IMG/VR virus record: IMGVR_UViG_3300034073_001486
Coordinates: 1 to 59,356 of that record
Reading direction: 5' to 3' (one strand)
From: a virus
Length of the DNA: 59,356 nt
In this document: positions 1 to 59,356 of the stretch, one piece after another
Numbering within the stretch: position 1 is the stretch's first letter
How the letters are laid out: each line of letters starts with the position of its first letter
Position numbers and translations under genes: made by a program
Notes under the pieces: model-generated
Told to the model about the DNA's origin: nothing
The model's database searches: none
The model's input: the letters and a program-made list of their open reading frames with translations, nothing else

Positions 1-231
1 CGCCTCCCGCTCTGCGTCGGTGAGCGTGAACGGCGTCAACGTGCAGTAGCGGGTCACGTTGCCGGTGATGTAGGGGCAGACCGGCGAGCGGTAGAGCGGT
101 GCAATCCCGTGATTTCCGGCGACCGACGATGAGATCGCCTTCGCTTCTTCTTCGATGCAATAGACATCGTAGATGCGGTCGCCGTCAGCGAGCATCACCG
201 CCCACGCTACCGGCTGCTGACTCTGCATCAT
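1..231 (-). CDS. Small conserved phage protein, cut by the window edge
   Basis: Begins at a double ATG (231 and 228) behind an AAGGTGAGG Shine-Dalgarno stretch and runs open to base 1, giving at least 77 residues. The protein reads PVAWAVMLADGDRIYDV, then PLYRSP, then LTDAEREA, a pattern I know from many small phage proteins of unknown function. If the ends of the window are joined the frame continues for 43 more codons to a TGA at 59225-59227, 17 bases before the ATG of the next minus-strand gene, which would make a 120-residue protein. The predicted tail is not like the usual family C terminus, so the join is not proven. Confidence 0.6.
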   Translation of the reverse strand, partial: MMQSQQPVAWAVMLADGDRIYDVYCIEEEAKAISSSVAGNHGIAPLYRSPVCPYITGNVTRYCTLTPFTLTDAEREA

Positions 232-254
232 GTCCTCACCTTCCGCCTGTAGTG

Positions 255-497
255 TCATTCGCTCCACGGCAAACCAAAAGTCAACGCAGCGATCTTGGTG
301 TCCAGTTCCCGCAGCCGTTTTAGGTGCGTGGCGTCCAGCCACTCTTGTAGCCGCACCCTCTCGGCCAAAGCCTCCTGGAGTTTGGCTTCGCGGTAATGGT
401 GCGAGCATAGATCACGCTCGCTGCCGATGTCTCGCTTTGCATCGGTGGCTGGCATCTTCAGCCCGCACACATCGCAAGTAACGCTTGCCGTTGCCAT
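255..497 (-). CDS. Small zinc-binding protein (80 aa)
   Basis: The start at 497 is chosen because AAAGGAGT lies just upstream; a longer open frame to 770 has no such site. Residues 8-11 form CDVC and residues 31-34 form CSHH, a treble-clef or zinc-ribbon-like arrangement. The C-terminal 45 residues are a charged amphipathic helix (EALAERVRLQEWLDATHLK) that may be a coiled coil. The function is unknown. It is followed by a 140-base gap holding tandem repeats, so it may have its own promoter. Confidence 0.65.
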   Translation of the reverse strand: MATASVTCDVCGLKMPATDAKRDIGSERDLCSHHYREAKLQEALAERVRLQEWLDATHLKRLRELDTKIAALTFGLPWSE

Positions 498-637
498 GAG
501 CCGACTCCTTTCGGCCCACATTGTACCCCCGTCCACCAACCCGAGCCACCGACATTCCACGTTTTGCGAAACGCGAACTTGCGGGGTACTTGCGGGGTAC
601 ATGCGGGGTGGCGGCGTTACCTTGCTGGTGTAGAGAA
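498..637 (-). promoter_or_regulatory. Upstream control region with tandem 11-bp repeats
   Basis: Three head-to-tail 11-bp units lie at 579-611: TTGCGGGGTAC twice and ATGCGGGGTGG once. Near them is an imperfect palindrome GTTTTGCGAAAC (561-572). On the minus strand TACAAT (520-525) can serve as a -10 box for the 80-aa gene, but no consensus -35 box sits 16-18 bases above it. An activator- or phage-sigma-dependent promoter is an inference. Confidence 0.4.
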
Positions 638-961
638 CTAGGCCGCAGGCGCCGCGATCACGCCCTGTTCGACGCCCACCTTGGCAACGTAAGCCATCAG
701 ACTGCCGACCACCGCCGCGAGGTCTGGATCGCTCTCGGCACCGGCAAGCAGAGAGTCGACGGTGAGCCACTCGCCAGCGTCGGGGGCGAACTCGCCGCCG
801 TCTTCGGTGCTGCGGAACTTCCGCAGCCGCACGCGGGCCGTGGCGTCCCCGCCGAGAGTCGGGGCTGAGACCACCACCTCCTCCAGCCAGACCTTATCGT
901 AGACCGCGTTGATGCTCGTCGGATTCGCGGCCATGAGCGTAGGTACTGAAATTGCCATCAT
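638..961 (-). CDS. Hypothetical protein (107 aa), possible virion component
   Basis: Two ATG codons (961, 958) follow TAGGAGT; the second has the better spacing. The protein is Ala/Val/Asp rich with beta-prone stretches (WLEEVVVSAPTLGGDATARVRLRKF), then an acidic segment EDGGEFAPDAGEW and a hydrophobic C-terminal helix. I do not recognise the family. It sits at the downstream end of the tail-fibre gene cluster, seven bases after the 577-aa fibre gene, which suggests a fibre-associated or assembly role. Confidence 0.6.
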   Translation of the reverse strand: MMAISVPTLMAANPTSINAVYDKVWLEEVVVSAPTLGGDATARVRLRKFRSTEDGGEFAPDAGEWLTVDSLLAGAESDPDLAAVVGSLMAYVAKVGVEQGVIAAPAA

Positions 962-967
962 CTACTC

Positions 968-2701
968 CTAGTGAAGATCGACCCAGTTGGTTCCGTCGTA
1001 GACCCTGAGTTTGTTTGTGCTGGAGTTGTAGTAAACGTCCCCAGCCTCATTGCCGCTCGCTGGATCAGCGGCGAGGGGGACGAAGCGGACTGCGCCGGTG
1101 CTTTTGATGCGGACTCGCTCAACGCTGTTTGTGCCGAGCGTAAGAGGCGAAGCCGATAACGTCGCAATGCCAAGCGTTCCGCTTACGGCCGCCAAGGCTG
1201 TGCCGCCTGCGCCGACGCTCAAAACTGTCGCAGATGCGTATGACGCTCCGTATGACAGCACTGCAAATTGGCTAGCACCAGCCGATGAATTGAGACGCAC
1301 CCGCGACATGCTGGTGCCTGCCGGTGCTTGGTAAACGTCAATGGAGTCGAAGCCTACTCGCAGCCTTTCGCTCCCCGCGACAACCGCACTTAAAGTGTCT
1401 GAGCCGCCAACCTGTGCAATCCCCGTGTTGCTATCGCCACTGAAGCACAACGCCGGTGCCGCCGCGCTGCCTGCGGAGACGGTGATGACGCCGTTCACAT
1501 CCAACGCCGTCGCTGGCGTGGTGCGGCTCGCTCCGATGCCGACGTTGCCGGCGAAATAGTTTTGCGCGGTGCCGTCCGCATAAAAATTCCATCTGCCGGT
1601 GGCGCTAGCGATCCCGCTGTACACGCCGTAGTTGTTTGTTGCGGCTGTAAAACCGCTGCCGACAAAAAAACCGTACTGATTTGTGATCGACGCACCAGAG
1701 CCGAGCGTTGCGCCATTTGTGTGAAAAAGCGCTAGAGTGCCGGTTGTCGCATCTGCGGCCATTGTCGCCGCAGATGCGACAACAAGAACATTAGACGTGC
1801 TGTCGGCAGAAACTGTCGGCATGACAAGCTCGCCATACCGCGTAGACGCACTTGAAAGAGTGTGTTGATGGTAAACGCCAACATTGCTTGCACCAGTGCC
1901 GCCGAGGCCAACGTTCCCATCCGACCGCACCCGCACCCGCTCCACCCCTGCGGTCGAAATCGCCACGGTATCGGCGGCTGGGAATAGGAGGCCGGTGTTG
2001 CTATCGCCAGACGCTACGATCGCCGGGGCCGCCGCGCTGCCTGCGGCGACTGTGATCACGCCGTTTACGTCAAGGGCCGATGCGGGCGTGCTGCGTGACA
2101 CGCCGATGCCGACGTTGCCAGCAAACCAGTTTTGCGCCGTGCCGTCCGCATAGATGTTCCACTGGTCTGCACCGGCAGCAACGCCACAAAAAATCACGCT
2201 CTTTGCGTCAATGGCACCATTAAATGTGGCGTTACCCGTAAACGTCGGACTCGCCGCCGGTGCCGCACCGATGTCGCTCGGCGTCAACGCGTCACTGCCC
2301 CCGGTCGCGTGGGCGCTGGCGTGCGTGGTCGACGCCTTCCCAGCGAGCGACGACCCCAAACTCCCCGCCGGCCATCCGCCAATGGGCTGCGAGCCGACGC
2401 CAACATTGCCGATCGTTTTCGTCGACCACGTTGCCGACGAATAGTTGTAACTGAGTGCCACATCGTAGGGTTTCGGCGGAGAGCCGGCCGACACAATATT
2501 GAGGTCGGTGATCTGTGCGAGTGTGTGCGTATGGCTACGCGGCGTCGCCGTCACATACGCCAGCGAGGTGTAAGCGTCGGTGCCGTTGCCGATGACGAGC
2601 GTGTTTTCGTCGGTAACGACGAGCAACTCCCCCGCCAGCGGCGTCGGGTTGACGCTCGTCAGGTTCGCGTTTGTACCCCGTTTGTTTTGGACGCGCGGCA
2701 T
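968..2701 (-). CDS. Large tail fibre protein (577 aa)
   Basis: The N-terminal 40 residues (KRGTNANLTSVNP, then GELLVVTDENTLVIGNGTD) resemble the particle-binding domain of major-tropism-determinant-type fibres. Residues near 127-150 carry HASAHATGGSDALTPSDIGAA, a motif typical of tail fibres. The rest is built from repeated units of the type NVGIG.SRxTPAxALDVNGVIT with SAAAPAxxxSGDSNTG and ERVRVxSDG, as in long beta-structured fibres. The start lacks a clear Shine-Dalgarno site and may depend on translation from the small membrane gene upstream. Role: host adhesion. Confidence 0.85.
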   Translation of the reverse strand: MPRVQNKRGTNANLTSVNPTPLAGELLVVTDENTLVIGNGTDAYTSLAYVTATPRSHTHTLAQITDLNIVSAGSPPKPYDVALSYNYSSATWSTKTIGNVGVGSQPIGGWPAGSLGSSLAGKASTTHASAHATGGSDALTPSDIGAAPAASPTFTGNATFNGAIDAKSVIFCGVAAGADQWNIYADGTAQNWFAGNVGIGVSRSTPASALDVNGVITVAAGSAAAPAIVASGDSNTGLLFPAADTVAISTAGVERVRVRSDGNVGLGGTGASNVGVYHQHTLSSASTRYGELVMPTVSADSTSNVLVVASAATMAADATTGTLALFHTNGATLGSGASITNQYGFFVGSGFTAATNNYGVYSGIASATGRWNFYADGTAQNYFAGNVGIGASRTTPATALDVNGVITVSAGSAAAPALCFSGDSNTGIAQVGGSDTLSAVVAGSERLRVGFDSIDVYQAPAGTSMSRVRLNSSAGASQFAVLSYGASYASATVLSVGAGGTALAAVSGTLGIATLSASPLTLGTNSVERVRIKSTGAVRFVPLAADPASGNEAGDVYYNSSTNKLRVYDGTNWVDLH

Positions 2702-2722
2702 TAGGTTTGTTGTGTAAGGTCG

Positions 2723-2842
2723 TTACGGGGCGATGAAAAACACAATCGTCCAGCGTGCGATCCAGACGCCTAACACGCCGCCCGCCACGCCTGCCGGGAA
2801 TGAGGCAAGAACCAGCGCGGCGGCGAAGGCGTCGTTGCTCAT
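2723..2842 (-). CDS. Tiny membrane protein (39 aa)
   Basis: ATG at 2842 overlaps the TGA of the LamG gene as ATGA, so translation is probably coupled. The product begins MSNDAFAAALVLASFPAG and is almost entirely one hydrophobic segment (FAAALVLASFPAGVAGGVLG) ending WIARWTIVFFIAP. A single-pass inner-membrane protein is likely. Holin-like or virion-associated roles are possible, but nothing decides between them. Confidence 0.5.
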   Translation of the reverse strand: MSNDAFAAALVLASFPAGVAGGVLGVWIARWTIVFFIAP

Positions 2843-3633
2843 GCGTCTGGTAATGCGGCCGTTGGCGGCGTGAAAGTTGCCGTGTAGCGGGCAACGCCTT
2901 TTGTAATGCGAAGGTCGTCTATGTAGCCCCTGTACGGCTGCCCTGCGGCACCTGCATATCCCACAGAATCATTGGTGCGAAAGTAGTCCGTATTGTCGGT
3001 TGCCGTGCTTCCGACCTGCGTCCCGTCGACAAACAGCCGCAGGCTGCCGGATGATCTAGTTAGGGCTATGTGATACCACTGGTTTTGAACAAATGCGTAG
3101 GACTCATTGAAAGTTCCTGCCGTGCCGTAGCGATTTACTGCAACTGCATCTGGAGTTCCGTTGCTATTTGAGTCTCGCAGATTTAAGAGAAGGCTTCCCG
3201 ACGCCGTGCCGCCAAACAGGGTTGCATACTCTGTTGGATGCGCTTCCGAACGGAACCACATTTCGACAGTGAAGTCGCCGGTTCCAAACGTCAGGTCGAC
3301 GCTAGAGCTGAGCGTTAAATAGTCGCCATTCCCGTCAAAATACGCCGACTTTCCGCCGAACTTGCTCTGCGTCGCCGATTGCGTTGCATTTCCGCCAGCC
3401 GTAACTGTTTTCGGCGTGCCGCTAGAATCGGTAAACGTAGAGCCGCTTCCATCCATGTGCAGCAGCAGCGAGACGCTGGCAAAGTTGGGATCAGTCGTCA
3501 CCTGGGGCGGCCACGCCCCAGCCCGCTGCTGCCGCTCGGCAGTCCGCAAGTCCCACACGCCAGACGCCGACCCCTGGGACGTGCTGGGCGTGCGTGAAAA
3601 GCCGATGTAGCTGCCGTTAGAGCGAAGTGTCAT
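2839..3633 (-). CDS. LamG/concanavalin-like lectin-domain tail protein (264 aa)
   Basis: Residues about 55-250 follow the LamG-3 pattern: SLLLHMDGSGSTFTDSSG, KFGGKSAYFDGNGDYL, FTVEMWFRSE, WYHIALTRSSGSLRLFVDG and GYIDDLRITKGVARY. Such jelly-roll domains bind carbohydrates and are common on phage fibres and receptor-binding proteins. The short N-terminal part (SRTPSTSQGSASGVWDL) may attach it to the particle. It lies between the Pro-Glu-repeat protein and the tiny membrane gene in the fibre operon. Confidence 0.85.
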   Translation of the reverse strand: MTLRSNGSYIGFSRTPSTSQGSASGVWDLRTAERQQRAGAWPPQVTTDPNFASVSLLLHMDGSGSTFTDSSGTPKTVTAGGNATQSATQSKFGGKSAYFDGNGDYLTLSSSVDLTFGTGDFTVEMWFRSEAHPTEYATLFGGTASGSLLLNLRDSNSNGTPDAVAVNRYGTAGTFNESYAFVQNQWYHIALTRSSGSLRLFVDGTQVGSTATDNTDYFRTNDSVGYAGAAGQPYRGYIDDLRITKGVARYTATFTPPTAALPDA

Positions 3634-3661
3634 GGTGCGCTACCGTTGTGATGTGGGGAAG

Positions 3662-4227
<566 letters not shown>

Positions 4228-4228
<1 letters not shown>

Positions 4229-4602
4229 CACTGATACTCCTTCCAGTAGGCCACAACCTCAAGGTCGCTGGCCGCCGAGGCCGTCACGTACACCGACTGC
4301 CCCTCCTTCACCGAGAGCCCAACATCTTTGAGGACCGGAACCAGCGAAGCGTCGGCCGGAACGCTCACCGTGCTGGCGAGGCGCCCGCCGCCGCCGGTGT
4401 TGGTGGCCGCGTTGTAGACGGTAACCGTCACGTCGCAGGCGCTGGCGCCGTCAACATTGCTTACCAGCACGCTATCGACGAGGTACACCTTGTTGCTTGT
4501 TGAAGCATTGGAGAGCAGTTGCGTCTCCGAGGTGCTGGTCAGAGCGACAAAGGTGTTGGCTGCGTAAACGGCAGTGGGCGCCGCGAGGTTTGGGTTGGCC
4601 AT
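4228..4602 (-). CDS. Small beta-rich virion protein (124 aa)
   Basis: An AAGGAAC site lies eight bases upstream of the ATG at 4602. The sequence alternates beta-prone strands (KVYLVDSVLVSNVDG, CDVTVTVYNAATNTGGGG, SVYVTASAASDLEVVAYW) and has no transmembrane segment, which suggests a single beta-sandwich such as a decoration or fibre-cap protein. The family is not recognised. It is translationally coupled to the Pro-Glu-repeat protein. Confidence 0.65.
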
Positions 4603-4611
4603 GAGTGTTCC

Positions 4612-5109
4612 TTAGCTAAGAGCCCAGATGGTTCCGAGAGACGGTCCAGACGCGGGCTTGTTGGTGAGATCGTTGTACGAACCGGATGTCGCCACAGTAG
4701 CGAGCCCGGTAATATCCGTGGCGGCGGAGTGCGTGTGCGACGAGGCGGCCTTGCCGTCCAGCGTGGTCTGAAGATTTGTCACATCGCCAATTGCGTGCGA
4801 ATGACTGGTCGCGGCGGCCCCGATGTCCGCTGCCGTAATCGCATCGGCCCCACCCGTCGCATGGGATGCCTTATGGGCCGAGGGTGTGCGGGCGTCCGAA
4901 AGCCGCGCGTCATTTGTCAAGACCACGTTGGCTGACAGGCGGGCGTCCGCAAGCGTGCCGGCCGTGAGCTGAGAAGCGTCCGTCACCAGGCTGGCAATGT
5001 TAGCCGCCGTCACACGGCTGGTTGCGGTCGCGCCAGCATCGACGACCGGAACCATGTCGGTTCCGGCGATGGTCTTGGTTGGCAGTGCAGAGATTTTTAC
5101 ATCAGGCAT
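4612..5109 (-). CDS. Short tail fibre protein (165 aa)
   Basis: The N terminus MPDVKISALPTKTIAGTD is a common start of phage tail-fibre attachment domains. It continues with ANIASLVTDASQL, NDARLSDARTP and HKASHATGGADAITAADIGAA, the same fibre motif as in the 577-aa fibre, then LQTTLDGKAASSHTHS. It shares [11 protein letters not shown] with the neighbouring 431-aa fibre, so the two are partly duplicated. Role: receptor binding or fibre assembly. Confidence 0.8.
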   Translation of the reverse strand: MPDVKISALPTKTIAGTDMVPVVDAGATATSRVTAANIASLVTDASQLTAGTLADARLSANVVLTNDARLSDARTPSAHKASHATGGADAITAADIGAAATSHSHAIGDVTNLQTTLDGKAASSHTHSAATDITGLATVATSGSYNDLTNKPASGPSLGTIWALS

Positions 5110-5115
5110 GCAGTG

Positions 5116-6411
5116 TTACTCCGTCCTGAGCGGATCTCCGCCCTCAGTAATTAGTGTGCTTCCGGACTCCAGAAGCAGGCGGAAATTGGCAATGATCTCC
5201 CCGCAGTCCAACTCAATGTCAGACTCGCCTGCCACAGTCAGCCGCCCCTTGGCGTCTACAGTGAAAGTCGCCACCATGGATGCCGAGCCGTACGATCCAG
5301 GCGTGACCGCCGTGGTGCTTAGGGATGGGTTGGGGTACGTGCCAGAAAGGTCTCCGCCAGCGGAGCCGGAAGGGGCTCGCGAGTCGCCAAGACGGGAATC
5401 CGTGGTCAGCACCACATTGGCCGAGAGACGGGCATCGTTGACCGTCCCCGAGGCGATGTCCTCGCCGGCCAAGACAATAGCACCCGTTCTCCCGGCCACG
5501 GCCTGGACAGGCGCCGCGGCAGCGGCTCGCACGTCCGTGTAGTATAGGTTGGTGGAGCCCTCGGAAATGGCGTCCGTGGTCCCGGGCGAGCCGACGATTT
5601 CGATGTACTGCGAGCCAGACCACCGATAGACCTTGTTCTCAGAGGTGACCACGTACATCTTGCCGGCCTCGCCTGTGGCTGGCAGGTCTCCCGTGGTGGC
5701 GTACTCCAAAACATCGTCTACAAACCCCGGGAGCTGGTTGGACGGCACCGTGCCATTGACCAGCGTGGCATACGTTCCTGCGGCCTGCTTGCCAGACAGA
5801 AGTCCGTCTACCTCCGTTTCCGTGTAGTAACGGTCGTCATGTGTGTGGCCTGTGGCTGACTTGCCAGCAAGAAGGTTGTCTGTCTCAGTCTCTGTGTAGT
5901 ACCGATCATCATGCGCGTGCCCGGCATCCGACTTGCCGTCCAGGGCCGCCTGGAGGCCGGAGACGGTAGAGATGGCCTGGGTGTTGGTGTGCGTGCTGCG
6001 ATCCCGAAGATCGGCATCGGAGCTGTTGGCCGTGGCGCCATCAGCAATTCCGTCCAGCTTCGTTTTCGCAGAAGACCCAGCCCACCATGCCGCAACCGCT
6101 TGGAATACACGCAGAGCGGTCCACGCGCGGCGAGTGGTGGCCGTTCCTGTTTCAGCCTCTGCCTGCGACACCGTATCGCCAGACCACTCCCGCGAGTCGG
6201 AAAGCCTCGGGTCCGTGAGTAGGGCGTATTCATCAAGCCAATACGGCAACGACTGCCAGCGGGTGACGCCGTCACCAATCTTGATCTTCTGGGTGTCTGT
6301 CTCAAAGCCCGCTTCACCTGGAAGGAGAAGCGTATTGCGAGCGGTCCACTCCGCAGCCGTGCCTCGGCGAAACTGGATCTTCTGCTTTTTCCAGTTGGCG
6401 GACTCGGACAT
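5116..6411 (-). CDS. Tail fibre with MTD-type N-terminal domain (431 aa)
   Basis: The ATG at 6411 overlaps the upstream TGA as TGATG. Residues 10-55 ([34 protein letters not shown]) match the major tropism determinant N-terminal domain that anchors fibres. Two copies of a [13 protein letters not shown] repeat follow, then a T4-like [26 protein letters not shown] module, and a C-terminal stalk with [16 protein letters not shown]. Host-range fibre; the repeats may drive recombination with other phages. Confidence 0.88.
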
Positions 6412-6944
6412 CACCTGCCCTTTGCGCGGTAGGTGTGCTTCTCCAAAATCCGCTCGCGGAGTTCGCCTGCCTTCACCTTGGGGTTGTGCCGCTTGGCGCG
6501 GGCGATTTCCTCTTTGACGATCTTCTCGTTAATCAGCTTGCGCTGCGGAGCCTGTGGGCCCGGGTCGTACTCCACCGCTCCGCTGACGGCCATCCGACGC
6601 TTCTGGGCCACGCGGAGGATTTCGTCACGGCTGGAAACCCATGCCTCCGGGTCTCGCCAGCCACGCTTGTCGGCAATCCCGCCGCAGTAGTACTTGCCAG
6701 AGATGTTGATCCCGGCCTGCTTGGCCTCCCGCGACAGCCAGCGGGCGGAATGCATTGGCATCTCGTCCAACTGCTGGTTGTTCATGCGTCCCTGCATGAA
6801 GTTCCGGTCGGTCCCCTTTGTCGCAGGAGGAGTCCCAAGTGCCACCATCTCCGCAAAACGAGAAGACGAGCCAGCAGCGACGGCTCGCTTGTAGGCTTGG
6901 ATCGCCTCATGGCCGGCGTTCCTCACGTCACTGGGGATGTCCAT
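6411..6944 (-). CDS. Conserved hypothetical protein (177 aa)
   Basis: A charged, mostly helical protein with [40 protein letters not shown] and a basic C terminus ([20 protein letters not shown]). No cysteine cluster or membrane segment is visible. It is encoded between portal and fibre genes, starting six bases after the portal stop, so a virion maturation, plug or ejection role is possible. The family is not identified. Confidence 0.6.
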
Positions 6945-6950
6945 ATAGGG

Positions 6951-8936
6951 TCATTGTCCTTCGGGAGGGGCCTGATCTGGAGCCGGCTGACCGGGCGGAG
7001 GGGGTGGTGGTGGCGGGATCTGATAACCAGACACATCCATCTGGTTGACCTTGCCCCACGCATCCATGAGCGAGTTGAACAGCTCGGGGCGACCCGCCTG
7101 CATGAGGCCCTGAGCCACCGGCATGATGATCTGCAAGAAGTTGTTGAGGTTCTCGGTCTTGGTGGCGATGTTGGGCTTACGCGCGCTCCCAGCCTCCACG
7201 CGGTAGGAGTACTCGCGGACAATCTCGTCCGGGCCCTCGCCCTGGACGTGCATGCCCCACGCCTGCGCCGCCATCGGCCCGAGAATTGGGACAACATCCT
7301 GCGGATAGATCAGCCACCGAGCCAGCAGCGCTTCCTTGCGGGCGACCTCCGAGAGGGCGTCTTCCAAAATCGAAGCATAGTCGTCGGGCCTGACCGAGAT
7401 TTGCTCGCTCTTCACGGTGGCCTCTGCCGCCGATCTGAAGGATGCCCTGGTCATGCCATAAATGAGTTCTGTCAAGCCCACCCGGCGGTCGAACAGCGAA
7501 GTGACCTCGGAGATGATCTGGTACATGTCCGTGGTCACGCCCGGCGTCTGGAACACCGAGATCACATCGTTGACATTCCGGCCGATGGCCTCAGAGATTT
7601 CAACAATCTTGAATCCATTTTCTGCCTTCTCAAGAATCTTGGCCTTGAGATCCGGGTCGGCGGCCTTCGCCACGCCGATCATTGTCTGGCTGCTGGTGGC
7701 GATCCGCTGGGCCAAAAAGCTCATCGCCCAGTTAATGAATCGCAGCTCACCGATACCGGGCCGGATCAAAGAGATGGGCCAAGAGTAGCCGGGCTTGCCG
7801 TGCCATGCCAGGAGCGTGAACGGCCATCCATTCGGCTCGGCCCAGAAGGGGATGGGCCACTGAGCGGCCATGAAGAAGTTCTGCGGGATGCCCGTCTCGT
7901 CGACTGGCTCCTGTAACAGGGCAGGGGGGAGGTTCAGCGGGAAGTCCACGCCTTCGGCCACAACGATGTAGCAGTTTGGCCCAAGGGAGTCGAACTTGCC
8001 CTGGAGTTCCTTGTCGGCGTTCTTGAGCCGATCCCCGAATCCGGTCTTGGAGTAAATCTCCCAGTAGCAGATCAAGTCGTTCGTCTTGCCGCTCTTCCGC
8101 TTGGTCTCATAGCCTCGGTCGCTCTGGTCGGCCCGGGAGGCGTAGGACTCAATGTGACCGCGCAGGTCTTCCCGATTCAGTCCAAACTTCGCCGCCACCT
8201 CGTCGATGGGCTGCGTCCGCTTGCGAGCCGCCCAGCGGATGTCCTCAAACTCATCGGCGTCCGGATCCCACACCAGATTATCCACGGTGTCGTAGAACGA
8301 TCCGGCCATCTTGGTCTGCGAGCCAGGGGGCTGGAAAAGCTCATGCCACCACACGCCCGCGCCTTTAATAAACGCCTCTTCCACCACCTTGCGGCTGTGC
8401 TGCTTGAGGTTCAGTTCATTGGGTGTGTAGTTCAGATAGCTCTCCAGCAACTGGGCGATCACCTTGCGGCGCTCCCACATCATCTGCTGCTGCTGGAGGC
8501 CCTGCTGGTACATCATCATGCCGGGGTCGGGCATCATCACCGGCTGTCCATCGGGGCCGACGACAGGCTGGCCATCAGGCCCCATCTGCGGCACCGGCGG
8601 CTGGGGCTGAATCCCCAAGAGCGCCGGGCCGACGATCGGGTACTCCTTGGGATGCACCGTCCGCGTGGGATTGCGGTGGTGGATGACCGCAGTGAAGAGG
8701 CGCACGGCCTCCCACACACGGTTCACAGACATCCGGAAGGCCGGCGGGTCCATGCCCTTGTTGTAGCCCCGCTCACCCCGAGCCAAGACCTCTTTCCACA
8801 TGACATCCGGGTCAGAGGCGTAGAAGCCCATGGCCTCGTCGGCGTCTAGCTGAAAGGGTCGCTTGTGCTTCTCCGCTTGCTTGATGCACTCAAGCCAGCG
8901 GGTCACAATGGGGCGCAGCGGGTTTTCTTCGGCCAT
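6951..8936 (-). CDS. Portal protein (661 aa)
   Basis: Size, position directly after terminase, and segments such as MSVNRVWEAVRLFTAVIHHRNP, FIKGAGVWWHELFQPPGS, WDPDADEFEDIRWAARKRTQ and RVGLTELIYGMTRASFRSAAEA fit podoviral portal proteins, which form the dodecameric DNA channel at the head vertex. Residues about 115-140 hold a low-complexity insert (GPDGQPV twice, then Met/Gln-rich). The C terminus is proline rich (IPPPPPPPPGQPAP), as in many portals. Confidence 0.82.
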   Translation of the reverse strand: MAEENPLRPIVTRWLECIKQAEKHKRPFQLDADEAMGFYASDPDVMWKEVLARGERGYNKGMDPPAFRMSVNRVWEAVRLFTAVIHHRNPTRTVHPKEYPIVGPALLGIQPQPPVPQMGPDGQPVVGPDGQPVMMPDPGMMMYQQGLQQQQMMWERRKVIAQLLESYLNYTPNELNLKQHSRKVVEEAFIKGAGVWWHELFQPPGSQTKMAGSFYDTVDNLVWDPDADEFEDIRWAARKRTQPIDEVAAKFGLNREDLRGHIESYASRADQSDRGYETKRKSGKTNDLICYWEIYSKTGFGDRLKNADKELQGKFDSLGPNCYIVVAEGVDFPLNLPPALLQEPVDETGIPQNFFMAAQWPIPFWAEPNGWPFTLLAWHGKPGYSWPISLIRPGIGELRFINWAMSFLAQRIATSSQTMIGVAKAADPDLKAKILEKAENGFKIVEISEAIGRNVNDVISVFQTPGVTTDMYQIISEVTSLFDRRVGLTELIYGMTRASFRSAAEATVKSEQISVRPDDYASILEDALSEVARKEALLARWLIYPQDVVPILGPMAAQAWGMHVQGEGPDEIVREYSYRVEAGSARKPNIATKTENLNNFLQIIMPVAQGLMQAGRPELFNSLMDAWGKVNQMDVSGYQIPPPPPPPPGQPAPDQAPPEGQ

Positions 8937-8961
8937 GAGGGGCTCCTAATGACTAATGCCC

Positions 8962-9294
8962 CTACTTGGCTTTCCGGCCTTCCAAGGCTTCCAGCTTCTT
9001 CTCCAGAAGGGAGACACGCTCGGACAGCACGGCCTCGGTCGTTTTGGGCCGGTAGTCCCAGAACCCGTATTCCTTCCAGGCCGGGAAGTCCAGTACGCCA
9101 GGGTCGGCCATGTGATGGACGCTGAACCGATCCGTGCCACCGCCATTGGGCGTCAGCACCCAAAGCGTCACCGTCCGGCTAGAGACATCTGTCACCCACG
9201 CCACCTCGGGTCTCGCACCCTCATGGCGGTAGTAATAGACCTGATCGCCAAGCATCGTCTTCGGCATCACATATTCCATCGTTTCGGTCGTCAT
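8962..9294 (-). CDS. Conserved small protein between terminase and portal (110 aa)
   Basis: Starts four bases inside the terminase stop, so it is coupled to terminase translation. Residues 15-75 form a small beta domain (GDQVYYYRHEGARPEVAWVT, TVTLWVLTPNGGG, FSVHHMADPG) like phage SH3-type folds. Residues 82-110 (TTEAVLSERVSLLEKKLEAL) form a coiled coil. I know similar proteins only as conserved unknowns beside packaging genes; a head-completion or packaging accessory role is inference. Confidence 0.65.
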   Translation of the reverse strand: MTTETMEYVMPKTMLGDQVYYYRHEGARPEVAWVTDVSSRTVTLWVLTPNGGGTDRFSVHHMADPGVLDFPAWKEYGFWDYRPKTTEAVLSERVSLLEKKLEALEGRKAK

Positions 9295-11024
9295 TGCTGC
9301 ATCGCTCCTTGGGGGGCTAGGTAAATCGCACCATCGTCATCGGACTTGCGTTCTCGCCTCCGCTTCTCGGCCAAGTACTTCACCCACCAGGGCTCGGGGC
9401 CCCATGCCTTGGGCGGCGGGTGATACTTGGGCTCAAAGGCACAGAGGTACTCAAGCGTCTGGCAGGCATGCACGTCTCCTCGCGTTTGCGGGGCGTCGGT
9501 GACAAACACCTGACCGTTGACCGTCGTTGTCTTCTTGCGATACCGCCGCATCTCGCGGACAAGGTTGGGGCAAGAGCCTTCCAAGATTTTGAGCTTGGTT
9601 GTCCCGTCGCCTTTGATGTGCAGCAACTGGCGAACGAGGGCCGTGCGGGCTGGGATGTCGTCGGAGCCCGGAATGAACCCAAACCCAGTGAGCTGGGCCT
9701 TAATGTTCCGCTTCTTCAGCTCCTCCGTGTACAGCTCATGCGGCAACCGGCCTGAGCCCAAGTCCCGGAGCAAGCCGCCGTGCATGTCCATGATCATGGC
9801 ATGGATGTGCTGGTCCTTGACCTTCTCTGCGAACTGCTCGCCCCAGATCAGGGCGTTGGCGTTGCGGATGTACAGCTCGTCATAGATCAGTAGGAATCGC
9901 TCGTCTGGCGGCACGGCCGCGAACAGGCTCGCCATCACCGCATGGCCTGGGTCGATGGAGACATAACGGGTCCAGTCGGGCGGGATCTGGCCGGCGGGGA
10001 GATTGTCTCGCGGGTAGCTGTGGACCGACAGATTGAACGTCGGATACATCAGCGTCGACTCGGTGGTGAACTCACCCTCGGCACGCATTCGCAGCTCGTC
10101 CTGCCCGAGAGCCGACCACCGTTCGATGTTCTTCCGCTTTTCCTCGTCGTCGATATGGGCGTTGTCCAAGAACCGGAGAACGAACTTCTTAATGATCGGC
10201 TTGTCGGCGGCCTCCTCCTCGGCCTTCTCGGCACGCTCGCACAAGCCAAGAAGCGCATCGTTCTTGCTCCACGGCATAGCCGACCAAACGAAGCGGCCCT
10301 TGCGGTCAGAGAGGCGGGCCTGCATCTCACCCACCCACCGCTCGTTGTTGATGTCTTCGTCGATGTGGACGAGGTCGGCTTGGAAGCCCTGCGGCGGCTC
10401 GCCTTCACTGGAGAAGCAGTAGATCGTCCAGCCGTTGGTCAGCTCGCACTTGTTGAGGTAGCCAGCGTTCTTCTGCGTCCACGCCATGTCTTTGATGAGC
10501 CGAGGCGGGATCAGCGGAGGGCAGGGCTTCGACTCACGCTTGCGATGGGCGTCGGCCCCGGGGCGGTAGGCACGCCACTGCTGCGTCTCCTCGTCGCGGA
10601 TCATCCGGAACGCCCCGGCCTTAAACAGCATCGGGTACACCACCATGCCGATGTGCTGCCAGTTCTTGCCGATGATCACCAAGTTCCCGTTTTCCTTCGG
10701 GTACTTGTCATAGGGGTCTGAGCCCGTAGCGGCGCGGGCATCCTCCACAAACGAGCAGGCCGATTTTCCGGATCTGTTTCCGCCGATTACCAGCCTTTCA
10801 GATGCCATGCACTTGTGAAACTCTTCCTGCAACGGCATCGGCTCGTACAGCCGCAACGCCTCAATGCGGCGCTGGGCCAGCTCCGACTGGGCGTCCTTGA
10901 GCTGGGCAATCTGATGGGCCGACAGCCCGTCAGATGCCTGAGCCTTCGGGACCAGCGGCGGCGGAATCTGCGGATGTCTTGGTCGTCGCATGACGCTTCT
11001 CGGTGAAGTGGCTACAGAAATCAT
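9291..11024 (-). CDS. Terminase large subunit (577 aa)
   Basis: ATPase of the DNA packaging motor with a C-terminal nuclease. Walker A GGNRSGKS is at residues 81-88 and Walker B DLVHIDED at 217-224. The RNase-H-like nuclease carries SIDPG (Asp358), MDMHG and GDVHACQTLEY. ATG at 11024 overlaps the upstream TGA as ATGA. An internal ATG at codon 12 (10991) would reduce overlap with the overprinted gene at 10930-11145. The first 30 residues are Pro/Arg rich. Confidence 0.93.
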   Translation of the reverse strand: MISVATSPRSVMRRPRHPQIPPPLVPKAQASDGLSAHQIAQLKDAQSELAQRRIEALRLYEPMPLQEEFHKCMASERLVIGGNRSGKSACSFVEDARAATGSDPYDKYPKENGNLVIIGKNWQHIGMVVYPMLFKAGAFRMIRDEETQQWRAYRPGADAHRKRESKPCPPLIPPRLIKDMAWTQKNAGYLNKCELTNGWTIYCFSSEGEPPQGFQADLVHIDEDINNERWVGEMQARLSDRKGRFVWSAMPWSKNDALLGLCERAEKAEEEAADKPIIKKFVLRFLDNAHIDDEEKRKNIERWSALGQDELRMRAEGEFTTESTLMYPTFNLSVHSYPRDNLPAGQIPPDWTRYVSIDPGHAVMASLFAAVPPDERFLLIYDELYIRNANALIWGEQFAEKVKDQHIHAMIMDMHGGLLRDLGSGRLPHELYTEELKKRNIKAQLTGFGFIPGSDDIPARTALVRQLLHIKGDGTTKLKILEGSCPNLVREMRRYRKKTTTVNGQVFVTDAPQTRGDVHACQTLEYLCAFEPKYHPPPKAWGPEPWWVKYLAEKRRRERKSDDDGAIYLAPQGAMQQ

Positions 11025-11145
11025 TCGCCGCCACTATCGGCCACCCGTCCGACTGCGGTGTCAGGTGACACGTTCCCGTCATCGGCGGGTACTGGGTCTT
11101 CACTGCTGGGTACATCAAGAACCACTGGCAGTCTTTGCAGTTCAT
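10930..11145 (-). CDS. Overprinted Cys4 zinc-finger-like small protein (71 aa)
   Basis: Lies completely across the junction of the putative small and large terminase genes, on the same strand but in the third frame. It has a strong AGGAG site seven bases before its ATG. The sequence MNCKDCQWFL, GTCHL, WPIVAANDFCSHFT places Cys3, Cys6, Cys26 and Cys44 as in the widespread CxxC-W...GxCxR...WPxVxxxDxCGxF phage and bacterial family. The match to that pattern is too good to be a chance frame. After residue 48 the sequence is low complexity. Confidence 0.6.
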   Translation of the reverse strand: MNCKDCQWFLMYPAVKTQYPPMTGTCHLTPQSDGWPIVAANDFCSHFTEKRHATTKTSADSAAAGPEGSGI

Positions 11146-11641
11146 CTCGCTTCTCCTGGAGCTTGACGCTCAACGCGGCCTCTAAGACCTGTCGACGGAT
11201 CTCCGCCTCCAGCTCTTCGTCGGTCATCAGATCGAACGGTTTCTTCGCCCCGCCCATGGCGGTGTTGTTCTGGACCAGCCGCATCACCGAGTCCAGCATC
11301 TTGGTGCGGAACGCTCCGCCCACGGGCGAGTCGTAGTACTGTTTCATGTAGGCGTTGGCGAACCCACGCACGCCACCGAAGTACTCCATGAGCGTCTCAA
11401 GCAGCTCGGAGGAGTGGGGGATGTTGGCGCCGCCGATGCGGGCCGCCGCGACGAAGAGATCGACGCCGCCCTTCTCAATCTGGTCCAGCTTCTTGTTTCG
11501 CTTGACCTTGCGCCCCTTCCGCTCCTTCTTGTTGCGGCACTTGCGACACCGGGCGTGAAAGCCGTCCTTGCTGCGATGGTAGTAGGTAGCGGTGGCAGGG
11601 TATTCGACCCCACAGTCGATGCACTTCTTAGACTGTTCCAA
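11021..11641 (-). CDS. Zinc-ribbon protein upstream of terminase, candidate small terminase subunit (206 aa)
   Basis: Residues 7-36 form a zinc ribbon: CIDC, YYHRSKDGFHARC, RKC. This resembles the ribbon in front of phage HNH proteins, including the one at 35704-36219 here. A lysine/arginine tract (KKERKGRKVKRNKK) follows, then helices with FVAAARIGGANIPHSSELLE and EELEAEIRRQVLEAALSVKL. Position directly before the large subunit with an ATGA overlap supports a small terminase subunit, but no classical HTH is evident. The last 40 residues are low complexity and overlap the overprinted gene. Confidence 0.6.
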   Translation of the reverse strand: MEQSKKCIDCGVEYPATATYYHRSKDGFHARCRKCRNKKERKGRKVKRNKKLDQIEKGGVDLFVAAARIGGANIPHSSELLETLMEYFGGVRGFANAYMKQYYDSPVGGAFRTKMLDSVMRLVQNNTAMGGAKKPFDLMTDEELEAEIRRQVLEAALSVKLQEKRDELQRLPVVLDVPSSEDPVPADDGNVSPDTAVGRVADSGGE

Positions 11642-12533
11642 CAGCCCGCACGGTAAACGGCCCCTTGGCCGTTGTGATGCAGTTAGGGGAGTTCAGATCA
11701 ACGAGTTTGACGTTGGGGTCGTAGCCGGCGTCCCAGGAGTCCTTGAGTTTGCTGGCCACGTTCTTGGCTTCGATGAAGACCGGCTTGCCGACACAGAGCG
11801 GCTTCCAGTGCCCAGCCCACGCAGACCAGTTACAGAAGACCGGATTGTATCCCAGCTTCTGCGTGCCAACCAAAGAAAGGTCTCGCGTCTGTGTAACATC
11901 TTCGGTACTGGCTTTCTGGGACTGGTACTTGTCGGGGAACTCATAGTAATACCACGGCTTGTCGGCGGTCGTCTTTGGCTCGGTCAGCTCAAAGCACCGC
12001 ATGTCGTACATAATCAGGCCCGTGGGCAGGGCGGCACATTCTTGGATGCCATCCAGCTTGGCGGCCGTGTGACGGTCGTACATCTCCAACTGGAAGTCGG
12101 GATTGACGTTATCGCTCCGCATGTTCTGCCAGCGGAACACGTACACGCACTCATGCGGCGGCGGGCCACAGTACGGAGCCCCGATGCACACCGGTCCCTT
12201 GGGGTAATGGTCGACGAGGAAGTCGAACGAGGACTGGAAGAACGGCTTGGCCAGCGGGTCCGTGCCGGCATACATGTCCGGCTTCATGTCGGAGTCGATC
12301 ATCACCAAGACATCGACGCCAAACTCTCGGGCCATGAGAACGGCCCGGTTGCGGGTCATGGTGATCGGCGTATCGGCAAGGTTCCAGATGCGGACGTTTT
12401 CGACTCGCTGGTCCTTGGAGATGGCGGCGACGAGGGGGGTCATCCACTCGCGAATGTCCGGGTGTTCCGAAGAAATCCCGCCATTACCGCCATAGCTGAA
12501 CGTACAGAAACCGACGTTGAACTTCTGGATCAT
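11628..12533 (-). CDS. GT-A fold glycosyltransferase (301 aa)
   Basis: Residues 58-82 read TMTRNRAVLMARE then VDVLVMIDSDM; the DSD (80-82) is the metal- and nucleotide-sugar-binding motif of GT-A enzymes. Further family-like parts are CIGAPYCGPPPHECVYVF and AALPTGLIMYDMRCFE. ATG 12533 follows GAGGTG; a GTG six bases earlier is less likely. It could glycosylate virion proteins, DNA or host surface. It is the first gene after a consensus promoter and leads the packaging operon. Confidence 0.8.
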   Translation of the reverse strand: MIQKFNVGFCTFSYGGNGGISSEHPDIREWMTPLVAAISKDQRVENVRIWNLADTPITMTRNRAVLMAREFGVDVLVMIDSDMKPDMYAGTDPLAKPFFQSSFDFLVDHYPKGPVCIGAPYCGPPPHECVYVFRWQNMRSDNVNPDFQLEMYDRHTAAKLDGIQECAALPTGLIMYDMRCFELTEPKTTADKPWYYYEFPDKYQSQKASTEDVTQTRDLSLVGTQKLGYNPVFCNWSAWAGHWKPLCVGKPVFIEAKNVASKLKDSWDAGYDPNVKLVDLNSPNCITTAKGPFTVRAVGTV

Positions 12534-12555
12534 AGTCACCTCGGGGGAGAGTGAT

Positions 12556-12584
12556 AGTGTAACAGATTACTGTACGGCTGTCAA
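12556..12584 (-). promoter_or_regulatory. Sigma70-type promoter for the packaging operon
   Basis: On the minus strand TTGACA (12579-12584), a 17-base spacer and TACACT (12556-12561) lie 23-51 bases before the glycosyltransferase ATG. The -35 box is perfect and the spacer ideal. Predicted start is near 12549, giving a leader of only about 15 bases. Confidence 0.75.
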
Positions 12585-13567
12585 CCGAAGAGTCCGGCCA
12601 GCGGGTTCGCCCATCCTCCGCGCACCATGTCGCCCGCTTGGCCCCACATGGCACCGAAGTCTCGGCTCGGCTGGTAGAACTGCGGCGCCTCGCCTCGCCC
12701 GTAGACGCCCGACTGCGCCGACTGGCGACCACGTTCCTCGTTGAGCCTTTGGATGAAAGCATCACGCTGGGCGAAGAACTGCTTCGGATCGTACGAACGA
12801 CCGTCGAAGCCGGTCATGGTCGTCTGAAACTCAGACGGCCGAGGAGTCGGAGGAGGGGCGTCCGGCTGCCTGCGAGTGGTGCGTTCCGCCATGGTCTCAA
12901 AGACCATCGGCTGCATCGGGTTGTATGGGGTGCCTTGGGGCTGTGGCTGGATGGGCTGGGCGGGGGCAGAGGGGCTCTTGTACACCTCTCGCGGGTCCAT
13001 CCCCGCATTCCAGTACACGTCGCCTGGGGCGTCGGCAGGGCGTGGCGGGGGGGGAGACGACGTGGACCCTCCAGTTCGCCAGTCGTAGTATTTGGTGAAC
13101 ACGCCGTCCCATTGCGCAGAAGCAGGGCCTGCGCCGCCCTGCGGTCCTTGGCCGCTGGGCCGGGCAAGACGGTAGCCGTCGTCACTGTACATTCGATATG
13201 GCTTGTCCCCAGAGCCGTTGGCACCACCGGCCGTGGGGGCAGGCGACGGAGGCCGTGGGCCAGTGCTTGGCATCGCCCCTGGGTTGCGGCGCTGCCAGTC
13301 GGCGTATGCCTCCGCCATAGGAGTGCCGCCGGACGGCTGCGGCTTATAGGCGTCCATGTCTGGAGCCTTGGTCGGCGCCGGGCTGCTTGTCGGTCCCTTG
13401 AGCGTCTTGCCCTGGGGCTGCATGACCGGGGCGAGCGTGGCAGGGTTCCGGCCAGCAGGAGTCTGGATGTTCTGCCCACGGTTGCCAAAAAGGCGCGTCT
13501 GGAACTGTCGGTAGGAGTCTCCGGCGGCCTGTCGCTGCTGCTGCGTCATCCCGGGCAGAGTCTGCAT
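12581..13567 (-). CDS. Proline-rich disordered virion-associated protein (328 aa)
   Basis: ATG 13567 overlaps the upstream stop as TGATG. The protein is dominated by Pro, Gly, Gln and Ser (PTSSPAPTKAPDMDAYKPQP, GPRPPSPAPTAGG, IQPQPQGTPYNP) and is predicted to be disordered, with short ordered parts such as FDGRSYDPKQFFAQRDAFIQ. The end NPLAGLFG resembles the C termini of two Gln-rich proteins at 50.1-50.8 kb. Probably a minor capsid, internal or ejection protein; not assigned further. Confidence 0.6.
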   Translation of the reverse strand: MQTLPGMTQQQRQAAGDSYRQFQTRLFGNRGQNIQTPAGRNPATLAPVMQPQGKTLKGPTSSPAPTKAPDMDAYKPQPSGGTPMAEAYADWQRRNPGAMPSTGPRPPSPAPTAGGANGSGDKPYRMYSDDGYRLARPSGQGPQGGAGPASAQWDGVFTKYYDWRTGGSTSSPPPPRPADAPGDVYWNAGMDPREVYKSPSAPAQPIQPQPQGTPYNPMQPMVFETMAERTTRRQPDAPPPTPRPSEFQTTMTGFDGRSYDPKQFFAQRDAFIQRLNEERGRQSAQSGVYGRGEAPQFYQPSRDFGAMWGQAGDMVRGGWANPLAGLFG

Positions 13568-13716
13568 CACCGATCCTCCTGCGTCACTGAGTCGGTCCCT
13601 ACGCCCATGCCGTACAGCATCCGCAGCCGCTCCATGTCCTCAGAGGAAAGCGACTGGCGGGCCTCCGCGATCAGTTGGCGGAGGAAGTCCAGGTTTTGAA
13701 TGGCTGGTGCGTCCAT
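13567..13716 (-). CDS. Small helical protein (49 aa)
   Basis: Reads MDAPAIQNLDFLRQLIAEA, SSEDMERLRMLYGMG: two amphipathic helices. It is coupled by TGATG to the proline-rich gene that follows. No good Shine-Dalgarno site is present before ATG 13716; the hairpin just upstream may affect initiation. A longer frame to 13956 exists but is antisense-like to nothing and covers the capsid-decoration gene in another frame, so it was not used. Confidence 0.5.
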   Translation of the reverse strand: MDAPAIQNLDFLRQLIAEARQSLSSEDMERLRMLYGMGVGTDSVTQEDR

Positions 13717-13726
13717 ATGTGAGAAA

Positions 13727-13756
13727 CGCCGCCGGCAGTGTGACCTACCGGCGGCG
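13727..13756 (-). terminator. Strong GC hairpin after the decoration-protein gene
   Basis: CGCCGCCGG (13727-13735) pairs perfectly with CCGGCGGCG (13748-13756) around a 12-base loop. On the minus strand it is followed by GTTTCTC, a weak U-tract. It lies between the capsid genes and the 49-aa gene and probably reduces or regulates read-through from the abundant capsid mRNA. Confidence 0.6.
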
Positions 13757-13781
13757 CCCCCGATTGCCCGCGAAGGGCGTA

Positions 13782-14372
13782 TTAGTACTTGGTGTCGACG
13801 ACGGCAAGGACAGCGGTGCCAGTGGTGGCACCGACGCTGCACGCACGGCCGATCACGCCAAGCTCGGCGTTCCCGACGTTCGACGTGGCAGCACTGACCG
13901 TGCTGGGACCGACGCGGCCCGCTGTGGTGGCTCCAGCCGACGCGGCAGTCACGCACGCGAGCCGGTCACCCACCGCAACGTCCGTGCCGGACAGGGCGAC
14001 CGCAACTTCGGTCGGGCCCTGCACCGTCACCCAAAACACATCGTTGGCAGCCACGCCGCCAGCCGGAAGATGCTCGTCGACCACGCCAACGAACTCCTCG
14101 TTGGTCACGGCCGCGTAGCCCTTCACTTCCTCAAACACGGCCGGTCCCGACGTGGTGGTGTCGAACTTGACAACCCGCTTCGGAAGCAGCGCCGCACCCG
14201 AGGTGTTGCGAACCGCCACGCACGTCTTCAGACGATTGCTGCGAATCACGCCCGTGGTGGGGTCAACGTCCGGGAAGTGCTTGATAACACCCACCCAGTT
14301 GCCGCCGTCAGTGGCCGAGGACACACCGAGCGTCTGGCCAAGAGCGAACGGCGGATCAGAAAGCAGACTCAT
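13782..14372 (-). CDS. Head decoration or capsid-associated protein (196 aa)
   Basis: Directly downstream of the major capsid gene, with GAGAGGT before its ATG. It is beta rich, with AVRNTSGAALLPKRVVKFD, FVGVVDEHLPAGGVAANDVFWVTVQG and AVGDRLACVTAASAG, a layout like DUF2190-type and other capsid cement proteins in which two small beta modules surround a conserved VAxGDxL/CVT segment. There is no signal peptide. Expected to be present in many copies on the head. Confidence 0.7.
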   Translation of the reverse strand: MSLLSDPPFALGQTLGVSSATDGGNWVGVIKHFPDVDPTTGVIRSNRLKTCVAVRNTSGAALLPKRVVKFDTTTSGPAVFEEVKGYAAVTNEEFVGVVDEHLPAGGVAANDVFWVTVQGPTEVAVALSGTDVAVGDRLACVTAASAGATTAGRVGPSTVSAATSNVGNAELGVIGRACSVGATTGTAVLAVVDTKY

Positions 14373-14393
14373 GTCAATTTACCTCTCTTGTTA

Positions 14394-15503
14394 TTAGGCC
14401 AGGGCCGCAAGTTTGAAGAAGTTGCGCGGCGTCTTGAACTTCAAGTTGCCGAGCGTGCTTACTACATACCGAAATTGCTGCGTTTGTTCGTCGTAAAAGG
14501 GCCCCTCACTGACCATCAACTGGTTCTCCATGCAGAGGAGCTCCATGTTGCCGATGGCCAGACCGTAGCCGGTGTTGGCGGGCACCGAGTTCTCGCCCGA
14601 GATTTCAACACCGTCCAGCTCAAACACGTCGGTGAAGCCGTAGCTCCGCAGACCGTTCGTCCGGCTGACGATCACCCGCTCCTTGGCGTCCAGCGTGTTC
14701 AAGAAATCGATGAACAGCCGGCGATCTAGGAGGACCATGTCGATCTGGTCCTCGGCCGAGTCGTTGCGACGAGTCTGGTGAATCGCTTCACGCACAGCCT
14801 TCACGCAGTTGGCGGCCCAAGTGCTGCCACCGAAGTACGTGCTGGTGTGGTTAACGATCACGGGAGAGTAAAAGTCAAATTCACTGTCAGCTTCGCCATT
14901 CGGCCACACGCCCGACTTTTGCGAGCCGCCGTAGGCACCCAGCACAGTCGACAGACCGGCGTAGGTGTCGGACGGATACGCAAACGGGTCAGCCGCGTTG
15001 GCCGTCCGCTGGGCGCCGGTCGACACATTGACCGTGCCGTTGGTGCCCATGAACGACTCAATGCCATGGAACCGCAGCTCGTTGCCAGCAGCGTAACCAT
15101 CGATGGTCCACTCCTTGGCGAGGTACTGCTCCATGCTCGTCAGGAGACGCTGGCTCATCTTGCCGGCGACGTTGACAAGCGCCTGAGCCGAGCGGTTCTC
15201 AAGCATTTCCTTCTTGTAAATGGCGTCTGTAACTTGGGCGCCCCGGTACTCAAGCTCCGCATTCTTCCAGAGATTCTGGCGTGCGAAGGAGCGAGGAGTC
15301 TCGCCGTTGTTACCAGACGGCGTGTGATTTCGGTACTGGATTTCCCAGTCGAAACCCCGGCCGCTCATGTTAGTGCGGATGTTACCGGAACCTTCCAGCG
15401 CCGCAAACACCTTGTACTTGCGAAGGCTCGCCACCTCCTCCTCACGGAGATGGTTGACGATGGTCGTCGCAATGGAACGTGCCCAATCAGTCGAACTTGC
15501 CAT
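14394..15503 (-). CDS. Major capsid protein (369 aa)
   Basis: Follows the scaffold gene with a TGATG overlap and has GGAG eight bases before the ATG. Segments such as FDWEIQYRNHTPSGNNG, GAQVTDAIYKKEMLENRSAQALV, HTSTYFGGSTWAANCVKAVREA and VLLDRRLFIDFLNTLDAKERVIVSR are typical of HK97-fold capsid proteins of podovirus-like phages. The order portal, scaffold, capsid and decoration supports it. No N-terminal delta-domain is evident because a separate scaffold exists. Confidence 0.85.
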   Translation of the reverse strand: MASSTDWARSIATTIVNHLREEEVASLRKYKVFAALEGSGNIRTNMSGRGFDWEIQYRNHTPSGNNGETPRSFARQNLWKNAELEYRGAQVTDAIYKKEMLENRSAQALVNVAGKMSQRLLTSMEQYLAKEWTIDGYAAGNELRFHGIESFMGTNGTVNVSTGAQRTANAADPFAYPSDTYAGLSTVLGAYGGSQKSGVWPNGEADSEFDFYSPVIVNHTSTYFGGSTWAANCVKAVREAIHQTRRNDSAEDQIDMVLLDRRLFIDFLNTLDAKERVIVSRTNGLRSYGFTDVFELDGVEISGENSVPANTGYGLAIGNMELLCMENQLMVSEGPFYDEQTQQFRYVVSTLGNLKFKTPRNFFKLAALA

Positions 15504-16528
15504 CAGATCACTCCATCAGTTACGAGTTGGCTTTTCAGCCTCTCTTCAAAGCTCATCCTCTGGCGCGGTGCCCGAGGCTCTGTAGTTCCAGCACTCCGGT
15601 TTGGAGTGCGTGTTGCACGCTCCCGAAGGAACTGCATGTTCGATTGCGCCACCGGATCAGCCGGTGGGGCGGGTGGCGGAGGAGCCGCTGGCGGGGCGGC
15701 AGGCGGCACGGCGGGAGCCTGCTGCATCTGCTGGTACCGCAGGTTGAGCAGGTCACGCTGGAGCATGCCAGTGGCAAACTGCCAGCGGGCCTTCGGGTCT
15801 TGGATGCCAATCTCGGCGGCCTGGGCGATGTAGCCCTGGATGGCCCGACCCTCGGGCGTGACCTGCCCCTGCTGGTCGTACAGCCAATCGGAGTTCTGAC
15901 GCTCCAGATCCTGCACGTAGTTCTGCGCGGTGTACTGGCCGAGCTGCTGCTGAACAAGCTCCTGCGCCTTCTGCATGGCGACCTGTTCAACGAACGGCTT
16001 CAGAGTATTTTCCGGATCAGTGACAAGCTTACGGGCGAAGTTGGCCGTGTAGGCTTGGTACTCGCGGAGCCGCTGGGCGGCGTCGAACGGAGCGTCCGGA
16101 GAAATAATTTCCTTGCCAGTCTGCGGATCACGGACGATGAAGTTCTTCCAGTCGTCTTTGATCTCCGGAGGAGCCCACCACTTCGGGGCCTCCGGCTGCT
16201 TGGGCTTGCTTGCTTCGGCCTGCGCCCGCTGCCACTCCGAGAACGCCTTCTGGTTCTTCAGATACTCTTGGGCGTAGGGAACGATTTGCTGGTACTGCTG
16301 GAGCTGCCGCTGGCTTTCGATGTAGCCCTGCTTGGCGCGGTACAGATCCTGAGCGATGGACAGGTCGTCGGCCTGTGAGTACTCGGGGAGCGCTTTGAAG
16401 GCCGCCCACGGAGTTGCAAAACCACTGCCCGAAGATGCTTCCGGCTGTGATTCCGTAACAGGCGCGTCGGCAACCGGAGCCTCGGGGGCGTCAACCGGCG
16501 CGGAATTCTGGAGGTCTTCTTCTGCCAT
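15503..16528 (-). CDS. Scaffolding protein (341 aa)
   Basis: Acidic, Pro/Ala-rich N terminus (VDAPEAPVADAPVTESQPE), long Gln/Ala-rich helices (YIESQRQLQQYQQIVPYAQE, FVEQVAMQKAQELVQQQLGQ), a proline linker and a basic C-terminal helix (RMSFEERLKSQLVTDGVI) that would contact the capsid. This domain plan and the place just before the capsid gene are those of phage scaffolds. ATG 16528 is preferred because AAGGAG and AGGTG lie upstream. Confidence 0.8.
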   Translation of the reverse strand: MAEEDLQNSAPVDAPEAPVADAPVTESQPEASSGSGFATPWAAFKALPEYSQADDLSIAQDLYRAKQGYIESQRQLQQYQQIVPYAQEYLKNQKAFSEWQRAQAEASKPKQPEAPKWWAPPEIKDDWKNFIVRDPQTGKEIISPDAPFDAAQRLREYQAYTANFARKLVTDPENTLKPFVEQVAMQKAQELVQQQLGQYTAQNYVQDLERQNSDWLYDQQGQVTPEGRAIQGYIAQAAEIGIQDPKARWQFATGMLQRDLLNLRYQQMQQAPAVPPAAPPAAPPPPAPPADPVAQSNMQFLRERATRTPNRSAGTTEPRAPRQRMSFEERLKSQLVTDGVI

Positions 16529-16613
16529 GTTCACCTAGCTCCTTCGCGGGTAAGGGGGGTCTAGGGAACTAATGCACGGCTAAGTGCAGGTTTGTTACCG
16601 ATTTACGGCGGCG
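16529..16613 (-). promoter_or_regulatory. Short intergenic region before the scaffold gene
   Basis: Holds a small inverted repeat TGCAC (16573-16577) and GTGCA (16584-16588), the purine-rich leader and the scaffold Shine-Dalgarno site. I found no consensus promoter. It may contain a processing site or a phage-sigma promoter. Confidence 0.3.
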
Positions 16614-17465
16614 CTACTGCTGCTCCTGCATCGCACCAGCAGCCATCGGGGCAAGAAGCCCATACTTTCGCAGGATGCGGATGGAGTCTTCGGTGCCGGG
16701 GTACATCACGTACACCCCAGTGCCCACGTCCATCCCCGGCACGCCGGCGTCGAAAAGTTCCCTCGCCGCTCGGTCGCCGCCAACGGCATCGAACATCTTG
16801 TGGTCAACGCCTAGCCCAGCATCTTTGGCAAAGGCGTTACGCAGGAGCCCGTACACCTCCTTGCCCTTCATCATGTCCGGATACTCGTCGGCAAGCGCCA
16901 GTAGCTCCATTCGCTCGTCTCGGTCCTTCACGCGGCCAAACACGCCCCGCAGGCGTTCCAGCACATCTGGGCTCACCGGCTCGTCGTAACGCAGGAGTGC
17001 CTCTCGCGGATATTCGATATCCACTTCGTACGTGCGGCCCACCTTGTGCGGCAACTTGCCGTACAGCGACAGCGTCTCCTTGTCCAGCCGATCCAACACT
17101 GCGAACGTCTCGTCGTCGGCTGGGCCTCGCAGACCCAGCACGCTATCGGGGCCGGGGTCGACGCTGCGCTCGTCGAACAATTTGTTGTATTGCCGCCGAA
17201 GCTCTTTGATTTTGTCAATGACGGCCTGGGTTTCCGGATCGCGATAGACGCCGGGGCGAAGGTCTTCTCCAGATGGCAGAAACTGCTTCGTCTTTGGCTC
17301 GGCATCGGCAAAGTACCCGCCGCGACCATACATCTGCTCCCCAGCGCCCTTGCCCATGTGTGTCGAAAAGTCAAACCTGTCAAAGTCGTACGGGCTGGCG
17401 TGGTACGCACGGATGGTCTGCCGTACGGCGTCTCCGAGTTCATCGGCGTACTGACTAACGGGCAT
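16614..17465 (-). CDS. ADP-ribosyltransferase-like protein of phage polyvalent type (283 aa)
   Basis: Residues 18-60 read IRAYHASPYDFDRFDFSTHM, GEQMYGRGGYFADAEPKTKQ, the [RF]YHGSPxxFxxF...G.GxYFxD signature of the ART-PolyVal group, in which the H-Y-x motifs bind NAD. Near the end GVYVMYPGTEDSIRILRKYG matches the closing YVxFxxxxIxIL segment. It overlaps the previous gene by 11 bases, with GGAG before its ATG. Being in the head-gene block suggests that it is packaged and injected to modify host proteins. Catalytic activity is not proven. Confidence 0.72.
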   Translation of the reverse strand: MPVSQYADELGDAVRQTIRAYHASPYDFDRFDFSTHMGKGAGEQMYGRGGYFADAEPKTKQFLPSGEDLRPGVYRDPETQAVIDKIKELRRQYNKLFDERSVDPGPDSVLGLRGPADDETFAVLDRLDKETLSLYGKLPHKVGRTYEVDIEYPREALLRYDEPVSPDVLERLRGVFGRVKDRDERMELLALADEYPDMMKGKEVYGLLRNAFAKDAGLGVDHKMFDAVGGDRAARELFDAGVPGMDVGTGVYVMYPGTEDSIRILRKYGLLAPMAAGAMQEQQ

Positions 17466-18180
17466 AGCTCGGCTCCGGACTGTTGCGAAGACGCCGGATC
17501 GTTTCTCCGGCTTCGTCGACTAGATACGTTGGGGCGCCTCGGCCGTAGGCGGCAGCATCTCCAGTACGGCCCAAGAGGCGCAGCACATCGTCGGCCCGAT
17601 TGGCCACTGCTCCCGCCATCTTCAGCGGCATGACGGGGGCTACGTATCCCAGCGGCCCAGCGATAGGGGCGGTGATCCAGGTCTCGGGATCAGTAAGCAG
17701 ATCGAACGCCATGATGCTGGTTGGCGACACGCCGTTCTTCGCAGCCCGAGGACGCCAGTCATCTGGAGAGCCGGGTGTGCCGGCGGCTGCCATCGGAGCC
17801 AATCCGGCGACGGGAGTCCGCATGGCAAGGCCAAGAGCGTTGCCGTAGTTGCCGGAGTTGGCCTCTTGGACCGCACGCAGGCCGGTGTCACGCATCCGCG
17901 AGCCAAACGCCAATGCGTAGTTGACGGCCGCTTCCTCGGCATCAAACGCTTCAGACGAACGACGGGGCGACAGCTCGTCCATCACCATCTCCATCCGCAG
18001 GGCCCGAGGGTCAACAGTAACCCCGCGCTCCTTGTCCCAGATGGGCTCGTCATGCATGGAGCGGAAGGCTTGGTAGAAGGGCGACGAGGTCTTCTCGTTC
18101 CACTTGGCCCGCTGGTATTCCAAGTCCTCCAGCCGCCTGTCCGGCGAGCCCCACATCCAGTCAGACCATGTGTCAGCCAT
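17455..18180 (-). CDS. Hypothetical protein linked to internal virion proteins (241 aa)
   Basis: ATG 18180 overlaps the stop of the DUF6321-like gene. Residues 1-80 are helical and charged; residues 150-195 hold MAFDLLTDPETWITAPIAGP, LGYVAPVMPLKMAGAVANRA, a hydrophobic motif similar to LLDPTTYFAPWALLG in the 1,236-aa internal virion protein of this genome. Such LLDPxTYxxxA motifs occur in large injected phage proteins. It is directly followed by the ADP-ribosyltransferase-like gene, so the two may act as one split polyvalent protein. Confidence 0.6.
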   Translation of the reverse strand: MADTWSDWMWGSPDRRLEDLEYQRAKWNEKTSSPFYQAFRSMHDEPIWDKERGVTVDPRALRMEMVMDELSPRRSSEAFDAEEAAVNYALAFGSRMRDTGLRAVQEANSGNYGNALGLAMRTPVAGLAPMAAAGTPGSPDDWRPRAAKNGVSPTSIMAFDLLTDPETWITAPIAGPLGYVAPVMPLKMAGAVANRADDVLRLLGRTGDAAAYGRGAPTYLVDEAGETIRRLRNSPEPSYAR

Positions 18181-18455
18181 CAGCAGTTCCACGCTCGCAG
18201 GGACTTGTTGATCCGTGAGTCGGGGTCGTTGGCCGTCTCCTTGCTGGTCAGCTTTTCCTTCATGCCCTTCATCCTGGCACAGAAGGAATCACGCCTCGGG
18301 CCGCCCTCCGGCTGCGGGGCCTTGAGGTTCGCCCCATGCTCGCGGTTGTAAGCGGCGCGTCCCTTGGCGTTCAGCCCGCCATCGGGATCTTGGCCTTCCT
18401 TGCGGGTCCACAGCCCAGCCCGCAGCTTGCGGATCTTGTCACCGTCCCTGTCCAT
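18180..18455 (-). CDS. DUF6321-like protein (91 aa)
   Basis: The segment GQDPDGGLNAKGRAAYNREH, then RRDSFCARMKGMKEKLTS, and the final SLRAWNC follow the pattern I know as DUF6321 (GGLSxKGxxAY...SFCARMxG...ALxxWxC). ATG 18455 overlaps the upstream stop; a longer frame to 18557 is not needed. Its first residues MDRDGDKIRKLRAG are nearly the same as those of the next gene upstream. Function unknown. Confidence 0.7.
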   Translation of the reverse strand: MDRDGDKIRKLRAGLWTRKEGQDPDGGLNAKGRAAYNREHGANLKAPQPEGGPRRDSFCARMKGMKEKLTSKETANDPDSRINKSLRAWNC

Positions 18456-18709
18456 CAGCCAGCCCTCTCCACGCCCATTGGGGTTACTGCAAAACTCTTG
18501 GAAGGCCCGCCGGGGCCGCTTGGGTACACAGTCACGTTGGTAATTCCCTGCTGCCACAAAGGGGCGCCGATCTCGGCCGCCTTAGCCAGCTTCTTGGCCT
18601 CTTCCCCCCGCACCATAAAGTCCCTCACGCGGCCCTGTTTATTGACGACGACGTGGACCGACAGGCCGCCAGATCGCAGCTTGCGGATCTTGTCGCCATC
18701 AGAGTCCAT
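18455..18709 (-). CDS. Hypothetical protein with the DGDKIRKLR start (84 aa)
   Basis: Starts MDSDGDKIRKLRSGG, then SVHVVVNKQGRVRDFMVRGE, EAKKLAKAAEIGAPLW and TNVTVYPSGPGG, a small alpha/beta protein. A GGAAGGGTGAG stretch precedes ATG 18709. The N-terminal ten residues and about 20 bases of DNA are duplicated in the following gene, while the rest is unrelated. Function unknown. Confidence 0.6.
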   Translation of the reverse strand: MDSDGDKIRKLRSGGLSVHVVVNKQGRVRDFMVRGEEAKKLAKAAEIGAPLWQQGITNVTVYPSGPGGPSKSFAVTPMGVERAG

Positions 18710-18712
18710 CAC

Positions 18713-18793
18713 TCACCCTTCCGTCACAAAGAGATCGAAGTCTTCTACGGGCTCTGTGTCGTCGATGTCGTATACCCACGGCCAGAGGTACAT
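18713..18793 (-). CDS. Very small acidic ORF (26 aa)
   Basis: ATG 18793 overlaps the preceding TGA as TGATG, and the stop is followed after one codon by the next start. The product MYLWPWVYDIDDTEPVEDFD plus six residues has an aromatic head and an acidic tail. Its fit into the chain of overlapping genes is the main support. It might serve only to carry ribosomes to the next gene. Confidence 0.4.
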   Translation of the reverse strand: MYLWPWVYDIDDTEPVEDFDLFVTEG

Positions 18794-19098
18794 CAGTACT
18801 GCCCAGGGAGAGACGCGGGGCGTTGAGACCTCTGGACCTCCGGGCTGATGAAGTAACTCGGGTGCCGTTTGATGAGTTCTCGGATCTGCTCCTCGGTTGT
18901 GCCCGCTGGGAAATACAGACCGTCAAACCCTCCGCCCAACTGCGGGTTGCCGCGATAATACTTCTCGGGGTGATACGTGCGAGGGCTCGCCAGCCGCTGC
19001 TCCTCGGCCTGACGCGCTACGGCGTCGGCCTCACTAGCAAAAGGGTTGCCCGGCCAAATGGCCGGCTCGTCAAATCGCCCGGGGTAGTAATTCGGCAT
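18793..19098 (-). CDS. Hypothetical protein (101 aa)
   Basis: The ATG at 19098 has GGAGAAGAAA before it. The protein starts MPNYYPGRFDEPAIWPGNPF and ends with GGFDGLYFPAGTTEEQIREL and a Pro/Ser tail. It is rich in Tyr, Pro and Arg and probably only partly folded. It lies in the head-gene operon; function not recognised. Confidence 0.55.
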   Translation of the reverse strand: MPNYYPGRFDEPAIWPGNPFASEADAVARQAEEQRLASPRTYHPEKYYRGNPQLGGGFDGLYFPAGTTEEQIRELIKRHPSYFISPEVQRSQRPASLPGQY

Positions 19099-19111
19099 TT
19101 TCTTCTCCGTG

Positions 19112-19558
19112 TTAGACCGGCTCGTAGGTTTCGTAGAACCCACCGCCTCGGCCGTCGTTTCTCTTTACCTTCTTGAGCAGTCCGCGGGACACGGCCATGT
19201 CCTGTTGCATCTGGCGGTTCTTGGCCTCCTCCTCCTGCTCCATAGCGAGCTTCCTGAGCAGGTAGTCGTACTTCATCTGTTCCGACTGCTGGTCGGCGGC
19301 GAGTCGCCGCATCTCACGCATCTGAGCGACCCGCGAGTCGTTCTCTCGGCGGTGAGCGGCCATGGTGGCGTCGGCAAAACCCTGACCGTCGTTGCCGAGC
19401 ATCGGCGGGAACATGAATCCTCCTTGCTGGACGGGGCTGCGGATGCGTTGGGCCTGGGCCAGGGCCTCGTTCTTCTGCTCGGGCGTCTCGGGCTTCTTCT
19501 TGGGCCGCGTGCGACCAAATCCCTCACCCTCGTCGTCCGGATCTAAGAACAAAGCCAT
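19112..19558 (-). CDS. Coiled-coil hypothetical protein (148 aa)
   Basis: AGGGAG lies upstream of ATG 19558. An acidic N terminus (FLDPDDEGEGFGRTRPKKK) is followed by a long heptad-like helix, residues 65-125 (ADQQSEQMKYDYLLRKLAME, EQEEEAKNRQMQQDMAVS), and a Gly-rich basic end. The plan resembles small internal virion or scaffold-assisting proteins, but no family is recognised. Confidence 0.55.
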   Translation of the reverse strand: MALFLDPDDEGEGFGRTRPKKKPETPEQKNEALAQAQRIRSPVQQGGFMFPPMLGNDGQGFADATMAAHRRENDSRVAQMREMRRLAADQQSEQMKYDYLLRKLAMEQEEEAKNRQMQQDMAVSRGLLKKVKRNDGRGGGFYETYEPV

Positions 19559-19569
19559 CGCAAGTCTCC

Positions 19570-20001
19570 CTACTTGCTATTGGCCTTTTTCTGCCAACGA
19601 CGGACAGCCATCTTCACCAGCTTCCGGCCAATGACCCTCAGAAACGGCAGCGAGCGGCCTTTCGCCGTCTCCTCCATGACATCGACGATCTCCTCAATGT
19701 GATCCAACGATGCCTCACCCCACTCGTTCATCTGGGCCGCCATCTTGTTACATTTGCACGTTGGCGAGGCATGGATGCCTACCGTGGCCAAGAGGGCCTT
19801 TAGCTCGGAGCCGGGGCCGGGCTTGTCGATGGCCTGTTGCGTTACGAACCCAGGCTTGGCAACCCGGGGATAGTCCGGATGGTCGACATCAATCGTCCAC
19901 TGGTCACCGTCTTGGGAAACGACACAGCCCATCACCTCTTCCAGCGTGTAGCCACGCTCACGGCACCGGGCCTCTAGGTACTTCTTGTCGCAGGTTGTCA
20001 T
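19570..20001 (-). CDS. Conserved phage protein with a CKCNxxAAxMxxWG motif (143 aa)
   Basis: Starts MTTCDKKYLEARCRERGYTL, then DGDQWTIDVDHPDYP. Residues 70-105 (ELKALLATVGIHASPTCKCN, KMAAQMNEWGEASLD) match a family seen often in phages as ELKxLLxxxGI...CKCNxRAxxMDxxG, with three cysteines probably binding metal. The C terminus is basic. ATG 20001 overlaps the previous stop as ATGA. Function unknown. Confidence 0.65.
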   Translation of the reverse strand: MTTCDKKYLEARCRERGYTLEEVMGCVVSQDGDQWTIDVDHPDYPRVAKPGFVTQQAIDKPGPGSELKALLATVGIHASPTCKCNKMAAQMNEWGEASLDHIEEIVDVMEETAKGRSLPFLRVIGRKLVKMAVRRWQKKANSK

Positions 20002-20564
20002 GGGAGGGGGTTCAGCGTGAAGGTGCCATTGGCGTTGATGGTGACCGTGGCGACATTGGTTGTGGCACAGCCGTTCTGCGATCCCGGGCTCACGGACAGC
20101 GTTTGCTCTGTCGCATTGTCCCCGACGCACTGAACCCGCACCGTGACGTTTCCGCTGCCGCCGGCCGGCGTGTACCATCCGGCATTGAGACTCACGGTCG
20201 TCGATCCGCTCCACTGGTTTGCAGCCAAGGCGGCGCCAAACAGGATGGTGACCGTCTCCGCCTCAGACCCGCCCGTGTTGTCCGTCCACCCGGTCATGTA
20301 CGTGGTCGACGACGCACCGCAGTCGTACCCCACGGTGGTGCCCAAAAAGGTGGTGCCAGTGTCTAGGTCGCTCTGGCCGGTGTTGCTCCAGTCGTAGGTG
20401 ATCAGGAGAGATTCACACCCGCCACACGGTGTCGCCTGGCACACGCCCGAGCAGCAGTACTCGCCAGCCTGACAGCAGGTGCCCGTGGGCCCACCACAGC
20501 AGCACTTGCCTTGATCGCCCTCGGCACAGTCCACGCCACCGCAACAACACCGGCAACAGGCCAT
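19998..20564 (-). CDS. Cysteine-rich beta protein, first gene of the head operon (188 aa)
   Basis: Residues 3-50 contain about 17 cysteines arranged as CCRCCCGG, CCCGGPTGTCC, YCCSGVCQATPCGGC. The rest is a beta-sandwich-like domain (TVGYDCGASSTTYMTGWTD, VTVRVQCVGDNATEQTLSVS, ATVTINANGTFTLNP). TAGGAGT precedes the ATG. The Cys-rich head could form a disulfide knot on the virion surface or bind metal; exported or surface-displayed function is inference. Confidence 0.6.
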   Translation of the reverse strand: MACCRCCCGGVDCAEGDQGKCCCGGPTGTCCQAGEYCCSGVCQATPCGGCESLLITYDWSNTGQSDLDTGTTFLGTTVGYDCGASSTTYMTGWTDNTGGSEAETVTILFGAALAANQWSGSTTVSLNAGWYTPAGGSGNVTVRVQCVGDNATEQTLSVSPGSQNGCATTNVATVTINANGTFTLNPLP

Positions 20565-20949
20565 GAGACACTCCTACCAACGAGTGCGACACATGGGGGC
20601 CAGAGGCTAGAAAAAATGCGGCAACCAACGCGGCGACACGCGGCGACAGACGGGCCGCAGGAAGCGAGAGACACGGGGAAAACCGTATGGGGGCGGAGAG
20701 GGTGAAAAAAGTCAGGAGGGGATATGACATGAATACGCTGTCGCGCCGGGGGGCCCTGGGGGTGCCTTTGTGCGTGGTGGCATGATCGGCGGAGTGATCG
20801 TAACCCGTTGCCACCACAAGACTTAGTGGCTTCCGCAAGACTCCTCTGGGAAACTGGCGGTTTTCCGTCATGCTTTTGGCGGTTTTCTTTCACGCCTTTC
20901 GGCGTCCGCGTGCATTGCCCCCCACGCTCCCCCTCCCGGTCGGCGCAGG
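20565..20949. other. Non-coding region between head operon and regulator gene
   Basis: About 385 bases with no supported gene. It holds an inverted repeat GTGGTGGCA (20774-20782) and TGCCACCAC (20819-20827), a twice-repeated GGCGGTTTTC, and G-rich runs. The head-operon promoter must lie here, but I found no clear -35/-10 pair, which would fit use of the phage sigma factor. Confidence 0.6.
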
Positions 20950-20980
20950 AAAAACCCTACCCCCTCGCGAGGGTAGGGTT
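20950..20980 (-). terminator. Rho-independent terminator of the regulator gene
   Basis: On the minus strand AACCCTACCC pairs with GGGTAGGGTT, closing a GC-rich loop, and is followed by TTTTT. It lies 26 bases past the stop of the 252-aa gene and separates it from the head operon. Confidence 0.85.
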
Positions 20981-21006
20981 CGATGGTCGCCGGTCGGCCG
21001 TCCAGC

Positions 21007-21765
21007 CTATCGGCCGCTGAATGCCTCCCGCATGGTGTCGGCCGTTACCCCTGCCGGAATACGCTTCTGGGTTGTCGGCATCGCCCGATTCAGAATCGTA
21101 CCCCTACGCTGAAAGTTGAACCGCACATACCGGCGTATTTCAATGTCCGTCCGGTCGGCATGCCTCGCCAAAACATCCAGCGTATACCCTACGCTGTTTC
21201 GCGTCTTGAACCAGCGGCAACGCTTGTCTGCATAATCTTGCAAAACGGCCGTCATGCCCCCCCGGAGTTTATTCGGGAGGCCCTTCCGGGATCGACGCGC
21301 CGAGGCATTTTTCGGCAGCACAAGTTCCCCACTGGCGGATTCAATGGCCGAAACCAGCAACGCAGGATCGGCCGACCTGCTGGCCATCCCTGCCCCCCTA
21401 GAATCGTCGGCATCGCGCCGCCGATGGTCTGCTGCCGATCCCTGCGCCTGCCCCGGTTGCCTCCAATGGCGAACGCGGGCCCGTCCGGCATGAAACAACA
21501 TCGCCCGCAAGTGACGGCCGATTTCCGAAAGCGTAGGGGGGAACAACGTCCGGCCATTCCGGGCAATGTAGTCTAACTCGCGGCCGATCCAGTCGTCAGC
21601 CATCCATTCCAGAATGATACTCTGGCGAACATCCTCCCGCATGCTGTCCGGGAGTGGTGTTTCGCCGTTTGCCGATCCGTGCCGATTTAGATAGCGATCT
21701 AATCTCGCCAGCACGGATTCAAGGTCGGCCGCTGAAATGGTAACGGGGGTATAGGCATCGTTCAT
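21007..21765 (-). CDS. Probable regulatory or DNA-binding protein (252 aa)
   Basis: GGAGGATCGACACC precedes ATG 21765. The N-terminal half is helical (AADLESVLARLDRYLNRHGS, EDVRQSIILEWMADDWIGRE, TLSEIGRHLRAMLFHAGRAR) and very basic; the C-terminal half contains RSRKGLPNKLRGGMTAVLQD and IEIRRYVRFNFQRRG. It is divergent from the early operon, preceded by repeated ATCGGCCG sites and followed by its own terminator, as expected of an autoregulated control gene. A distant sigma-region-2 resemblance exists, but I cannot confirm it. Confidence 0.6.
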   Translation of the reverse strand: MNDAYTPVTISAADLESVLARLDRYLNRHGSANGETPLPDSMREDVRQSIILEWMADDWIGRELDYIARNGRTLFPPTLSEIGRHLRAMLFHAGRARVRHWRQPGQAQGSAADHRRRDADDSRGAGMASRSADPALLVSAIESASGELVLPKNASARRSRKGLPNKLRGGMTAVLQDYADKRCRWFKTRNSVGYTLDVLARHADRTDIEIRRYVRFNFQRRGTILNRAMPTTQKRIPAGVTADTMREAFSGR

Positions 21766-21788
21766 GGTGTCGATCCTCCACAAGTGTG

Positions 21789-21862
21789 ATCGGCCGGGCA
21801 TCGGCCGCTGGTGTCTAATGTATCATATCGGCCGCTGGTGTCTATACCTTTACTATCGGCCG
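21789..21862. promoter_or_regulatory. Operator-like array of ATCGGCCG sites
   Basis: ATCGGCCG occurs at 21789, 21800, 21827 and 21855. The middle two are part of an exact 18-bp repeat (21800-21817 and 21827-21844, ATCGGCCGCTGGTGTCTA) with a 27-base period. AT-rich steps (TATGAT, TATAGA on the minus strand) lie between the copies. The place between divergent transcription units fits operators for the 252-aa protein or iterons. Confidence 0.55.
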
Positions 21863-21884
21863 AAACGAACGCCAAAATATTTTT

Positions 21885-21930
21885 CGGATTTTCCCCGGGG
21901 GGTAAAGGATTACTAAATGGCCAACAAACG
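21885..21930 (+). repeat. 46-bp direct repeat, copy 1 (expression leader)
   Basis: Identical over 46 bases to 22055-22100. It contains TTTTCCCCGGGGGGTAAAG, an AAAGGA Shine-Dalgarno site, ATG and the codons for MANKR. Confidence 0.97.
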
Positions 21931-22075
21931 CGGCCGACCGCACAATATAACGCGGCCGGACGAACGCGGCCGACCGAAACAACGCGGCAAACGGCCGACG
22001 TTTCGGTATGGTGGCGACGATTCTATTCCCCACCATACCCCCGAAAAAAATCTCCGGATTTTCCCCGGGGGGTAA
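21917..22075 (+). CDS. Small basic AT-hook-like protein (52 aa)
   Basis: ATG 21917 lies nine bases after AAAGGA. The product begins MANKRGRPHNITRPDERGRP and continues KQRGKRPTFRYGG. It has two RGRP cores (residues 5-8 and 17-20) and a related RGKRP, the minor-groove-binding AT-hook signature. The stop falls inside the second copy of the leader repeat. As the first gene of the early operon it could bind AT-rich DNA to alter phage or host transcription. No longer overlapping frame here looks real. Confidence 0.5.
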   Translation: MANKRGRPHNITRPDERGRPKQRGKRPTFRYGGDDSIPHHTPEKNLRIFPGG

Positions 22076-22100
22076 AGGATTACTAAATGGCCAACAAACG
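22055..22100 (+). repeat. 46-bp direct repeat, copy 2 (expression leader)
   Basis: Second exact copy, 170 bases after the first, again supplying AAAGGA, ATG and MANKR. Recombination between copies would delete the AT-hook gene. Confidence 0.97.
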
Positions 22101-22152
22101 GCCCACAACGCGGGGAGAGAACGTATTACTCCTCGCGCATGCGGGCAGGTAA
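22087..22152 (+). CDS. Leader peptide sharing the MANKR start (21 aa)
   Basis: Uses the start supplied by repeat copy 2: MANKRPTTRGENVLLLAHAG and Arg. Its stop TAA is the beginning of the TAAGGAGG Shine-Dalgarno site of the next gene, so ribosomes ending here are placed for re-initiation. It may be a coupling peptide and not a functional protein. Confidence 0.4.
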   Translation: MANKRPTTRGENVLLLAHAGR

Positions 22153-22163
22153 GGAGGTTCATC

Positions 22164-22283
22164 ATGGACGATGATGCCGATGATATCTCTCCGTTGTTCC
22201 TTCTCTGGGAGGAATACGCGGAGCAGTTAGAAAACGACATGTCTCAGGTCGATGACTGGGATGATTGGTTCGATGAGGAGTGA
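22164..22283 (+). CDS. Ultra-acidic small protein, candidate DNA mimic (39 aa)
   Basis: Preceded by a complete TAAGGAGG site. The product has 17 Asp/Glu in 39 residues and no Lys or Arg: MDDDADDISPLFLLWEEYAE, then QVDDWDDWFDEE. Aromatic and aliphatic residues alternate with acids, as in DNA-mimic or anti-restriction proteins. As one of the first early genes it could counter restriction or other DNA-binding host proteins; this is inference from composition and position. Confidence 0.6.
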   Translation: MDDDADDISPLFLLWEEYAEQLENDMSQVDDWDDWFDEE

Positions 22284-22287
22284 TTCC

Positions 22288-22782
22288 ATGTACCAGCCCG
22301 AGCGGCTGGAGCGGTGGACGATGCCTCGGGATTACTTCGGTGCCGAATGGCCGGAGTACTATTCCGCCGGTGTCGGCCGCTCCAGGGATTCGGACTGCTT
22401 GGAGGAATCTAACTTCCACGCCATGCTGGCAGCCCTCGGTGGCGAATCGGAGACCGTCCAGGTTGTCCGTGAGTCACACTGGGCCGTTGGCTGGGTGGAG
22501 TGGATTGCCATCCATGAGTCCGACACATGGTCGCTGAAGGTAGCCGATGGGCTGCGGATGCGGCTGGATTCTTACCCTGTCTTGGACGAGGGCGACTGGT
22601 CCAACCGGGAATACGAGGAATGCGAACGCGTCTGGTCGGAGTGCTACACCGACCGGGAGCGTATTCGCTACCTGCGTGATCGCGGTGTTACACGCGGCTT
22701 CCGTGAACTACGGGCAGCCGTCAATGGCGACTGGCATGAGGCATGCAATCTGCTGCCGTGCCCGTCTGACCTGATCTCCTGA
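22288..22782 (+). CDS. Conserved early phage protein (164 aa)
   Basis: GAGGAG precedes ATG 22288. The centre reads HWAVGWVEWIAIHESDTWSL, then LDSYPVLDEGDWSNREYEEC and RIRYLRDRGV, which matches a family widespread in actinophages and other phages (GW.EWI.VHES...L..YPVLDE.D.S..E.E...W....Y..R..Y.R). The family has no known function to me. It is acidic and rich in Trp and Tyr. Confidence 0.75.
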   Translation: MYQPERLERWTMPRDYFGAEWPEYYSAGVGRSRDSDCLEESNFHAMLAALGGESETVQVVRESHWAVGWVEWIAIHESDTWSLKVADGLRMRLDSYPVLDEGDWSNREYEECERVWSECYTDRERIRYLRDRGVTRGFRELRAAVNGDWHEACNLLPCPSDLIS

Positions 22783-22787
22783 GGAAG

Positions 22788-22827
22788 CCCGGGGGTGGCG
22801 TGGAGTCGATCCCACGCTGCCCCCGGG
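22788..22827 (+). terminator. Very stable hairpin after the 164-aa gene
   Basis: CCCGGGGG pairs with CCCCCGGG, then two wobble pairs, then GCGTGG with CCACGC around a short loop, five bases past the TGA. No U-tract follows, so it may protect the mRNA 3' end or be the first element of the structured RNA that follows and not a terminator. Confidence 0.5.
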
Positions 22828-22831
22828 TAGG

Positions 22832-22975
22832 ACGGTGTCTGAATAGCCCCCTCTGGGCAAAACGCATTCGACGGAGTGCGTAGTCAACGCTGGGAGAGCC
22901 GCCACCGCCCGTGCTAGCCGGCATCGGTGGCCTGTAATCCAACCGTTCGCTCAGAGGGTGCTATTCGGCTGCCGT
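22832..22975 (+). ncRNA. Candidate structured RNA with a long closing stem
   Basis: GAATAGCCCCCTCTG (22841-22855) pairs 14 of 15 with CAGAGGGTGCTATTC (22952-22966), extended by ACGG/CCGT. Inside are ACGCATTC/GAGTGCGT with a GACG loop (22862-22881) and GCCACCG/CGGTGGC (22901-22931), giving a three-way junction. No coding frame is supported. It ends 35 bases before the next ATG, so it may be a leader element or a separate RNA. It is not a tRNA. Confidence 0.5.
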
Positions 22976-23009
22976 TCGGTAGTCGTTCTCTCTAACGATG
23001 AGGTGCTAC

Positions 23010-23894
23010 ATGGGTTACCATGTCGCCCGCATCGTCCAAGATGGCGAAGGAAACGCCAAGATTCGCCACGGGATGCAGGACTATAAAGTCTGCACCGTGT
23101 CGCTGCTGGCGTCCGATGCTTCGGGGTACAACATGTGCCCCAAGGCATACCCCATCACGCGGTTCCGTGAACTGCGTGCGACGGGCTGGACGCTGGAGGC
23201 TATCCGCGAGGATGCACAGAGCAAAGACTTAGCGCTCTGCTCTGTGCCCTGTGTCACCTCCCAATCTGGGCAGGGTGCCATTGGTGAAGTGCCCGAGATT
23301 CGGGCCAATCTCACCCGCTGGTACGTGGAGAATCGGGAGGAGTTTCGCAGCCATCTCTTGGACGAGTTGCGGGGCTATGTTCGCCGAGCCGGGGATGCTG
23401 TTGTCGCATGCCGGCCAAACCTGGATTCCGATGCTCCTTGGGAGCGGACGATACCCGAGATGTTTGACCTGCCGATCCGCTATTGGGACTACACCAAGGT
23501 TTCCAAGCGGCTAGGCAAGGTGCCGGGTAACTATCACCTGACCTATTCGGTCAGTGAGGCTACGACGGCGGAAGACTGGCAGCGGGTCTACGACACGGGC
23601 AGTTCCATATCCGTCGTCTTTGACTCCGAGTGGATGCCGAGCGGCAAGCAGCAGTACCACAGGTTCGGGCGGCTTCCTAAGTGGTACACCGACCCGAATG
23701 GGTATCGGTGGCGTGTGGTGGACGGGGACAGAACCGACCTTCGGTTCCTGGATCCTGCCCAAGTCTGCGTCGGCCTGAGGTTGAAGGGCCGCAAGTGGGA
23801 ACGCTGGTTCGCCCGGTGGTCCGGTTTTGCCGTCAGGCTGCCCCGTGCGTTGCGGGGCGTGTTCGGGAACATTCATCCGGCGAATGCCGCGTGA
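23010..23894 (+). CDS. Conserved phage protein of the Cys-rich WDYTKV family (294 aa)
   Basis: ATG 23010 follows GATGAGGTG, which rules out the earlier ATG at 22998. The protein has MGYHVARIVQDGEGNAKIRH, a Cys set (CTVSLLASDASGYNMCPKA, LCSVPCVTSQSG), ANLTRWYVENREEFRSHLLD, then PIRYWDYTKVSKRLGK and NYHLTYSVSEAT, and SISVVFDSEWMP. This pattern occurs in a family common in phages (DUF7227-like, to my memory). Four or more cysteines in the first half suggest metal or cluster binding. Function unknown. Confidence 0.7.
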   Translation: MGYHVARIVQDGEGNAKIRHGMQDYKVCTVSLLASDASGYNMCPKAYPITRFRELRATGWTLEAIREDAQSKDLALCSVPCVTSQSGQGAIGEVPEIRANLTRWYVENREEFRSHLLDELRGYVRRAGDAVVACRPNLDSDAPWERTIPEMFDLPIRYWDYTKVSKRLGKVPGNYHLTYSVSEATTAEDWQRVYDTGSSISVVFDSEWMPSGKQQYHRFGRLPKWYTDPNGYRWRVVDGDRTDLRFLDPAQVCVGLRLKGRKWERWFARWSGFAVRLPRALRGVFGNIHPANAA

Positions 23895-23902
23895 GGTGTG
23901 AC

Positions 23903-24127
23903 ATGGGGTACACGCTGACGGACTCCAAACTGCGTTCACTGAAGGCCGCCGTGACCAAGGCGCAGAACAGGCGGGATTGGCCAGGGGTGATCATTGCCTG
24001 CGACAGGGCAGAATCTGCCTTCCGCAAGCACGGGCACCCGGATTGCTGGGCAGACTTTGTGCGGCATCGGGAAGACGCGGAGGTGCAAATGAAACTGCTG
24101 TCGTTTACGGGCCCGATCTTTTCTTAG
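23903..24127 (+). CDS. Small hypothetical protein (74 aa)
   Basis: GTGAGGTGTGAC precedes ATG 23903. The protein MGYTLTDSKLRSLKAAVTKA, then DWPGVIIACDRAESAF, is a basic helical protein with one Cys in the last third (HPDCWADFVRHRED). Part of the early plus-strand chain; family not recognised. Confidence 0.6.
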   Translation: MGYTLTDSKLRSLKAAVTKAQNRRDWPGVIIACDRAESAFRKHGHPDCWADFVRHREDAEVQMKLLSFTGPIFS

Positions 24128-24137
24128 GAGGTGTGAT

Positions 24138-24383
24138 ATGGCGAGCGTGACAAGCCGCCTCGTACGAGCGGCTGACGATCTGCGTGAACTGCGGATCGAC
24201 CTGCACAACCTAGCGATCCGGCTGCTGGAGGACGATGCGGGCTTGTCCGCTGAGTCTTACTGGCTGCTGGATCAGGTGTTTCAACGGGTAGGCGGGCTTG
24301 CAACGCTCACTGCCCGCAAGCGTAACGACGGGCGGTTTTATCTCTCCCCTATGGCACAGGTGACACATGCCGGAACTGACTGA
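24138..24383 (+). CDS. Small hypothetical protein (81 aa)
   Basis: TAGGAGGTG precedes the ATG. A helical protein (LVRAADDLRELRIDLHNLAI, DAGLSAESYWLLDQVFQRVG) with a C-terminal KRNDGRFYLSP strand. Its last 17 bases overlap the next gene in another frame. Confidence 0.6.
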   Translation: MASVTSRLVRAADDLRELRIDLHNLAIRLLEDDAGLSAESYWLLDQVFQRVGGLATLTARKRNDGRFYLSPMAQVTHAGTD

Positions 24384-24570
24384 CCTGGAGCAGGGCAGGT
24401 GCTTTGTCCTGCTCAGTGACTGCGAGACATGGGACACGGTGCAGGACTGCGTGGTGCGGTTCTCAACCGCAGAGCAGGAGGATGATCGGGAATGGGGCGA
24501 CCGGATCGAAGGATACCGGGATATCTCCATCGAAGAACTGGTGCGGCATTACCTTGCTACAAAGGGGTGA
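24367..24570 (+). CDS. Small acidic hypothetical protein (67 aa)
   Basis: CAGGTGACAC serves as ribosome-binding site inside the previous gene. The protein reads MPELTDLEQGRCFVLLSDCE, TWDTVQDCVVRFSTAEQEDD, ending SIEELVRHYLATKG. It is acidic with three cysteines and a C-terminal helix. No family recognised; early-gene context. Confidence 0.6.
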   Translation: MPELTDLEQGRCFVLLSDCETWDTVQDCVVRFSTAEQEDDREWGDRIEGYRDISIEELVRHYLATKG

Positions 24571-24573
24571 GAT

Positions 24574-24879
24574 ATGGCCTACAACGGCTGGACGAACTAC
24601 GAAACGTGGAACGTCAAGCTCTGGATCGACAACGACCAGGGCGAACAGGAGTTTTGGCAGGAGCGGGCCGAGGACTGCATTGCCAACACGGACGATGACG
24701 GGGATGCGATTGCGGCCCTGTCGAACGAGTTGGAGGCGGCGTACGACGAGCTGTACGAACAGCAGAAAATGCCGCCCGGCCCACTGTCCGACATCCTGCG
24801 GGCGGCGTTGTCTGAGGTGAACTGGCATGAGATTGCCAGCCATATGGTCGAAGACGCAAAGGAGGTGAGTGATGCGTGA
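24574..24879 (+). CDS. DUF7249-like protein (101 aa)
   Basis: The N terminus MAYNGWTNYETWNVKLWIDN is the hallmark of a family common in phages and conjugative elements (NGWxNYETWNVxLWxxN, named DUF7249 to my knowledge). The rest is an acidic helix set (EFWQERAEDC, LEAAYDELYEQQ, HEIASHMVEDAKE). Its stop overlaps the next gene by eight bases. Function unknown. Confidence 0.8.
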   Translation: MAYNGWTNYETWNVKLWIDNDQGEQEFWQERAEDCIANTDDDGDAIAALSNELEAAYDELYEQQKMPPGPLSDILRAALSEVNWHEIASHMVEDAKEVSDA

Positions 24880-25099
24880 CAGCGTGTCCTTCCGTGCCGA
24901 GGTGGCGTGCCGTGCTGCGGTGGCGTGGTGTGCCGAGGACATCCAAACCCTGCGGCCAGGGTGGAGCGATGCCGAATGTATCGCGTGGCTGGAGTGGAAC
25001 GCAGACGTTATCCAGACCCGCATGATCGAACGTGGCTGGGATGTGATCCATGATCTCTTACTGCGGGAGGAAGACGATGCCGCCGCTGAAGATAGGTAG
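24872..25099 (+). CDS. Small Trp-rich hypothetical protein (75 aa)
   Basis: Starts within the GGAGGTGAGTGATG cassette that recurs in this operon. The product MRDSVSFRAEVACRAAVAWC, then GWSDAECIAWLEWNADVIQT, and WDVIHDLLLREEDD is helical with three Cys and five Trp. Family not recognised. Confidence 0.6.
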   Translation: MRDSVSFRAEVACRAAVAWCAEDIQTLRPGWSDAECIAWLEWNADVIQTRMIERGWDVIHDLLLREEDDAAAEDR

Positions 25100-25289
25100 T
25101 TATACCCTGCCTGACCCCGATGTTATCGGACAGGCAGAGTACCGTGCGCTCTGGGAACACCTGGATTGCAACATGCTTGATGAGCATTCCGCCACGGCTG
25201 TGCCGGAAGCGATCTACATTTTGGAGGAGATGAGAGACTGGTGTGCGTCTTTGATTACCGACATCACACATGGAAACGGAGGTGAGTGA
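25077..25289 (+). CDS. Small hypothetical protein (70 aa)
   Basis: ATG 25077 follows GGGAGGAAG and overlaps the previous gene by 23 bases. The product MPPLKIGSYTLPDPDVIGQA, then EYRALWEHLDCNMLDE, AVPEAIYILEEMRDWC is acidic and helical. Its stop overlaps the next ATG as TGATG. Confidence 0.6.
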   Translation: MPPLKIGSYTLPDPDVIGQAEYRALWEHLDCNMLDEHSATAVPEAIYILEEMRDWCASLITDITHGNGGE

Positions 25290-25453
25290 TGGCAGAAAAA
25301 GTGTACGAGTTTACGTTCATGTGCGTTCAGGCTGCCGAGACATACGAGGAAGCCTTGGAGGCTGCCTTGCAGTACCTGTACGAGCAGCCTGTTGAGCCGA
25401 CTGCGTGGCGTGAGTTGGGCCAGTCCGAATACGAGGAGGTGAGCAATGCGTGA
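25289..25453 (+). CDS. Small acidic hypothetical protein (54 aa)
   Basis: Preceded by GGAGGTGAG and coupled by TGATG. MAEKVYEFTFMCVQAAETYE, then EALEAALQYLYEQPVEPTAW. A strand followed by an acidic helix. The last codons (EEVSNA) overlap the Shine-Dalgarno and start of the next gene. Confidence 0.6.
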   Translation: MAEKVYEFTFMCVQAAETYEEALEAALQYLYEQPVEPTAWRELGQSEYEEVSNA

Positions 25454-25784
25454 AGATAGCGTGCAGGTGGGGCGGTTCGACGTGCATGGCGCGTCGTTCG
25501 TCCTGTGCCGGGTGAGTTACAGCAAGGGGCGCGGGTACTTCTTTGCCGCTGATCCATGCGAAGACATGGGCGACGGTGTGATCTCCATCAACCTGGGTGA
25601 TGTCTATCGGGCGGGCAGGCTGGAGCTACTGAAGGAGGCCAAGCGGTTCTCGCAGAAGACCTTCGATGAACTGGCAGCCAAGTGGCGTGCGGCGTGTGAT
25701 GCCGAGGCCCCGGAAGTCATGCGACATGTGGCCGAGGTGACCGAGCGAATGAAACCGGAGGTTCCCCATGTGCCCTCAGTGTAA
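25446..25784 (+). CDS. Hypothetical protein (112 aa)
   Basis: GAGGAGGTGAG precedes the ATG. N-terminal beta part (VQVGRFDVHGASFVLCRVSY, SKGRGYFFAADPCED, GVISINLGDVYRAG) and C-terminal helix (AKRFSQKTFDELAAKWRAAC). A phage family with this split is not known to me. Its 3' end overlaps the next small zinc gene. Confidence 0.6.
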   Translation: MREDSVQVGRFDVHGASFVLCRVSYSKGRGYFFAADPCEDMGDGVISINLGDVYRAGRLELLKEAKRFSQKTFDELAAKWRAACDAEAPEVMRHVAEVTERMKPEVPHVPSV

Positions 25785-25902
25785 CTGCTGTGAGGTGGCC
25801 TGGGCTGCCCCGCTGGGATCGTTATTCCATGCCTGCTGTAGGGCATGTGGATGGGTGTATACTACGGACCCCGAGGAGGTGTGTGATGAGGTCCATGACT
25901 AG
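25768..25902 (+). CDS. Miniature zinc-ribbon protein (44 aa)
   Basis: ATG 25768 has GGAGGTTCCCC before it. The product MCPQCNCCEVAWAAPLGSLF, HACCRACGWVYTTD carries CPxC...CCRxCG, a complete zinc-ribbon knuckle pair, followed by an acidic tail. It overlaps the genes on both sides. Similar mini-ribbons occur in phages as protein- or RNA-binding inhibitors; the function here is unknown. Confidence 0.6.
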   Translation: MCPQCNCCEVAWAAPLGSLFHACCRACGWVYTTDPEEVCDEVHD

Positions 25903-26113
25903 CGATTACCTGCTGTCCATACCCGGGCAGTATGCCGTGCGGATAGAGGCCATGCTGCATGACCGGCTGGAGCAAGCGTTCCAGGCAGCCCGGTCTGAGC
26001 AGGAGCCGGTGCTGAAGAGTGAACTGTACAGCGAGGCCGCCATGTATGCGGACATGCTGGTGTGCTTTGCCGAGGCCGAGGAATGCGAGGAGGTGAGCGA
26101 TGCCAACGATTGA
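25886..26113 (+). CDS. Small hypothetical protein (75 aa)
   Basis: Starts in a GAGGAGGTGTGTGATG cassette. MRSMTSDYLLSIPGQYAVRI, then EAMLHDRLEQAFQAARSEQE and AAMYADMLVCFAEAEECEE: fully helical and acidic at the end. Family not recognised. Confidence 0.6.
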   Translation: MRSMTSDYLLSIPGQYAVRIEAMLHDRLEQAFQAARSEQEPVLKSELYSEAAMYADMLVCFAEAEECEEVSDAND

Positions 26114-26282
26114 ACTGACAGACGAGCAGGCGGAGGAGTTGAAAGACTCTCTCAGCCATGACATCGACTACTATGACCGTGAGATTGCCAATGCGGAGAA
26201 GACTGGCGACGAGGACATCATCATGTTCCGCCATATCCGCTCCGTACTGTCCGACATCCTTCACCTACTGGAGATTGCGTGA
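26100..26282 (+). CDS. Small helical protein (60 aa)
   Basis: GAGGAGGTGAGCGATG supplies the start. MPTIELTDEQAEELKDSLSH, DIDYYDREIANAEKTGDEDI, then FRHIRSVLSDILHLLE: a two-helix hairpin typical of a conserved phage group of unknown role (ELTxEExxxLxxxL...EIxxTxxxxx...L..LLxKL). Coupled to the next gene by TGATG. Confidence 0.6.
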   Translation: MPTIELTDEQAEELKDSLSHDIDYYDREIANAEKTGDEDIIMFRHIRSVLSDILHLLEIA

Positions 26283-26593
26283 TGGCACATACACCTGGGC
26301 CTTGGTACGTGGGTAAGTATGGAGACAACGACGCCGACGTCTGTGCCGAAGGCGGGCCTGTTATCTGTGCGATGCGAGGAGGGGCGGCGGAGCCCACGGA
26401 CCCAACGTCCGACGATGACGCAGCCCTCATTGCCGCAGCCCCAGACTTGCTGGACGCGCTTCTGTCGTTTGTGGAACTAGACGCGGACGGCAGCCTGCAT
26501 ATCGACGGCAGCCCAGCGACAGAAGACCCGGTGATCACCGCCGCCAAGCGGGCCATCGCCAAGGCAGAAGGGAGGCACCATGCCGACACTTGA
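26282..26593 (+). CDS. Conserved HTPGPW family protein, copy 1 (103 aa)
   Basis: MAHTPGPWYVGKYGDNDADV, then DDDAALIAAAPDLLDALLSF and AAKRAIAKAEGR follow the family found in many phages (HTPGPW...N..LIAAAPDLL.AL....AI.KA.G) with no settled function. A paralogue lies two genes downstream. The codons for AEGR (GCAGAAGGGAGG) also form the Shine-Dalgarno site of the next gene. Confidence 0.8.
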   Translation: MAHTPGPWYVGKYGDNDADVCAEGGPVICAMRGGAAEPTDPTSDDDAALIAAAPDLLDALLSFVELDADGSLHIDGSPATEDPVITAAKRAIAKAEGRHHADT

Positions 26594-26756
26594 CCTGACC
26601 GAAGCCGAGGCCGATGCCGTGCGGTGTGCCCTGTCGGTTTTTGCCGACCGCATGGGGCAGTGCTACCGGGCAACACAGCACCCAGACTACGACGACCAAG
26701 AGCGACTGTGCGATGCGGTGGTAGAGAAACTCAACAGGGCAGAAGGGAGGGAGTGA
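26580..26756 (+). CDS. Small hypothetical protein (58 aa)
   Basis: ATG 26580 follows GGGAGGCACC. MPTLDLTEAEADAVRCALSV, then FADRMGQCYRATQHPDYDDQ, ending VVEKLNRAEGRE. It is similar in plan to the 60-aa helix protein at 26100 (PTxxLTxxEAxxxxxxL), so it may be a diverged relative. Again AEGR codes for the next ribosome-binding site. Confidence 0.6.
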   Translation: MPTLDLTEAEADAVRCALSVFADRMGQCYRATQHPDYDDQERLCDAVVEKLNRAEGRE

Positions 26757-27070
26757 TGGCACATACACCTGCACCTTGGTGGATTGATGAGGACTTAGAC
26801 TGTCTCTGCATCTGCGATGGCGAGGCCAATGAGTTTGGCGAACGCGAGGAGATCGCAGTGCTGTACACCAACCGCCCATCGCTTCGGGCGGTACAGCCAG
26901 CTAACGCCCAACTCATCGCAGCCGCCCCAGACCTGTTAGCTGCGCTGAAGCAAGCGGTCACTGCGTTGAACGTGGCCAAGCGCTTCAAGGTTCAAGACAC
27001 GGACAGCTATCAGATTGCATCCGCGTGCGATGCAGCGATTCGGAGGGCAGAGGGGAGGACCGATGGTTAA
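26756..27070 (+). CDS. Conserved HTPGPW family protein, copy 2 (104 aa)
   Basis: MAHTPAPWWIDEDLDCLCIC, then NAQLIAAAPDLLAALKQAVT and CDAAIRRAEGR. It is a paralogue of the gene at 26282; the first 18 bases are identical (TGATGGCACATACACCTG). Its start overlaps the previous stop as TGATG. The pair with a small gene in between suggests duplication of a two-gene unit. Confidence 0.8.
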   Translation: MAHTPAPWWIDEDLDCLCICDGEANEFGEREEIAVLYTNRPSLRAVQPANAQLIAAAPDLLAALKQAVTALNVAKRFKVQDTDSYQIASACDAAIRRAEGRTDG

Positions 27071-27260
27071 CTTGCAACTAACGCTAGATCAGTACACTTA
27101 CCTGCGGCATGCGGTAAGGCGTGACCTGGACACACTGGAGGAGATGGAGGCGTGGGAGATCGATGACAACGGTCCCGGGCATGAGCGGGAGATCCGGCGC
27201 TGCAAGGCACTGGCCAAGCTGCTGGATAACGTGGAGCAAGAGCAGGTGATCCTACACTAG
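27063..27260 (+). CDS. Small helical protein (65 aa)
   Basis: GGGAGGACCG precedes ATG 27063. MVNLQLTLDQYTYLRHAVRR, DLDTLEEMEAWEIDDN, EIRRCKALAKLLDNVEQ. It has the same two-helix plan as the proteins at 26100 and 26580. It is the last gene before a strong terminator. Confidence 0.6.
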   Translation: MVNLQLTLDQYTYLRHAVRRDLDTLEEMEAWEIDDNGPGHEREIRRCKALAKLLDNVEQEQVILH

Positions 27261-27309
27261 AGGGCAATTCGTTCCGGCTGTTTGGGCCTCGGCCCCGAAG
27301 GACGACACG

Positions 27310-27347
27310 GGTGGCGGCGATGCCGGATAGCCGCCACCTATTTTTCT
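27310..27347 (+). terminator. Rho-independent terminator in the early operon
   Basis: GGTGGCGGC (27310-27318) pairs perfectly with GCCGCCACC (27330-27338), followed by TATTTTTCTT. It ends the first early transcription unit; genes beyond need read-through, antitermination or another promoter, which I could not find. Confidence 0.9.
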
Positions 27348-27359
27348 TGGAGGTAAGTG

Positions 27360-27605
27360 ATGAGTGACAGGCAAAAGCTGGCGGCGCTGATCGCCGCAGC
27401 GAGGGGCGTCAATGACGCGGTGATGCGTGACCCTGGCGGGTTCTGCGTGGAAACTCTCCACGCTTTGGTGGCTTTGTGTGAGGCAGCAGGATTGCCGGAC
27501 TGCTCCGGCGTGACAGCCGTAACCGACTGGGAAATCAGCGGCGAGGGCGAAGAGAACGTGCGATTCTTTGGGGCTGGCGCCCATGTCGACGCCGAGCAAA
27601 ACTAA
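27360..27605 (+). CDS. Hypothetical protein (81 aa)
   Basis: TTGGAGGTAAGTGATG gives the start; TTGG directly follows the terminator U-tract. MSDRQKLAALIAAARGVNDA, then FCVETLHALVALCEAAGLPD, and a C-terminal beta part (VTAVTDWEISGEGEENVRFF). Family not recognised. Confidence 0.6.
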   Translation: MSDRQKLAALIAAARGVNDAVMRDPGGFCVETLHALVALCEAAGLPDCSGVTAVTDWEISGEGEENVRFFGAGAHVDAEQN

Positions 27606-27616
27606 GGAGGCAGCAG

Positions 27617-27838
27617 ATGACGAGAGCATTTCCAACCGATGAGTACTATGACGAGCGGCGCATCGGGCAGCATGAGGGCATGGAACTACGTGATTTCTTT
27701 GCCGCCCACGCGATGGCCGGACTTCTCGCGCCGAATGTTCCGTGGGACGAGCAATCGGTTCCTGTGTATGCAGAAATGGCATACGAATACGCCGACGCCA
27801 TGCTGGCGGCGCGGCGGCGCAAGGGGTCCAAGGCATGA
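27617..27838 (+). CDS. Conserved LRDxFAAxAMxGLLA family protein (73 aa)
   Basis: GMELRDFFAAHAMAGLLAPN and AEMAYEYADAMLAARRRKG match a phage family I have often seen (GMTLRDYFAAQAL.GL......AYxxADAMLxAR). A second member lies at 58577-58801. Function unknown. Overlaps the next gene as ATGA. Confidence 0.8.
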   Translation: MTRAFPTDEYYDERRIGQHEGMELRDFFAAHAMAGLLAPNVPWDEQSVPVYAEMAYEYADAMLAARRRKGSKA

Positions 27839-28095
27839 GCGACTGGATCAGTTTCTTCGACAGACTGCCAACGGCTGGGCAGACGATCTACTACTACGGA
27901 CCAGACATCGGCGTGTGGCGTGGCGCATACGCCTACTCGCCGTCCGATCCCGTGTCTCCGCACCTGATCCACTGTGGCGAATCGCCAGGAGTTGCAGATC
28001 GCATGGACGCTCCATGGTGGCAACCGTTTGATGGCCAGGACAGGCCGTCCGCACCAGAAGCTCCGTATCCAAGCAACTACCCGGGAGGTGAGTGA
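27835..28095 (+). CDS. DUF551-like protein (86 aa)
   Basis: MSDWISFFDRLPTAGQTIYY, then VWRGAYAYSPSD and PWWQPFDG follow the W(I)xxxxRLP..G..V.YY...........WxP pattern of DUF551 phage proteins. A longer DUF551-like protein is encoded at 58153-58584 beside a second LRDxFAA member, so this two-gene pair occurs twice. Function unknown. Confidence 0.7.
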   Translation: MSDWISFFDRLPTAGQTIYYYGPDIGVWRGAYAYSPSDPVSPHLIHCGESPGVADRMDAPWWQPFDGQDRPSAPEAPYPSNYPGGE

Positions 28096-28313
28096 TGGTC
28101 GCAGCGTGGATGGTTAGGGGCTACATGCTGGAGGGTGAGCGCCTGTACTTCGATGCGGCGAGGAGGGTGGAGAACTCACCCAAGCTGCGGCCGTACAAGG
28201 ACATCATCCTTGGTGACTGGCCGGAGGGAGACGATCACCTGCGTTGGGTGATCGAAGCCAAGGTGAGTGAGATTGTGGCGTGGGCTAAACAGATACGGGA
28301 GGATAGTGAATGA
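28095..28313 (+). CDS. Small hypothetical protein (72 aa)
   Basis: Start by TGATG coupling with GGGAGGTGAG upstream. MVAAWMVRGYMLEGERLYFD, AARRVENSPKLRPYKDIILG, then DHLRWVIEAKVSEIVAWAKQ. Helical, family not recognised. Confidence 0.6.
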   Translation: MVAAWMVRGYMLEGERLYFDAARRVENSPKLRPYKDIILGDWPEGDDHLRWVIEAKVSEIVAWAKQIREDSE

Positions 28314-28723
28314 CAGACAGTGAGATCATGCAGGACTTGTTTGATACGTTTGAGGTGACCAACAAGCTCAACGCCATCGTCGGCGTGGAGAACTTCTTGG
28401 CGGCTCGGCATGCCTTGCTAGACCTGGGGCCCAAGGCCGACACGCCAGCCGTGCAGGTCATGTCCTGCTGCAAGATGCTGTACAAGGCCATCGGTCCACG
28501 CCTCTTCAAGTCCTTCGTCACCTTGGAGAATGTCGCCCCGAGCGAAGGGCTGGATGATGTGTGGAGCCACTGGTGTCCGCTCCCGCCGGACGTTGAACTG
28601 CACAAGCAGGACTATCCGGCCGGCACGCTGCCGCTGTGGAGCAACGGTTCGTCGGTTGTCTTTGCCAGACTTGTGACAGACAAGCACGGCAATGAGGAGT
28701 TCGATTTCGCAGTAACCAAGTAA
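28310..28723 (+). CDS. Hypothetical protein (137 aa)
   Basis: ATG overlaps the previous stop as ATGA. N-terminal helix MTDSEIMQDLFDTFEVTNKL, then a two-Cys segment (VMSCCKMLYKAIGPRL) and a C-terminal beta domain (LPLWSNGSSVVFARLVTDKH). No family recognised; it precedes the two tiny membrane genes. Confidence 0.55.
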   Translation: MTDSEIMQDLFDTFEVTNKLNAIVGVENFLAARHALLDLGPKADTPAVQVMSCCKMLYKAIGPRLFKSFVTLENVAPSEGLDDVWSHWCPLPPDVELHKQDYPAGTLPLWSNGSSVVFARLVTDKHGNEEFDFAVTK

Positions 28724-28734
28724 GGAGTATCACT

Positions 28735-28809
28735 ATGGACAAGGATGTCCCAATGATTCTTGAGCTGGTGGTGGTGGTGATTCGCATTGTCTTGGAGGTG
28801 ATTCGATGA
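28735..28809 (+). CDS. Tiny membrane peptide (24 aa)
   Basis: TAAGGAGT precedes the ATG. MDKDVPMILELVVVVIRIVL and EVIR: a charged N terminus and a single Val/Ile-rich helix. Its end overlaps the next ATG as ATGA. Too short for most gene finders. A small membrane-acting peptide is likely. Confidence 0.5.
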   Translation: MDKDVPMILELVVVVIRIVLEVIR

Positions 28810-28883
28810 GTGAACTAGCAGATTTCTTGGTCGGCTCGGCCGGGGTGATCCTGGTCCTGTGGTTCTCGTCACGCGGTGGGTGA
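28806..28883 (+). CDS. Tiny membrane peptide (25 aa)
   Basis: GGAGGTGATTCG precedes the ATG. MSELADFLVGSAGVILVLWF and SSRGG: one transmembrane helix with a C-terminal Arg. With the peptide before it this forms a pair of 24-25-residue membrane proteins with coupled translation, just ahead of the recombinase. Confidence 0.5.
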   Translation: MSELADFLVGSAGVILVLWFSSRGG

Positions 28884-28887
28884 CACC

Positions 28888-29679
28888 ATGATCTACGGCT
28901 ATGCCCGTGTGAGCACGGACGAGCAGTCGGATTCGATCACGGCTCAGGTTGCCACGCTGAAGCGGTTCCTTGCCGAGTCAGGCATGGAGTCCGGAGGCGT
29001 GTTCGCAGATGAGAACGTGTCGGGCTCCGGCATCTGGTTCCGGAACCGGCCGCAAGGGAAGCGGGTGTACGACGCCTTGGCCCCGGGCGACATCTTGGTC
29101 GTCACGGTGCAGGACAGACTCACCCGTAACCTTGCGGACTGGGCCACCATGATGGAGGCGAGGAGGAACATCGGCTGGCAGCTATACATCCTCCAGGCGG
29201 GCCGCTACATCCAGAGTCCCGAGGATGAGATGGTCTACGGCATGCTCGCCTGCGTGGGGGCCTATGAGCCCAGGCGTACCAGCGCCCGGGTCAAGGCCGT
29301 GGCCGAGCATCGTCGCAAGCACGGGCTACCCTATGGCCCGAGCCGCCCGGTCGGATGGCAGAGCAAGGACGGGCAGTACATACCCCTGCCGGCGGAGCGG
29401 GCCATTGCCGACGAGGCGTTACGACTGCGAGAGCAGGGCGTTACTTACCCGGCAATCGCTTTGCGGTTTTGTCACAAGGGCTACAGGAAGCCTGGGCGTT
29501 CCGCCCGGTCGGCTGGCTGGTACTCCCCCGTAGATGTACGGAGTCTTTGTCTCGCGGCTGGAGCCGGATATCCAAAGATTCCGCGATCCGTTTGGAAAGT
29601 TTCTGCGACCGCAGAGAAGCTATGCGCAGAGGTATCTGGTGGTCCTCGGCCAGCTTCCGCAGCGTCGATCCCCGCATGA
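28888..29679 (+). CDS. Serine recombinase of resolvase type (263 aa)
   Basis: MIYGYARVSTDEQSDSITAQ contains the catalytic Ser9 in the YARVST motif. DENVSGSGIWFRNRPQGKRV, ILVVTVQDRLTRN and DWATMM follow the resolvase catalytic core. The C terminus (GVTYPAIALRFCHKGYRKPG, GWYSPVDVRSLCLAAGAGYP) is a short DNA-binding region. It is shorter than large serine integrases, so resolution or inversion is more likely than integration. Its last 239 bases overlap the sigma gene on the other strand. Confidence 0.85.
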   Translation: MIYGYARVSTDEQSDSITAQVATLKRFLAESGMESGGVFADENVSGSGIWFRNRPQGKRVYDALAPGDILVVTVQDRLTRNLADWATMMEARRNIGWQLYILQAGRYIQSPEDEMVYGMLACVGAYEPRRTSARVKAVAEHRRKHGLPYGPSRPVGWQSKDGQYIPLPAERAIADEALRLREQGVTYPAIALRFCHKGYRKPGRSARSAGWYSPVDVRSLCLAAGAGYPKIPRSVWKVSATAEKLCAEVSGGPRPASAASIPA

Positions 29680-30076
29680 AGCGATCCCAGGCCAGCTCCT
29701 GATCCTCATCGTCCAGCTCCTCAATCGCCAGCCGGACATGGTCCAGCTCGTCGAACATGGGCTTGAGATCAGCCGCCTCTTCCAGCGTCAGCTTGGTTTC
29801 CGCTGGCTGCCTCGTCTCCTTCTTGATCCACTTGAGCATCCCGTTCAGCATGGCCCTGGCGAAGTAGGCTTTCGGATACGGAAGCTTGGTTTTATCGTAC
29901 GTTCGGGCGGCTTTCGTCAGAGCTAGCAGACCTTCGGCCTCCAGGTCATCGACGAACAGGCCCCGCTGCCACGCCGGGCGGGACTGGACAAAGTAGCGGG
30001 CGAGGATCTTGGCGAGCGGGAAGTACTCAGCCGCCAGTGCCTGTCTTGTTTTTGAGAGCTTCGATCTCTTTCTCAT
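29441..30076 (-). CDS. Phage RNA polymerase sigma factor (211 aa)
   Basis: Residues 12-88 resemble sigma70 region 2: LAAEYFPLAKILARYFVQSR, DDLEAEGLLALTKAARTYDK, YFARAMLNGMLKWIKKE. Region 4 lies near 130-175: LDDEDQELAWDRFMRG, TLRKLAEDHQIPLRIASLRS, QKLSKRI. The last 35 residues overlap the recombinase on the other strand and look random. It overlaps the holin-like gene by 50 bases. It probably directs RNA polymerase to phage promoters, most likely the late genes. Confidence 0.8.
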   Translation of the reverse strand: MRKRSKLSKTRQALAAEYFPLAKILARYFVQSRPAWQRGLFVDDLEAEGLLALTKAARTYDKTKLPYPKAYFARAMLNGMLKWIKKETRQPAETKLTLEEAADLKPMFDELDHVRLAIEELDDEDQELAWDRFMRGSTLRKLAEDHQIPLRIASLRSQKLSKRIAESLDIRLQPRDKDSVHLRGSTSQPTGRNAQASCSPCDKTAKRLPGK

Positions 30077-30254
30077 GGTGATCTAGCCGGGCCTCATGGT
30101 TCTGAATGGCCTGATGCAACTCTTGCACCAGCTCTGGCAGGTGTTCGACCGAGGCGGCGATGATCGCCACCTTGGTGTGTATAGAGACCGCCCACGGAAT
30201 GACGGCCGCCGCCACCGAGATCAACACCAACCATGCTTCTGCCTCCAAGCTCAT
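30027..30254 (-). CDS. Holin-like membrane and coiled-coil protein (75 aa)
   Basis: GGGAGGGAAG precedes the ATG. Residues 7-35 form a transmembrane segment (AWLVLISVAAAVIPWAVSIH); residues 40-70 are an amphipathic coiled coil (LVQELHQAIQNHEARLDHHE). One membrane helix plus coiled coil is seen in several small phage holin or membrane-anchor families. Coupled upstream by ATGA. Assignment as holin rests on form and context. Confidence 0.55.
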   Translation of the reverse strand: MSLEAEAWLVLISVAAAVIPWAVSIHTKVAIIAASVEHLPELVQELHQAIQNHEARLDHHEKEIEALKNKTGTGG

Positions 30255-30472
30255 TCGTCTTCCCTCCCGACCATCATCAACAACATGAGACCCGCATACG
30301 GATGCAGCCGACCATCGGCCACATGCTCGCGTATGATCCAGGTCGCTCTCTCTTGTTCGTCATCGGGGTACTGGTAAACGTGTGTGTGTCCGTCGATCAC
30401 GGCGATGAGTCGATTGCATCGAACGCCTCCGCTCTCAGACGGCTGACCCCATGCCGACGATTCAATATCCAT
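30251..30472 (-). CDS. Small hypothetical protein (73 aa)
   Basis: The C-terminal 50 residues (RLIAVIDGHTHVYQYPDDEQ, ERATWIIREHVADGRLHPYA, GLMLLMMV) look like a real folded domain. The start is uncertain: ATG 30472, or GTG 30400, which overlaps the previous stop as GTGA. Overlap with the upstream gene is 76 bases with the longer form. Function unknown. Confidence 0.5.
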   Translation of the reverse strand: MDIESSAWGQPSESGGVRCNRLIAVIDGHTHVYQYPDDEQERATWIIREHVADGRLHPYAGLMLLMMVGREDE

Positions 30473-30714
30473 CGTTCGATCCACCGTGCGATGAGCGAAG
30501 CCAAGAGGGGGAGGACGAAGGCGATGAAGAACGGGTTGAGCGTGGGGTTTCTGCGTCGGTACTCTTCGATGATTCGGTGGGCATAGGTGCTGTCGGGCTC
30601 GTCCGGCGCAAGCATGATTGCCACCAACGCCACGCCCCTTGCACGTCGACTGAGTCGTTCGGTTCTCGTTGCACGGATCGCACGCTCCGCTATCGCTTCG
30701 GCTTCAGTTCGCAT
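30397..30714 (-). CDS. Membrane protein with C-terminal helix (105 aa)
   Basis: MRTEAEAIAERAIRATRTER is a charged N-terminal helix; residues 60-85 (NPFFIAFVLPLLASLIARWI) form a transmembrane segment flanked by Arg. A single-pass protein with a basic cytosolic domain is likely. It lies in the chain of small membrane genes around the peptidases, so lysis or peptidase delivery is possible. Confidence 0.55.
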   Translation of the reverse strand: MRTEAEAIAERAIRATRTERLSRRARGVALVAIMLAPDEPDSTYAHRIIEEYRRRNPTLNPFFIAFVLPLLASLIARWIERWILNRRHGVSRLRAEAFDAIDSSP

Positions 30715-30989
30715 TTGCCATCCGGGCAGGCATGGAGTTTGGCGGGCGGGTGATGCACGGCACCCTTCAGCTTGCACTCGCAGTCGGGCGGGCAGGGGCA
30801 GGGGGTCTTGTGACCGTCGCCGTGGGTGATCATGCCGTTGACGCAGAGGCCGCAGCACTTGCCCGCGTCGGGGTTCTCCATGCGGGCCGTGTTCACAACG
30901 AACGCAGCCTCGGCCGCCACCACGGGGCGGAGGTCTTGGGGCTCCGGCGAGATGAGCCGGCCGATGAACAAGAGAACTTCACTCACCAT
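30690..30989 (-). CDS. Cysteine-rich metal-binding protein (99 aa)
   Basis: The middle reads CCGLCVNGMITHGDGHKTPC, then CPPDCECK and HACPDGKCELK: nine or more cysteines with His, like DnaJ-type or rubredoxin-like zinc knuckles. A short hydrophobic N terminus (MVSEVLLFIGRLISP) could be a membrane helix. GTG 30986 is an alternative start. It overlaps the peptidase gene by 11 bases. Similar ITHGDGHxTxCPCPxxCxCK proteins occur in other phages. Confidence 0.6.
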   Translation of the reverse strand: MVSEVLLFIGRLISPEPQDLRPVVAAEAAFVVNTARMENPDAGKCCGLCVNGMITHGDGHKTPCPCPPDCECKLKGAVHHPPAKLHACPDGKCELKPKR

Positions 30990-31932
30990 GCTTCAGCATT
31001 CCTATGGCGCCGTAGTCGGGCAGGTGTTGAGGCGGGTAGCCGTCGATTGATCCGTACACCCAGCAGTCACCCGAGCGGACGCAGACATCGAAGTCTTCGT
31101 CCGACGTGACAATCATGCCGGGCACTTGGGGCGGGTAGTCCTTGGGCCAATCCTTCACGGGCTGGTTCCATGGACCCCAGCTATTGACGATGAACCAGAC
31201 ACGGAAAGGCCAGTGTTCCTTGGTGTCGTCGTAGCCAAGGATGGCCATGTCATGGTTCCAGCCTTTGGCCGCTCGCTCATGCGCGTTGCGTCGGCCAGGG
31301 GCGGCCTGCCATGCGGCGTACTGCCCAGAGTGGGCGGCGTAGCCGTTGTACAAAGCGTCTAGCAGATCGTCTTGGGACCGGATCAGCGTGATGCGGCCGA
31401 CGTTGTTCTGCTTGCAGAGGTCTTGTACCTCTTGTGGTACACCCGTTCGCCCCCAGCGTGCGCCGAGGGAGCCGTTGTACTTGGAGAGATCGACAACGTC
31501 GTAGTCATGGCGGGCCAGGAAGCCGACATCTCTCTCAAACTTGGAGGCTCGGGCCGGGCTCATGCCTTGACCGCCGTGTCCCCGAGCCCCATAGGTCGGC
31601 TCGGTGGCGCCACGCTTGAACCAACTGGCGGGCTCGCGGTTCACCAGTAGCTGAGTCGCACGCACGGCATCACGGCAATTGCGAGAGCCGTGGGAGACAC
31701 AGTCTCCAGTGGTCTGCCTTTCGCTGTAGGCGTCCTTGTCGAAGGCTAGAACATACTGCCAGAGCAGGGCACGCTTGCCGATGCCGGAACCTTTGATGTT
31801 CGGTTCTTCGTAATATTGATACCGCTGCCCCTCCAAGAACTCGGCCGTGTCCCGAGGGGAGTTGATGTACCCAGGCATGCCATCGTCGTACGCCTTGAGC
31901 AGCGAGAACGGTGTGTCTAGTTCGTCCGGCAT
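30979..31932 (-). CDS. Papain-like cysteine peptidase (317 aa)
   Basis: GGAGGTGCA precedes ATG 31932. The triad is visible: Cys78 in QTTGDCVSHGSRN, His227 in KGWNHDMAILGYDD, Asn250 in WFIVNSWGPWN, the standard C1A order and context. Gln73 could form the oxyanion hole. There is no signal peptide or obvious pro-region, and the length is that of a single domain with a 60-residue N-terminal extension. It may cleave host proteins or a virion protein, or act at lysis. Confidence 0.85.
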   Translation of the reverse strand: MPDELDTPFSLLKAYDDGMPGYINSPRDTAEFLEGQRYQYYEEPNIKGSGIGKRALLWQYVLAFDKDAYSERQTTGDCVSHGSRNCRDAVRATQLLVNREPASWFKRGATEPTYGARGHGGQGMSPARASKFERDVGFLARHDYDVVDLSKYNGSLGARWGRTGVPQEVQDLCKQNNVGRITLIRSQDDLLDALYNGYAAHSGQYAAWQAAPGRRNAHERAAKGWNHDMAILGYDDTKEHWPFRVWFIVNSWGPWNQPVKDWPKDYPPQVPGMIVTSDEDFDVCVRSGDCWVYGSIDGYPPQHLPDYGAIGMLKHGE

Positions 31933-32324
31933 TGCACCTCCACGGCCTTGCAACCCTGGACGATCTTGGCCACCAGCTCGGGCGTCATGGGCACATCCGT
32001 CTTCGGGAAGTACTGCGACAGCGTGGCTTCGATGGCGACATCCAAGCCGGGGTACTTGCCTTTGACGGGGGCGGCGCCGAGGGCCAGCGTGTCCCGATGG
32101 ATCAGACGCCAGACGCCGGTCGTTGCGATCAGCCGGCCGCCGTCCCGCTGCGTGATATCTGCCAGAGCCCGGTACATATCCGCCACGTACTGCCGGTCAG
32201 CCTTGGAGGCCGAGGCCAGGGCCGTGGCCACCTCGCCCGTGGCCGGTTGCTTGGCCGGTTCCCTGGCCGGCAGAAACGTGTAAGCTACGAGAGCCGTAGC
32301 TAATACGATTGGCAGGTGCTTCAC
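31917..32324 (-). CDS. Membrane-anchored or exported protein (135 aa)
   Basis: GTG start overlapping the previous stop as GTGA, with GGAGGTGG upstream. MKHLPIVLATALVAYTFLPA is a short N-terminal membrane anchor or signal peptide. The domain that follows (ADRQYVADMYRALADITQRD, LDVAIEATLSQYFPK, TPELVAKIVQGCKAVE) is helical with two Cys. I know similar DMYxALADIxxRD proteins only as phage unknowns. It sits directly before the papain-like peptidase. Confidence 0.6.
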   Translation of the reverse strand: MKHLPIVLATALVAYTFLPAREPAKQPATGEVATALASASKADRQYVADMYRALADITQRDGGRLIATTGVWRLIHRDTLALGAAPVKGKYPGLDVAIEATLSQYFPKTDVPMTPELVAKIVQGCKAVEVQCRTN

Positions 32325-32548
32325 TGGTCCACCTCCAGCAAGGCCCCTAGCAGGACGTTACACGCCTCCTTGACCTCGGGCGTAGGGTGAGCCTCTCGGA
32401 CAGCGATCACCGCTTGTACGTGATCCAGTAGCGTCTGGGAGGGTGCCTGGAACTTAGGCAGTGAAACCTTGTGCAGCAGTGGTCGGCCGTACACAAACAG
32501 GCAGACGGCGGCGAGGGCGGAAAGGGCGAGGATCTGGGGCAGGCTCAT
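32321..32548 (-). CDS. Small membrane protein (75 aa)
   Basis: MSLPQILALSALAAVCLFVY is a transmembrane helix; the rest (TLLDHVQAVIAVREAHPTPE, VKEACNVLLGALLEVDQ) is a helical soluble domain. It overlaps the subtilase stop by four bases. Together with the next gene it forms a pair of N-terminally anchored proteins between two peptidases. Confidence 0.6.
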   Translation of the reverse strand: MSLPQILALSALAAVCLFVYGRPLLHKVSLPKFQAPSQTLLDHVQAVIAVREAHPTPEVKEACNVLLGALLEVDQ

Positions 32549-33486
32549 AGTATGCGGGCTCCGGGGATAAACAGGGTGACTCCGCCGGGCTCGGCCTGCG
32601 CTTTGACCTGGGAGCCAATGAGCTTGGCCGGGTCCATCAGGCCCCAGCCGTAAGTGTGGTCATGCCCAGGCGGGCCGGCGTCCCGAGCCGACTCGGAGAG
32701 GGCGGCAATGATGTCCGCATGCGTGGCCGGTCCATGGTGCGAGATGTACAGAGCAAGCACGCCGGCAACGAACGGGGCAGCCATGGAGGTTCCCGAGATC
32801 GTCGCGTACCCATCGGCCAGCCAAGTGGAGGTGATGTCCTGGCCGGGGGCGGCGACCACAATCTCTTTGCCGCGCGAGCTGAAGTCACAGATGTTGCCAT
32901 GCTTATCCACGGCACCAACAGCGATGGTCTCATGGAACGCGGCCGGGAAGTTCACGCTGCCGCCGTCGTTGCCGGCGGCGCAGATGACGATCACCCCCTT
33001 TCCAGTTGCAAACTGAATGGCCTGATGCACATTCGCACTGGGGCTTGGGCTACCCAGCGACATGCAGATCAGGTCGACATCAGCCTCGGCGGCGTAACGC
33101 ACCGCCGTGGCAACCGCATCGTTACTCCCCATCCCCGAATGACCAAGCACCTTTAGCGCGATGATCTTGCAGCCGGGGGCGATGCCCTTGGCCGGGCCCT
33201 TGGCCGCCCCGATCACGCCGGCGACGTGAGTCCCATGCCCGAGCGTGTCGTACACCTCGGAGTCAGAGCTGAAGTTCCGCCGGTCAACCACGTTCTCCAA
33301 GGCGTAGTGAGGGGCCACGCCGCTGTCGATCACAGCGACCGTCACCCCCTCGCCCTTGGTCCGCTGCCACAACTCCGGGACGCTGTAGCTTGTCAGCGCC
33401 CAGTCAACGCCGTCCTTCTCGGAGTGCGGGACATGCTGGAGATCCACCCTGTAGGGAGGGAGGTGTACGTAGTCCAGCCCTTTCAC
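32545..33486 (-). CDS. Subtilisin-like serine peptidase (313 aa)
   Basis: The S8 triad is complete: Asp54 in VAVIDSGVAP, His84 in LGHGTHVAGV, Ser234 in ISGTSMAAPF; Asn173 in AAGNDGG is the oxyanion residue. GTG start with GTGA overlap. Residues 1-40 are a short pro-like part and no signal peptide is present, so export must use another route or the enzyme acts in the cytoplasm or after lysis. Subtilases are rare in phages. Calcium-dependent stability is expected for the family. Confidence 0.92.
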   Translation of the reverse strand: MKGLDYVHLPPYRVDLQHVPHSEKDGVDWALTSYSVPELWQRTKGEGVTVAVIDSGVAPHYALENVVDRRNFSSDSEVYDTLGHGTHVAGVIGAAKGPAKGIAPGCKIIALKVLGHSGMGSNDAVATAVRYAAEADVDLICMSLGSPSPSANVHQAIQFATGKGVIVICAAGNDGGSVNFPAAFHETIAVGAVDKHGNICDFSSRGKEIVVAAPGQDITSTWLADGYATISGTSMAAPFVAGVLALYISHHGPATHADIIAALSESARDAGPPGHDHTYGWGLMDPAKLIGSQVKAQAEPGGVTLFIPGARIL

Positions 33487-33818
33487 TTTCGCTTGCAGGC
33501 CATGGCTTCCAAGATGCTGATCACAACGGGCAACAGGACTTCAACGATCAGCTTCCAGTCCACCCCAAGCGCCGCAACGTCTGCGCCCATGGCGAACGAC
33601 ACCTCGGCGTCATCGTCCACAGACCAGTAGTCCGATGCCAGCAGCTCCATCACCTCGTCGTTACTCTCAACGACAGGCAGGACAAGCCGGGCAATCTCAT
33701 CGACCAAGACCCACTTCTCCAAGAGCGTCATGTCCTTGGAGAAACGCTTGCCGACTGACACTACCTGGAGCAGGAGTTCACGGTGTTGGATCAACCACTG
33801 CAAGATTTTGAGATTCAT
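33483..33818 (-). CDS. Helical protein with hydrophobic C terminus (111 aa)
   Basis: GAAAGGCGAG precedes ATG 33818. MNLKILQWLIQHRELLLQVV and SKDMTLLEKWVLVDEIARLV are amphipathic; the end DWKLIVEVLLPVVISILEAM is a possible membrane helix. It is acidic in the middle. It is coupled to the subtilase start and may be its partner, propeptide-like chaperone or inhibitor, which is speculation. Confidence 0.55.
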   Translation of the reverse strand: MNLKILQWLIQHRELLLQVVSVGKRFSKDMTLLEKWVLVDEIARLVLPVVESNDEVMELLASDYWSVDDDAEVSFAMGADVAALGVDWKLIVEVLLPVVISILEAMACKRK

Positions 33819-34179
33819 CTGTCTCGCCTTTCTTCGCGCGGATGCACGCAATCGCCACGGCCGCATGTCCCGCGATGTCATATAAAGTCTCTATTACTAG
33901 AGTGTCCATATTGCGGGCATCGCCACGCAGGCGTCGGCACTTCTCGCCAATCCTCGCAAGCTGGTACACCCACGGTTCAATTCCGTCCTCGGCCACTCCG
34001 AGGGCGTTCGACAACGGGCCGTCCTCCGGGCAGCCGTAGTACCCGCGCTTCCGGGAAAGCAGGGCGTACAGGTGATCACACACCGGGCGGTATGGGTCAG
34101 AACTGTCGGTCTCTTGCCGCTTTAACAATGCGTCCGTACTCCGCCCAGAAAGTCGCGTGATGCCAAGGGTCTTCATCAT
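33778..34179 (-). CDS. Conserved phage protein (133 aa)
   Basis: GGAGGACA precedes ATG 34179. The centre GPLSNALGVAEDGIEPWVYQ, LARIGEKCRRLRGD, TLVIETLYDIAGHAAVAIAC follows a family common in phages (PLxNA.GVA.DGI.PW.YQ.ARIGEK..RL......V.ETL.DIAGHA..AL) that resembles an all-alpha MazG-like fold. Nucleotide-related activity is possible. Overlaps its neighbour upstream by 83 bases. Confidence 0.65.
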   Translation of the reverse strand: MMKTLGITRLSGRSTDALLKRQETDSSDPYRPVCDHLYALLSRKRGYYGCPEDGPLSNALGVAEDGIEPWVYQLARIGEKCRRLRGDARNMDTLVIETLYDIAGHAAVAIACIRAKKGETDESQNLAVVDPTP

Positions 34180-34405
34180 TGTCCTCCTCGTCGTTTAACC
34201 AAGCCGTGCGGGCGTGGGCCCACTCCTCCACAAAAGTTTCGATCAATGCGTCATGGTCCAGCGTGTCCCGCAGGCAGATAATGCCGCGATCGACATCCTC
34301 ACCCATGGTGAAATAGCCATGCAGCCCTTCCATCTTGGTCGTCGGCCGGAGATACACCCTCACCGGAAACGTCAGAGGGAATCGATCCTCCAGCCAACGC
34401 TTCAT
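34097..34405 (-). CDS. Zincin-like protein with a degenerate HExxH motif (102 aa)
   Basis: LIETFVEEWAHARTAW and WHHATFWAEYGRIVKA align with phage SprT-like proteins that read LLHEWAHAL...HGPxWxxxYGRIYxA. Here the first His is Glu (EEWAH, residues 60-64), so zinc hydrolysis is doubtful. ATG 34405 fits family N termini (WLEDRFPLTFPVRVYL) and implies a true 107-base overlap with the resolvase gene. Function unknown; possibly a repurposed fold. Confidence 0.65.
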   Translation of the reverse strand: MKRWLEDRFPLTFPVRVYLRPTTKMEGLHGYFTMGEDVDRGIICLRDTLDHDALIETFVEEWAHARTAWLNDEEDNDEDPWHHATFWAEYGRIVKAARDRQF

Positions 34406-34739
34406 GCGACGGACCAGCCGCCTTCTCCAGGAATTTGGGCACATCCTCTAGCCTCACAATGAGCAGCCACGGCTTGTTGTTCCTACGGTGAAGGACGACC
34501 GGCACCTGCCCGTCGCCGGCATCGACAATCGCCTGCCCCAGCCAGTCGTACGGGTTGCCACGTTCGACTCTCTTCACCTCTAGATGGATGCCCGGCACGG
34601 AGTGAACCACATCCGGAGAGTCTTTCCCGCCCGAGAATTGCTGGCCTCTCCGAGCCGAGCATCCCATGACATCAGACCATATCTTGGCGGCCTCCCGCTC
34701 TGCCCGAGCCCCCTTGGCCCTGCTGTTTATGCCCGCCAT
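34299..34739 (-). CDS. Holliday-junction-resolvase-like nuclease (146 aa)
   Basis: INSRAKGARAEREAAKIWSD, ARRGQQFSGGKDSPDVVH, IHLEVKRVERGNPYDWLGQA and PVVLHRRNNKPWLLIVRLED carry the restriction-fold motif E-(12)-SPD-(10)-EVK of Hjc/VRR-type phage resolvases. It is expected to cut branched DNA before packaging and would work with ERF and the exonuclease. The C-terminal 40 residues after KFLEKA are low complexity and overlap the next gene. Confidence 0.82.
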   Translation of the reverse strand: MAGINSRAKGARAEREAAKIWSDVMGCSARRGQQFSGGKDSPDVVHSVPGIHLEVKRVERGNPYDWLGQAIVDAGDGQVPVVLHRRNNKPWLLIVRLEDVPKFLEKAAGPSHEALAGGSIPSDVSGEGVSPADDQDGRAAWLFHHG

Positions 34740-34969
34740 CTCGCCCCCCTGTTCGCATAATCGCGAACATCGATCTCCACCAGCTCGGGAAACTCCTCGG
34801 ACACCAGCTTGCACACGTCGTCCATCGCCCGCTTGTTAAGCACCCGCTCGTTTTGTTGCACCCACTGGCCCAGCCGGGAGGAGTAGTCCCAGTCCCGCTT
34901 GTGCCCTAGCGCCGGCCAGAAGAATCCAAACTTGCAGTTGGTAGTGTTGTAGTAGGCTGCCGACATCAT
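34727..34969 (-). CDS. Small hypothetical protein (80 aa)
   Basis: GGAGGTGAGGC lies six bases before ATG 34969, which overlaps the previous stop. MMSAAYYNTTNCKFGFFWPA, then WDYSSRLGQWVQQNERVLNK and CKLVSEEFPELVEIDVRDY. A mixed alpha/beta protein, family unknown. Its end overlaps the resolvase start. Confidence 0.55.
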   Translation of the reverse strand: MMSAAYYNTTNCKFGFFWPALGHKRDWDYSSRLGQWVQQNERVLNKRAMDDVCKLVSEEFPELVEIDVRDYANRGARWRA

Positions 34970-35334
34970 GCCTCACCTCCAGTCATCATCTCGCGGAGCA
35001 AGTCGATGTAATGATTCGGCCGGGCCTCGGCCACGCCGATGTCGATGAGGTAGTCTGTCAGCATCTCGCCACTGTCCAGGTCTTGGAGGTCACCGAGGAT
35101 GCGGCCGTAGGAATCACGGAAGAAGTCAGCCGTAATCAAACGCAGCCGGTCCTCGTTGCCGTGGATCTCCACCCAATCGTCGATAGCCTCGCGGGCCTCG
35201 GGCTGGCAGATCACACCTTCCAGCACAACGCGAGCCGCCACCATGCTCTGGATCGCAGGGACCATGAGGCGAACGTGAACGGTGTCGCACCTAGTGGCGC
35301 GGATGACTGTGACTACGGTGTCCTGCTGGACCAT
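34966..35334 (-). CDS. SNase-like (OB-fold thermonuclease-type) protein (122 aa)
   Basis: The order TRCDTVHVRLMVPAIQSMVA, CQPEAREAIDDWVE, LRLITADFFRDSYGRILGDL, EMLTDYLIDIGVAEARPNHY follows the staphylococcal-nuclease fold (D.D..R..L...EA......V.........D.YGR.L......L...L...G.A). Catalytic Arg/Glu positions are only partly kept, so nuclease activity is uncertain. It is next to two HNH genes. Confidence 0.65.
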   Translation of the reverse strand: MVQQDTVVTVIRATRCDTVHVRLMVPAIQSMVAARVVLEGVICQPEAREAIDDWVEIHGNEDRLRLITADFFRDSYGRILGDLQDLDSGEMLTDYLIDIGVAEARPNHYIDLLREMMTGGEA

Positions 35335-35717
35335 GAGTAGGTGTTCGCTTGTCGCTCGCGGATGTAAAACTGAGGGATCGATTGAGGTTCGACGCCAAGG
35401 TGTTTCTTTGCCTTTAGCCACGCCAAGAACTCCGGGTCGTAGTTGTCGGGGTCGCACTCCATCTTTGCTGCTAATAGTATACCTAAGTTCAGATCTGGAG
35501 TGTTAGCGTGAATCTTGCCTGAGTGGTACACCCCATGGCATCGCTCGCAGAGCCGGAGGTAGTTCCGCTCCGTGTGCCCCTTGGATCTGTTGGCCCCGCC
35601 GACAATGTGATGTACCTCCAACCGGCGGCGAGGATCAGACTCCGGCCACCAGCAGATGGCACAGGAACGATGGAGGTCGGCCCAGGCGACGAGGGCGGCT
35701 TGCTCAGACTCGGTCAC
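35313..35717 (-). CDS. HNH endonuclease (134 aa)
   Basis: CAICWWPESDPRRRLEVHHI, then GHTERNYLRLCERCHGVYHS is a full HNH fold: Cys-x2-Cys-like zinc site (Cys19, Cys22, Cys57, Cys60), the HH catalytic pair and the final N/H region. Small HNH nucleases next to packaging or recombination genes cut DNA during packaging or spread selfishly. Overlaps the next gene by 22 bases. Confidence 0.85.
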   Translation of the reverse strand: MTESEQAALVAWADLHRSCAICWWPESDPRRRLEVHHIVGGANRSKGHTERNYLRLCERCHGVYHSGKIHANTPDLNLGILLAAKMECDPDNYDPEFLAWLKAKKHLGVEPQSIPQFYIRERQANTYSWSSRTP

Positions 35718-36219
35718 GCATGGCCCCCACTAGGTCAGCGATGCACCGCTGGAACTGGTCCTCGGACATGGTGGCCTTGGCGTTGTTCAGCCACCACAGG
35801 ATCATCCGGCCGTTGCCGTCTTCGTAACCAATCTCATTGACTATGCGGTCTGGCGAAGGGGCGTAAGGATCGTTTTCCAGAATAGGCCCAAAGGGCAGGC
35901 CAGTCAGCTCGCATACGCCAGCGTTTACCTTTTCTACAAACCAATCCTCTGTCAGCGAAAACGAAAGGCCCCTCTCTCTCGCGCTGCGTTTTGCTCTTTG
36001 GTACAAGAATCTCCCTGTGTTTGCCTGAAACCATCGCTTCACTGCGAGGCGAGATTTTTTTTGCCCTTCCCCGGTGCTTCGATAAATCCTGCTCGCCTCA
36101 CTACAGCATTCCTTACACCAATAGCGCAACCCGTCAGATGTTCCTTTAGCCTTGTAAAAATGGGAGCGCGGCTTCTCCTTGCCGCACTTCGTACAAACCT
36201 TTGTCGCTTCGGCTATCAC
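35704..36219 (-). CDS. Zinc-ribbon and HNH/endonuclease-VII-like protein (171 aa)
   Basis: N-terminal ribbon CTKCGKEKPRSHFYKAKGTS then CKECC; central basic helix (KRWFQANTGRFLYQRAKRSA); C-terminal nuclease-like part GVCELTGLPFG, SPDRIVNEIGYEDGNGRMIL, WWLNNAK. The DRI...GY..GN motif is typical of homing-type HNH proteins. GTG at 36219 is only one base after GAAGGAG, so the true start is not certain. Likely a selfish homing endonuclease. Confidence 0.7.
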   Translation of the reverse strand: MIAEATKVCTKCGKEKPRSHFYKAKGTSDGLRYWCKECCSEASRIYRSTGEGQKKSRLAVKRWFQANTGRFLYQRAKRSARERGLSFSLTEDWFVEKVNAGVCELTGLPFGPILENDPYAPSPDRIVNEIGYEDGNGRMILWWLNNAKATMSEDQFQRCIADLVGAMRDRV

Positions 36220-36236
36220 GCTCCTTCGTCAGCCTT

Positions 36237-36254
36237 CTACCTCCGCTAAGGTAG
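36237..36254 (-). promoter_or_regulatory. Small leader hairpin before the HNH gene
   Basis: CTACCT (36237-36242) and AGGTAG (36249-36254) form a six-pair hairpin at the predicted mRNA start, between the promoter and the Shine-Dalgarno site. It could be an operator or could limit translation. Confidence 0.4.
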
Positions 36255-36260
36255 GCCAAG

Positions 36261-36289
36261 AGTATACAAAGATTCAGCGTACAAATCAA
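36261..36289 (-). promoter_or_regulatory. Sigma70-type promoter for the nuclease/peptidase operon
   Basis: On the minus strand TTGATT (36284-36289), 17 bases, TATACT (36261-36266). Four and five of six bases match consensus. It lies 42 bases before the HNH gene and could drive all genes down to the sigma factor. Confidence 0.7.
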
Positions 36290-36620
36290 GAGACAATCGG
36301 TTAAACGGTGGAGAGCGTGCATAGCGACTCCGGAAAACCGGGTGTCGCATGCTGTTAAACGGCGGAGCCGCGTTGCAGGAAGCGGGCGTGCGTTGTTGTT
36401 AACGGGGTCCACGGCCTTTACATCCTTCGCCCCGTGCAGCGTGGCCTCGCCATTTCATCCCCGGTCGGAGTCGTCAGCACACCGGGCTTTCTGCAAACTG
36501 CGAGATTGCTTGCGCGGGTCTCGCAGGGGTGTGATCTCTTCACCCCCAACAGGGGTAGTCGCCGGGGATTAGCCCAGCCTTCGGTGGATCACCGATCTTC
36601 AGACCGTCTGGCAACAGGGC
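36290..36620 (-). ncRNA. Candidate multi-hairpin RNA element
   Basis: There are about 330 bases without a supported gene. Perfect stems: ATCCCCGG (36457-36464) with CCGGGGAT (36562-36569) enclosing CTGCGAGA/TCTCGCAG (36498-36526) and GGGTG/CACCC (36527-36545). A separate hairpin at 36319-36352 has GCGAC/GTCGC and CCGG-AAAA-CCGG. GTTAAACGGxGGAG occurs twice (about 36302 and 36354). Either strand could be transcribed; the minus strand lies inside the operon. Confidence 0.45.
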
Positions 36621-37247
36621 CTAGTCGAACGTCTTGTTAAACATCTTCCGCCAGTCGGGAATGAAGATGCGGCATCGCTCTTCGTTCCAGCGGCAGAACG
36701 CTGTCAATTCGGCAATCGGGTACTCGGGCTTGGCCTTGGCCAGCCGGTGGAGATGCCACACATAAGTGCCCATCTCGGCACAGTACCGATCCGATTCTTG
36801 TCTGGTGGGGATGCCCAGCTCGCGGCGGGTCAGGGAGCCGTGGGTGTAGGCCACCCACTCATCAACGAGCATGAGCGGCTGGGCCTGCCAATACTCGCTC
36901 TCGCCCTGCTGCCGGTAGGTCTCGTAGATCCGGCCCCGCTCGGACTGGGGCACAGCGGCGAACACTCGGGCCGTCAGGATCGGCGGGGTCGGCAGGATGA
37001 TCCGCAGCCCGTTGCCGGCGTACACGGCGTGCCCGCCCTTGTGCCATTTGGACAGGAAGTGCGAGCCCTCATGGGCGTAGGTGATCAGGTCGGCGTCCCG
37101 GGCCGGGGTGGCCATGGGCAGGCGGCCGGCGATGTCGGACAGAGTTGGCGGGAACTCTGCCGGCGGCGACCACAGCTTTGCTACGTACTCCAGCTCGGCG
37201 GCGCCAACCGCGGCCTCCCCGAATAGTAGCAGCAGTTCCGCGATCAT
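36621..37247 (-). CDS. Zincin-type metallopeptidase-like protein (208 aa)
   Basis: DADLITYAHEGSHFLSKWHK contains HEGSH (residues 59-63), a full HExxH zinc site. LMLVDEWVAYTHG near residue 130 offers Glu130 as third ligand, as in gluzincins. YIYET-like and Trp-rich helices follow (TYVWHLHRLAKAKPEYPIAE). AAGGATGTG precedes the ATG. The N terminus LLLLFGEAAVGAAELEYVAK is hydrophobic but short. Substrate unknown; third active-site-bearing peptidase of this operon. Confidence 0.72.
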   Translation of the reverse strand: MIAELLLLFGEAAVGAAELEYVAKLWSPPAEFPPTLSDIAGRLPMATPARDADLITYAHEGSHFLSKWHKGGHAVYAGNGLRIILPTPPILTARVFAAVPQSERGRIYETYRQQGESEYWQAQPLMLVDEWVAYTHGSLTRRELGIPTRQESDRYCAEMGTYVWHLHRLAKAKPEYPIAELTAFCRWNEERCRIFIPDWRKMFNKTFD

Positions 37248-37279
37248 GGCACATCCTTGCGCGGCGTCATTGTATCACA

Positions 37280-37525
37280 TTACTTCCCCGGTCTCAACCG
37301 CTTCCGCTCGGCATCCAGCTCCTCTGGATGCGGGATGGAGTACATGGGATTCCCCATGACCCTCACCTCAGAGCTGTCGACATGCGCTACGCCACCCGTG
37401 TCAAACTGGTGAACCACCCAGACGGTGTTGATGCTCGGCCCGTAGTCGATCAGGAACAGGGCGTGCCCCTCCCCGAGCGGCGTGGTCACCAACAGCGGCG
37501 GATCAATCTGTAACATTCCCGTCAT
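37280..37525 (-). CDS. Conserved small beta protein (81 aa)
   Basis: GGAGGACTCCC precedes ATG 37525. GHALFLIDYGPSINTVWVVH, QFDTGGVAHVDSSEVRVMGN matches a phage family with ALxVIDYGxExNxxWVV...G......xxVRxxGNxM. A small beta barrel of unknown function. Overlaps the upstream coiled-coil gene by 23 bases. Confidence 0.65.
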   Translation of the reverse strand: MTGMLQIDPPLLVTTPLGEGHALFLIDYGPSINTVWVVHQFDTGGVAHVDSSEVRVMGNPMYSIPHPEELDAERKRLRPGK

Positions 37526-37655
37526 GGGAGTCCTCCAGGCGGCGCCGCAGCATGGATATCTCGGCGCTCGCCGCCTCACAGATGCGGGCGTAGTCGTCGA
37601 TGATCTTCCGGAGCCGGGCGATCTCGTCGGCCGGATTGTCTTGTGGCTCGTTCAT
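37503..37655 (-). CDS. Small coiled-coil protein (50 aa)
   Basis: ATG 37655 overlaps the previous TGA. MNEPQDNPADEIARLRKIID, DYARICEAASAEISMLRRRL: one long heptad helix. Probably a small dimeric adaptor; not recognised further. Confidence 0.55.
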   Translation of the reverse strand: MNEPQDNPADEIARLRKIIDDYARICEAASAEISMLRRRLEDSHDGNVTD

Positions 37656-37801
37656 CATTTCGTTGCCATCATCCACATGCCCACATTTGCAGCAGCGTAT
37701 GCCCAATATGTAATCAGCATCGGAATGTTACCTTTGAAGCCTTGCTCAATCGCCACATAGGCGTAGATCAGGCCGGTCACAATGATCAGGTGGCCGCTCA
37801 T
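37655..37801 (-). CDS. Conserved small membrane protein (48 aa)
   Basis: GGGAGGGAAGTCT precedes the ATG. MSGHLIIVTGLIYAYVAIEQ, GFKGNIPMLITYWAYAAANV, GMWMMATK: two transmembrane helices with the Y(A)xVAxxQxxKGN...YxxYAxANVGL pattern that I know from many phages of diverse hosts. Function unknown. Confidence 0.7.
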   Translation of the reverse strand: MSGHLIIVTGLIYAYVAIEQGFKGNIPMLITYWAYAAANVGMWMMATK

Positions 37802-37878
37802 AGACTTCCCTCCCACAATAGGATCGCAGCCATGATCACGCACCACACACACGTCAGGAAACCGGCCTCGTCAGTCAC
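37798..37878 (-). CDS. Tiny membrane peptide (26 aa)
   Basis: GTG start after GGGGTGAAGC; the TGA overlaps the next ATG as ATGA. The product TDEAGFLTCVWCVIMAAILL, WEGSL is one hydrophobic helix with two Cys. Support comes from the coupling and composition only. Confidence 0.4.
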   Translation of the reverse strand: MTDEAGFLTCVWCVIMAAILLWEGSL

Positions 37879-37881
37879 GCT

Positions 37882-38514
37882 TCACCCCATGTGCTTTCTA
37901 GCTTTTGGCGGAGCCTTCGCAGCTCTACCTCCAGCATCTGGATTTGTTTTCGCAACGTATCGTTCTCGCTCTTCAGTCGCTCCGCCTCCGGAGACGAAGC
38001 CGTCTGTGTTTCCATCTACCAAGTCCAAGTAATGTTGCGGGTATAACAATTGTATTAACTGACCGGCCGGTCGCAGGGCAGACTTCGGAGCGACCAGTAC
38101 CGGAACCTCATGCCCCCTGCCACGGTCAAACGTAACGCTCTCCGTCCATTTCTCGTCGCGATCAAGAACAGTGAGCCAGACCCACGCCTTCGTCGGCTTC
38201 GACCGATAGATGTAAATGAGGTTGGTGTAGGACTCCATCCCCATTCCACGGAGATCATCGACGAAGACAGTCTCGTACGGGTAGCTGTCAGGGTCTGTGA
38301 ACGAGAGTGATCGTTCCTTAATCTCAATGGCAAATAGCCCGACAGCATCAGGGGTCTCAACATGTCCGGTTTTCCTGCAATGGTTCTTGACAACAATCTT
38401 TCGTCCATGGCCGACAGATGCGCCGGCGAGCCGCAGTTCTTCGACTACAGCCCGCTCGGCGTTCTGTCCGGACTTAAGGGCTGATTGAAATGAACGTGCC
38501 AACGCGACCTCCAT
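37882..38514 (-). CDS. PD-(D/E)xK nuclease-like protein (210 aa)
   Basis: Core: QNAERAVVEELRLAGASVGH, VETPDAVGLFAIEIKERSLS, then YETVFVDDLRGMG and KAWVWLTVLDRDEKWTE. Glu in AERAVVEEL, Asp of TPDAV and EIK give the restriction-like catalytic set. The start may instead be TTG two codons later behind GGAGG. The C-terminal 50 residues are Ala/Lys rich and disordered. Possible roles: repair or a dedicated nuclease of the recombination block. Confidence 0.65.
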   Translation of the reverse strand: MEVALARSFQSALKSGQNAERAVVEELRLAGASVGHGRKIVVKNHCRKTGHVETPDAVGLFAIEIKERSLSFTDPDSYPYETVFVDDLRGMGMESYTNLIYIYRSKPTKAWVWLTVLDRDEKWTESVTFDRGRGHEVPVLVAPKSALRPAGQLIQLLYPQHYLDLVDGNTDGFVSGGGATEERERYVAKTNPDAGGRAAKAPPKARKHMG

Positions 38515-38992
38515 GAAAGTAAAACTGCGGCGGCGTCCATGCCTCGGGCCCAGGGAACGGGCGCTCCTCCTGCTCCCGGATGGCCTTGCACCGCTCGCGG
38601 ATCTCCTCGGGAGTCGGATCATCCGGCTCCCATTCATCTGCCACCCAGGCCACGTCGGCCGGGATGAATTCGTTCCTAGCGATTTCGTCTCCGTACTTAC
38701 GCACGTTGGTGGCCCAGCCTGTCGGCCGGTTGAACCAGCGGGCGATGTCCTCGTCACTCAGGTCTGGTGCCTGCATGACGATCAGGGCCAACCGCTCTGG
38801 GCTCGGCACCCCGCCAAACGTGCTGAGTATTCGCGCCACCGATGCCACTTGCCGGCGGGTGAACCCAAGCGACTGGGCCACCCTCTTTGGGATTTCTCCG
38901 TTGACCAGCACCCGGCGATGAATCTCTTCGGCCAAGACCAAAGCACTTCCGCACATAGTTCCAACAGCCTCGGAACCATCCAACTGTCTCAT
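38474..38992 (-). CDS. HTH DNA-binding protein (172 aa)
   Basis: GGAGGAGGACACAC precedes ATG 38992. Two helix-turn-helix-like segments are visible: IHRRVLVNGEIPKRVAQSLG, FTRRQVASVAR (residues 25-55), and LSDEDIARWFNRPTGWATNV (residues 80-105), followed by ARNEFIPADVAWVADEWEPD. The second motif (SDEDIAxWFxRPxxWAxxVR) is common in phage regulators. It is the best candidate for a repressor or replication initiator in this genome. Confidence 0.65.
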   Translation of the reverse strand: MRQLDGSEAVGTMCGSALVLAEEIHRRVLVNGEIPKRVAQSLGFTRRQVASVARILSTFGGVPSPERLALIVMQAPDLSDEDIARWFNRPTGWATNVRKYGDEIARNEFIPADVAWVADEWEPDDPTPEEIRERCKAIREQEERPFPGPEAWTPPQFYFHGGRVGTFISISP

Positions 38993-39107
38993 GTGTGTCC
39001 TCCTCCGTGTGTTCCCTTGGCGGGAATGCGTGTTCCACATCAAACCTCCACAACACCTCCTGCACGGTCTCGGCCGTCAGGAGATCAGCCTGCTCTTGTT
39101 CGTTCAT
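38754..39107 (-). CDS. Small protein whose 3' part overlaps the HTH gene (117 aa)
   Basis: GAGGAGAC precedes ATG 39107. The first 38 residues (MNEQEQADLLTAETVQEVLW, RFDVEHAFPPREHTEED) look like a real small helical protein. After that the frame stays open for 79 codons through the HTH gene without a stop, and the sequence looks random. Either a long overlap exists or a stop was lost by an indel. Confidence 0.45.
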   Translation of the reverse strand: MNEQEQADLLTAETVQEVLWRFDVEHAFPPREHTEEDTHETVGWFRGCWNYVRKCFGLGRRDSSPGAGQRRNPKEGGPVAWVHPPASGIGGANTQHVWRGAEPRAVGPDRHAGTRPE

Positions 39108-40122
39108 GTCTCCTCGCCAGCTCCTTTCTGAACAGATCCCGAATCCACGGCGTGCCAACGCTCTCCGACCCCCAACGCAGATAGCCGAATGGAAGCTCGC
39201 TCATTTTCTTGCCGGCGTACTTGCCGCGCAGAGGATTCATGTACGTGCCGACCGGACGGCGACCACGGAATGTCACATCGACCTCACGCCCGGACACCGA
39301 GCCCGTGGCTCGGCCAATGGTCTGCTTTCGCATCTCCTCCAGGGCCTTGGCGGTTGCGACTTTCTCGGCCTCCTTGGCGGCAAGCTCGGCCAACTCCTCG
39401 GGAGTCAGCGGCCGGTTCTCCTGCCGAGCCTTAAGCATCACCTCACGCTTCACGGCTGGCTCCATCTGGACGAACATGTCCACCGATGTAACAAGCGTGT
39501 GTTCCTGCGAGGCGGGGGTACAGTCGACGATTTTGAAGTGCGGCTTGGCACTGGCCAGCCGAGCGGCTCGGCGGGTTTCGATAGTCGACCCGGAGAAGTC
39601 GACCACGCCCGGGAGAGGCCGAGCCGCTCGGCCCCAGCACTGGAGAGCGAACGCCCGCGAACGAGTGGGCCTCGCCATGATCAGCGTTTGGGTCGGCGGA
39701 AAATCAAATCCAATAGCACAGACGGCCACGTTACAAAGCACCTTCGCCTCGCCAGCCTTGAACGCCCGCAGATTCTCGCGCCGCTCCTCCTCGTCTTGTT
39801 TGCCGTACACGTAGGTCGCCGGGATGCCGTAATTGTTTGTGAGGTAGTGGGCGTACGCCTTCGCCCCGTCGACGCTCGCTGCGAATAGCACGGTTGGCCC
39901 TTCCATCTTCTCGGTTGTGATCACGCACACCCGGTGCTTGGTGGCCTCTTTGTTCAGTTCCATCTGAAGTTGCTTGGTCACAAAGTCGCCGCCCTTCACA
40001 TCGACACCGCTGATGTCCATCGAATCGACGCGGGCTAGTTCACAAACAGGGGGCACGGCCCACTCGTTGTCGATGGCCCAGGCAAGGTCGAATCCTCCGA
40101 CGAATCGTTCGTAGAACTGCAT
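39085..40122 (-). CDS. SF2 helicase, C-terminal half in a separate frame (345 aa)
   Basis: ATG 40122 has AGGAGGGAGC before it. MQFYERFVGGFDLAWAIDNE continues the helicase directly from the other ORF. It holds the second RecA domain: PTVLFAASVDGAKAYAHYLT, AKVLCNVAVCAIGFDFPPTQ, TRSRAFALQCWGRAARPLPG (motif VI, QxxGRxxR). A long Glu/Lys helix and a basic domain follow (GRATGSVSGREVDVTFRG). It overlaps the N-terminal half by 88 bases in the -1 frame. Confidence 0.8.
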   Translation of the reverse strand: MQFYERFVGGFDLAWAIDNEWAVPPVCELARVDSMDISGVDVKGGDFVTKQLQMELNKEATKHRVCVITTEKMEGPTVLFAASVDGAKAYAHYLTNNYGIPATYVYGKQDEEERRENLRAFKAGEAKVLCNVAVCAIGFDFPPTQTLIMARPTRSRAFALQCWGRAARPLPGVVDFSGSTIETRRAARLASAKPHFKIVDCTPASQEHTLVTSVDMFVQMEPAVKREVMLKARQENRPLTPEELAELAAKEAEKVATAKALEEMRKQTIGRATGSVSGREVDVTFRGRRPVGTYMNPLRGKYAGKKMSELPFGYLRWGSESVGTPWIRDLFRKELARRHERTRAG

Positions 40123-40628
40123 GCTCCCTCCTGCATCATCGCCTTGCCGTCCATCCGAAACGGCGTGGCGGTAAACCCGGCGACCATGGCGCCGTTGTCT
40201 TGAAACCACTGGAGCATCGTCACCACTTGGGGGCTGCACATAGTGTGCGCCTCGTCAACGATCACCAGTTGAAAGTCTTTGAACTTGGTATAGCGGGGCT
40301 TACCGCCACGGCGAGATAGCAGCGTCTGCTTGCTGGCGACTACGATCTTCGGAGAGAACCAGTCATCCTCCTCGCAATGGAAGTCAGCCATCTCCAGGGC
40401 GGGGTCCAGCTCTGTGACCTCGCGCACCTTCTCGGCCGCCTGCCAGACAAGCTCACGCAGCGGGCAGATAATCAATGTACGGCCGTCAATCCGGTCGGCC
40501 AGCGTGCAGAAGATCACGGTCTTCCCGGCGCCGGTGAACAGGCCGTTGAGTGTCGCCTTTACGCCAGCCTGCATGGCGGCGAGGTTCTCTTCGACGACCT
40601 GCGATTGATAGTCTCTGAGTACAACCAT
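40035..40628 (-). CDS. SF2 helicase, N-terminal half (197 aa)
   Basis: MVVLRDYQSQVVEENLAAMQ has the Q-like motif. Walker A is TGAGKT (32-37), motif II is DEAH (125-128) and motif III is TAT (153-155). The helicase sense ends at about residue 168 (RMDGKAMMQEG); the last 29 residues are out-of-frame sequence over the other half. Either two subunits, a programmed -1 shift, or a frameshift mutation or assembly error. Confidence 0.82.
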   Translation of the reverse strand: MVVLRDYQSQVVEENLAAMQAGVKATLNGLFTGAGKTVIFCTLADRIDGRTLIICPLRELVWQAAEKVREVTELDPALEMADFHCEEDDWFSPKIVVASKQTLLSRRGGKPRYTKFKDFQLVIVDEAHTMCSPQVVTMLQWFQDNGAMVAGFTATPFRMDGKAMMQEGACSSTNDSSEDSTLPGPSTTSGPCPLFVN

Positions 40629-40643
40629 GTAACGTCCGTGTGT

Positions 40644-40686
40644 AAAAGAAACCCCCGGGGGGCGCGGAGGGATACCCCCCGGGGGT
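40644..40686 (-). terminator. Rho-independent terminator after the ssb gene
   Basis: ACCCCCGGGGGG (40651-40662) and CCCCCCGGGGGT (40675-40686) form a perfect 12-pair stem; on the minus strand TTCTTTT follows. It would limit transcription of the helicase relative to ssb, ERF and exonuclease. Confidence 0.85.
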
Positions 40687-40701
40687 CGGCGCGCACGTCG
40701 C

Positions 40702-41052
40702 CTAGAAACTCGCGAAATCCATCTCAGGCTCAGATTCTTCTGCCCGAGCCTTTTTCCCGCCGAGCAGTTGGAGCTGCCGAACTTGCAGAACCATCTTGCT
40801 CTTTGGGTTGCCCTCTTTGTCCGTCCAGGACTGTTGCTCCAACTCGCCCTCAACGAGGACGCTCTGGCCCTTGGTCAGGAACGGGAGGACACCCCCGATC
40901 CGCCAATGGTCACAGTCAATGAACAGCACCTTGTCCTTGCGACCGTTGATCGCCACGCTGTAGCGGCCGACCTCGGTCTCACCCACCATCCGCGACTCGG
41001 CGTCCCGGGTGATGTTGCCCACGGCGATGAACTTGTTGAATCCTGCGCTCAT
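40702..41052 (-). CDS. ssb: Single-stranded DNA-binding protein (116 aa)
   Basis: OB-fold pattern: FNKFIAVGNITRDAESRMVG, VGRYSVAING, LFIDCDHWRIGGVLPFLTKG, QSVLVEGELEQQSWTDKEGN. The C terminus MDFASF is a short version of the acidic tip by which SSB recruits partners. It is coupled to the ERF gene, forming a recombination unit. Confidence 0.9.
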   Translation of the reverse strand: MSAGFNKFIAVGNITRDAESRMVGETEVGRYSVAINGRKDKVLFIDCDHWRIGGVLPFLTKGQSVLVEGELEQQSWTDKEGNPKSKMVLQVRQLQLLGGKKARAEESEPEMDFASF

Positions 41053-41705
41053 GCTTCAACCTCCTGCTTCTTGTTCCAGACCCGATCAAACTCACTCTTC
41101 ACCCGGCGATACACCTCGCTGGGAATTTTCTTCTCACGGGCCCGCAGTTCGACGAGAGCCAAGTGCTTGGCCGCTTCGTCCTTGCTGCCCGCCTCGGCCA
41201 CGGCCTTCTTCGCCCCAGCCTCGTACTGCATGTGCTGGGCGTTGCCCTGCTGCACCTGAGCCGCCTGGGCCTTCGGTGTCGCAGAACTCACATCGTTACC
41301 GTCGTCATCGACCTCGCCCGTGAAGCCCCCGGTGAGGGCCATGAGCAGGGTCCGCTTGGCGTAGGTCATCGCAGCCCCGTAGGACTGCATGTCGCCCTTT
41401 GGCATGATCAGTGGCGCTACGCCGCTGATCCATTGACCGGACACATGACGCAGCGTCCCGACAACCACCCACTGGCCATTGACCATGCCCGACCGGAAGT
41501 CCGGAAGGGCGATGCCGTGGCTGGTAAGCGGGCCCCGAAGGGTTGCACAGCACTGGGCGTAGCTGGCGAACTTCGACCGGAAGTGCGGATTGCTGGAGTC
41601 ATACTCCACCACTGCGTACTCCGACTGGGCCTTCGCCAACGCCGCCGTCAACAAATCCGTACTCGGGGAACTACTCGGCCCAAGAATGAAATGACTGTCT
41701 GTCAT
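41049..41705 (-). CDS. ERF-family single-strand annealing protein (218 aa)
   Basis: GGAGGAGGTGG precedes ATG 41705. TDLLTAALAKAQSEYAVVEY, CCATLRGPLTSHGIALPDFR and YGAAMTYAKRTLLMALTGGF, TGEVDDDGND are diagnostic of ERF (P22 Erf-like) annealing proteins. It anneals complementary strands made by the exonuclease encoded next, in a lambda-Red/RecET-like pair for circularisation and recombination. Confidence 0.9.
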   Translation of the reverse strand: MTDSHFILGPSSSPSTDLLTAALAKAQSEYAVVEYDSSNPHFRSKFASYAQCCATLRGPLTSHGIALPDFRSGMVNGQWVVVGTLRHVSGQWISGVAPLIMPKGDMQSYGAAMTYAKRTLLMALTGGFTGEVDDDGNDVSSATPKAQAAQVQQGNAQHMQYEAGAKKAVAEAGSKDEAAKHLALVELRAREKKIPSEVYRRVKSEFDRVWNKKQEVEA

Positions 41706-42553
41706 AGAACCACCTCCTCCTCCTGCTTGCGTGCCCACTGCGGGATGGACAGCTCCGTGATTTCTCCGTGGTCAGCCGGCATGTACTCGCCGGTCAACCG
41801 CCGCAAACGGATCAACTCCAACGTCCGGTCAAGTTGTTTGCCAGCCTCCTCAACAACGTCCAGTGGCAGCCAGAAGGTATGGCAGTCGTATGGCGGGACA
41901 GAGTGGACGAAGACGAACGGCATCCTGTGCCAGTCCAGCCCCACGGCCATGGCACCTCGCACGTATAGCGCCTCTTGCATGGCGTAGCCGTAGTCAAAGA
42001 TGCTGCGATACAACACATCCCAGTTGGCCGAGCTGGTCTTTAAGTCCCACCAGTAGGTCGGCGTGCAGCCGTCTGGCCTGACACGCACTGGATGCCTGTT
42101 GGTCTCAAAGAACACGGACACCTGCGTCTCGGTGGTCTCTTCCACACACTTGCGTGCGGCAGGGCAGGCCAGCAGGTTCTCTGCCATGGTGGCCAGCTTG
42201 AACCGATACTCCTCGTTGCACGGGATCTGGCCGGCGGCAGCCACCTGCTCCTGCCACTCCTTGTAGGCGTTCCCAGCCCGCCTGCCGTCCTTGCCCAGCA
42301 CCGAGTCCGGGGCCACGGCGAGGACTGACTCAACGTCCCGCCCCTCGCACACCTTCATCATCAGCTCGTCAAAGTCCGAGCCCAGGCTGGTGGCACTGTT
42401 TCCGGCAAACAGGCTGTGCCCGTCGTCCATGAACTTCTGTGCAGCACCGCCGTAGCGGTAGACCGACCAGATGAACGACCGTGAGTCAAAATCGTTCTGA
42501 GCGTGGTAGTCGGCGTTGGGCATGCCGACTACCTTCTTTGGCAAACTATCCAT
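41702..42553 (-). CDS. RecE-type PD-(D/E)xK exonuclease (283 aa)
   Basis: GGAGGACTGAACGC precedes the ATG. ADYHAQNDFDSRSFIWSVYR and GSDFDELMMKVCEG start the family pattern; RVRPDGCTPTYWWDLKTSSA supplies the D...DxK active site and FDYGYAMQEALYV the QxxxY motif of motif IV. Expected to be a double-strand 5'-3' exonuclease working with ERF and SSB. First gene behind the tRNA-derived promoter. Confidence 0.85.
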   Translation of the reverse strand: MDSLPKKVVGMPNADYHAQNDFDSRSFIWSVYRYGGAAQKFMDDGHSLFAGNSATSLGSDFDELMMKVCEGRDVESVLAVAPDSVLGKDGRRAGNAYKEWQEQVAAAGQIPCNEEYRFKLATMAENLLACPAARKCVEETTETQVSVFFETNRHPVRVRPDGCTPTYWWDLKTSSANWDVLYRSIFDYGYAMQEALYVRGAMAVGLDWHRMPFVFVHSVPPYDCHTFWLPLDVVEEAGKQLDRTLELIRLRRLTGEYMPADHGEITELSIPQWARKQEEEVVL

Positions 42554-42739
42554 GCGTTCAGTCCTCCGTGTGAAAAGCCCCCTCCGTGGGGCAGCTACCG
42601 TCCGTTGGTCGAAGAGCGATCTCAGCCAACTGTCCGAGCAGGCCGGAGATCAGGGCGCACAGGGGCCACCGCAGAAAGACGAAGCACCCAAAGACCGTCA
42701 CCCAGACGATCCGGATAATTGGCCAAGCCAGCCCAGAGG
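42554..42739 (-). other. Non-coding leader between tRNA remnant and exonuclease
   Basis: About 185 bases with no supported gene. A minus-strand frame runs through but its peptide begins APLAQLDREASAP, the familiar false translation of a tRNA. GGGTGC at about 42684-42689 could pair with the tRNA acceptor 5' strand, but no T-arm is present. Confidence 0.5.
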
Positions 42740-42776
42740 GGGCAGACGCTTCCCTATCCAATTGAGCTAGGGGTGC
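42740..42776 (-). other. tRNA 5' half, candidate attachment site
   Basis: The minus strand reads GCACCCC (acceptor), TA, GCTC (D stem), AATTGGATA (D loop), then GGG and AGCGTCTGCC. The first 25 bases fit an Arg-type tRNA very well, but the anticodon stem decays and no GGTTCGA T-arm follows. A tRNA part beside a tyrosine integrase is typical of attP. Confidence 0.6.
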
Positions 42777-42785
42777 GTTGGTTGG

Positions 42786-42813
42786 ATTGTAGCAGTTTTT
42801 CATGGCTGTCCAA
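42786..42813 (-). promoter_or_regulatory. Promoter in front of the tRNA half and recombination operon
   Basis: On the minus strand TTGGAC (42808-42813), 16 bases, TACAAT (42786-42791), with the tRNA 5' end nine bases after the -10 box, the normal geometry of a tRNA promoter. It could now drive exonuclease, ERF and ssb. Confidence 0.65.
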
Positions 42814-42863
42814 CCGTGCCGATCCCCGCTGGAGCGTGGCTGACTCACCGAAGAGGGGCCACC

Positions 42864-43691
42864 ATGAAGATGACAGAACTTGCCAAACGGTACGCCAACC
42901 GCGTAGGGGCCGCACCCAGCTACCTGGAGCAGCTCTTGGTGCTGACCAAGCGGCTGGACTGGCAGGCCGAGGATATGACTCCCGACCTGATCGACGCCTA
43001 CTTGACCGAGTCCCTTCGACACTTGGCCTCCTCCACTGTCGACAACCACCGCCGCATGCTGCGTTCGCTACTCGCCTTCGCGGCCGAGGAGCGTTTGGTG
43101 GCCAAGAGTATACTCCGTCCTTTGAGGCGTGTCAAGCGAAATCCGCCGAGCCCGCGCGCTTGGAGTCATGCCGAGATCATCAAACTCCTTGAGGCGTGCG
43201 ATGGGCTGCCGGGCCGCACGCTTAAATGCGCGCTGGCTACGTTGATGCCCGCGTGGATACTGGCCGCCTACTCCACCGGCCTGCGATTGAACGACCTGCT
43301 TGCGATCCGGCATGACGACCTCCGTGGCAATCGGATGATGATCCGCCAACAGAAAACCAGCGAGCCGCACATTGTCTTCTTGGATGACAACGCACTCGCC
43401 GCAATCCGCAAACTCCCCGCGTGCGGGCCACGCATCTTCGGGGACTTGGTCGGCAGGTCACGCATCTTAGTGGCGATGCGGAAACTGGTCAAGCGTGCAG
43501 GTCTGAACGGCAGTACAAAGTATTTGAGACGCAGCGGAGCGACTTACTGTGAGGTCCATGGAATTGATGCCAGTCATCACCTCGGGCATTTGTCGCCCGG
43601 GATGAAAAAGTTCTATGTCGACAGGCTCTTGCTGGCCGAGGAGAGGCCGCCACAGCCCGTGGTTCCGCCGATCCCGCTTAGAGCTGGTTGA
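42864..43691 (+). CDS. int: Tyrosine integrase (275 aa)
   Basis: GAGGGGCCACC precedes ATG 42864. N-terminal SAM-like core-binding part (SYLEQLLVLTKRLDWQAEDM, LASSTVDNHRRMLRSLLAFA). Catalytic part: Arg141 in YSTGLRLNDLLAI, Lys164 in RQQKTSEPH, Arg222 in KYLRRSGATY, His242 in HLGHLSPGMKKFYVD, Tyr251 nucleophile. The first His of HxLR is Lys. Short integrase without an arm-binding domain. It lies next to the tRNA half, so it probably recombines there. Confidence 0.9.
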   Translation: MKMTELAKRYANRVGAAPSYLEQLLVLTKRLDWQAEDMTPDLIDAYLTESLRHLASSTVDNHRRMLRSLLAFAAEERLVAKSILRPLRRVKRNPPSPRAWSHAEIIKLLEACDGLPGRTLKCALATLMPAWILAAYSTGLRLNDLLAIRHDDLRGNRMMIRQQKTSEPHIVFLDDNALAAIRKLPACGPRIFGDLVGRSRILVAMRKLVKRAGLNGSTKYLRRSGATYCEVHGIDASHHLGHLSPGMKKFYVDRLLLAEERPPQPVVPPIPLRAG

Positions 43692-46600
43692 CCACGCCCA
43701 GCACCTGGAGCGGGTCTAGGGCGGCTTCCTGCTTCTTCCGCTCGCGCGCCCGCTTGGCGGCATCGGCCTGGATAACGCGGTACAACAGGTACATCTGCCT
43801 TTGCTCCTCTGGCATCTGCCGAAGAACATCCTCTGGCACCGTGATGTTTTCGTATGTTCTGACGCCGGGTGTTGTCTGAAGCATATCGTTCAGCATCTGG
43901 CGGGCGGCCTGCTGCCGCGTTCGCTCTATGTCAATGTCGCGAATCTTTGCTCCGGCAAGAAGATTGAAGGCCAGCTTGGCCATCTTGTCTTGCGTAGTCA
44001 GGCGATCATCCGTCGCTGTGCGATAGACGCCCAGTGCGCGTGAGCCAAACGGAACGACGTTCATTACGGCCTGCTCTAGCGGCCTGCCGTAATCGCCCAG
44101 GTCTCGCTCCAGCACGGAATAGGTGTCCGACAAATCCCGCCCCGAATACAACTGGCGATTGGTCACGTACTCCAGCGGCGCCTTGAGGAGTGGGTTCGTC
44201 TGTCCGAGCAAGTTGCTGCCGGTGTCTCGCAGCGTGTGGCCAAGCGCCGCTAGAGTTGTGGACCCAGTCCCCGGAGACAGAAGATTGAAGAACGATTCCC
44301 ACGGCAAATCGATGCTGGTGAGATACCGCCGCAGCTCCGGGTTGCCGCTGCCCCATTCATCTGGAAGCGGTATGGCGGAACTCTGTCGCAAGTACGGCGG
44401 CGTGAAATTGTCCTCAGACGGCTCAGAGCCCCGCGTGACCGCGCGTATGGACTGGTTCTGAAACCCGCCAGGGCGGCGGATCAAGTTTGTGGTAATGCTT
44501 GGGACGATGCCTTTCTGGAAGCTGTAAAACGGCACCAGCCGCTTGAGGAAGTCGCGCTCTATGGCGCTGTACGCCTGTGGCGAATAGTCCACGTTCACGG
44601 TGCGAGTGACATCGCCGGCAACGCCGGGGTCGATACCGCGCCTGACCTGATTAAGGAATGTCTGCAATCGCAGGGTGTCTTCAGTAGTGCGGTTGACGAT
44701 GTCGTTCAGAACCAGGAGCGGGTTGGTGTTCTCTGGTAGCGGATTGGAGAACACGCCTACTCCACGCAGTCCGAAGAAGTCGCCGAGGAAGTCCCTCCAC
44801 GTTCTGTCTTGGTTGTAGAAGGCCCGCCGAACGGCGCCCTCCGGTCCTTGACCAAGCACAAGCGATGGCGCCGACTGCTCCGGCAGGCCGGACTGTATGT
44901 CGTCGACGGTAGACTGCCCGACCTTCTGCGCCGCTGCTTCTTGCAGAAGACGCCGTGCCCTCTCCTCGTCCGACGCAAGGTTTGCGTACCCGGGCGTGTT
45001 TCTCAGCCGCCGGCCCAGTGCGGCCCGGTTGCCGCGAGCCCCGCGAAACGCAGCCAGAAAATCAAGCGGATTGAAGGCGTCGCTTGCAATCGCATTGACC
45101 ACGCCTCCGTAAATGTTGCGAGTTGTGTAGCCAGGATAGGCCAGGGCCCCAACCTTAAAAGCGTTGGTAATGTTGTCAACGCCGCGAACAAGGCCGCGTG
45201 AAACATTGTCCAGTCTCGTCTGTGGGGCGAGTGTCGAAAGCGCATTGAGAAATCGTTCATTGACGGAGAAATTGGTGACATCGCTTCCGACTCGCCGTTG
45301 CCACATTTGCTGGAAGTTGTCTGGGTCAAAACCCAGTCGCTCGGCTGCCTGTGCGAGCCCGATGTTGACGCCGCCTGCGACATTGGCGGCCGGCGTATTG
45401 TCTGCACGCCTAATGAGCTGCTCAATCAGTTCGCCAGCATTAGCCTGCACTCTAGCCTGACCGCGACCGTAGCGGAGCATGTTTGCCCACGCATTGGTGT
45501 CGTACAGCCCAGTGCCAGTTTGCGCAAACTGCGTGTCGGCAGTGCGCAAAAGGTCAGCATAATCCAAGTAGTTCTGCCGCACTTGGCCCTGCGCCGCGCC
45601 CAGCATCTGCTGCTGGGCCGCAGGGGTTGCCGACGCAAACGCCGGACTATTCATCACGTCGTCGATGATGTACTGATATGGCTGTGGCGTGCCAGCGGCA
45701 GCAAACGCACGCTCCATCAAAAGTGCGGTCGCGTCATCGCTCGGCGAACGGATGAGCGACTGCTGCAACGCCTGCGAGTCAACGGCGTTTTGCGCCTGCC
45801 CAGTGGACACAAGCCGCTCAAACTCATCCGGTGCCGTACCGCTCAGTGTACGCGCTGTTCGTTGAGGGAACGGTATGTCAGTGTACGACCGCCGACTTCG
45901 ACCGAAGTTGTCGCCGGTCGCCAGCAGACGCTCGCCCATGCCGTACGGGTTGTATTGACGCGGGCCGCCTCCGGGAATTTCGGGAGGAGCATCACGCTGG
46001 AATCGCTTGAGCTGACGGGCAACCCAGCCGGTGTTTGCGGCTTGACTGGACCATGTTGGGTCTGGAAGTCCGAGGGCCACAGCATCGGCCGCTGACCGCA
46101 ATCCAATATCATCAAATGTTTCGATCAGCCGGCTGTATTCTGGAACTCGCTCAAAGAGCTGATCGTAATACTGGTTGCCGCTAGAGCGTGGAAGCATTGG
46201 TCCGACGCCACCAGGAGGCACCGCCTGCGACTCTATGTAGTCTGCGGCAGCCTGCATGAGCCGCGAGTCTTCCATGCGCGGGAACGGCATGGCGGGGCCG
46301 TACTGTCCGGCGGGGAGCTGGGCGGATGGCGGCAGGCTGCGGATGCTGTCCTCAACTTCGAACATCTCTCGCAGGAAATCCGACTCCAGCTCTCTGGCGG
46401 TGTTGCGGGCCCGGCGGTTGGCAAGCTGCACGTCGCCGGTCAGCTCCAGGTCGTTGCTGACAGTTCCAAGTCCACCGGCTCGCGAGTCGAAAATAGCGTC
46501 AAGCCCTCGGACGGCTTGGCCGATCCCAGGCGCATAACGCATTGCGCGTCCAGCGCTGTCCAGAAACCGAGCCGCCGCATCCCCCGCAGCGCCGCCGGAG

Positions 46601-47388
46601 ACCGATGCTCCTATGTTTGTTCTAGGAACACGGAAGTCCCAAAGAGCGCCAGCGGATTCATCCAGCCGTCGCCCCGGCTGAACTCCAAGCCGCTGGGACT
46701 GCTGGCGAAACCGCAGCATTGCCTGCGCTCGTTCCGCCGGATCTTCAATCTGTGCAAACCACTGACGAGGAGTCAGCATGCGGGTGTATTCACGTGTGCC
46801 GACATCTGCCATCGGAAGGCCACGCCCGGCCCGCATCGCACCGCCAAAATCCGCTGCATCCTCGGCAAGATTGCGGAAGGCTCCGGAAGCCTCCATCGCC
46901 TTACCGACACGCGACAGTCCACCAGTTTTCCCGAGCAACGCCCATGGGGCGAAGTATGTCGTCGGGTCTAAAAGAACTTCGGCAGCGAGTCCGCCTGCGA
47001 AGTTGCCCCACCCGTCTTCATCTCCAATCACCCCGTACTGTCGGAGCAACTCTCTTCCGGTGACGCGCTCGTCGCTCGTATCCCACAATGCCGACAACGC
47101 CTTGCCGGGGCCCTCTGACAACAGGCCACGCACCATGGCCCCAGGCGTGTCCAAGACCCACCCGATGCCAGCGAGCCCGCTAGTGCCCATGTCGGCCAGC
47201 CGGCCAAGCATGGACCGCTGCTCCTCCTGCGGCATCAGGTCAGAGAGCGTGGCCTTGCGTGGACCCACCGGCACCATGCCGTACGGTTCGATCTCCTCTT
47301 CGTCGCCATACGGGAGTAGACCTGTCTCGGCCTGCTGTTGCAGGATGCCGTAGGGGTCGTATAGATCGAAGAGTGGGGAGAGGGCCAT
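43678..47388 (-). CDS. Very large internal virion or ejection protein (1,236 aa)
   Basis: Size, place at the end of the tail operon and segments such as LAGIGWVLDTPGAMVRGLLS, GGLAAEVLLDPTTYFAPWAL, TNAFKVGALAYPGYTTRNIY, FLKRLVPFYSFQKGIVPSIT and LPWESFFNLLSPG fit injected structural or polyvalent proteins of podovirus-like phages (DPTTYxxxW, LxPFxxFxKN-like motifs). Several hydrophobic stretches could enter the host envelope. Overlaps the integrase stop by 14 bases on the other strand. Confidence 0.75.
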   Translation of the reverse strand: MALSPLFDLYDPYGILQQQAETGLLPYGDEEEIEPYGMVPVGPRKATLSDLMPQEEQRSMLGRLADMGTSGLAGIGWVLDTPGAMVRGLLSEGPGKALSALWDTSDERVTGRELLRQYGVIGDEDGWGNFAGGLAAEVLLDPTTYFAPWALLGKTGGLSRVGKAMEASGAFRNLAEDAADFGGAMRAGRGLPMADVGTREYTRMLTPRQWFAQIEDPAERAQAMLRFRQQSQRLGVQPGRRLDESAGALWDFRVPRTNIGASVSGGAAGDAAARFLDSAGRAMRYAPGIGQAVRGLDAIFDSRAGGLGTVSNDLELTGDVQLANRRARNTARELESDFLREMFEVEDSIRSLPPSAQLPAGQYGPAMPFPRMEDSRLMQAAADYIESQAVPPGGVGPMLPRSSGNQYYDQLFERVPEYSRLIETFDDIGLRSAADAVALGLPDPTWSSQAANTGWVARQLKRFQRDAPPEIPGGGPRQYNPYGMGERLLATGDNFGRSRRSYTDIPFPQRTARTLSGTAPDEFERLVSTGQAQNAVDSQALQQSLIRSPSDDATALLMERAFAAAGTPQPYQYIIDDVMNSPAFASATPAAQQQMLGAAQGQVRQNYLDYADLLRTADTQFAQTGTGLYDTNAWANMLRYGRGQARVQANAGELIEQLIRRADNTPAANVAGGVNIGLAQAAERLGFDPDNFQQMWQRRVGSDVTNFSVNERFLNALSTLAPQTRLDNVSRGLVRGVDNITNAFKVGALAYPGYTTRNIYGGVVNAIASDAFNPLDFLAAFRGARGNRAALGRRLRNTPGYANLASDEERARRLLQEAAAQKVGQSTVDDIQSGLPEQSAPSLVLGQGPEGAVRRAFYNQDRTWRDFLGDFFGLRGVGVFSNPLPENTNPLLVLNDIVNRTTEDTLRLQTFLNQVRRGIDPGVAGDVTRTVNVDYSPQAYSAIERDFLKRLVPFYSFQKGIVPSITTNLIRRPGGFQNQSIRAVTRGSEPSEDNFTPPYLRQSSAIPLPDEWGSGNPELRRYLTSIDLPWESFFNLLSPGTGSTTLAALGHTLRDTGSNLLGQTNPLLKAPLEYVTNRQLYSGRDLSDTYSVLERDLGDYGRPLEQAVMNVVPFGSRALGVYRTATDDRLTTQDKMAKLAFNLLAGAKIRDIDIERTRQQAARQMLNDMLQTTPGVRTYENITVPEDVLRQMPEEQRQMYLLYRVIQADAAKRARERKKQEAALDPLQVLGVVNQL

Positions 47389-47391
47389 AGG

Positions 47392-48813
47392 CTATACGGG
47401 CGGCACAAATCCCGGCGGCAGCGGAGCGGCCCCGCCGGCTGGTCGGCCAGCTCCTGCTGGGCCGTTGCCGGAAACGAATCGCCGCTTCTCAGCGAGCCTG
47501 TAGGCCGTGGCCTCTGCCTCCGCCTGCGGCATGTTATATGGAGGCTTTTGAAGTGCCGCCGCCAGAGACCGTTCGTTCTCGTAAGAGAATCCCGTCCAGG
47601 TTGTGTCGTACGATTCGGCAAGGCGATCAAGTTCTGCCTGCGCCTCGGGAGTGTCGTACTTGCCAGAAGAAACATCGCTTGCTCCGGCAGCAGCCGGGTC
47701 GGCCTTGCGCTTGGCGGCTTCTGCGGCTGCGGCAGCAGCAGGATTCGCAGCCGCCGCTCCAACAATGGCATTGCCGGCGAGCCTTGCCGCCATGTCCAAG
47801 TTCCGTGCATCAACCTGGGCCGCCAATTCGCCGCCGGGAGCCATGTATTGCAGCGAGCGCTGACGCTGCTCTGGCGTCATGCCATTCAGCATGGTTTCAA
47901 GCTGGATGGCCTGCGGAGACAGACGGCCACCGCCAAGCTGGATCTGGGCCTGGAACCGCTTCATGCGATCCGCAACGGATGGCAGGTTCTGTGCGCTGTA
48001 CGGGTTGCGTGCCGCCTGTCGCTCGGACGCTTTCTGCTGAACGGCCGCTGCCCTTGCTCGCGTCTCGTCGGTCGGCACCAGCACCTGCATTCCGCCAGTC
48101 GGACCCTCCATGCTCTCGCGTCGATATGGACCAGGAGACCCGTCTGGGCGTGGCCCGGTTAGATCCTGGCGAGTGCCAGCCCTGCCCGGCGCGCCAGGAA
48201 CCATGGATCCATCAACGGCTTCTAGGCGATAAGTCACGCGGCCGTCCGGCGTGTAAACTGGCACAAACCCCCTGGCCTGCATGTCCAGGTCGCGCTGCGA
48301 TGGCGCATAAAGCCCAGGCATGCCGGGCGCCGCTTGACGCTCGTCGTAGGCCCGCCCTTCTTCGACGCTCGCAAAAGGAGCCCCCATCGGAGCGTTGCCG
48401 CTCAGGTCTCTGGGGCCGGGCACCCGCCGCTGGCCATATCCGCCTTGGCTCAAGTCTTGCTGAAGCTGCTGGGCCTCGCGCTCCGCACGCATCTTCTCTT
48501 GCAAGTCAGCCTGCTTGCGGGCCTCGTCCTCGCTGTAGCCTTGGCTGTACAGATCAGCCTCCATGGCGTCACGCGGTGAGACTGGAGCTGGGGGAACGGG
48601 GGCGGCAGGAGCGGCGACCTGTTGGCCAGTAGCCACGGGGTAGTCAGCCATGTAGCGGTCTGCTTCTTGCGCGGCCGTCTGCGCGTCCATGCCCTTGCTC
48701 ATAAACATCTCAATGAGCTGCTGCCGGCGGGCGGCAAGCTCTTTGGATGGCTTGGGCTTCAGCGAAGGATCAACATTGATCTGGGACGAAGCAAGCGGAT
48801 CAAACGATGCCAT
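47392..48813 (-). CDS. Ala/Pro/Gln-rich virion protein (473 aa)
   Basis: A mostly disordered protein: ELAARRQQLIEMFMSKGMDA, QQVAAPAAPVPPAPVSPRDA, PTDETRARAAAVQQKASERQ, then a helical Ala-rich part (NAIVGAAAANPAAAAAAEAA) and a Pro/Gly tail. Coupled spacing with the 1,236-aa gene suggests an internal head protein or ejection partner. Family not recognised. Confidence 0.6.
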   Translation of the reverse strand: MASFDPLASSQINVDPSLKPKPSKELAARRQQLIEMFMSKGMDAQTAAQEADRYMADYPVATGQQVAAPAAPVPPAPVSPRDAMEADLYSQGYSEDEARKQADLQEKMRAEREAQQLQQDLSQGGYGQRRVPGPRDLSGNAPMGAPFASVEEGRAYDERQAAPGMPGLYAPSQRDLDMQARGFVPVYTPDGRVTYRLEAVDGSMVPGAPGRAGTRQDLTGPRPDGSPGPYRRESMEGPTGGMQVLVPTDETRARAAAVQQKASERQAARNPYSAQNLPSVADRMKRFQAQIQLGGGRLSPQAIQLETMLNGMTPEQRQRSLQYMAPGGELAAQVDARNLDMAARLAGNAIVGAAAANPAAAAAAEAAKRKADPAAAGASDVSSGKYDTPEAQAELDRLAESYDTTWTGFSYENERSLAAALQKPPYNMPQAEAEATAYRLAEKRRFVSGNGPAGAGRPAGGAAPLPPGFVPPV

Positions 48814-48815
48814 TG

Positions 48816-49841
48816 TCAGTTCCTAACGTACTTGGGTGGCCAGCGACCCTCGCGGACGGCTGCCTCGCGGCGAGCCTCGCGTGCCATGTAGCGATCCTTA
48901 AAGAGGTCGACGAACGCCTGCTCCTCTGAGGGCAGCGTGCTGACATCGGGCGGCGGCGACATTTCTGCGGCAAGCGCGGCAAGGTCGCCGGACTGCATGT
49001 CCACCGAGTCGTCCGGATTGAGCGGCATGTCTGGCTCCTCGCCAGCCTGCACGCGGGGAGACGCCAACCCATCGTCACGCATGAACTCTTGCCCGATCCG
49101 CTCGCCAACCAAGAGGCCCCCGCCACCGGCTACACCGCCAGCCAGTGCGATGTTCGTTAAGTCGGCCATGCTCATCGGGCGTGGAGGAGGGACGGTGATC
49201 AAATCCCGGGGCCCGCCCATCGTCGGGTGCGGGATGATGTCGGTTGGGCCGATGCCACGGCCCCTTGTCCATGCTGTCGTCCCCAAGCGAGGAGTGGTTG
49301 GGCGGGGCTCAGGCCGGGGAGGGATGCCCAGCTCCATGCGGCTGGTCGACGGCGGAGCAAACTGAAGGATGCCTGGGCCGGACGGCTCACCAACAGGAAC
49401 GCCGCTGCCGCTTGGGCCACCCACGGCCACACCTGGCCCCCGAGAACCGAACGGGATGAGCGCCCGAATGGCTTCCACCGGATCGTCGCTCAGGGGCAGC
49501 TCCATCTGCCGCGTCTGGATGTAGTCATCCATCTGCTTGTCAGTGGTGGCCGCAAACTCCATCGGGTTGCCGACTCCATCGTCAGGGGCGATGTTCGCAA
49601 ACGGGTCAGGCTGGGCAGGGGCCTTCAGTCGGCCACCTGAGCCAACAATCATCTGGTACGCCTCAAAGATCGCCTCGGGGTCACGCTGCTGGAGCCGGGC
49701 GGCAAGCTGCGGATCGATCTGTGAGAGGGCAGGGAGGTTGCCTTCGATGACTCGGGCGATGCGTGGATCGCCAGCCAGACGTTGCCCAAACGTGAGCGGC
49801 CCGTCGCCGGCCGCATCCAAGATGCCCTTCAGATTCGCCAT
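48816..49841 (-). CDS. Virion-associated protein with one membrane segment (341 aa)
   Basis: N-terminal helical part (FGQRLAGDPRIARVIEGNLP, QQRDPEAIFEAYQMIVGSGG), Gly/Pro linkers (GGPSGSGVPVGEPSGPG), and near residue 235 a Gly-rich hydrophobic helix ADLTNIALAGGVAGGGGLLV. A charged C terminus follows. The plan resembles ejection proteins that form a pore with larger partners. Confidence 0.55.
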   Translation of the reverse strand: MANLKGILDAAGDGPLTFGQRLAGDPRIARVIEGNLPALSQIDPQLAARLQQRDPEAIFEAYQMIVGSGGRLKAPAQPDPFANIAPDDGVGNPMEFAATTDKQMDDYIQTRQMELPLSDDPVEAIRALIPFGSRGPGVAVGGPSGSGVPVGEPSGPGILQFAPPSTSRMELGIPPRPEPRPTTPRLGTTAWTRGRGIGPTDIIPHPTMGGPRDLITVPPPRPMSMADLTNIALAGGVAGGGGLLVGERIGQEFMRDDGLASPRVQAGEEPDMPLNPDDSVDMQSGDLAALAAEMSPPPDVSTLPSEEQAFVDLFKDRYMAREARREAAVREGRWPPKYVRN

Positions 49842-50098
49842 TACTTACGCCCCTTCTTCTTGGGGACATCGGGAAGCTCATCGTCCCCTTCGTAGGGCAT
49901 GTCGTCGTCGGTCACCTCAGGCGTGTTTGGTTTCCCTCTCTTCTCTTCGACGAGGTCGGCGAGGTCGTTCTTGGATGCCCGCTGGTTGAGCTTGTCCAGG
50001 ATCTTCTTCTCCTCGCCTTCATTGGCGACAAGCAACTGCTTCACCATTCGCCGTAGAGCGGAGTTCGTCAGATCGTCCAAGTCAAAATCGATTCGCAT
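49841..50098 (-). CDS. Small charged protein (85 aa)
   Basis: MRIDFDLDDLTNSALRRMVK, then GEEKKILDKLNQRASKNDLA and an acidic tail with a KKKGRK end. Helix-loop-helix plus disordered acidic end. It overlaps the next gene's start and lies in the tail operon; function unknown. Confidence 0.6.
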   Translation of the reverse strand: MRIDFDLDDLTNSALRRMVKQLLVANEGEEKKILDKLNQRASKNDLADLVEEKRGKPNTPEVTDDDMPYEGDDELPDVPKKKGRK

Positions 50099-50102
50099 GG
50101 GA

Positions 50103-50492
50103 TTACCCTAGAAGACCCCCGAGAAGGTTCATGAAAGCGCCCTGCCGCTGAAGTGCGGCCATCTGGTTGGCGTAGTTGTTCTGTTGCTGCAATGCACCCA
50201 AGTTCTGGCCGTACTGTTCCTGCTGCTGCTGGGCCTGAAGGTTGGCCTGCGAGCGAGACTGCTGATCTTGGAGTTGCGAGTTGTAGGCGTCGGCAATGCC
50301 ATCGGCCATCTTCTGCGCCGAGTCGATGCCAGCCTGATTCCACTGAGCCTTTCCCCGCGACAGCCCGCCACGGTCATACTGCTTGGCGTTCATCCGGGGG
50401 TCGCCCATCGCCATGGCGTTGGCCATCTGCACGCTGGAAAGCTTGGCCGGGTCCAGCTTGAGCAGCGGCTGTTGAAGGTTGACTTGGTTCAA
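50103..50492 (-). CDS. Gln-rich protein, paralogue 1 (129 aa)
   Basis: LQDQQSRSQANLQAQQQQEQ, YGQNLGALQQQNNYANQMAA, ending FMNLLGGLLG. Strong Gln/Asn/Ala bias and a hydrophobic C-terminal tag shared with the next gene upstream (SLLGGLFS) and with the proline-rich protein at 12.6 kb (PLAGLFG). Probably a minor virion protein. Confidence 0.6.
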   Translation of the reverse strand: MNQVNLQQPLLKLDPAKLSSVQMANAMAMGDPRMNAKQYDRGGLSRGKAQWNQAGIDSAQKMADGIADAYNSQLQDQQSRSQANLQAQQQQEQYGQNLGALQQQNNYANQMAALQRQGAFMNLLGGLLG

Positions 50493-50830
50493 CTGAAGAG
50501 CCCTCCGAGCAGGCTGTTGGCAAAGCCGGTCATCTGGCTCAGGCGGCTATTGGAAAGATCCTGCTGCTGCTGCTGGGCCTGGGCCATCTGTTGCAACCCT
50601 GCCAGCGCCAGTCCCTGCTGGGCTGCCCGCTGCTGGGCTGCATACTGGTTATTCACGTCCTCGGCCGAGCGTCGGTACGCATCGGCGTTCATGGAGCCGA
50701 CATAGTTCAGAACGTCCTGGTGGTTCTGGCCGAACTGCTTGTACGGCGAGCGAGGCTTCATCGCCTCCATGCCCTGACGGATGTCAGAGACGGGCTGCTC
50801 AAACGGGAGTTGCGTGTTGTAGGTAAGCAT
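50489..50830 (-). CDS. Gln-rich protein, paralogue 2 (113 aa)
   Basis: ATG 50830 overlaps the previous TGA. SMNADAYRRSAEDVNNQYAA, QQRAAQQGLALAGLQQMAQA, QQQQQDLSNSRLSQ, ending FANSLLGGLFS. Same composition and end as its neighbour, so the pair is probably a tandem duplication. Translationally coupled. Confidence 0.6.
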   Translation of the reverse strand: MLTYNTQLPFEQPVSDIRQGMEAMKPRSPYKQFGQNHQDVLNYVGSMNADAYRRSAEDVNNQYAAQQRAAQQGLALAGLQQMAQAQQQQQDLSNSRLSQMTGFANSLLGGLFS

Positions 50831-52533
50831 CAAGCCCGCCTCCCCATCGGGTCACGCCATCCGCCTGTGGCTCCGTGCCATGTATATCCAGCGGCCAAAA
50901 GGCGACGATATTCTTCGGCCTGCCGCGCTGCGGCAGCTCGTCTTGGAGCTTCGTCTTCGTTTCGATACTGCCGCCGCAGCATCTCGGCCTCACGTTCCTT
51001 GCGAGCCGTCTCGGCCGGGGAGTCAAACAATCCGCTAGAGCCGAACGTGTCGTCCCACAATCCGCCCACGGCCGAGGTGGCGTCGTCGTAGCCGCGGCGG
51101 ATCTGATCGACCGTGGAGCCGACGTTCTCATTGGCGGTATTGAAGCCCGACCCGATGGAATCGGCCACGCCTTGCAGGCCCCCCATGGTGGTTCCAAACC
51201 CGCGATTGACACCAGACATGGCGCGGCTGATGGTGCCGGAGGTGTCTCCATACGCACCGCCAAGCGCGCCCATGCCGGCCACCAGCGGCGACAGGGCTGT
51301 GCCGAGCTGGTCGGTGGAGTTGTTCATCGACTCCCGGAGGACGTTCATCGGCTCGGCCATGTTGGCCGCCAAGTCAGCGCGAGAGGCATTGAGGTTGTTG
51401 GCCGTGGTGTTGAAGGCCGACTGGAGAGACGAGGTCGCGCCGCCATAGTCGGATGGAACTAACGCGGCGTAGCCGTCCGACCCCAGCGTCCGCAGGCCGG
51501 ACAGGATGCCAGAGAGCGAATCCATCGGAGCGGTGCGGGACGAGTAGTGCTGGGCGTCCAGCCGGTTCAACGCATCGCTGTATCCTGAGCCAAGGGCAGC
51601 CAAAATGTCGCCGCTCATCAGGTCGCCACGGACGGCGTCCATGCCGGCGGTGTCGAACGCCCCTGAGCCGCCTCCGGCCGCGCCGCCCGAGAACGAGCCG
51701 GAAGCAACGGGTCCGCTAGTGCCTGTGGCATTAAAACCACCGCCACTAGCAACGGCAGGCGCAATGGAGCCAGCAGCGCCAGCCGCAGCGTAGCCTCGCC
51801 CAAGCCCAGACAAGGCATTGTTGCGAGAGGCACCGTAGCCAGACACGGCGCCTTGGTTGGAGGACGCCATGTCGGACAGCGACTTCTGGTAAGCCGACTG
51901 ATTTTGCGCCCATGCAGCGAGAGCGGAGTTGGCTGCTGACCCATACGCGCCCAGTGCTGCCGAGCCGATGTTTGCGGCTCCAGCCATACGGGCGGCGTCG
52001 GCCATTGCCTGCGCCTGCGCAACACCCGAAACCCCCTGGCCAAGCCCACCCATGGCATTCGCCTGAGCATTGCCGAGGGCCGCGTTGGCGTTGGCGTAGG
52101 AGTCGTACATGCCAGCGGCCGACGACCCGGCAGCCGACTGGGCCTGATTGTAGGAGTCGTACATCCCAGCCATGGGAGCAGCCATGCCGGCCATCCCTTG
52201 TCCGTACGCCCCGAGCGCCGCGGCTGCCGAGTTGCCCAGGCCAGCCAATGCCCCGCTCTGGGAGCGGTAGGCATCGGCCATATTGGTGCCGGTGCCCTGC
52301 ATGCCTTGGGTGAAGATGCCGTAGTTCTGCGTGTACTGATCGCCGGCGCGATTCATGCCGCCGGTGAAGTCGCGGAACATCCCGCCGTACGTGCCCGCAA
52401 ACTGGCCGGGCGCGCCGTAGATGCCTTGGAGGATCGGGCCGAGAGCCCCCATGGCCGCCGTGCCGTATTCGTTTGATGTGTTGCCGCCCCACGGAGCAGT
52501 GAATGGCCGCACGTCTGGAAGTTTAAAGCTCAT
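50830..52533 (-). CDS. Ala/Gly-rich repetitive virion protein (567 aa)
   Basis: Repeated aromatic and small-residue units: GGMFRDFTGGMNRAGDQYTQ, ADAYRSQSGALAGLGNSAAA, MYDSYNQAQSAAGSSAAGMY, then GYAAAGAAGSIAPAVASGGG and a charged C terminus (ARKEREAEMLRRQYRNEDEA). AGMYDSY occurs twice. Likely an elongated or disordered tail or internal protein; large, abundant late product. Confidence 0.6.
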   Translation of the reverse strand: MSFKLPDVRPFTAPWGGNTSNEYGTAAMGALGPILQGIYGAPGQFAGTYGGMFRDFTGGMNRAGDQYTQNYGIFTQGMQGTGTNMADAYRSQSGALAGLGNSAAAALGAYGQGMAGMAAPMAGMYDSYNQAQSAAGSSAAGMYDSYANANAALGNAQANAMGGLGQGVSGVAQAQAMADAARMAGAANIGSAALGAYGSAANSALAAWAQNQSAYQKSLSDMASSNQGAVSGYGASRNNALSGLGRGYAAAGAAGSIAPAVASGGGFNATGTSGPVASGSFSGGAAGGGSGAFDTAGMDAVRGDLMSGDILAALGSGYSDALNRLDAQHYSSRTAPMDSLSGILSGLRTLGSDGYAALVPSDYGGATSSLQSAFNTTANNLNASRADLAANMAEPMNVLRESMNNSTDQLGTALSPLVAGMGALGGAYGDTSGTISRAMSGVNRGFGTTMGGLQGVADSIGSGFNTANENVGSTVDQIRRGYDDATSAVGGLWDDTFGSSGLFDSPAETARKEREAEMLRRQYRNEDEAPRRAAAARQAEEYRRLLAAGYTWHGATGGWRDPMGRRA

Positions 52534-52560
52534 GAAATCTCCCTATGGAGCTAATGTCCG

Positions 52561-53631
52561 TTAGGCCGGCACGGCCACACGGGCCTCTTGCCTGACAACG
52601 CCCTCCAAGGCAGCGCCTACGACCACGTCCTTCGTCTCAATGGCTGCCGACGTGGTAGTGGCAGTCACCGGAGTAATGGTCACCCCGGTAACAAATGTAA
52701 TGTCCACAATGCCGCCAGCAGTGATCGCACACGTCTCGGGGTCAAGGGTAAAGGTGGTCGGAATGCCAACAGTGTCCGTGGTGTACGAGATTTCACCGCC
52801 GGCCACTGACACCTCTGCCACTCCCGCCGTGGCGTATGTGATTCCGTCACGCACAACATTGACGCGCGGGTTGGCTCCCGAGAGATACGACAAGTTCCTG
52901 GCGACTACCCTGGCGTCCCTGCCGTCGCGGCCGTTTCGGCCAGGAATTCCTGGAAGCCCTGGCCATCCATTGAGGCCGTTCATGCCGTTCCTTCCAGGAA
53001 AGCCGTCGCGTCCGTTCTGGCCAGCGACGCCCGGAGCCCCTGGCGCACCACGGGCACCGGCTCCCCCCGGCGCGCCAGGCGGGCCCGCTGCTCCTGCCTG
53101 TCCGTCGCGGCCATCGCCGCCAGCTTGTCCCGGCAATCCGTTCAGTCCGTTAATGCCGTCGATGCCGGCCAAGCCGTCGCGCCCATCCCTGCCGTCGACT
53201 CCATCCGTGCCGGACGGACCAAGAAAGTACAGCTCGCGAGTGAACAATCGCTCGGTGATGGTTTCGCCGCCGAGATTGTTGCCGTTGCCGGTGCTGAAGT
53301 TGTTGACGACAAAGTTTTGGGTAGTCGGGAAGTAGAAGTTGTCGCCGCCGTAGTTGTAGGAGTTCCATTCGCTACTGTAGTCCGGCATGTCATAGAACGA
53401 TCGTTCGTCAAAAATGATGAGATCGCCGTACTCGTTGATGTTCCAGCCGTTGTTGTTGTAGACGCCGCGTCCGCCGGACTGTTGCTGTTGAGCTGGCTGA
53501 AGGTTGACGCCTCCTCGGTGCGTCAGCGGCTGGTTGCAGTTCCCCAGCGCTTGCGTAAGCTGCTTAATCGCCCCCGTTGGCAGCACCCCTCGCAGAGCAT
53601 TGATGACGGCCGGCGTCGACTGCGTCAACAT
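52561..53631 (-). CDS. Collagen-like tail fibre (356 aa)
   Basis: Residues about 138-243 are Gly-X-Y repeats (GTDGVDGRDGRDGLAGIDGI, GPPGAPGGAGARGAPGAPG, GLPGIPGRNGRDGRDA) that form a collagen-like triple helix. The N-terminal part has Asn/Tyr-rich NNNGWNINEYGDLIIFDE; the C-terminal 110 residues are beta rich (VAEVSVAGGEISYTTDTVG), a trimeric knob. Start overlaps the upstream stop as TAATG. Confidence 0.85.
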   Translation of the reverse strand: MLTQSTPAVINALRGVLPTGAIKQLTQALGNCNQPLTHRGGVNLQPAQQQQSGGRGVYNNNGWNINEYGDLIIFDERSFYDMPDYSSEWNSYNYGGDNFYFPTTQNFVVNNFSTGNGNNLGGETITERLFTRELYFLGPSGTDGVDGRDGRDGLAGIDGINGLNGLPGQAGGDGRDGQAGAAGPPGAPGGAGARGAPGAPGVAGQNGRDGFPGRNGMNGLNGWPGLPGIPGRNGRDGRDARVVARNLSYLSGANPRVNVVRDGITYATAGVAEVSVAGGEISYTTDTVGIPTTFTLDPETCAITAGGIVDITFVTGVTITPVTATTTSAAIETKDVVVGAALEGVVRQEARVAVPA

Positions 53632-56231
53632 TACTCAGCGCCCTCCATGCCAATCCGATGGATAATCACGGCATCCGAGGCTTGCTCGCCCCCAAACGCC
53701 ACGGCGACATGCCGGTCGCCCCCAGATGAACGCGGGTCTAGGTGCCCCGAGTAGTAGGCGGCCGCGTACCCGTTGGCATCACCAAGAGACGACCGAGTCC
53801 GCTTCATGTTTAATGTGGCCTCTGTCGACCCTGCTATGGTCACAAAGCCTGACCCGCGATCCGTTGCGATGGCGTTTGCCCGGGGCGCCGCTGCGTTGTT
53901 GTAGTGCAAACGCACCCCAAGGTTGGCGTCCTGCTCTGTAGGCTGATAGACGACCGCCAGCGAACGGCTGCCGTCCTTGTCCGTGATGGAGAAGTTGCCG
54001 GAACGGAACTGGTACTGGACCGGCGTGCCGCCGTCTGACAGCCCCGTAAACTTCACAAACCCGCCGCCGCTTGTGCCATGGAGGTTCTGCATCCTAGTGC
54101 CAACCATCGCTTGGCATGCGGCCGTGACTGGCTCTGCGTAGCTCTCTTCCCACCACGCCTTTGTAGCAACGCAGTAGCACATCGCCCGCGACGGCTTGGC
54201 GTCAGACGACTGGCAATAGAAGAACCTTACGGTCCTGGTCGACATGTCGGCCGTGACGTGGAATTGGTCGGCCTTGGAGAAGTCGATGACGCCATCGCGC
54301 CAGAGGTTGTCGACCGGGGCCGACACAGCTTCCTCTGACGAGCCGTCGTAGGCGTACATACCATGCGTGTCGACCAAGAACGCTACGCCGCCCATTACGG
54401 CCCAGCAGCGGCTGTTGAGGACGCCGCGATACGCCCCAAGGACGATGGAAGCGTCGATCACCGGCTGGGCCACGTAATTGAGCTTATAGGTGTGCGACTG
54501 CTGCACCACCAGCAGCTCGGATGCCAGAGGAACCAAAGCGACGATTTTGTCTGGGGTGCCCGTGTTCTCTTGTACCACCAGCTCGTTGGACTCCGGCACG
54601 CTTTCCGGCTCGTCGATTTCGGAGTACATCAGGCTGTTGCGGCGTTCCCCCGAGGTGTCGACGGCATACCACGCCCGGTCTTGGAACATCACCGCCACGG
54701 CAAACTCTGGCGGCGGCGGTGCAAATCGCCGGGCGTTGATCTGACCGCTTGGCAGGGTAATGGGCATCAAGCCGTAGCCGCCCCGAGTTGCGTCCTTTAG
54801 CTCGTCGTCGCCTAGCGTATCGGTGTAGCTGCCCGTGAACGCCTCGTCCGTCCGCTGGATAGTCGCCACGCGGAACAGGATCACGTCCTGATTCGCAGTG
54901 GTTCTCCATAGCTCCATGGCAGACACGCGGTCATCCAGGCCGTGGTGTGCGAAAGACCACGCGATGCCGCCAGAGGCGTCGCCGGCGTCGACCTCAACCA
55001 GCTCCGAGATCGACGACGGGATAGGCTCACCGGCTGTGTCATCTATGTACCGGATGCAACACTTGTATGTCCCGCGAAGCCGCTGACCCATGGTGGCCAT
55101 GGCCTGAGCAGTTGTGTCCAGGATGATGGCAGATGGCCGGTCCTGATACTCGCCCCCGGCAAAGACAGCCACGGCCGCGACAGCCCCAGAGCCGTCAACC
55201 GATGCCGTGACGCCGGCGCCTGATCCGGTGGCGTCGGACACGGCAGGCGCGATGGTGATGATGGGCGGAACCATGTACCCGGTTCCGCCGGACGTGACCG
55301 TCACGGACGCCACGGAGTACAGCATGTCCACAGACAGGGAGGCCCCAGTGCCACCTCCGCCAACAATCGACGCCGTGACTCCGGCGGTTGTGGCGCCCGT
55401 CCCTGCGGCCAGAATCTGGATCGAACTAATGCGGCCAAGCGTGTCGACGCTGGCAACGGCGTTGGCGCCAGTCAGGCCCTGCGCCGTGGAGAAGACAACC
55501 GATGGAGATGTCGTTGCACTGGATGTGTACCCAGCGCCGCCGGCAGCGATAGCGACGGACTCTACTCTTCCGGAAATGCCTACCGAGAAGGACGCACCCG
55601 AAGCGATGCCTCCAGCGATGGAAACGCTCGGTGTAGCCTGATACCCAGAGCCGGGGTCTGTGATGCGAATCCGCGACACTCGGCCGTCCGAGATGTTGGC
55701 GACCGCTGTTGCAGGGGTGGTCGGCGTCCCCCCAGAAAACGCCACGGTCGGCACGTTGTTGTACCCGGCGCCGCCGTTAACGATCTGGACGCTTTTCACA
55801 AACCCAGAAGCCCCAGTAGTAAAGGCTGCGCATGTCGGCCCCCGGGCTGGCTTGTTGATGCCAATCGCCTCCACGGTCGCAGAGTCTCCATCCCACCGAA
55901 TCCCGCGCCCCATGCCGTCCACGCCGTACACGTCGTTGTAGCGACCCTTAAAGAACGTCATCGGCCGGGGCGGCCCTGTGTGGGCGTAGGCCGTAGCGGC
56001 TGCGCCCGTGCCGCCGCCGCCGGCAAACGAGACTGTGGCAGCGCCCGTAAAACCGCTCCCACCAGAGGCAACAACGACCGTCTCAACTTGGCCGCCCGAC
56101 AAGTGGGCGTAGGCTGTGACGCCAGTGCCGCCCGCAACGATCACCGTGGGCGGCGAGGTGTATCCGGTGCCTCCCGTTGTGACGGTGATCTTAGTCAGTC
56201 GTCCAGTGTTGCGGCTGCCGATCTGGCTCAT
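53631..56231 (-). CDS. Tail nozzle beta-propeller protein with inserted repeats (866 aa)
   Basis: The C-terminal 450 residues follow the podoviral nozzle (T7 gp12-like): AVMFQDRAWYAVDTSGERRN, SLMYSEIDEPESVPESNELV, DKIVALVPLASELLVVQQSH, VMGGVAFLVDTHGMYAYDGS. The N-terminal 370 residues carry about eight beta repeats of type GGTGYTSPPTVIVAGG, GGAGYNNVPTVAFSGG. The first propeller blade seems to be in the separate 88-aa gene upstream, overlapping as ATGA. Confidence 0.78.
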   Translation of the reverse strand: MSQIGSRNTGRLTKITVTTGGTGYTSPPTVIVAGGTGVTAYAHLSGGQVETVVVASGGSGFTGAATVSFAGGGGTGAAATAYAHTGPPRPMTFFKGRYNDVYGVDGMGRGIRWDGDSATVEAIGINKPARGPTCAAFTTGASGFVKSVQIVNGGAGYNNVPTVAFSGGTPTTPATAVANISDGRVSRIRITDPGSGYQATPSVSIAGGIASGASFSVGISGRVESVAIAAGGAGYTSSATTSPSVVFSTAQGLTGANAVASVDTLGRISSIQILAAGTGATTAGVTASIVGGGGTGASLSVDMLYSVASVTVTSGGTGYMVPPIITIAPAVSDATGSGAGVTASVDGSGAVAAVAVFAGGEYQDRPSAIILDTTAQAMATMGQRLRGTYKCCIRYIDDTAGEPIPSSISELVEVDAGDASGGIAWSFAHHGLDDRVSAMELWRTTANQDVILFRVATIQRTDEAFTGSYTDTLGDDELKDATRGGYGLMPITLPSGQINARRFAPPPPEFAVAVMFQDRAWYAVDTSGERRNSLMYSEIDEPESVPESNELVVQENTGTPDKIVALVPLASELLVVQQSHTYKLNYVAQPVIDASIVLGAYRGVLNSRCWAVMGGVAFLVDTHGMYAYDGSSEEAVSAPVDNLWRDGVIDFSKADQFHVTADMSTRTVRFFYCQSSDAKPSRAMCYCVATKAWWEESYAEPVTAACQAMVGTRMQNLHGTSGGGFVKFTGLSDGGTPVQYQFRSGNFSITDKDGSRSLAVVYQPTEQDANLGVRLHYNNAAAPRANAIATDRGSGFVTIAGSTEATLNMKRTRSSLGDANGYAAAYYSGHLDPRSSGGDRHVAVAFGGEQASDAVIIHRIGMEGAE

Positions 56232-56494
56232 GCTGGGCTCCGGCCGACTCTAATGGCCCCATCATCGCCCTGGTACACAATGCGGTCGGCGTCGCGCGGA
56301 TAGCGAAACATTCGGACTACGGGAGCGGTGGAGCCGGTATGCGACGCGAGCGTGACAGGCACCGCGCCAGGCCGGACGTTAAGCTTGCCTGGGGAAATGC
56401 ACTGAAGATTGACCTGCGTCACCGCCGCTCCTGGGGGCAGCGAGTACGGCGAAGCGTTCGTTGCCAAGCCGGCCCACTTCTCAATGCTGATCAC
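56228..56494 (-). CDS. N-terminal blade of the nozzle, separate ORF (88 aa)
   Basis: IEKWAGLATNASPYSLPPGA, AVTQVNLQCISPGKLNVRPG, VVRMFRYPRDADRIVYQGDD is like the start of long phage beta-propeller proteins (GLxTxxxPxxLPPGAxxxxxNxxxxxPGxLxxRxG). It is coupled to the 866-aa gene. Either the nozzle is made from two chains or the large gene was split and expanded by the repeat insert. Confidence 0.65.
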   Translation of the reverse strand: MISIEKWAGLATNASPYSLPPGAAVTQVNLQCISPGKLNVRPGAVPVTLASHTGSTAPVVRMFRYPRDADRIVYQGDDGAIRVGRSPA

Positions 56495-57627
56495 GGCGCA
56501 CCTCCGTCAATGTCATCGGGCAGAAGCGGTGACCGCCACCCGTAGGCGTCCCACACCACCTTGTCGGCGTCCATCGTCGGGGCAACGGAATCATTTTCCA
56601 TCGCTAACCGCAGATCCCGCTGATACATGGCAAACGCTTTGTCTGGGCTCTTGTCTCTGATCCTCGCCAGCCAGTACTCGCACGCACTGAGCATGGCGTT
56701 GTGCATGCCGGTCGGCATGTCGACCGGATCAGTAATCACGTACTTCACGCCGGCGTAAGACAGTGCCGCGTCGATGGTCGCCGTGGAGGTGTTGGCAATG
56801 GCCGTAATCCGAGCCTCGGCGGCGTACGGGTTCATCGACCCATATGAGTCTGGGTGGTTGGCAGCGGTGCCGATTCGCAGCACCGAACCGACCATGTCAG
56901 ACGAGAAAGACGTTCCGCTGCCGGAAACGGAGGTGCCTGAGACCGTGATCGTCCCGGCCCGAGCTGGCGTCTCATGGCCCGAGAGCCGCAACAGCCTAGG
57001 TGATCGACGATATGTGAAGTCCAAGGCTTCAACCTTGATCGGGTAGCCCAAGACCTGGATGGCGTACCCCATGGAGTCCGGGTCTTTGCGGACGGTCCAG
57101 TAAGCCGGCGGGCCGGCGATGTCATCCGCCCGCTCCATCTTCATGGCGTGGTCCTGGCTCACGTACTGAAAGCCGGTCCAAGACGACTCGTCGATGGGCG
57201 GGTCTAGGTTCCGGAAGTCTGCCGGCAGCGGGTAGACCGAACGATACAGGCGAGCCGACACGGCTTCGTCGATGTCGTCCGAGAGCTTCAGCGTGGCGTC
57301 TAGTACCAGAGTGGTATCACTGGCCCGCGTCAGAATCTTGCAGACGATATCCCCGATCCGGACATGGAACCGAGTGGCGTCCAGCGGGAACGCATCCCCC
57401 GTAACCTTGGTCAGCGTGCGGGTGCCAGAGTTGTAGGTGACCGTCCCAATCCAATCGTCCTGGAAGATGATCCGGCCGTGGGTGTGGTAGTACTGCCAGT
57501 CACGCATCCATGCCAGCTCTTGGTAAGCTCGCTGAACGGCCGTGCGAATGTCTCGCTGCTCGGCGTCTTGGGGCCCGCCGAACGAGGATGTGATCAGGTG
57601 TTCGACGGCGTCTTGGTAGGTCAGCAT
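56491..57627 (-). CDS. Head-tail adaptor / gatekeeper protein (378 aa)
   Basis: First gene of the tail operon. MLTYQDAVEHLITSSFGGPQ, DIRTAVQRAYQELAWMRDWQ, YYHTHGRIIFQDDWIG, YPLPADFRNLDPPIDES and RSPRLLRLSGHE follow the T7 gp11/P22 gp4-like adaptor family of short-tailed phages, with an Ig-like insert (GTITVSGTSVSGSGTSFSSD). Binds portal and starts tail assembly. Confidence 0.78.
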   Translation of the reverse strand: MLTYQDAVEHLITSSFGGPQDAEQRDIRTAVQRAYQELAWMRDWQYYHTHGRIIFQDDWIGTVTYNSGTRTLTKVTGDAFPLDATRFHVRIGDIVCKILTRASDTTLVLDATLKLSDDIDEAVSARLYRSVYPLPADFRNLDPPIDESSWTGFQYVSQDHAMKMERADDIAGPPAYWTVRKDPDSMGYAIQVLGYPIKVEALDFTYRRSPRLLRLSGHETPARAGTITVSGTSVSGSGTSFSSDMVGSVLRIGTAANHPDSYGSMNPYAAEARITAIANTSTATIDAALSYAGVKYVITDPVDMPTGMHNAMLSACEYWLARIRDKSPDKAFAMYQRDLRLAMENDSVAPTMDADKVVWDAYGWRSPLLPDDIDGGAP

Positions 57628-57705
57628 GGAGGGCTCCTACTGATTAATGCCCCCAGCGGAAGACCTGCGTTTTACGGCCGAAATACCTTACCTGACGGCA
57701 GTAGG

Positions 57706-57735
57706 GCCGTTCGCGATTCGCGAATCCCGAACGGC
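57706..57735 (-). terminator. Near-perfect palindrome between late gene groups
   Basis: GCCGTTCG, C, GATTCGCGAATC, C, CGAACGGC: 14 pairs with one mismatch, six bases past the stop of the 82-aa gene. No U-tract on either strand. It may be a terminator, an mRNA end-protector or a protein site. Confidence 0.55.
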
Positions 57736-57740
57736 TCTCT

Positions 57741-57989
57741 CTAAGGTGTGTAGGGTACTTCCGGCGGCTTGTAGGAGATGTGTTCCCACTGGTACTTCTT
57801 TTCACCATCCTTGGCATAGCACTTCAGTTCGTAGGTGTGCTGGCCGAAAAGCGTGCGTAACTCGCCGTCCACCAGGACATTCACCATGTCCTTCGCGTCG
57901 GGAATCATGAGGAAGCGGGGCATAGACAAGTCCCGAGTCTGCCCATCTAGCGGGCCGCCGACCACCGGCACCTTTTCGTATTCGCCCAT
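57741..57989 (-). CDS. GGPxDG family small protein (82 aa)
   Basis: TAGGAGTCAAG precedes ATG 57989. EKVPVVGGPLDGQTRDL is the GGPLDG signature of many phage proteins; then a beta part (TLFGQHTYELKCYAKDGEKK, YQWEHISYKPPEVP). Function unknown. Coupled by TGATG. Confidence 0.75.
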   Translation of the reverse strand: MGEYEKVPVVGGPLDGQTRDLSMPRFLMIPDAKDMVNVLVDGELRTLFGQHTYELKCYAKDGEKKYQWEHISYKPPEVPYTP

Positions 57990-58153
57990 CACTTGACTCC
58001 TAGCAGTCTCATCGCCGCAACGTAGTAGACGCCGAAAATGACCTTGGCGACGAACCACCAGACTCGCCAAGACAGGACGATAGCAGCGAGGCCAGCCCCA
58101 ACGGCGTAGGTGAGCCACCACGGATTCGACGGGCCGGTCAGGTAGAACGTCAT
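57989..58153 (-). CDS. Small membrane protein (54 aa)
   Basis: MTFYLTGPSNPWWLTYAVGA, GLAAIVLSWRVWWFVAKVIF: one or two Trp-rich transmembrane helices with Arg/Lys at the end. Coupled to both neighbours by TGATG. Holin-like in form, but no family match is clear. Confidence 0.6.
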   Translation of the reverse strand: MTFYLTGPSNPWWLTYAVGAGLAAIVLSWRVWWFVAKVIFGVYYVAAMRLLGVK

Positions 58154-58584
58154 CACTTCACCTCCGGCGGCTCGGGTAGCGGCATCCAGTGCGAAGCGGG
58201 ATCCCAATGCGTTGGGCCTCGTTCGCCGTAGCGATCACGCATTATGGGTTTTCCGGGCAAGTTGCGTTCGTCGCCGTCCCAGCAACCGACATCAACATCT
58301 ATCCAGTATTCCTCAATGTCGTCAATAAAGCATGTGTACAAGACGGGTTCATTGATTGGCGGCAGCCGCTCGCTCACGGGAATCCAGCGAAAACGATCCG
58401 CCGCGTTGAGGGCATCGCAGATGACCTTTGCATCGTCTTCCCAGATGCACTCGCAAACGCCTTCGTACTTTTCCTTGTAGTGCTGGTCGTCCATCATCAC
58501 GGGCTGCGTCATGTCCACCACCGTGCTGTCGAAGCAACAGTGGCATGACTCCGACCCGGCCACAACTTTGTATCGGTCAGCCAT
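58153..58584 (-). CDS. DUF551-like protein (143 aa)
   Basis: GGAGGTGCCGACCG precedes ATG 58584. N-terminal Cys set (GSESCHCCFDSTV, GVCECIWEDDAKVICDALNA), then DUF551: RFRWIPVSERLPPINEPVLY, VGCWDGDE and ASHWMPLPEPPE. A shorter relative is at 27835-28095. Function unknown. Confidence 0.78.
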   Translation of the reverse strand: MADRYKVVAGSESCHCCFDSTVVDMTQPVMMDDQHYKEKYEGVCECIWEDDAKVICDALNAADRFRWIPVSERLPPINEPVLYTCFIDDIEEYWIDVDVGCWDGDERNLPGKPIMRDRYGERGPTHWDPASHWMPLPEPPEVK

Positions 58585-58801
58585 CGGTCGGCACCTCCTG
58601 CTGTCTCGCCCGCAGCATCGCGTCGGCCACTTCATAGGCTTCCGCCGCGTAGGAGTCGCAACTCTTGCCGTTCTGGAATCCAGCCAGCAGACCAGTCAGT
58701 GCCGCCGCCGCGAACTGGTCGCGGAGCCGCTGGCGTACTTCGGCCTTCATTTCAGCCTCAAGCCGCTCCGGTGATGTCAGAATGTCTTTCAGTGTCGCCA
58801 T
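58577..58801 (-). CDS. LRDxFAAxAxxGLLA family protein, second copy (74 aa)
   Basis: MATLKDILTSPERLEAEMKA, RLRDQFAAAALTGLLAGFQN, AYEVADAMLRARQQE. Same family as the gene at 27617. AGGGAC lies just before ATG 58801; a longer frame to 58921 lacks a site. It lies directly before the DUF551 gene, repeating the order in the early operon. Confidence 0.75.
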   Translation of the reverse strand: MATLKDILTSPERLEAEMKAEVRQRLRDQFAAAALTGLLAGFQNGKSCDSYAAEAYEVADAMLRARQQEVPTDG

Positions 58802-58989
58802 GTCCCTACGCTCCGTCTGTGATGCCACTGGGGCGGCCCACTCGTCGCCTGTCGGTTTGTGTCCCGCCGCGCACGTCTCGCCCCAGCCCACCGTCAGCGT
58901 CATGACCAGTGTGTGGCGCACGGTCGGCTGACGGCGAGCAAAGTGTTTTGGAAGAAATCATTGTACGTTTTTCTTGCTGTCACACCTTG
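58802..58989 (-). promoter_or_regulatory. Control region with tandem TGTGACA repeats
   Basis: TGTCACACC occurs at 58978-58986 and 58988-58996 (10-base period). On the minus strand TACAAT (58960-58965) is a -10 candidate with the repeats in place of a -35 box. An inverted repeat CCGTCAGC (58891-58898) and GCTGACGG (58927-58934) follows in the leader. An activated promoter is a reasonable reading. Confidence 0.4.
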
Positions 58990-59208
58990 TCACACCAGCA
59001 ACTCAATCAACTCATGCGGCAGTTGCTCGCGCAAGTCCTCCAGCTCATGTCGCGCCTGAGCTTCTAGTTCGCCGTATTTCAGCCTCGCCCGGATCGCCTC
59101 GCGGATGCCCTCCAGTGCGATGAGCGCCTCGCGGCCCGCGAGAGCGTAGCGGTGTTCGCGTTCGTCGTCGGGGTCGGAAAGGTCAAAGCGGAGAATCGCG
59201 GTCGCCAT
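58990..59208 (-). CDS. Conserved small phage protein (72 aa)
   Basis: MATAILRFDLSDPDDEREHR, YALAGREALIALEGIREAIR, ARLKYGELEAQARHELEDLR follows the phage family with FDLxDPDERxxxxxAxxGxxxxxxLxxIDxxLRxxLKYG. Helical. No strong Shine-Dalgarno site; it may be coupled to the gene that crosses the window ends. Function unknown. Confidence 0.7.
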   Translation of the reverse strand: MATAILRFDLSDPDDEREHRYALAGREALIALEGIREAIRARLKYGELEAQARHELEDLREQLPHELIELLV

Positions 59209-59292
59209 TAGTTGTCACTTTTCGTCAGGTTGTGTGCAGCCAGATCGTATGGGAAAAACGATCATATTCGATGTGTTTCTCGTATGAGTTGG

Positions 59293-59346
59293 GCCGGTGC
59301 CGCCGCGCGTGGCGGGTTATCAGTCCGCTGCAACGACGGCACCGGC
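59293..59346. repeat. Inverted repeat near the right end
   Basis: GCCGGTGCCG (59293-59302) and CGGCACCGGC (59337-59346) pair perfectly over ten bases around 34 bases. It may be a hairpin at a gene boundary. No direct repeat of the window start is seen at the end. Confidence 0.7.
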
Positions 59347-59356
59347 TGCATGTCAG

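Follow-up and report, generated by a model that had tools for sequence, protein, structure and literature searches.

Can a phage lyse its host by means of peptidases when it carries no recognisable endolysin? The question is raised by a minus-strand operon in the window analysed here, a stretch of 59,356 nucleotides that makes up a near-complete phage contig of ~60 kb. The original prediction, made from the letters of the sequence, held that the peptidases and holin-like proteins of this operon could form a lysis or envelope-remodelling module based on general proteases. The contig is linear and without end repeats, so that a few variable genes may be absent from it, and its relatives, of 58–63 kb, are colinear with it. 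Among cultured relatives, its portal and terminase find distant matches only.

Genes of the operon

All ORFs of the operon were confirmed in place on the minus strand, and most neighbouring genes share 4–16 nt, in keeping with the stop/start overlaps described for them and with a translationally coupled operon. The genes are given below with the basis of each description in brackets; PAP denotes the papain-family peptidase, and small genes are named by their lowest coordinate.

36621..37247, minus: HExxH protein, probably exported, an optional mobile accessory (motif conservation; signal-like N-terminus in orthologues)
34097..34444, minus: EExxH protein, not part of the PAP unit, whose motif is a zincin-like variant (motif conservation)
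33483..33818, minus: first gene of the conserved unit, a small protein with a hydrophobic C-terminus (hydropathy; conserved order)
32545..33486, minus: subtilase of the intracellular-subtilisin type, without signal peptide (PF00082; PDB match; triad)
32321..32548, minus: small protein with an N-terminal transmembrane segment (hydropathy; homologues in the same place in loci L031 and L032)
31917..32324, minus: PAP-partner small protein, with a helical domain after an N-terminal helix of membrane or signal type (locus co-occurrence; AlphaFold)
30979..31932, minus: PAP, papain-family (C1-type) cysteine peptidase of 317 aa, without signal peptide (AlphaFold; Foldseek; residue conservation)
30690..30989, minus: Cys-rich ITHGDGH protein (alignment; co-occurrence with PAP)
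30397..30714, minus: small protein with a single C-terminal transmembrane segment (hydropathy; alignment)
30251..30484, minus: small soluble cassette protein (kept in ~25 loci)
30027..30254, minus: holin-like protein with an N-terminal transmembrane segment and a coiled coil (PHROG 1296; hydropathy)
29441..30076, minus: sigma-factor-like protein at the operon end (Sigma70_r2; PHROG 234)

The sigma factor reported for the operon is borne out by matches of 29441–30076 to Sigma70_r2 (E = 4.8e-5, just under the Pfam cut-off) and to PHROG 234, late sigma factor (1.9e-4). A promoter scan of the sequence gave no surplus relative to shuffles. At least four small membrane proteins had also been counted. 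Hydropathy supports three of them (30027, 30397 and 32321) and adds a C-terminal membrane segment in 33483; for the fourth, 31917, the AlphaFold model has an N-terminal helix, but the window copy stays under the hydropathy threshold. Comparison with orthologues puts the probable start of the 30397 gene at Met 30714. The annotation of 30027 as holin-like derives from PHROG 1296, "holin", which matches 11 of the 14 members of its family (best E = 3.1e-6); with its single transmembrane segment and coiled coil, XhlA or an i-spanin would fit as well.

Four peptidase-like genes and one conserved unit

The subtilase is complete, as had been claimed, with Asp54, His84 and Ser234 of its S8 domain invariant in 11 orthologues. 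It matches PF00082 (E = 4e-53) and PHROG 3677, "protease" (7e-77), and its best PDB match is the intracellular serine protease 7y6m (3.8e-47), with whose LIPY, a putative inhibitory motif, its own invariant N-terminal LPPY aligns. The HEGSH zincin-like protein is likewise well founded, for its HExxH and a downstream DEWxAY recur unchanged in 9 orthologues, and several of these start with a signal-peptide-like segment. In the supposedly degenerate EEWAH zincin the variant motif is real, but recent decay is contradicted by an EExxH and a later HH that are invariant in 11 orthologues.

The papain-like peptidase, read from its ATG, has the proposed catalytic residues. Among 45 diverse homologues, Cys78, His227 and the oxyanion Gln are invariant, and Asn250, in the NSWG motif, is present in >90%, with Gln in its place in the close relatives L017 and L018. 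The AlphaFold model (pLDDT 88.4) and its Foldseek comparison confirm the predicted papain fold: papain-family structures rank best among 153 PDB matches at E ≤ 0.001, with xylellain (3ois, E = 6.8e-9) and cathepsins among them. We place PAP in papain family C1 because of this fold and these motifs, PF00112 (E = 0.2, 12.2 bits) remaining under its gathering cut-off of 20.7. A PDB sequence search with a 15-row PAP profile gave no match, and one with a 45-row profile gave Cwp84 at E = 0.02. We found no close cultured relatives of PAP. We considered whether L013, L019 and L022, whose PAP ORFs are long, encode PAP-lysin fusions, and rejected this, as the insert reads as an intein immediately before the catalytic Cys.

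It had been suggested that the peptidases form one module. Comparison of gene neighbourhoods divides them: the four peptidase-like genes disperse, and it is PAP and its membrane partners that stay together. Relatives may lack the HEGSH gene, a mobile accessory that only part of them carry and that lies at another position in G006; the EEWAH gene keeps company with nuclease genes of the HNH and PDDEXK types; and other PAP modules lack the subtilase. We therefore rejected the four peptidases as a functional unit. Both zincin-like proteins are separate from the PAP module, and the subtilase is a lineage-specific insertion into it, confined to this phage group. Judged from gene order, the conserved unit is 33483-32321-31917-PAP-30690-30397-30027. 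In unrelated phages, homologues of PAP, 31917, 30690, 30397 and 30027 cluster with the subtilase absent, and the near-invariant gene order in ~60 related loci excludes chance as the source of the arrangement.

PAP is present in at least 321 viral contigs. In seven phages of other types it is the sole window protein common to all, with 31917 found in six of the types and 30690 in four. Of 91 distinct loci, 75 have a 31917 homologue no more than 4.5 kb from PAP and 70 have a 30690 homologue near it; the most distant PAP homologues have their partner genes in part only. Distant 30690 homologues in L031, L032 and L119 have lipobox-like VGC, AGC or SGC and thus a lipoprotein-like N-terminus. The model of 31917 (pLDDT 90) is without a significant PDB match, and the idea that this protein is a hidden lysozyme was discarded.

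Lysins, hosts and the function of the unit

That the window has no recognisable endolysin holds: the Pfam hits of its 91 ORFs at E ≤ 0.01 include no lysin family, and profile search found no muramidase, amidase or peptidoglycan endopeptidase in any of them. Nor was a lysozyme found elsewhere in PAP phages: 26 of them (29–185 kb), searched with eight lysin families (PF00959, PF01510, PF01551, PF08291, PF13539, PF01464, PF05257 and PF00877), gave no match over the cut-off. In two unrelated PAP phages, no lysin stands among the 25 families listed of 27; the PHROG tallies and some Pfam tallies of relatives comprise the 25 families listed, and weak lysin matches may escape them. An unrecognised peptidoglycan hydrolase could be hidden among the many unannotated proteins, which would speak against a lysis role for PAP; large window proteins such as 43678–47388 and 50830–52533 match no family.

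The PAP viruses probably infect planctomycete bacteria, to judge from binning and chromosomal homologues. Four of five bacterial-genome matches of PAP are planctomycete MAGs, and a homologue occurs in 12 of 392 Planctomycetes genomes. In 194 cyanobacterial genomes there are one likely misbinned contig with a PAP homologue and one marginal match; the Synechococcus host that this contig (L030) would imply was rejected, as it measures 3.6 kb and comes from a single MAG. The protein-rich or unusual host wall that had been envisaged fits planctomycete hosts. Older reports describe SDS-resistant protein walls in these bacteria (PMC3422733), and planctomycete peptidoglycan is sensitive to lysozyme. 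Because planctomycete sacculi dissolve in lysozyme, a peptidoglycan hydrolase would be expected in these phages (PMC4432640). Our literature search found no paper on planctomycete phage lysis.

Of the protease-based lysis module originally proposed, the failure to find lysins and the papain unit with its membrane proteins stand, and the subtilase and zincins fall outside. We think the chances about even that a large group of planctomycete phages uses the unit as its lysis module, with PAP standing in for the endolysin; here we infer lysis, the host, the export route and the substrate alike. In such a module, PAP, made in the cytoplasm without a signal in this phage, would reach the envelope once the holin-like 30027, perhaps with other small membrane proteins, has permeabilised the inner membrane. 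It would then cleave peptide bonds of a load-bearing envelope layer, for which the candidates are a protein layer, peptidoglycan-attached envelope proteins or the stem peptides of peptidoglycan. For PAP, the 31917 protein would probably be a partner, inhibitor or adaptor anchored in the membrane, and the 30690 protein an envelope partner, lipoprotein-like or metal-binding. The subtilase entered the module in the 60-kb lineage and would most likely degrade or activate cytoplasmic proteins around lysis. We regard as doubtful the stronger proposal that planctomycete phages lyse by proteolysis, PAP being delivered by a holin-like protein, tuned by its membrane and lipoprotein partners, and cutting a structural protein layer of the envelope with no need of a peptidoglycan hydrolase. 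To our knowledge, the C1 papains have no recognised place among endolysins, and in the window the unit comes after early DNA-metabolism genes instead of the late structural ones; both points speak against a lysis role.

Several other functions must be weighed. First, PAP and its membrane partners might modify the envelope or receptors (superinfection exclusion), or release virions by stripping off a protein layer at the surface; lysis itself would then fall to a peptidoglycan hydrolase that is encoded elsewhere in each phage and has escaped recognition. Membrane anchors and lipoprotein-like partners do indicate the envelope, and the lysozyme-sensitive peptidoglycan (PMC4432640), the protein walls of older reports (PMC3422733) and the large family-less proteins would all suit such a role. 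Yet with PAP alone common to the seven phage types, each type would need an unknown hydrolase of its own, and the eight lysin families gave no match over the cut-off in the 26 PAP phages; we consider this explanation unlikely, if a serious contender. Second, PAP and the subtilase might be cytoplasmic proteases of host takeover or counter-defence, with the small membrane proteins as incidental neighbours. In this phage both are made without signal peptide, intracellular subtilisins are the nearest kin of the subtilase, and the cassette comes after early DNA-metabolism genes, with a sigma factor at its end. However, PAP accompanies membrane and lipoprotein partners rather than the subtilase, and its homologues in planctomycete prophage-like chromosomal clusters have an N-terminal signal or membrane anchor, which makes the idea improbable. 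Finally, PAP might be part of the virion or a protease of head/tail maturation. Its position between head and tail genes in L031 and among baseplate and tail genes in L119 might suggest this, but we consider it very improbable, as the chromosomal clusters L203 and L204 have a protease-like head gene of their own (identified by eye), the window PAP lies far from the late structural genes, and the membrane partners would be left unexplained.

Significance and comparison with known systems

A papain module shared by phages without recognisable endolysins would name an enzyme to test and, should the stronger proposal of lysis by proteolysis hold, would represent a protein-directed strategy shared by a number of unrelated lineages of phages. 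Knowing what PAP cuts would reveal the mechanically load-bearing layer of the planctomycete envelope, whose identity has been in dispute ever since a "proteinaceous cell wall" was proposed. The module could also provide a means of lysing bacteria of this phylum, which is difficult to manipulate, and PAP together with 31917 could mark planctomycete phages in metagenomes.

PAP shares with papain family C1 (xylellain, cathepsins, Cwp84) the fold, the Cys-His(-Asn) site, the oxyanion Gln and, in >90% of its homologues, the Asn of the NSWG motif, but it lacks a classical propeptide, is too distant for PF00112 and is a phage gene with partners of its own. The CHAP and NlpC/P60 lysins, of the papain-like superfamily, also use Cys-His catalysis, and should PAP be a lysin, its role in phages would be theirs; they belong to different families, however, and neither was matched in the 26 PAP phages. 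The window subtilase resembles intracellular subtilisins (ISP, 7y6m, 2x8j) and the Bacillus and Moorella phage subtilases of PHROG 3677 in its triad, its LIPY/LPPY-like N-terminal motif and the absence of a signal peptide, and differs in that its gene sits within the PAP cassette of a 60-kb, podovirus-like lineage. Cysteine peptidases do serve as lysins against an unusual, peptide-containing wall in methanogen viruses, whose PeiW and PeiP are pseudomurein endoisopeptidases (C71); PAP is of another peptidase family, with other hosts and another wall. Like the lambda S-R-Rz and Bacillus PBSX xhlA-xhlB-xlyA cassettes, the PAP unit combines, in compact form, small membrane proteins with a holin or holin-like protein and a single hydrolytic enzyme, and it recurs in unrelated phages. 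In contrast to them, its enzyme is a C1 papain-type peptidase from outside the known endolysin families, and it adds the conserved partners 31917 and 30690.

The operon and its peptidase-like proteins

The open reading frames of the minus-strand operon lie where the original prediction placed them, and most neighbors overlap by 4-16 nt. Four of their products concern us here:

36621-37247, minus strand, HExxH (HEGSH) protein
34097-34444, minus strand, EExxH (EEWAH) protein
32545-33486, minus strand, subtilase
30979-31932, minus strand, papain-family (C1-type) cysteine peptidase of 317 aa, called PAP below

The claim that PAP is papain-like is borne out. Against PF00112 the protein scores no better than E=0.2, but its AlphaFold model (pLDDT 88) has a papain fold, for which Foldseek returns xylellain and cathepsins with probability 1. 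All of 45 diverse homologues keep the Cys, His, and oxyanion Gln; the Asn is Gln in two relatives. The subtilase gene is intact, as had been proposed; the protein resembles intracellular subtilisins, its invariant LPPY aligning with the LIPY motif of 7y6m, and it would most likely act in the cytoplasm.

In the HEGSH protein, described as zincin-like, HExxH and a DEWxAY motif are both invariant. Several orthologues have a signal-like N terminus. The gene (L096:16497-17105 in one related locus) is present in only some relatives, and in the related genome G006 it lies on the opposite strand, adjoining head genes; the product is a mobile, probably exported zincin-like protein. The EEWAH motif was likewise found, but it had been called degenerate and is itself invariant, with an HH motif later in the sequence, in 11 orthologues. 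Judged from this alignment, it is possibly an unusual metal site rather than a degenerate HExxH.

Conservation of the PAP unit

The window (59,356 bases, linear, without end repeats) is close to a complete genome, because related genomes are 58-63 kb and colinear and each of two related contigs, G010 and G011, has sequence in common between its two ends. It encodes a P22-like portal, terminase, head protein, tail fibers, ERF/SSB/exonuclease/helicase, a sigma factor-like protein, and a serine recombinase (28876-29679), which overlaps the sigma factor gene and in nearly all relatives is convergent to the operon end. One 117.8-kb contig, IMGVR_UViG_3300049595_001870 (G021; loci L003 and L011), holds two different genomes of this type, with two terminases and two PAP genes, and is an assembly chimera or joined genomes.

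Across 25 subtilase-bearing loci (subtilase identity 62-73%) and further loci found through PAP, the order 33483-subtilase-32321-31917-PAP-30690-30397-30251-30027-sigma (window genes named by coordinate) is nearly fixed, and the recombinase is encoded on the opposite strand. Three relatives have PAP interrupted by an intein that bears LAGLIDADG-like blocks and sits immediately ahead of the catalytic Cys, which is its +1 splice residue:

L013, 11533-13701, PAP ORF with intein
L019, 11521-13656, PAP ORF with intein
L022, 11473-13680, PAP ORF with intein

Inteins favor essential sites of this sort.

A PAP profile search matched at least 321 viral contigs, of which 80 were kept. The order 33483-32321-31917-PAP-30690-30397-30027 recurs without subtilase or sigma factor in L031, L032, L112-L116, and other loci. 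Seven other PAP phages or loci, three of them whole contigs and four partial loci, were compared by profile with all window proteins. Only PAP is common to all seven; 31917 occurs in six and 30690 in four, and every other protein in two at most. With iterated profiles, a homologue of 31917 is found no more than 4.5 kb from PAP in 75 of 91 distinct loci, and one of 30690 in 70. Because of this sharing and co-occurrence, sequence comparison indicates that PAP with 31917 is the unit under selection and that the subtilase is an insertion specific to one lineage. Scans of two PAP phages, G413 (L216-L218) and G414 (L219-L221), taken together, gave Pfam matches to PrkA kinase, DUF444, and a reverse transcriptase domain.

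Lysins, envelope, and host

That the window has no recognizable endolysin withstood a Pfam scan of all 91 ORFs (E<=0.01, every family listed), in which no lysin family appeared. The lysin-family search that had been called for gave the same result: eight families (PF00959, PF01510, PF01551, PF08291, PF01464, PF05257, PF13539, and PF00877) had zero matches over the cut-off in six frames of 26 PAP phages (29-185 kb; records may be fragments), and control genomes were positive. One genome, G415, has a sub-threshold M23-like match (E=0.0014) in a long frame. Pfam scans of two unrelated PAP phages gave no lysin among the 25 families listed of 27 matched. PAP phages may also carry novel hydrolases.

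Of the proposed holin-like proteins, 30027 belongs to a family in which 11 of 14 members match PHROG 1296, "holin"; the others have hydrophobic segments (30397, 32321, and also 33483) or a predicted N-terminal helix (31917). Homologues of 30690 in L031, L032, and L119 begin with a lipobox-like sequence. In two chromosomal clusters (L203, L204), PAP homologues bear a membrane anchor at the N terminus and adjoin 31917 and phage head genes (the latter judged by eye and by Pfam portal and capsid matches). These two and L209 are planctomycete chromosomal phage-head or GTA-like clusters (terminase, portal, capsid) that neighbor 31917, a thioredoxin-like gene, and a PAP with a signal anchor; the surrounding chromosomal genes look alike in two of the species.

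We infer a planctomycete host. Bacterial genome contigs gave five PAP matches, four of them from planctomycete MAGs, and 12 of 392 genomes from the phylum of one such MAG have a homologue; 194 cyanobacterial-phylum genomes gave one contig, likely misbinned, and one marginal match. A low-GC PAP phage encodes a prepilin-type protein (L174:2838-3959) like DUF1559, which we take to be typical of Planctomycetes, a hint that its host, too, is a planctomycete. Planctomycete walls were described in older work as SDS-resistant and proteinaceous (PMC3422733), but they contain lysozyme-sensitive peptidoglycan (PMC4432640); a protein layer, peptidoglycan-bound protein, or stem peptides would all be compatible PAP substrates.

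Possible role of the module

The reading we favor, at about even odds, is a lysis module in which PAP does the endolysin's job. A holin-like lesion would let PAP across the inner membrane, the chromosomal homologues would cross by their own anchor, and 31917 and 30690 would control PAP. Surface remodeling or superinfection exclusion is a distinctly less probable reading, and cytoplasmic host takeover is unlikely. Virion maturation seems very improbable, for all that the L031 unit sits between head and tail genes.

Searches of the open-access literature turned up no account of planctomycete phage lysis or of an endolysin from the C1 papain class, and we know of no endolysin of this class. Papain-fold proteins do occur in other phages, and some BFVD records are named N-acetylmuramidase or peptidoglycan-binding-like, so papain domains may occur in lysins elsewhere. 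Compared with known lysis cassettes, the PAP module is cassette-like but differs in enzyme class, and its part in lysis is what we infer here.
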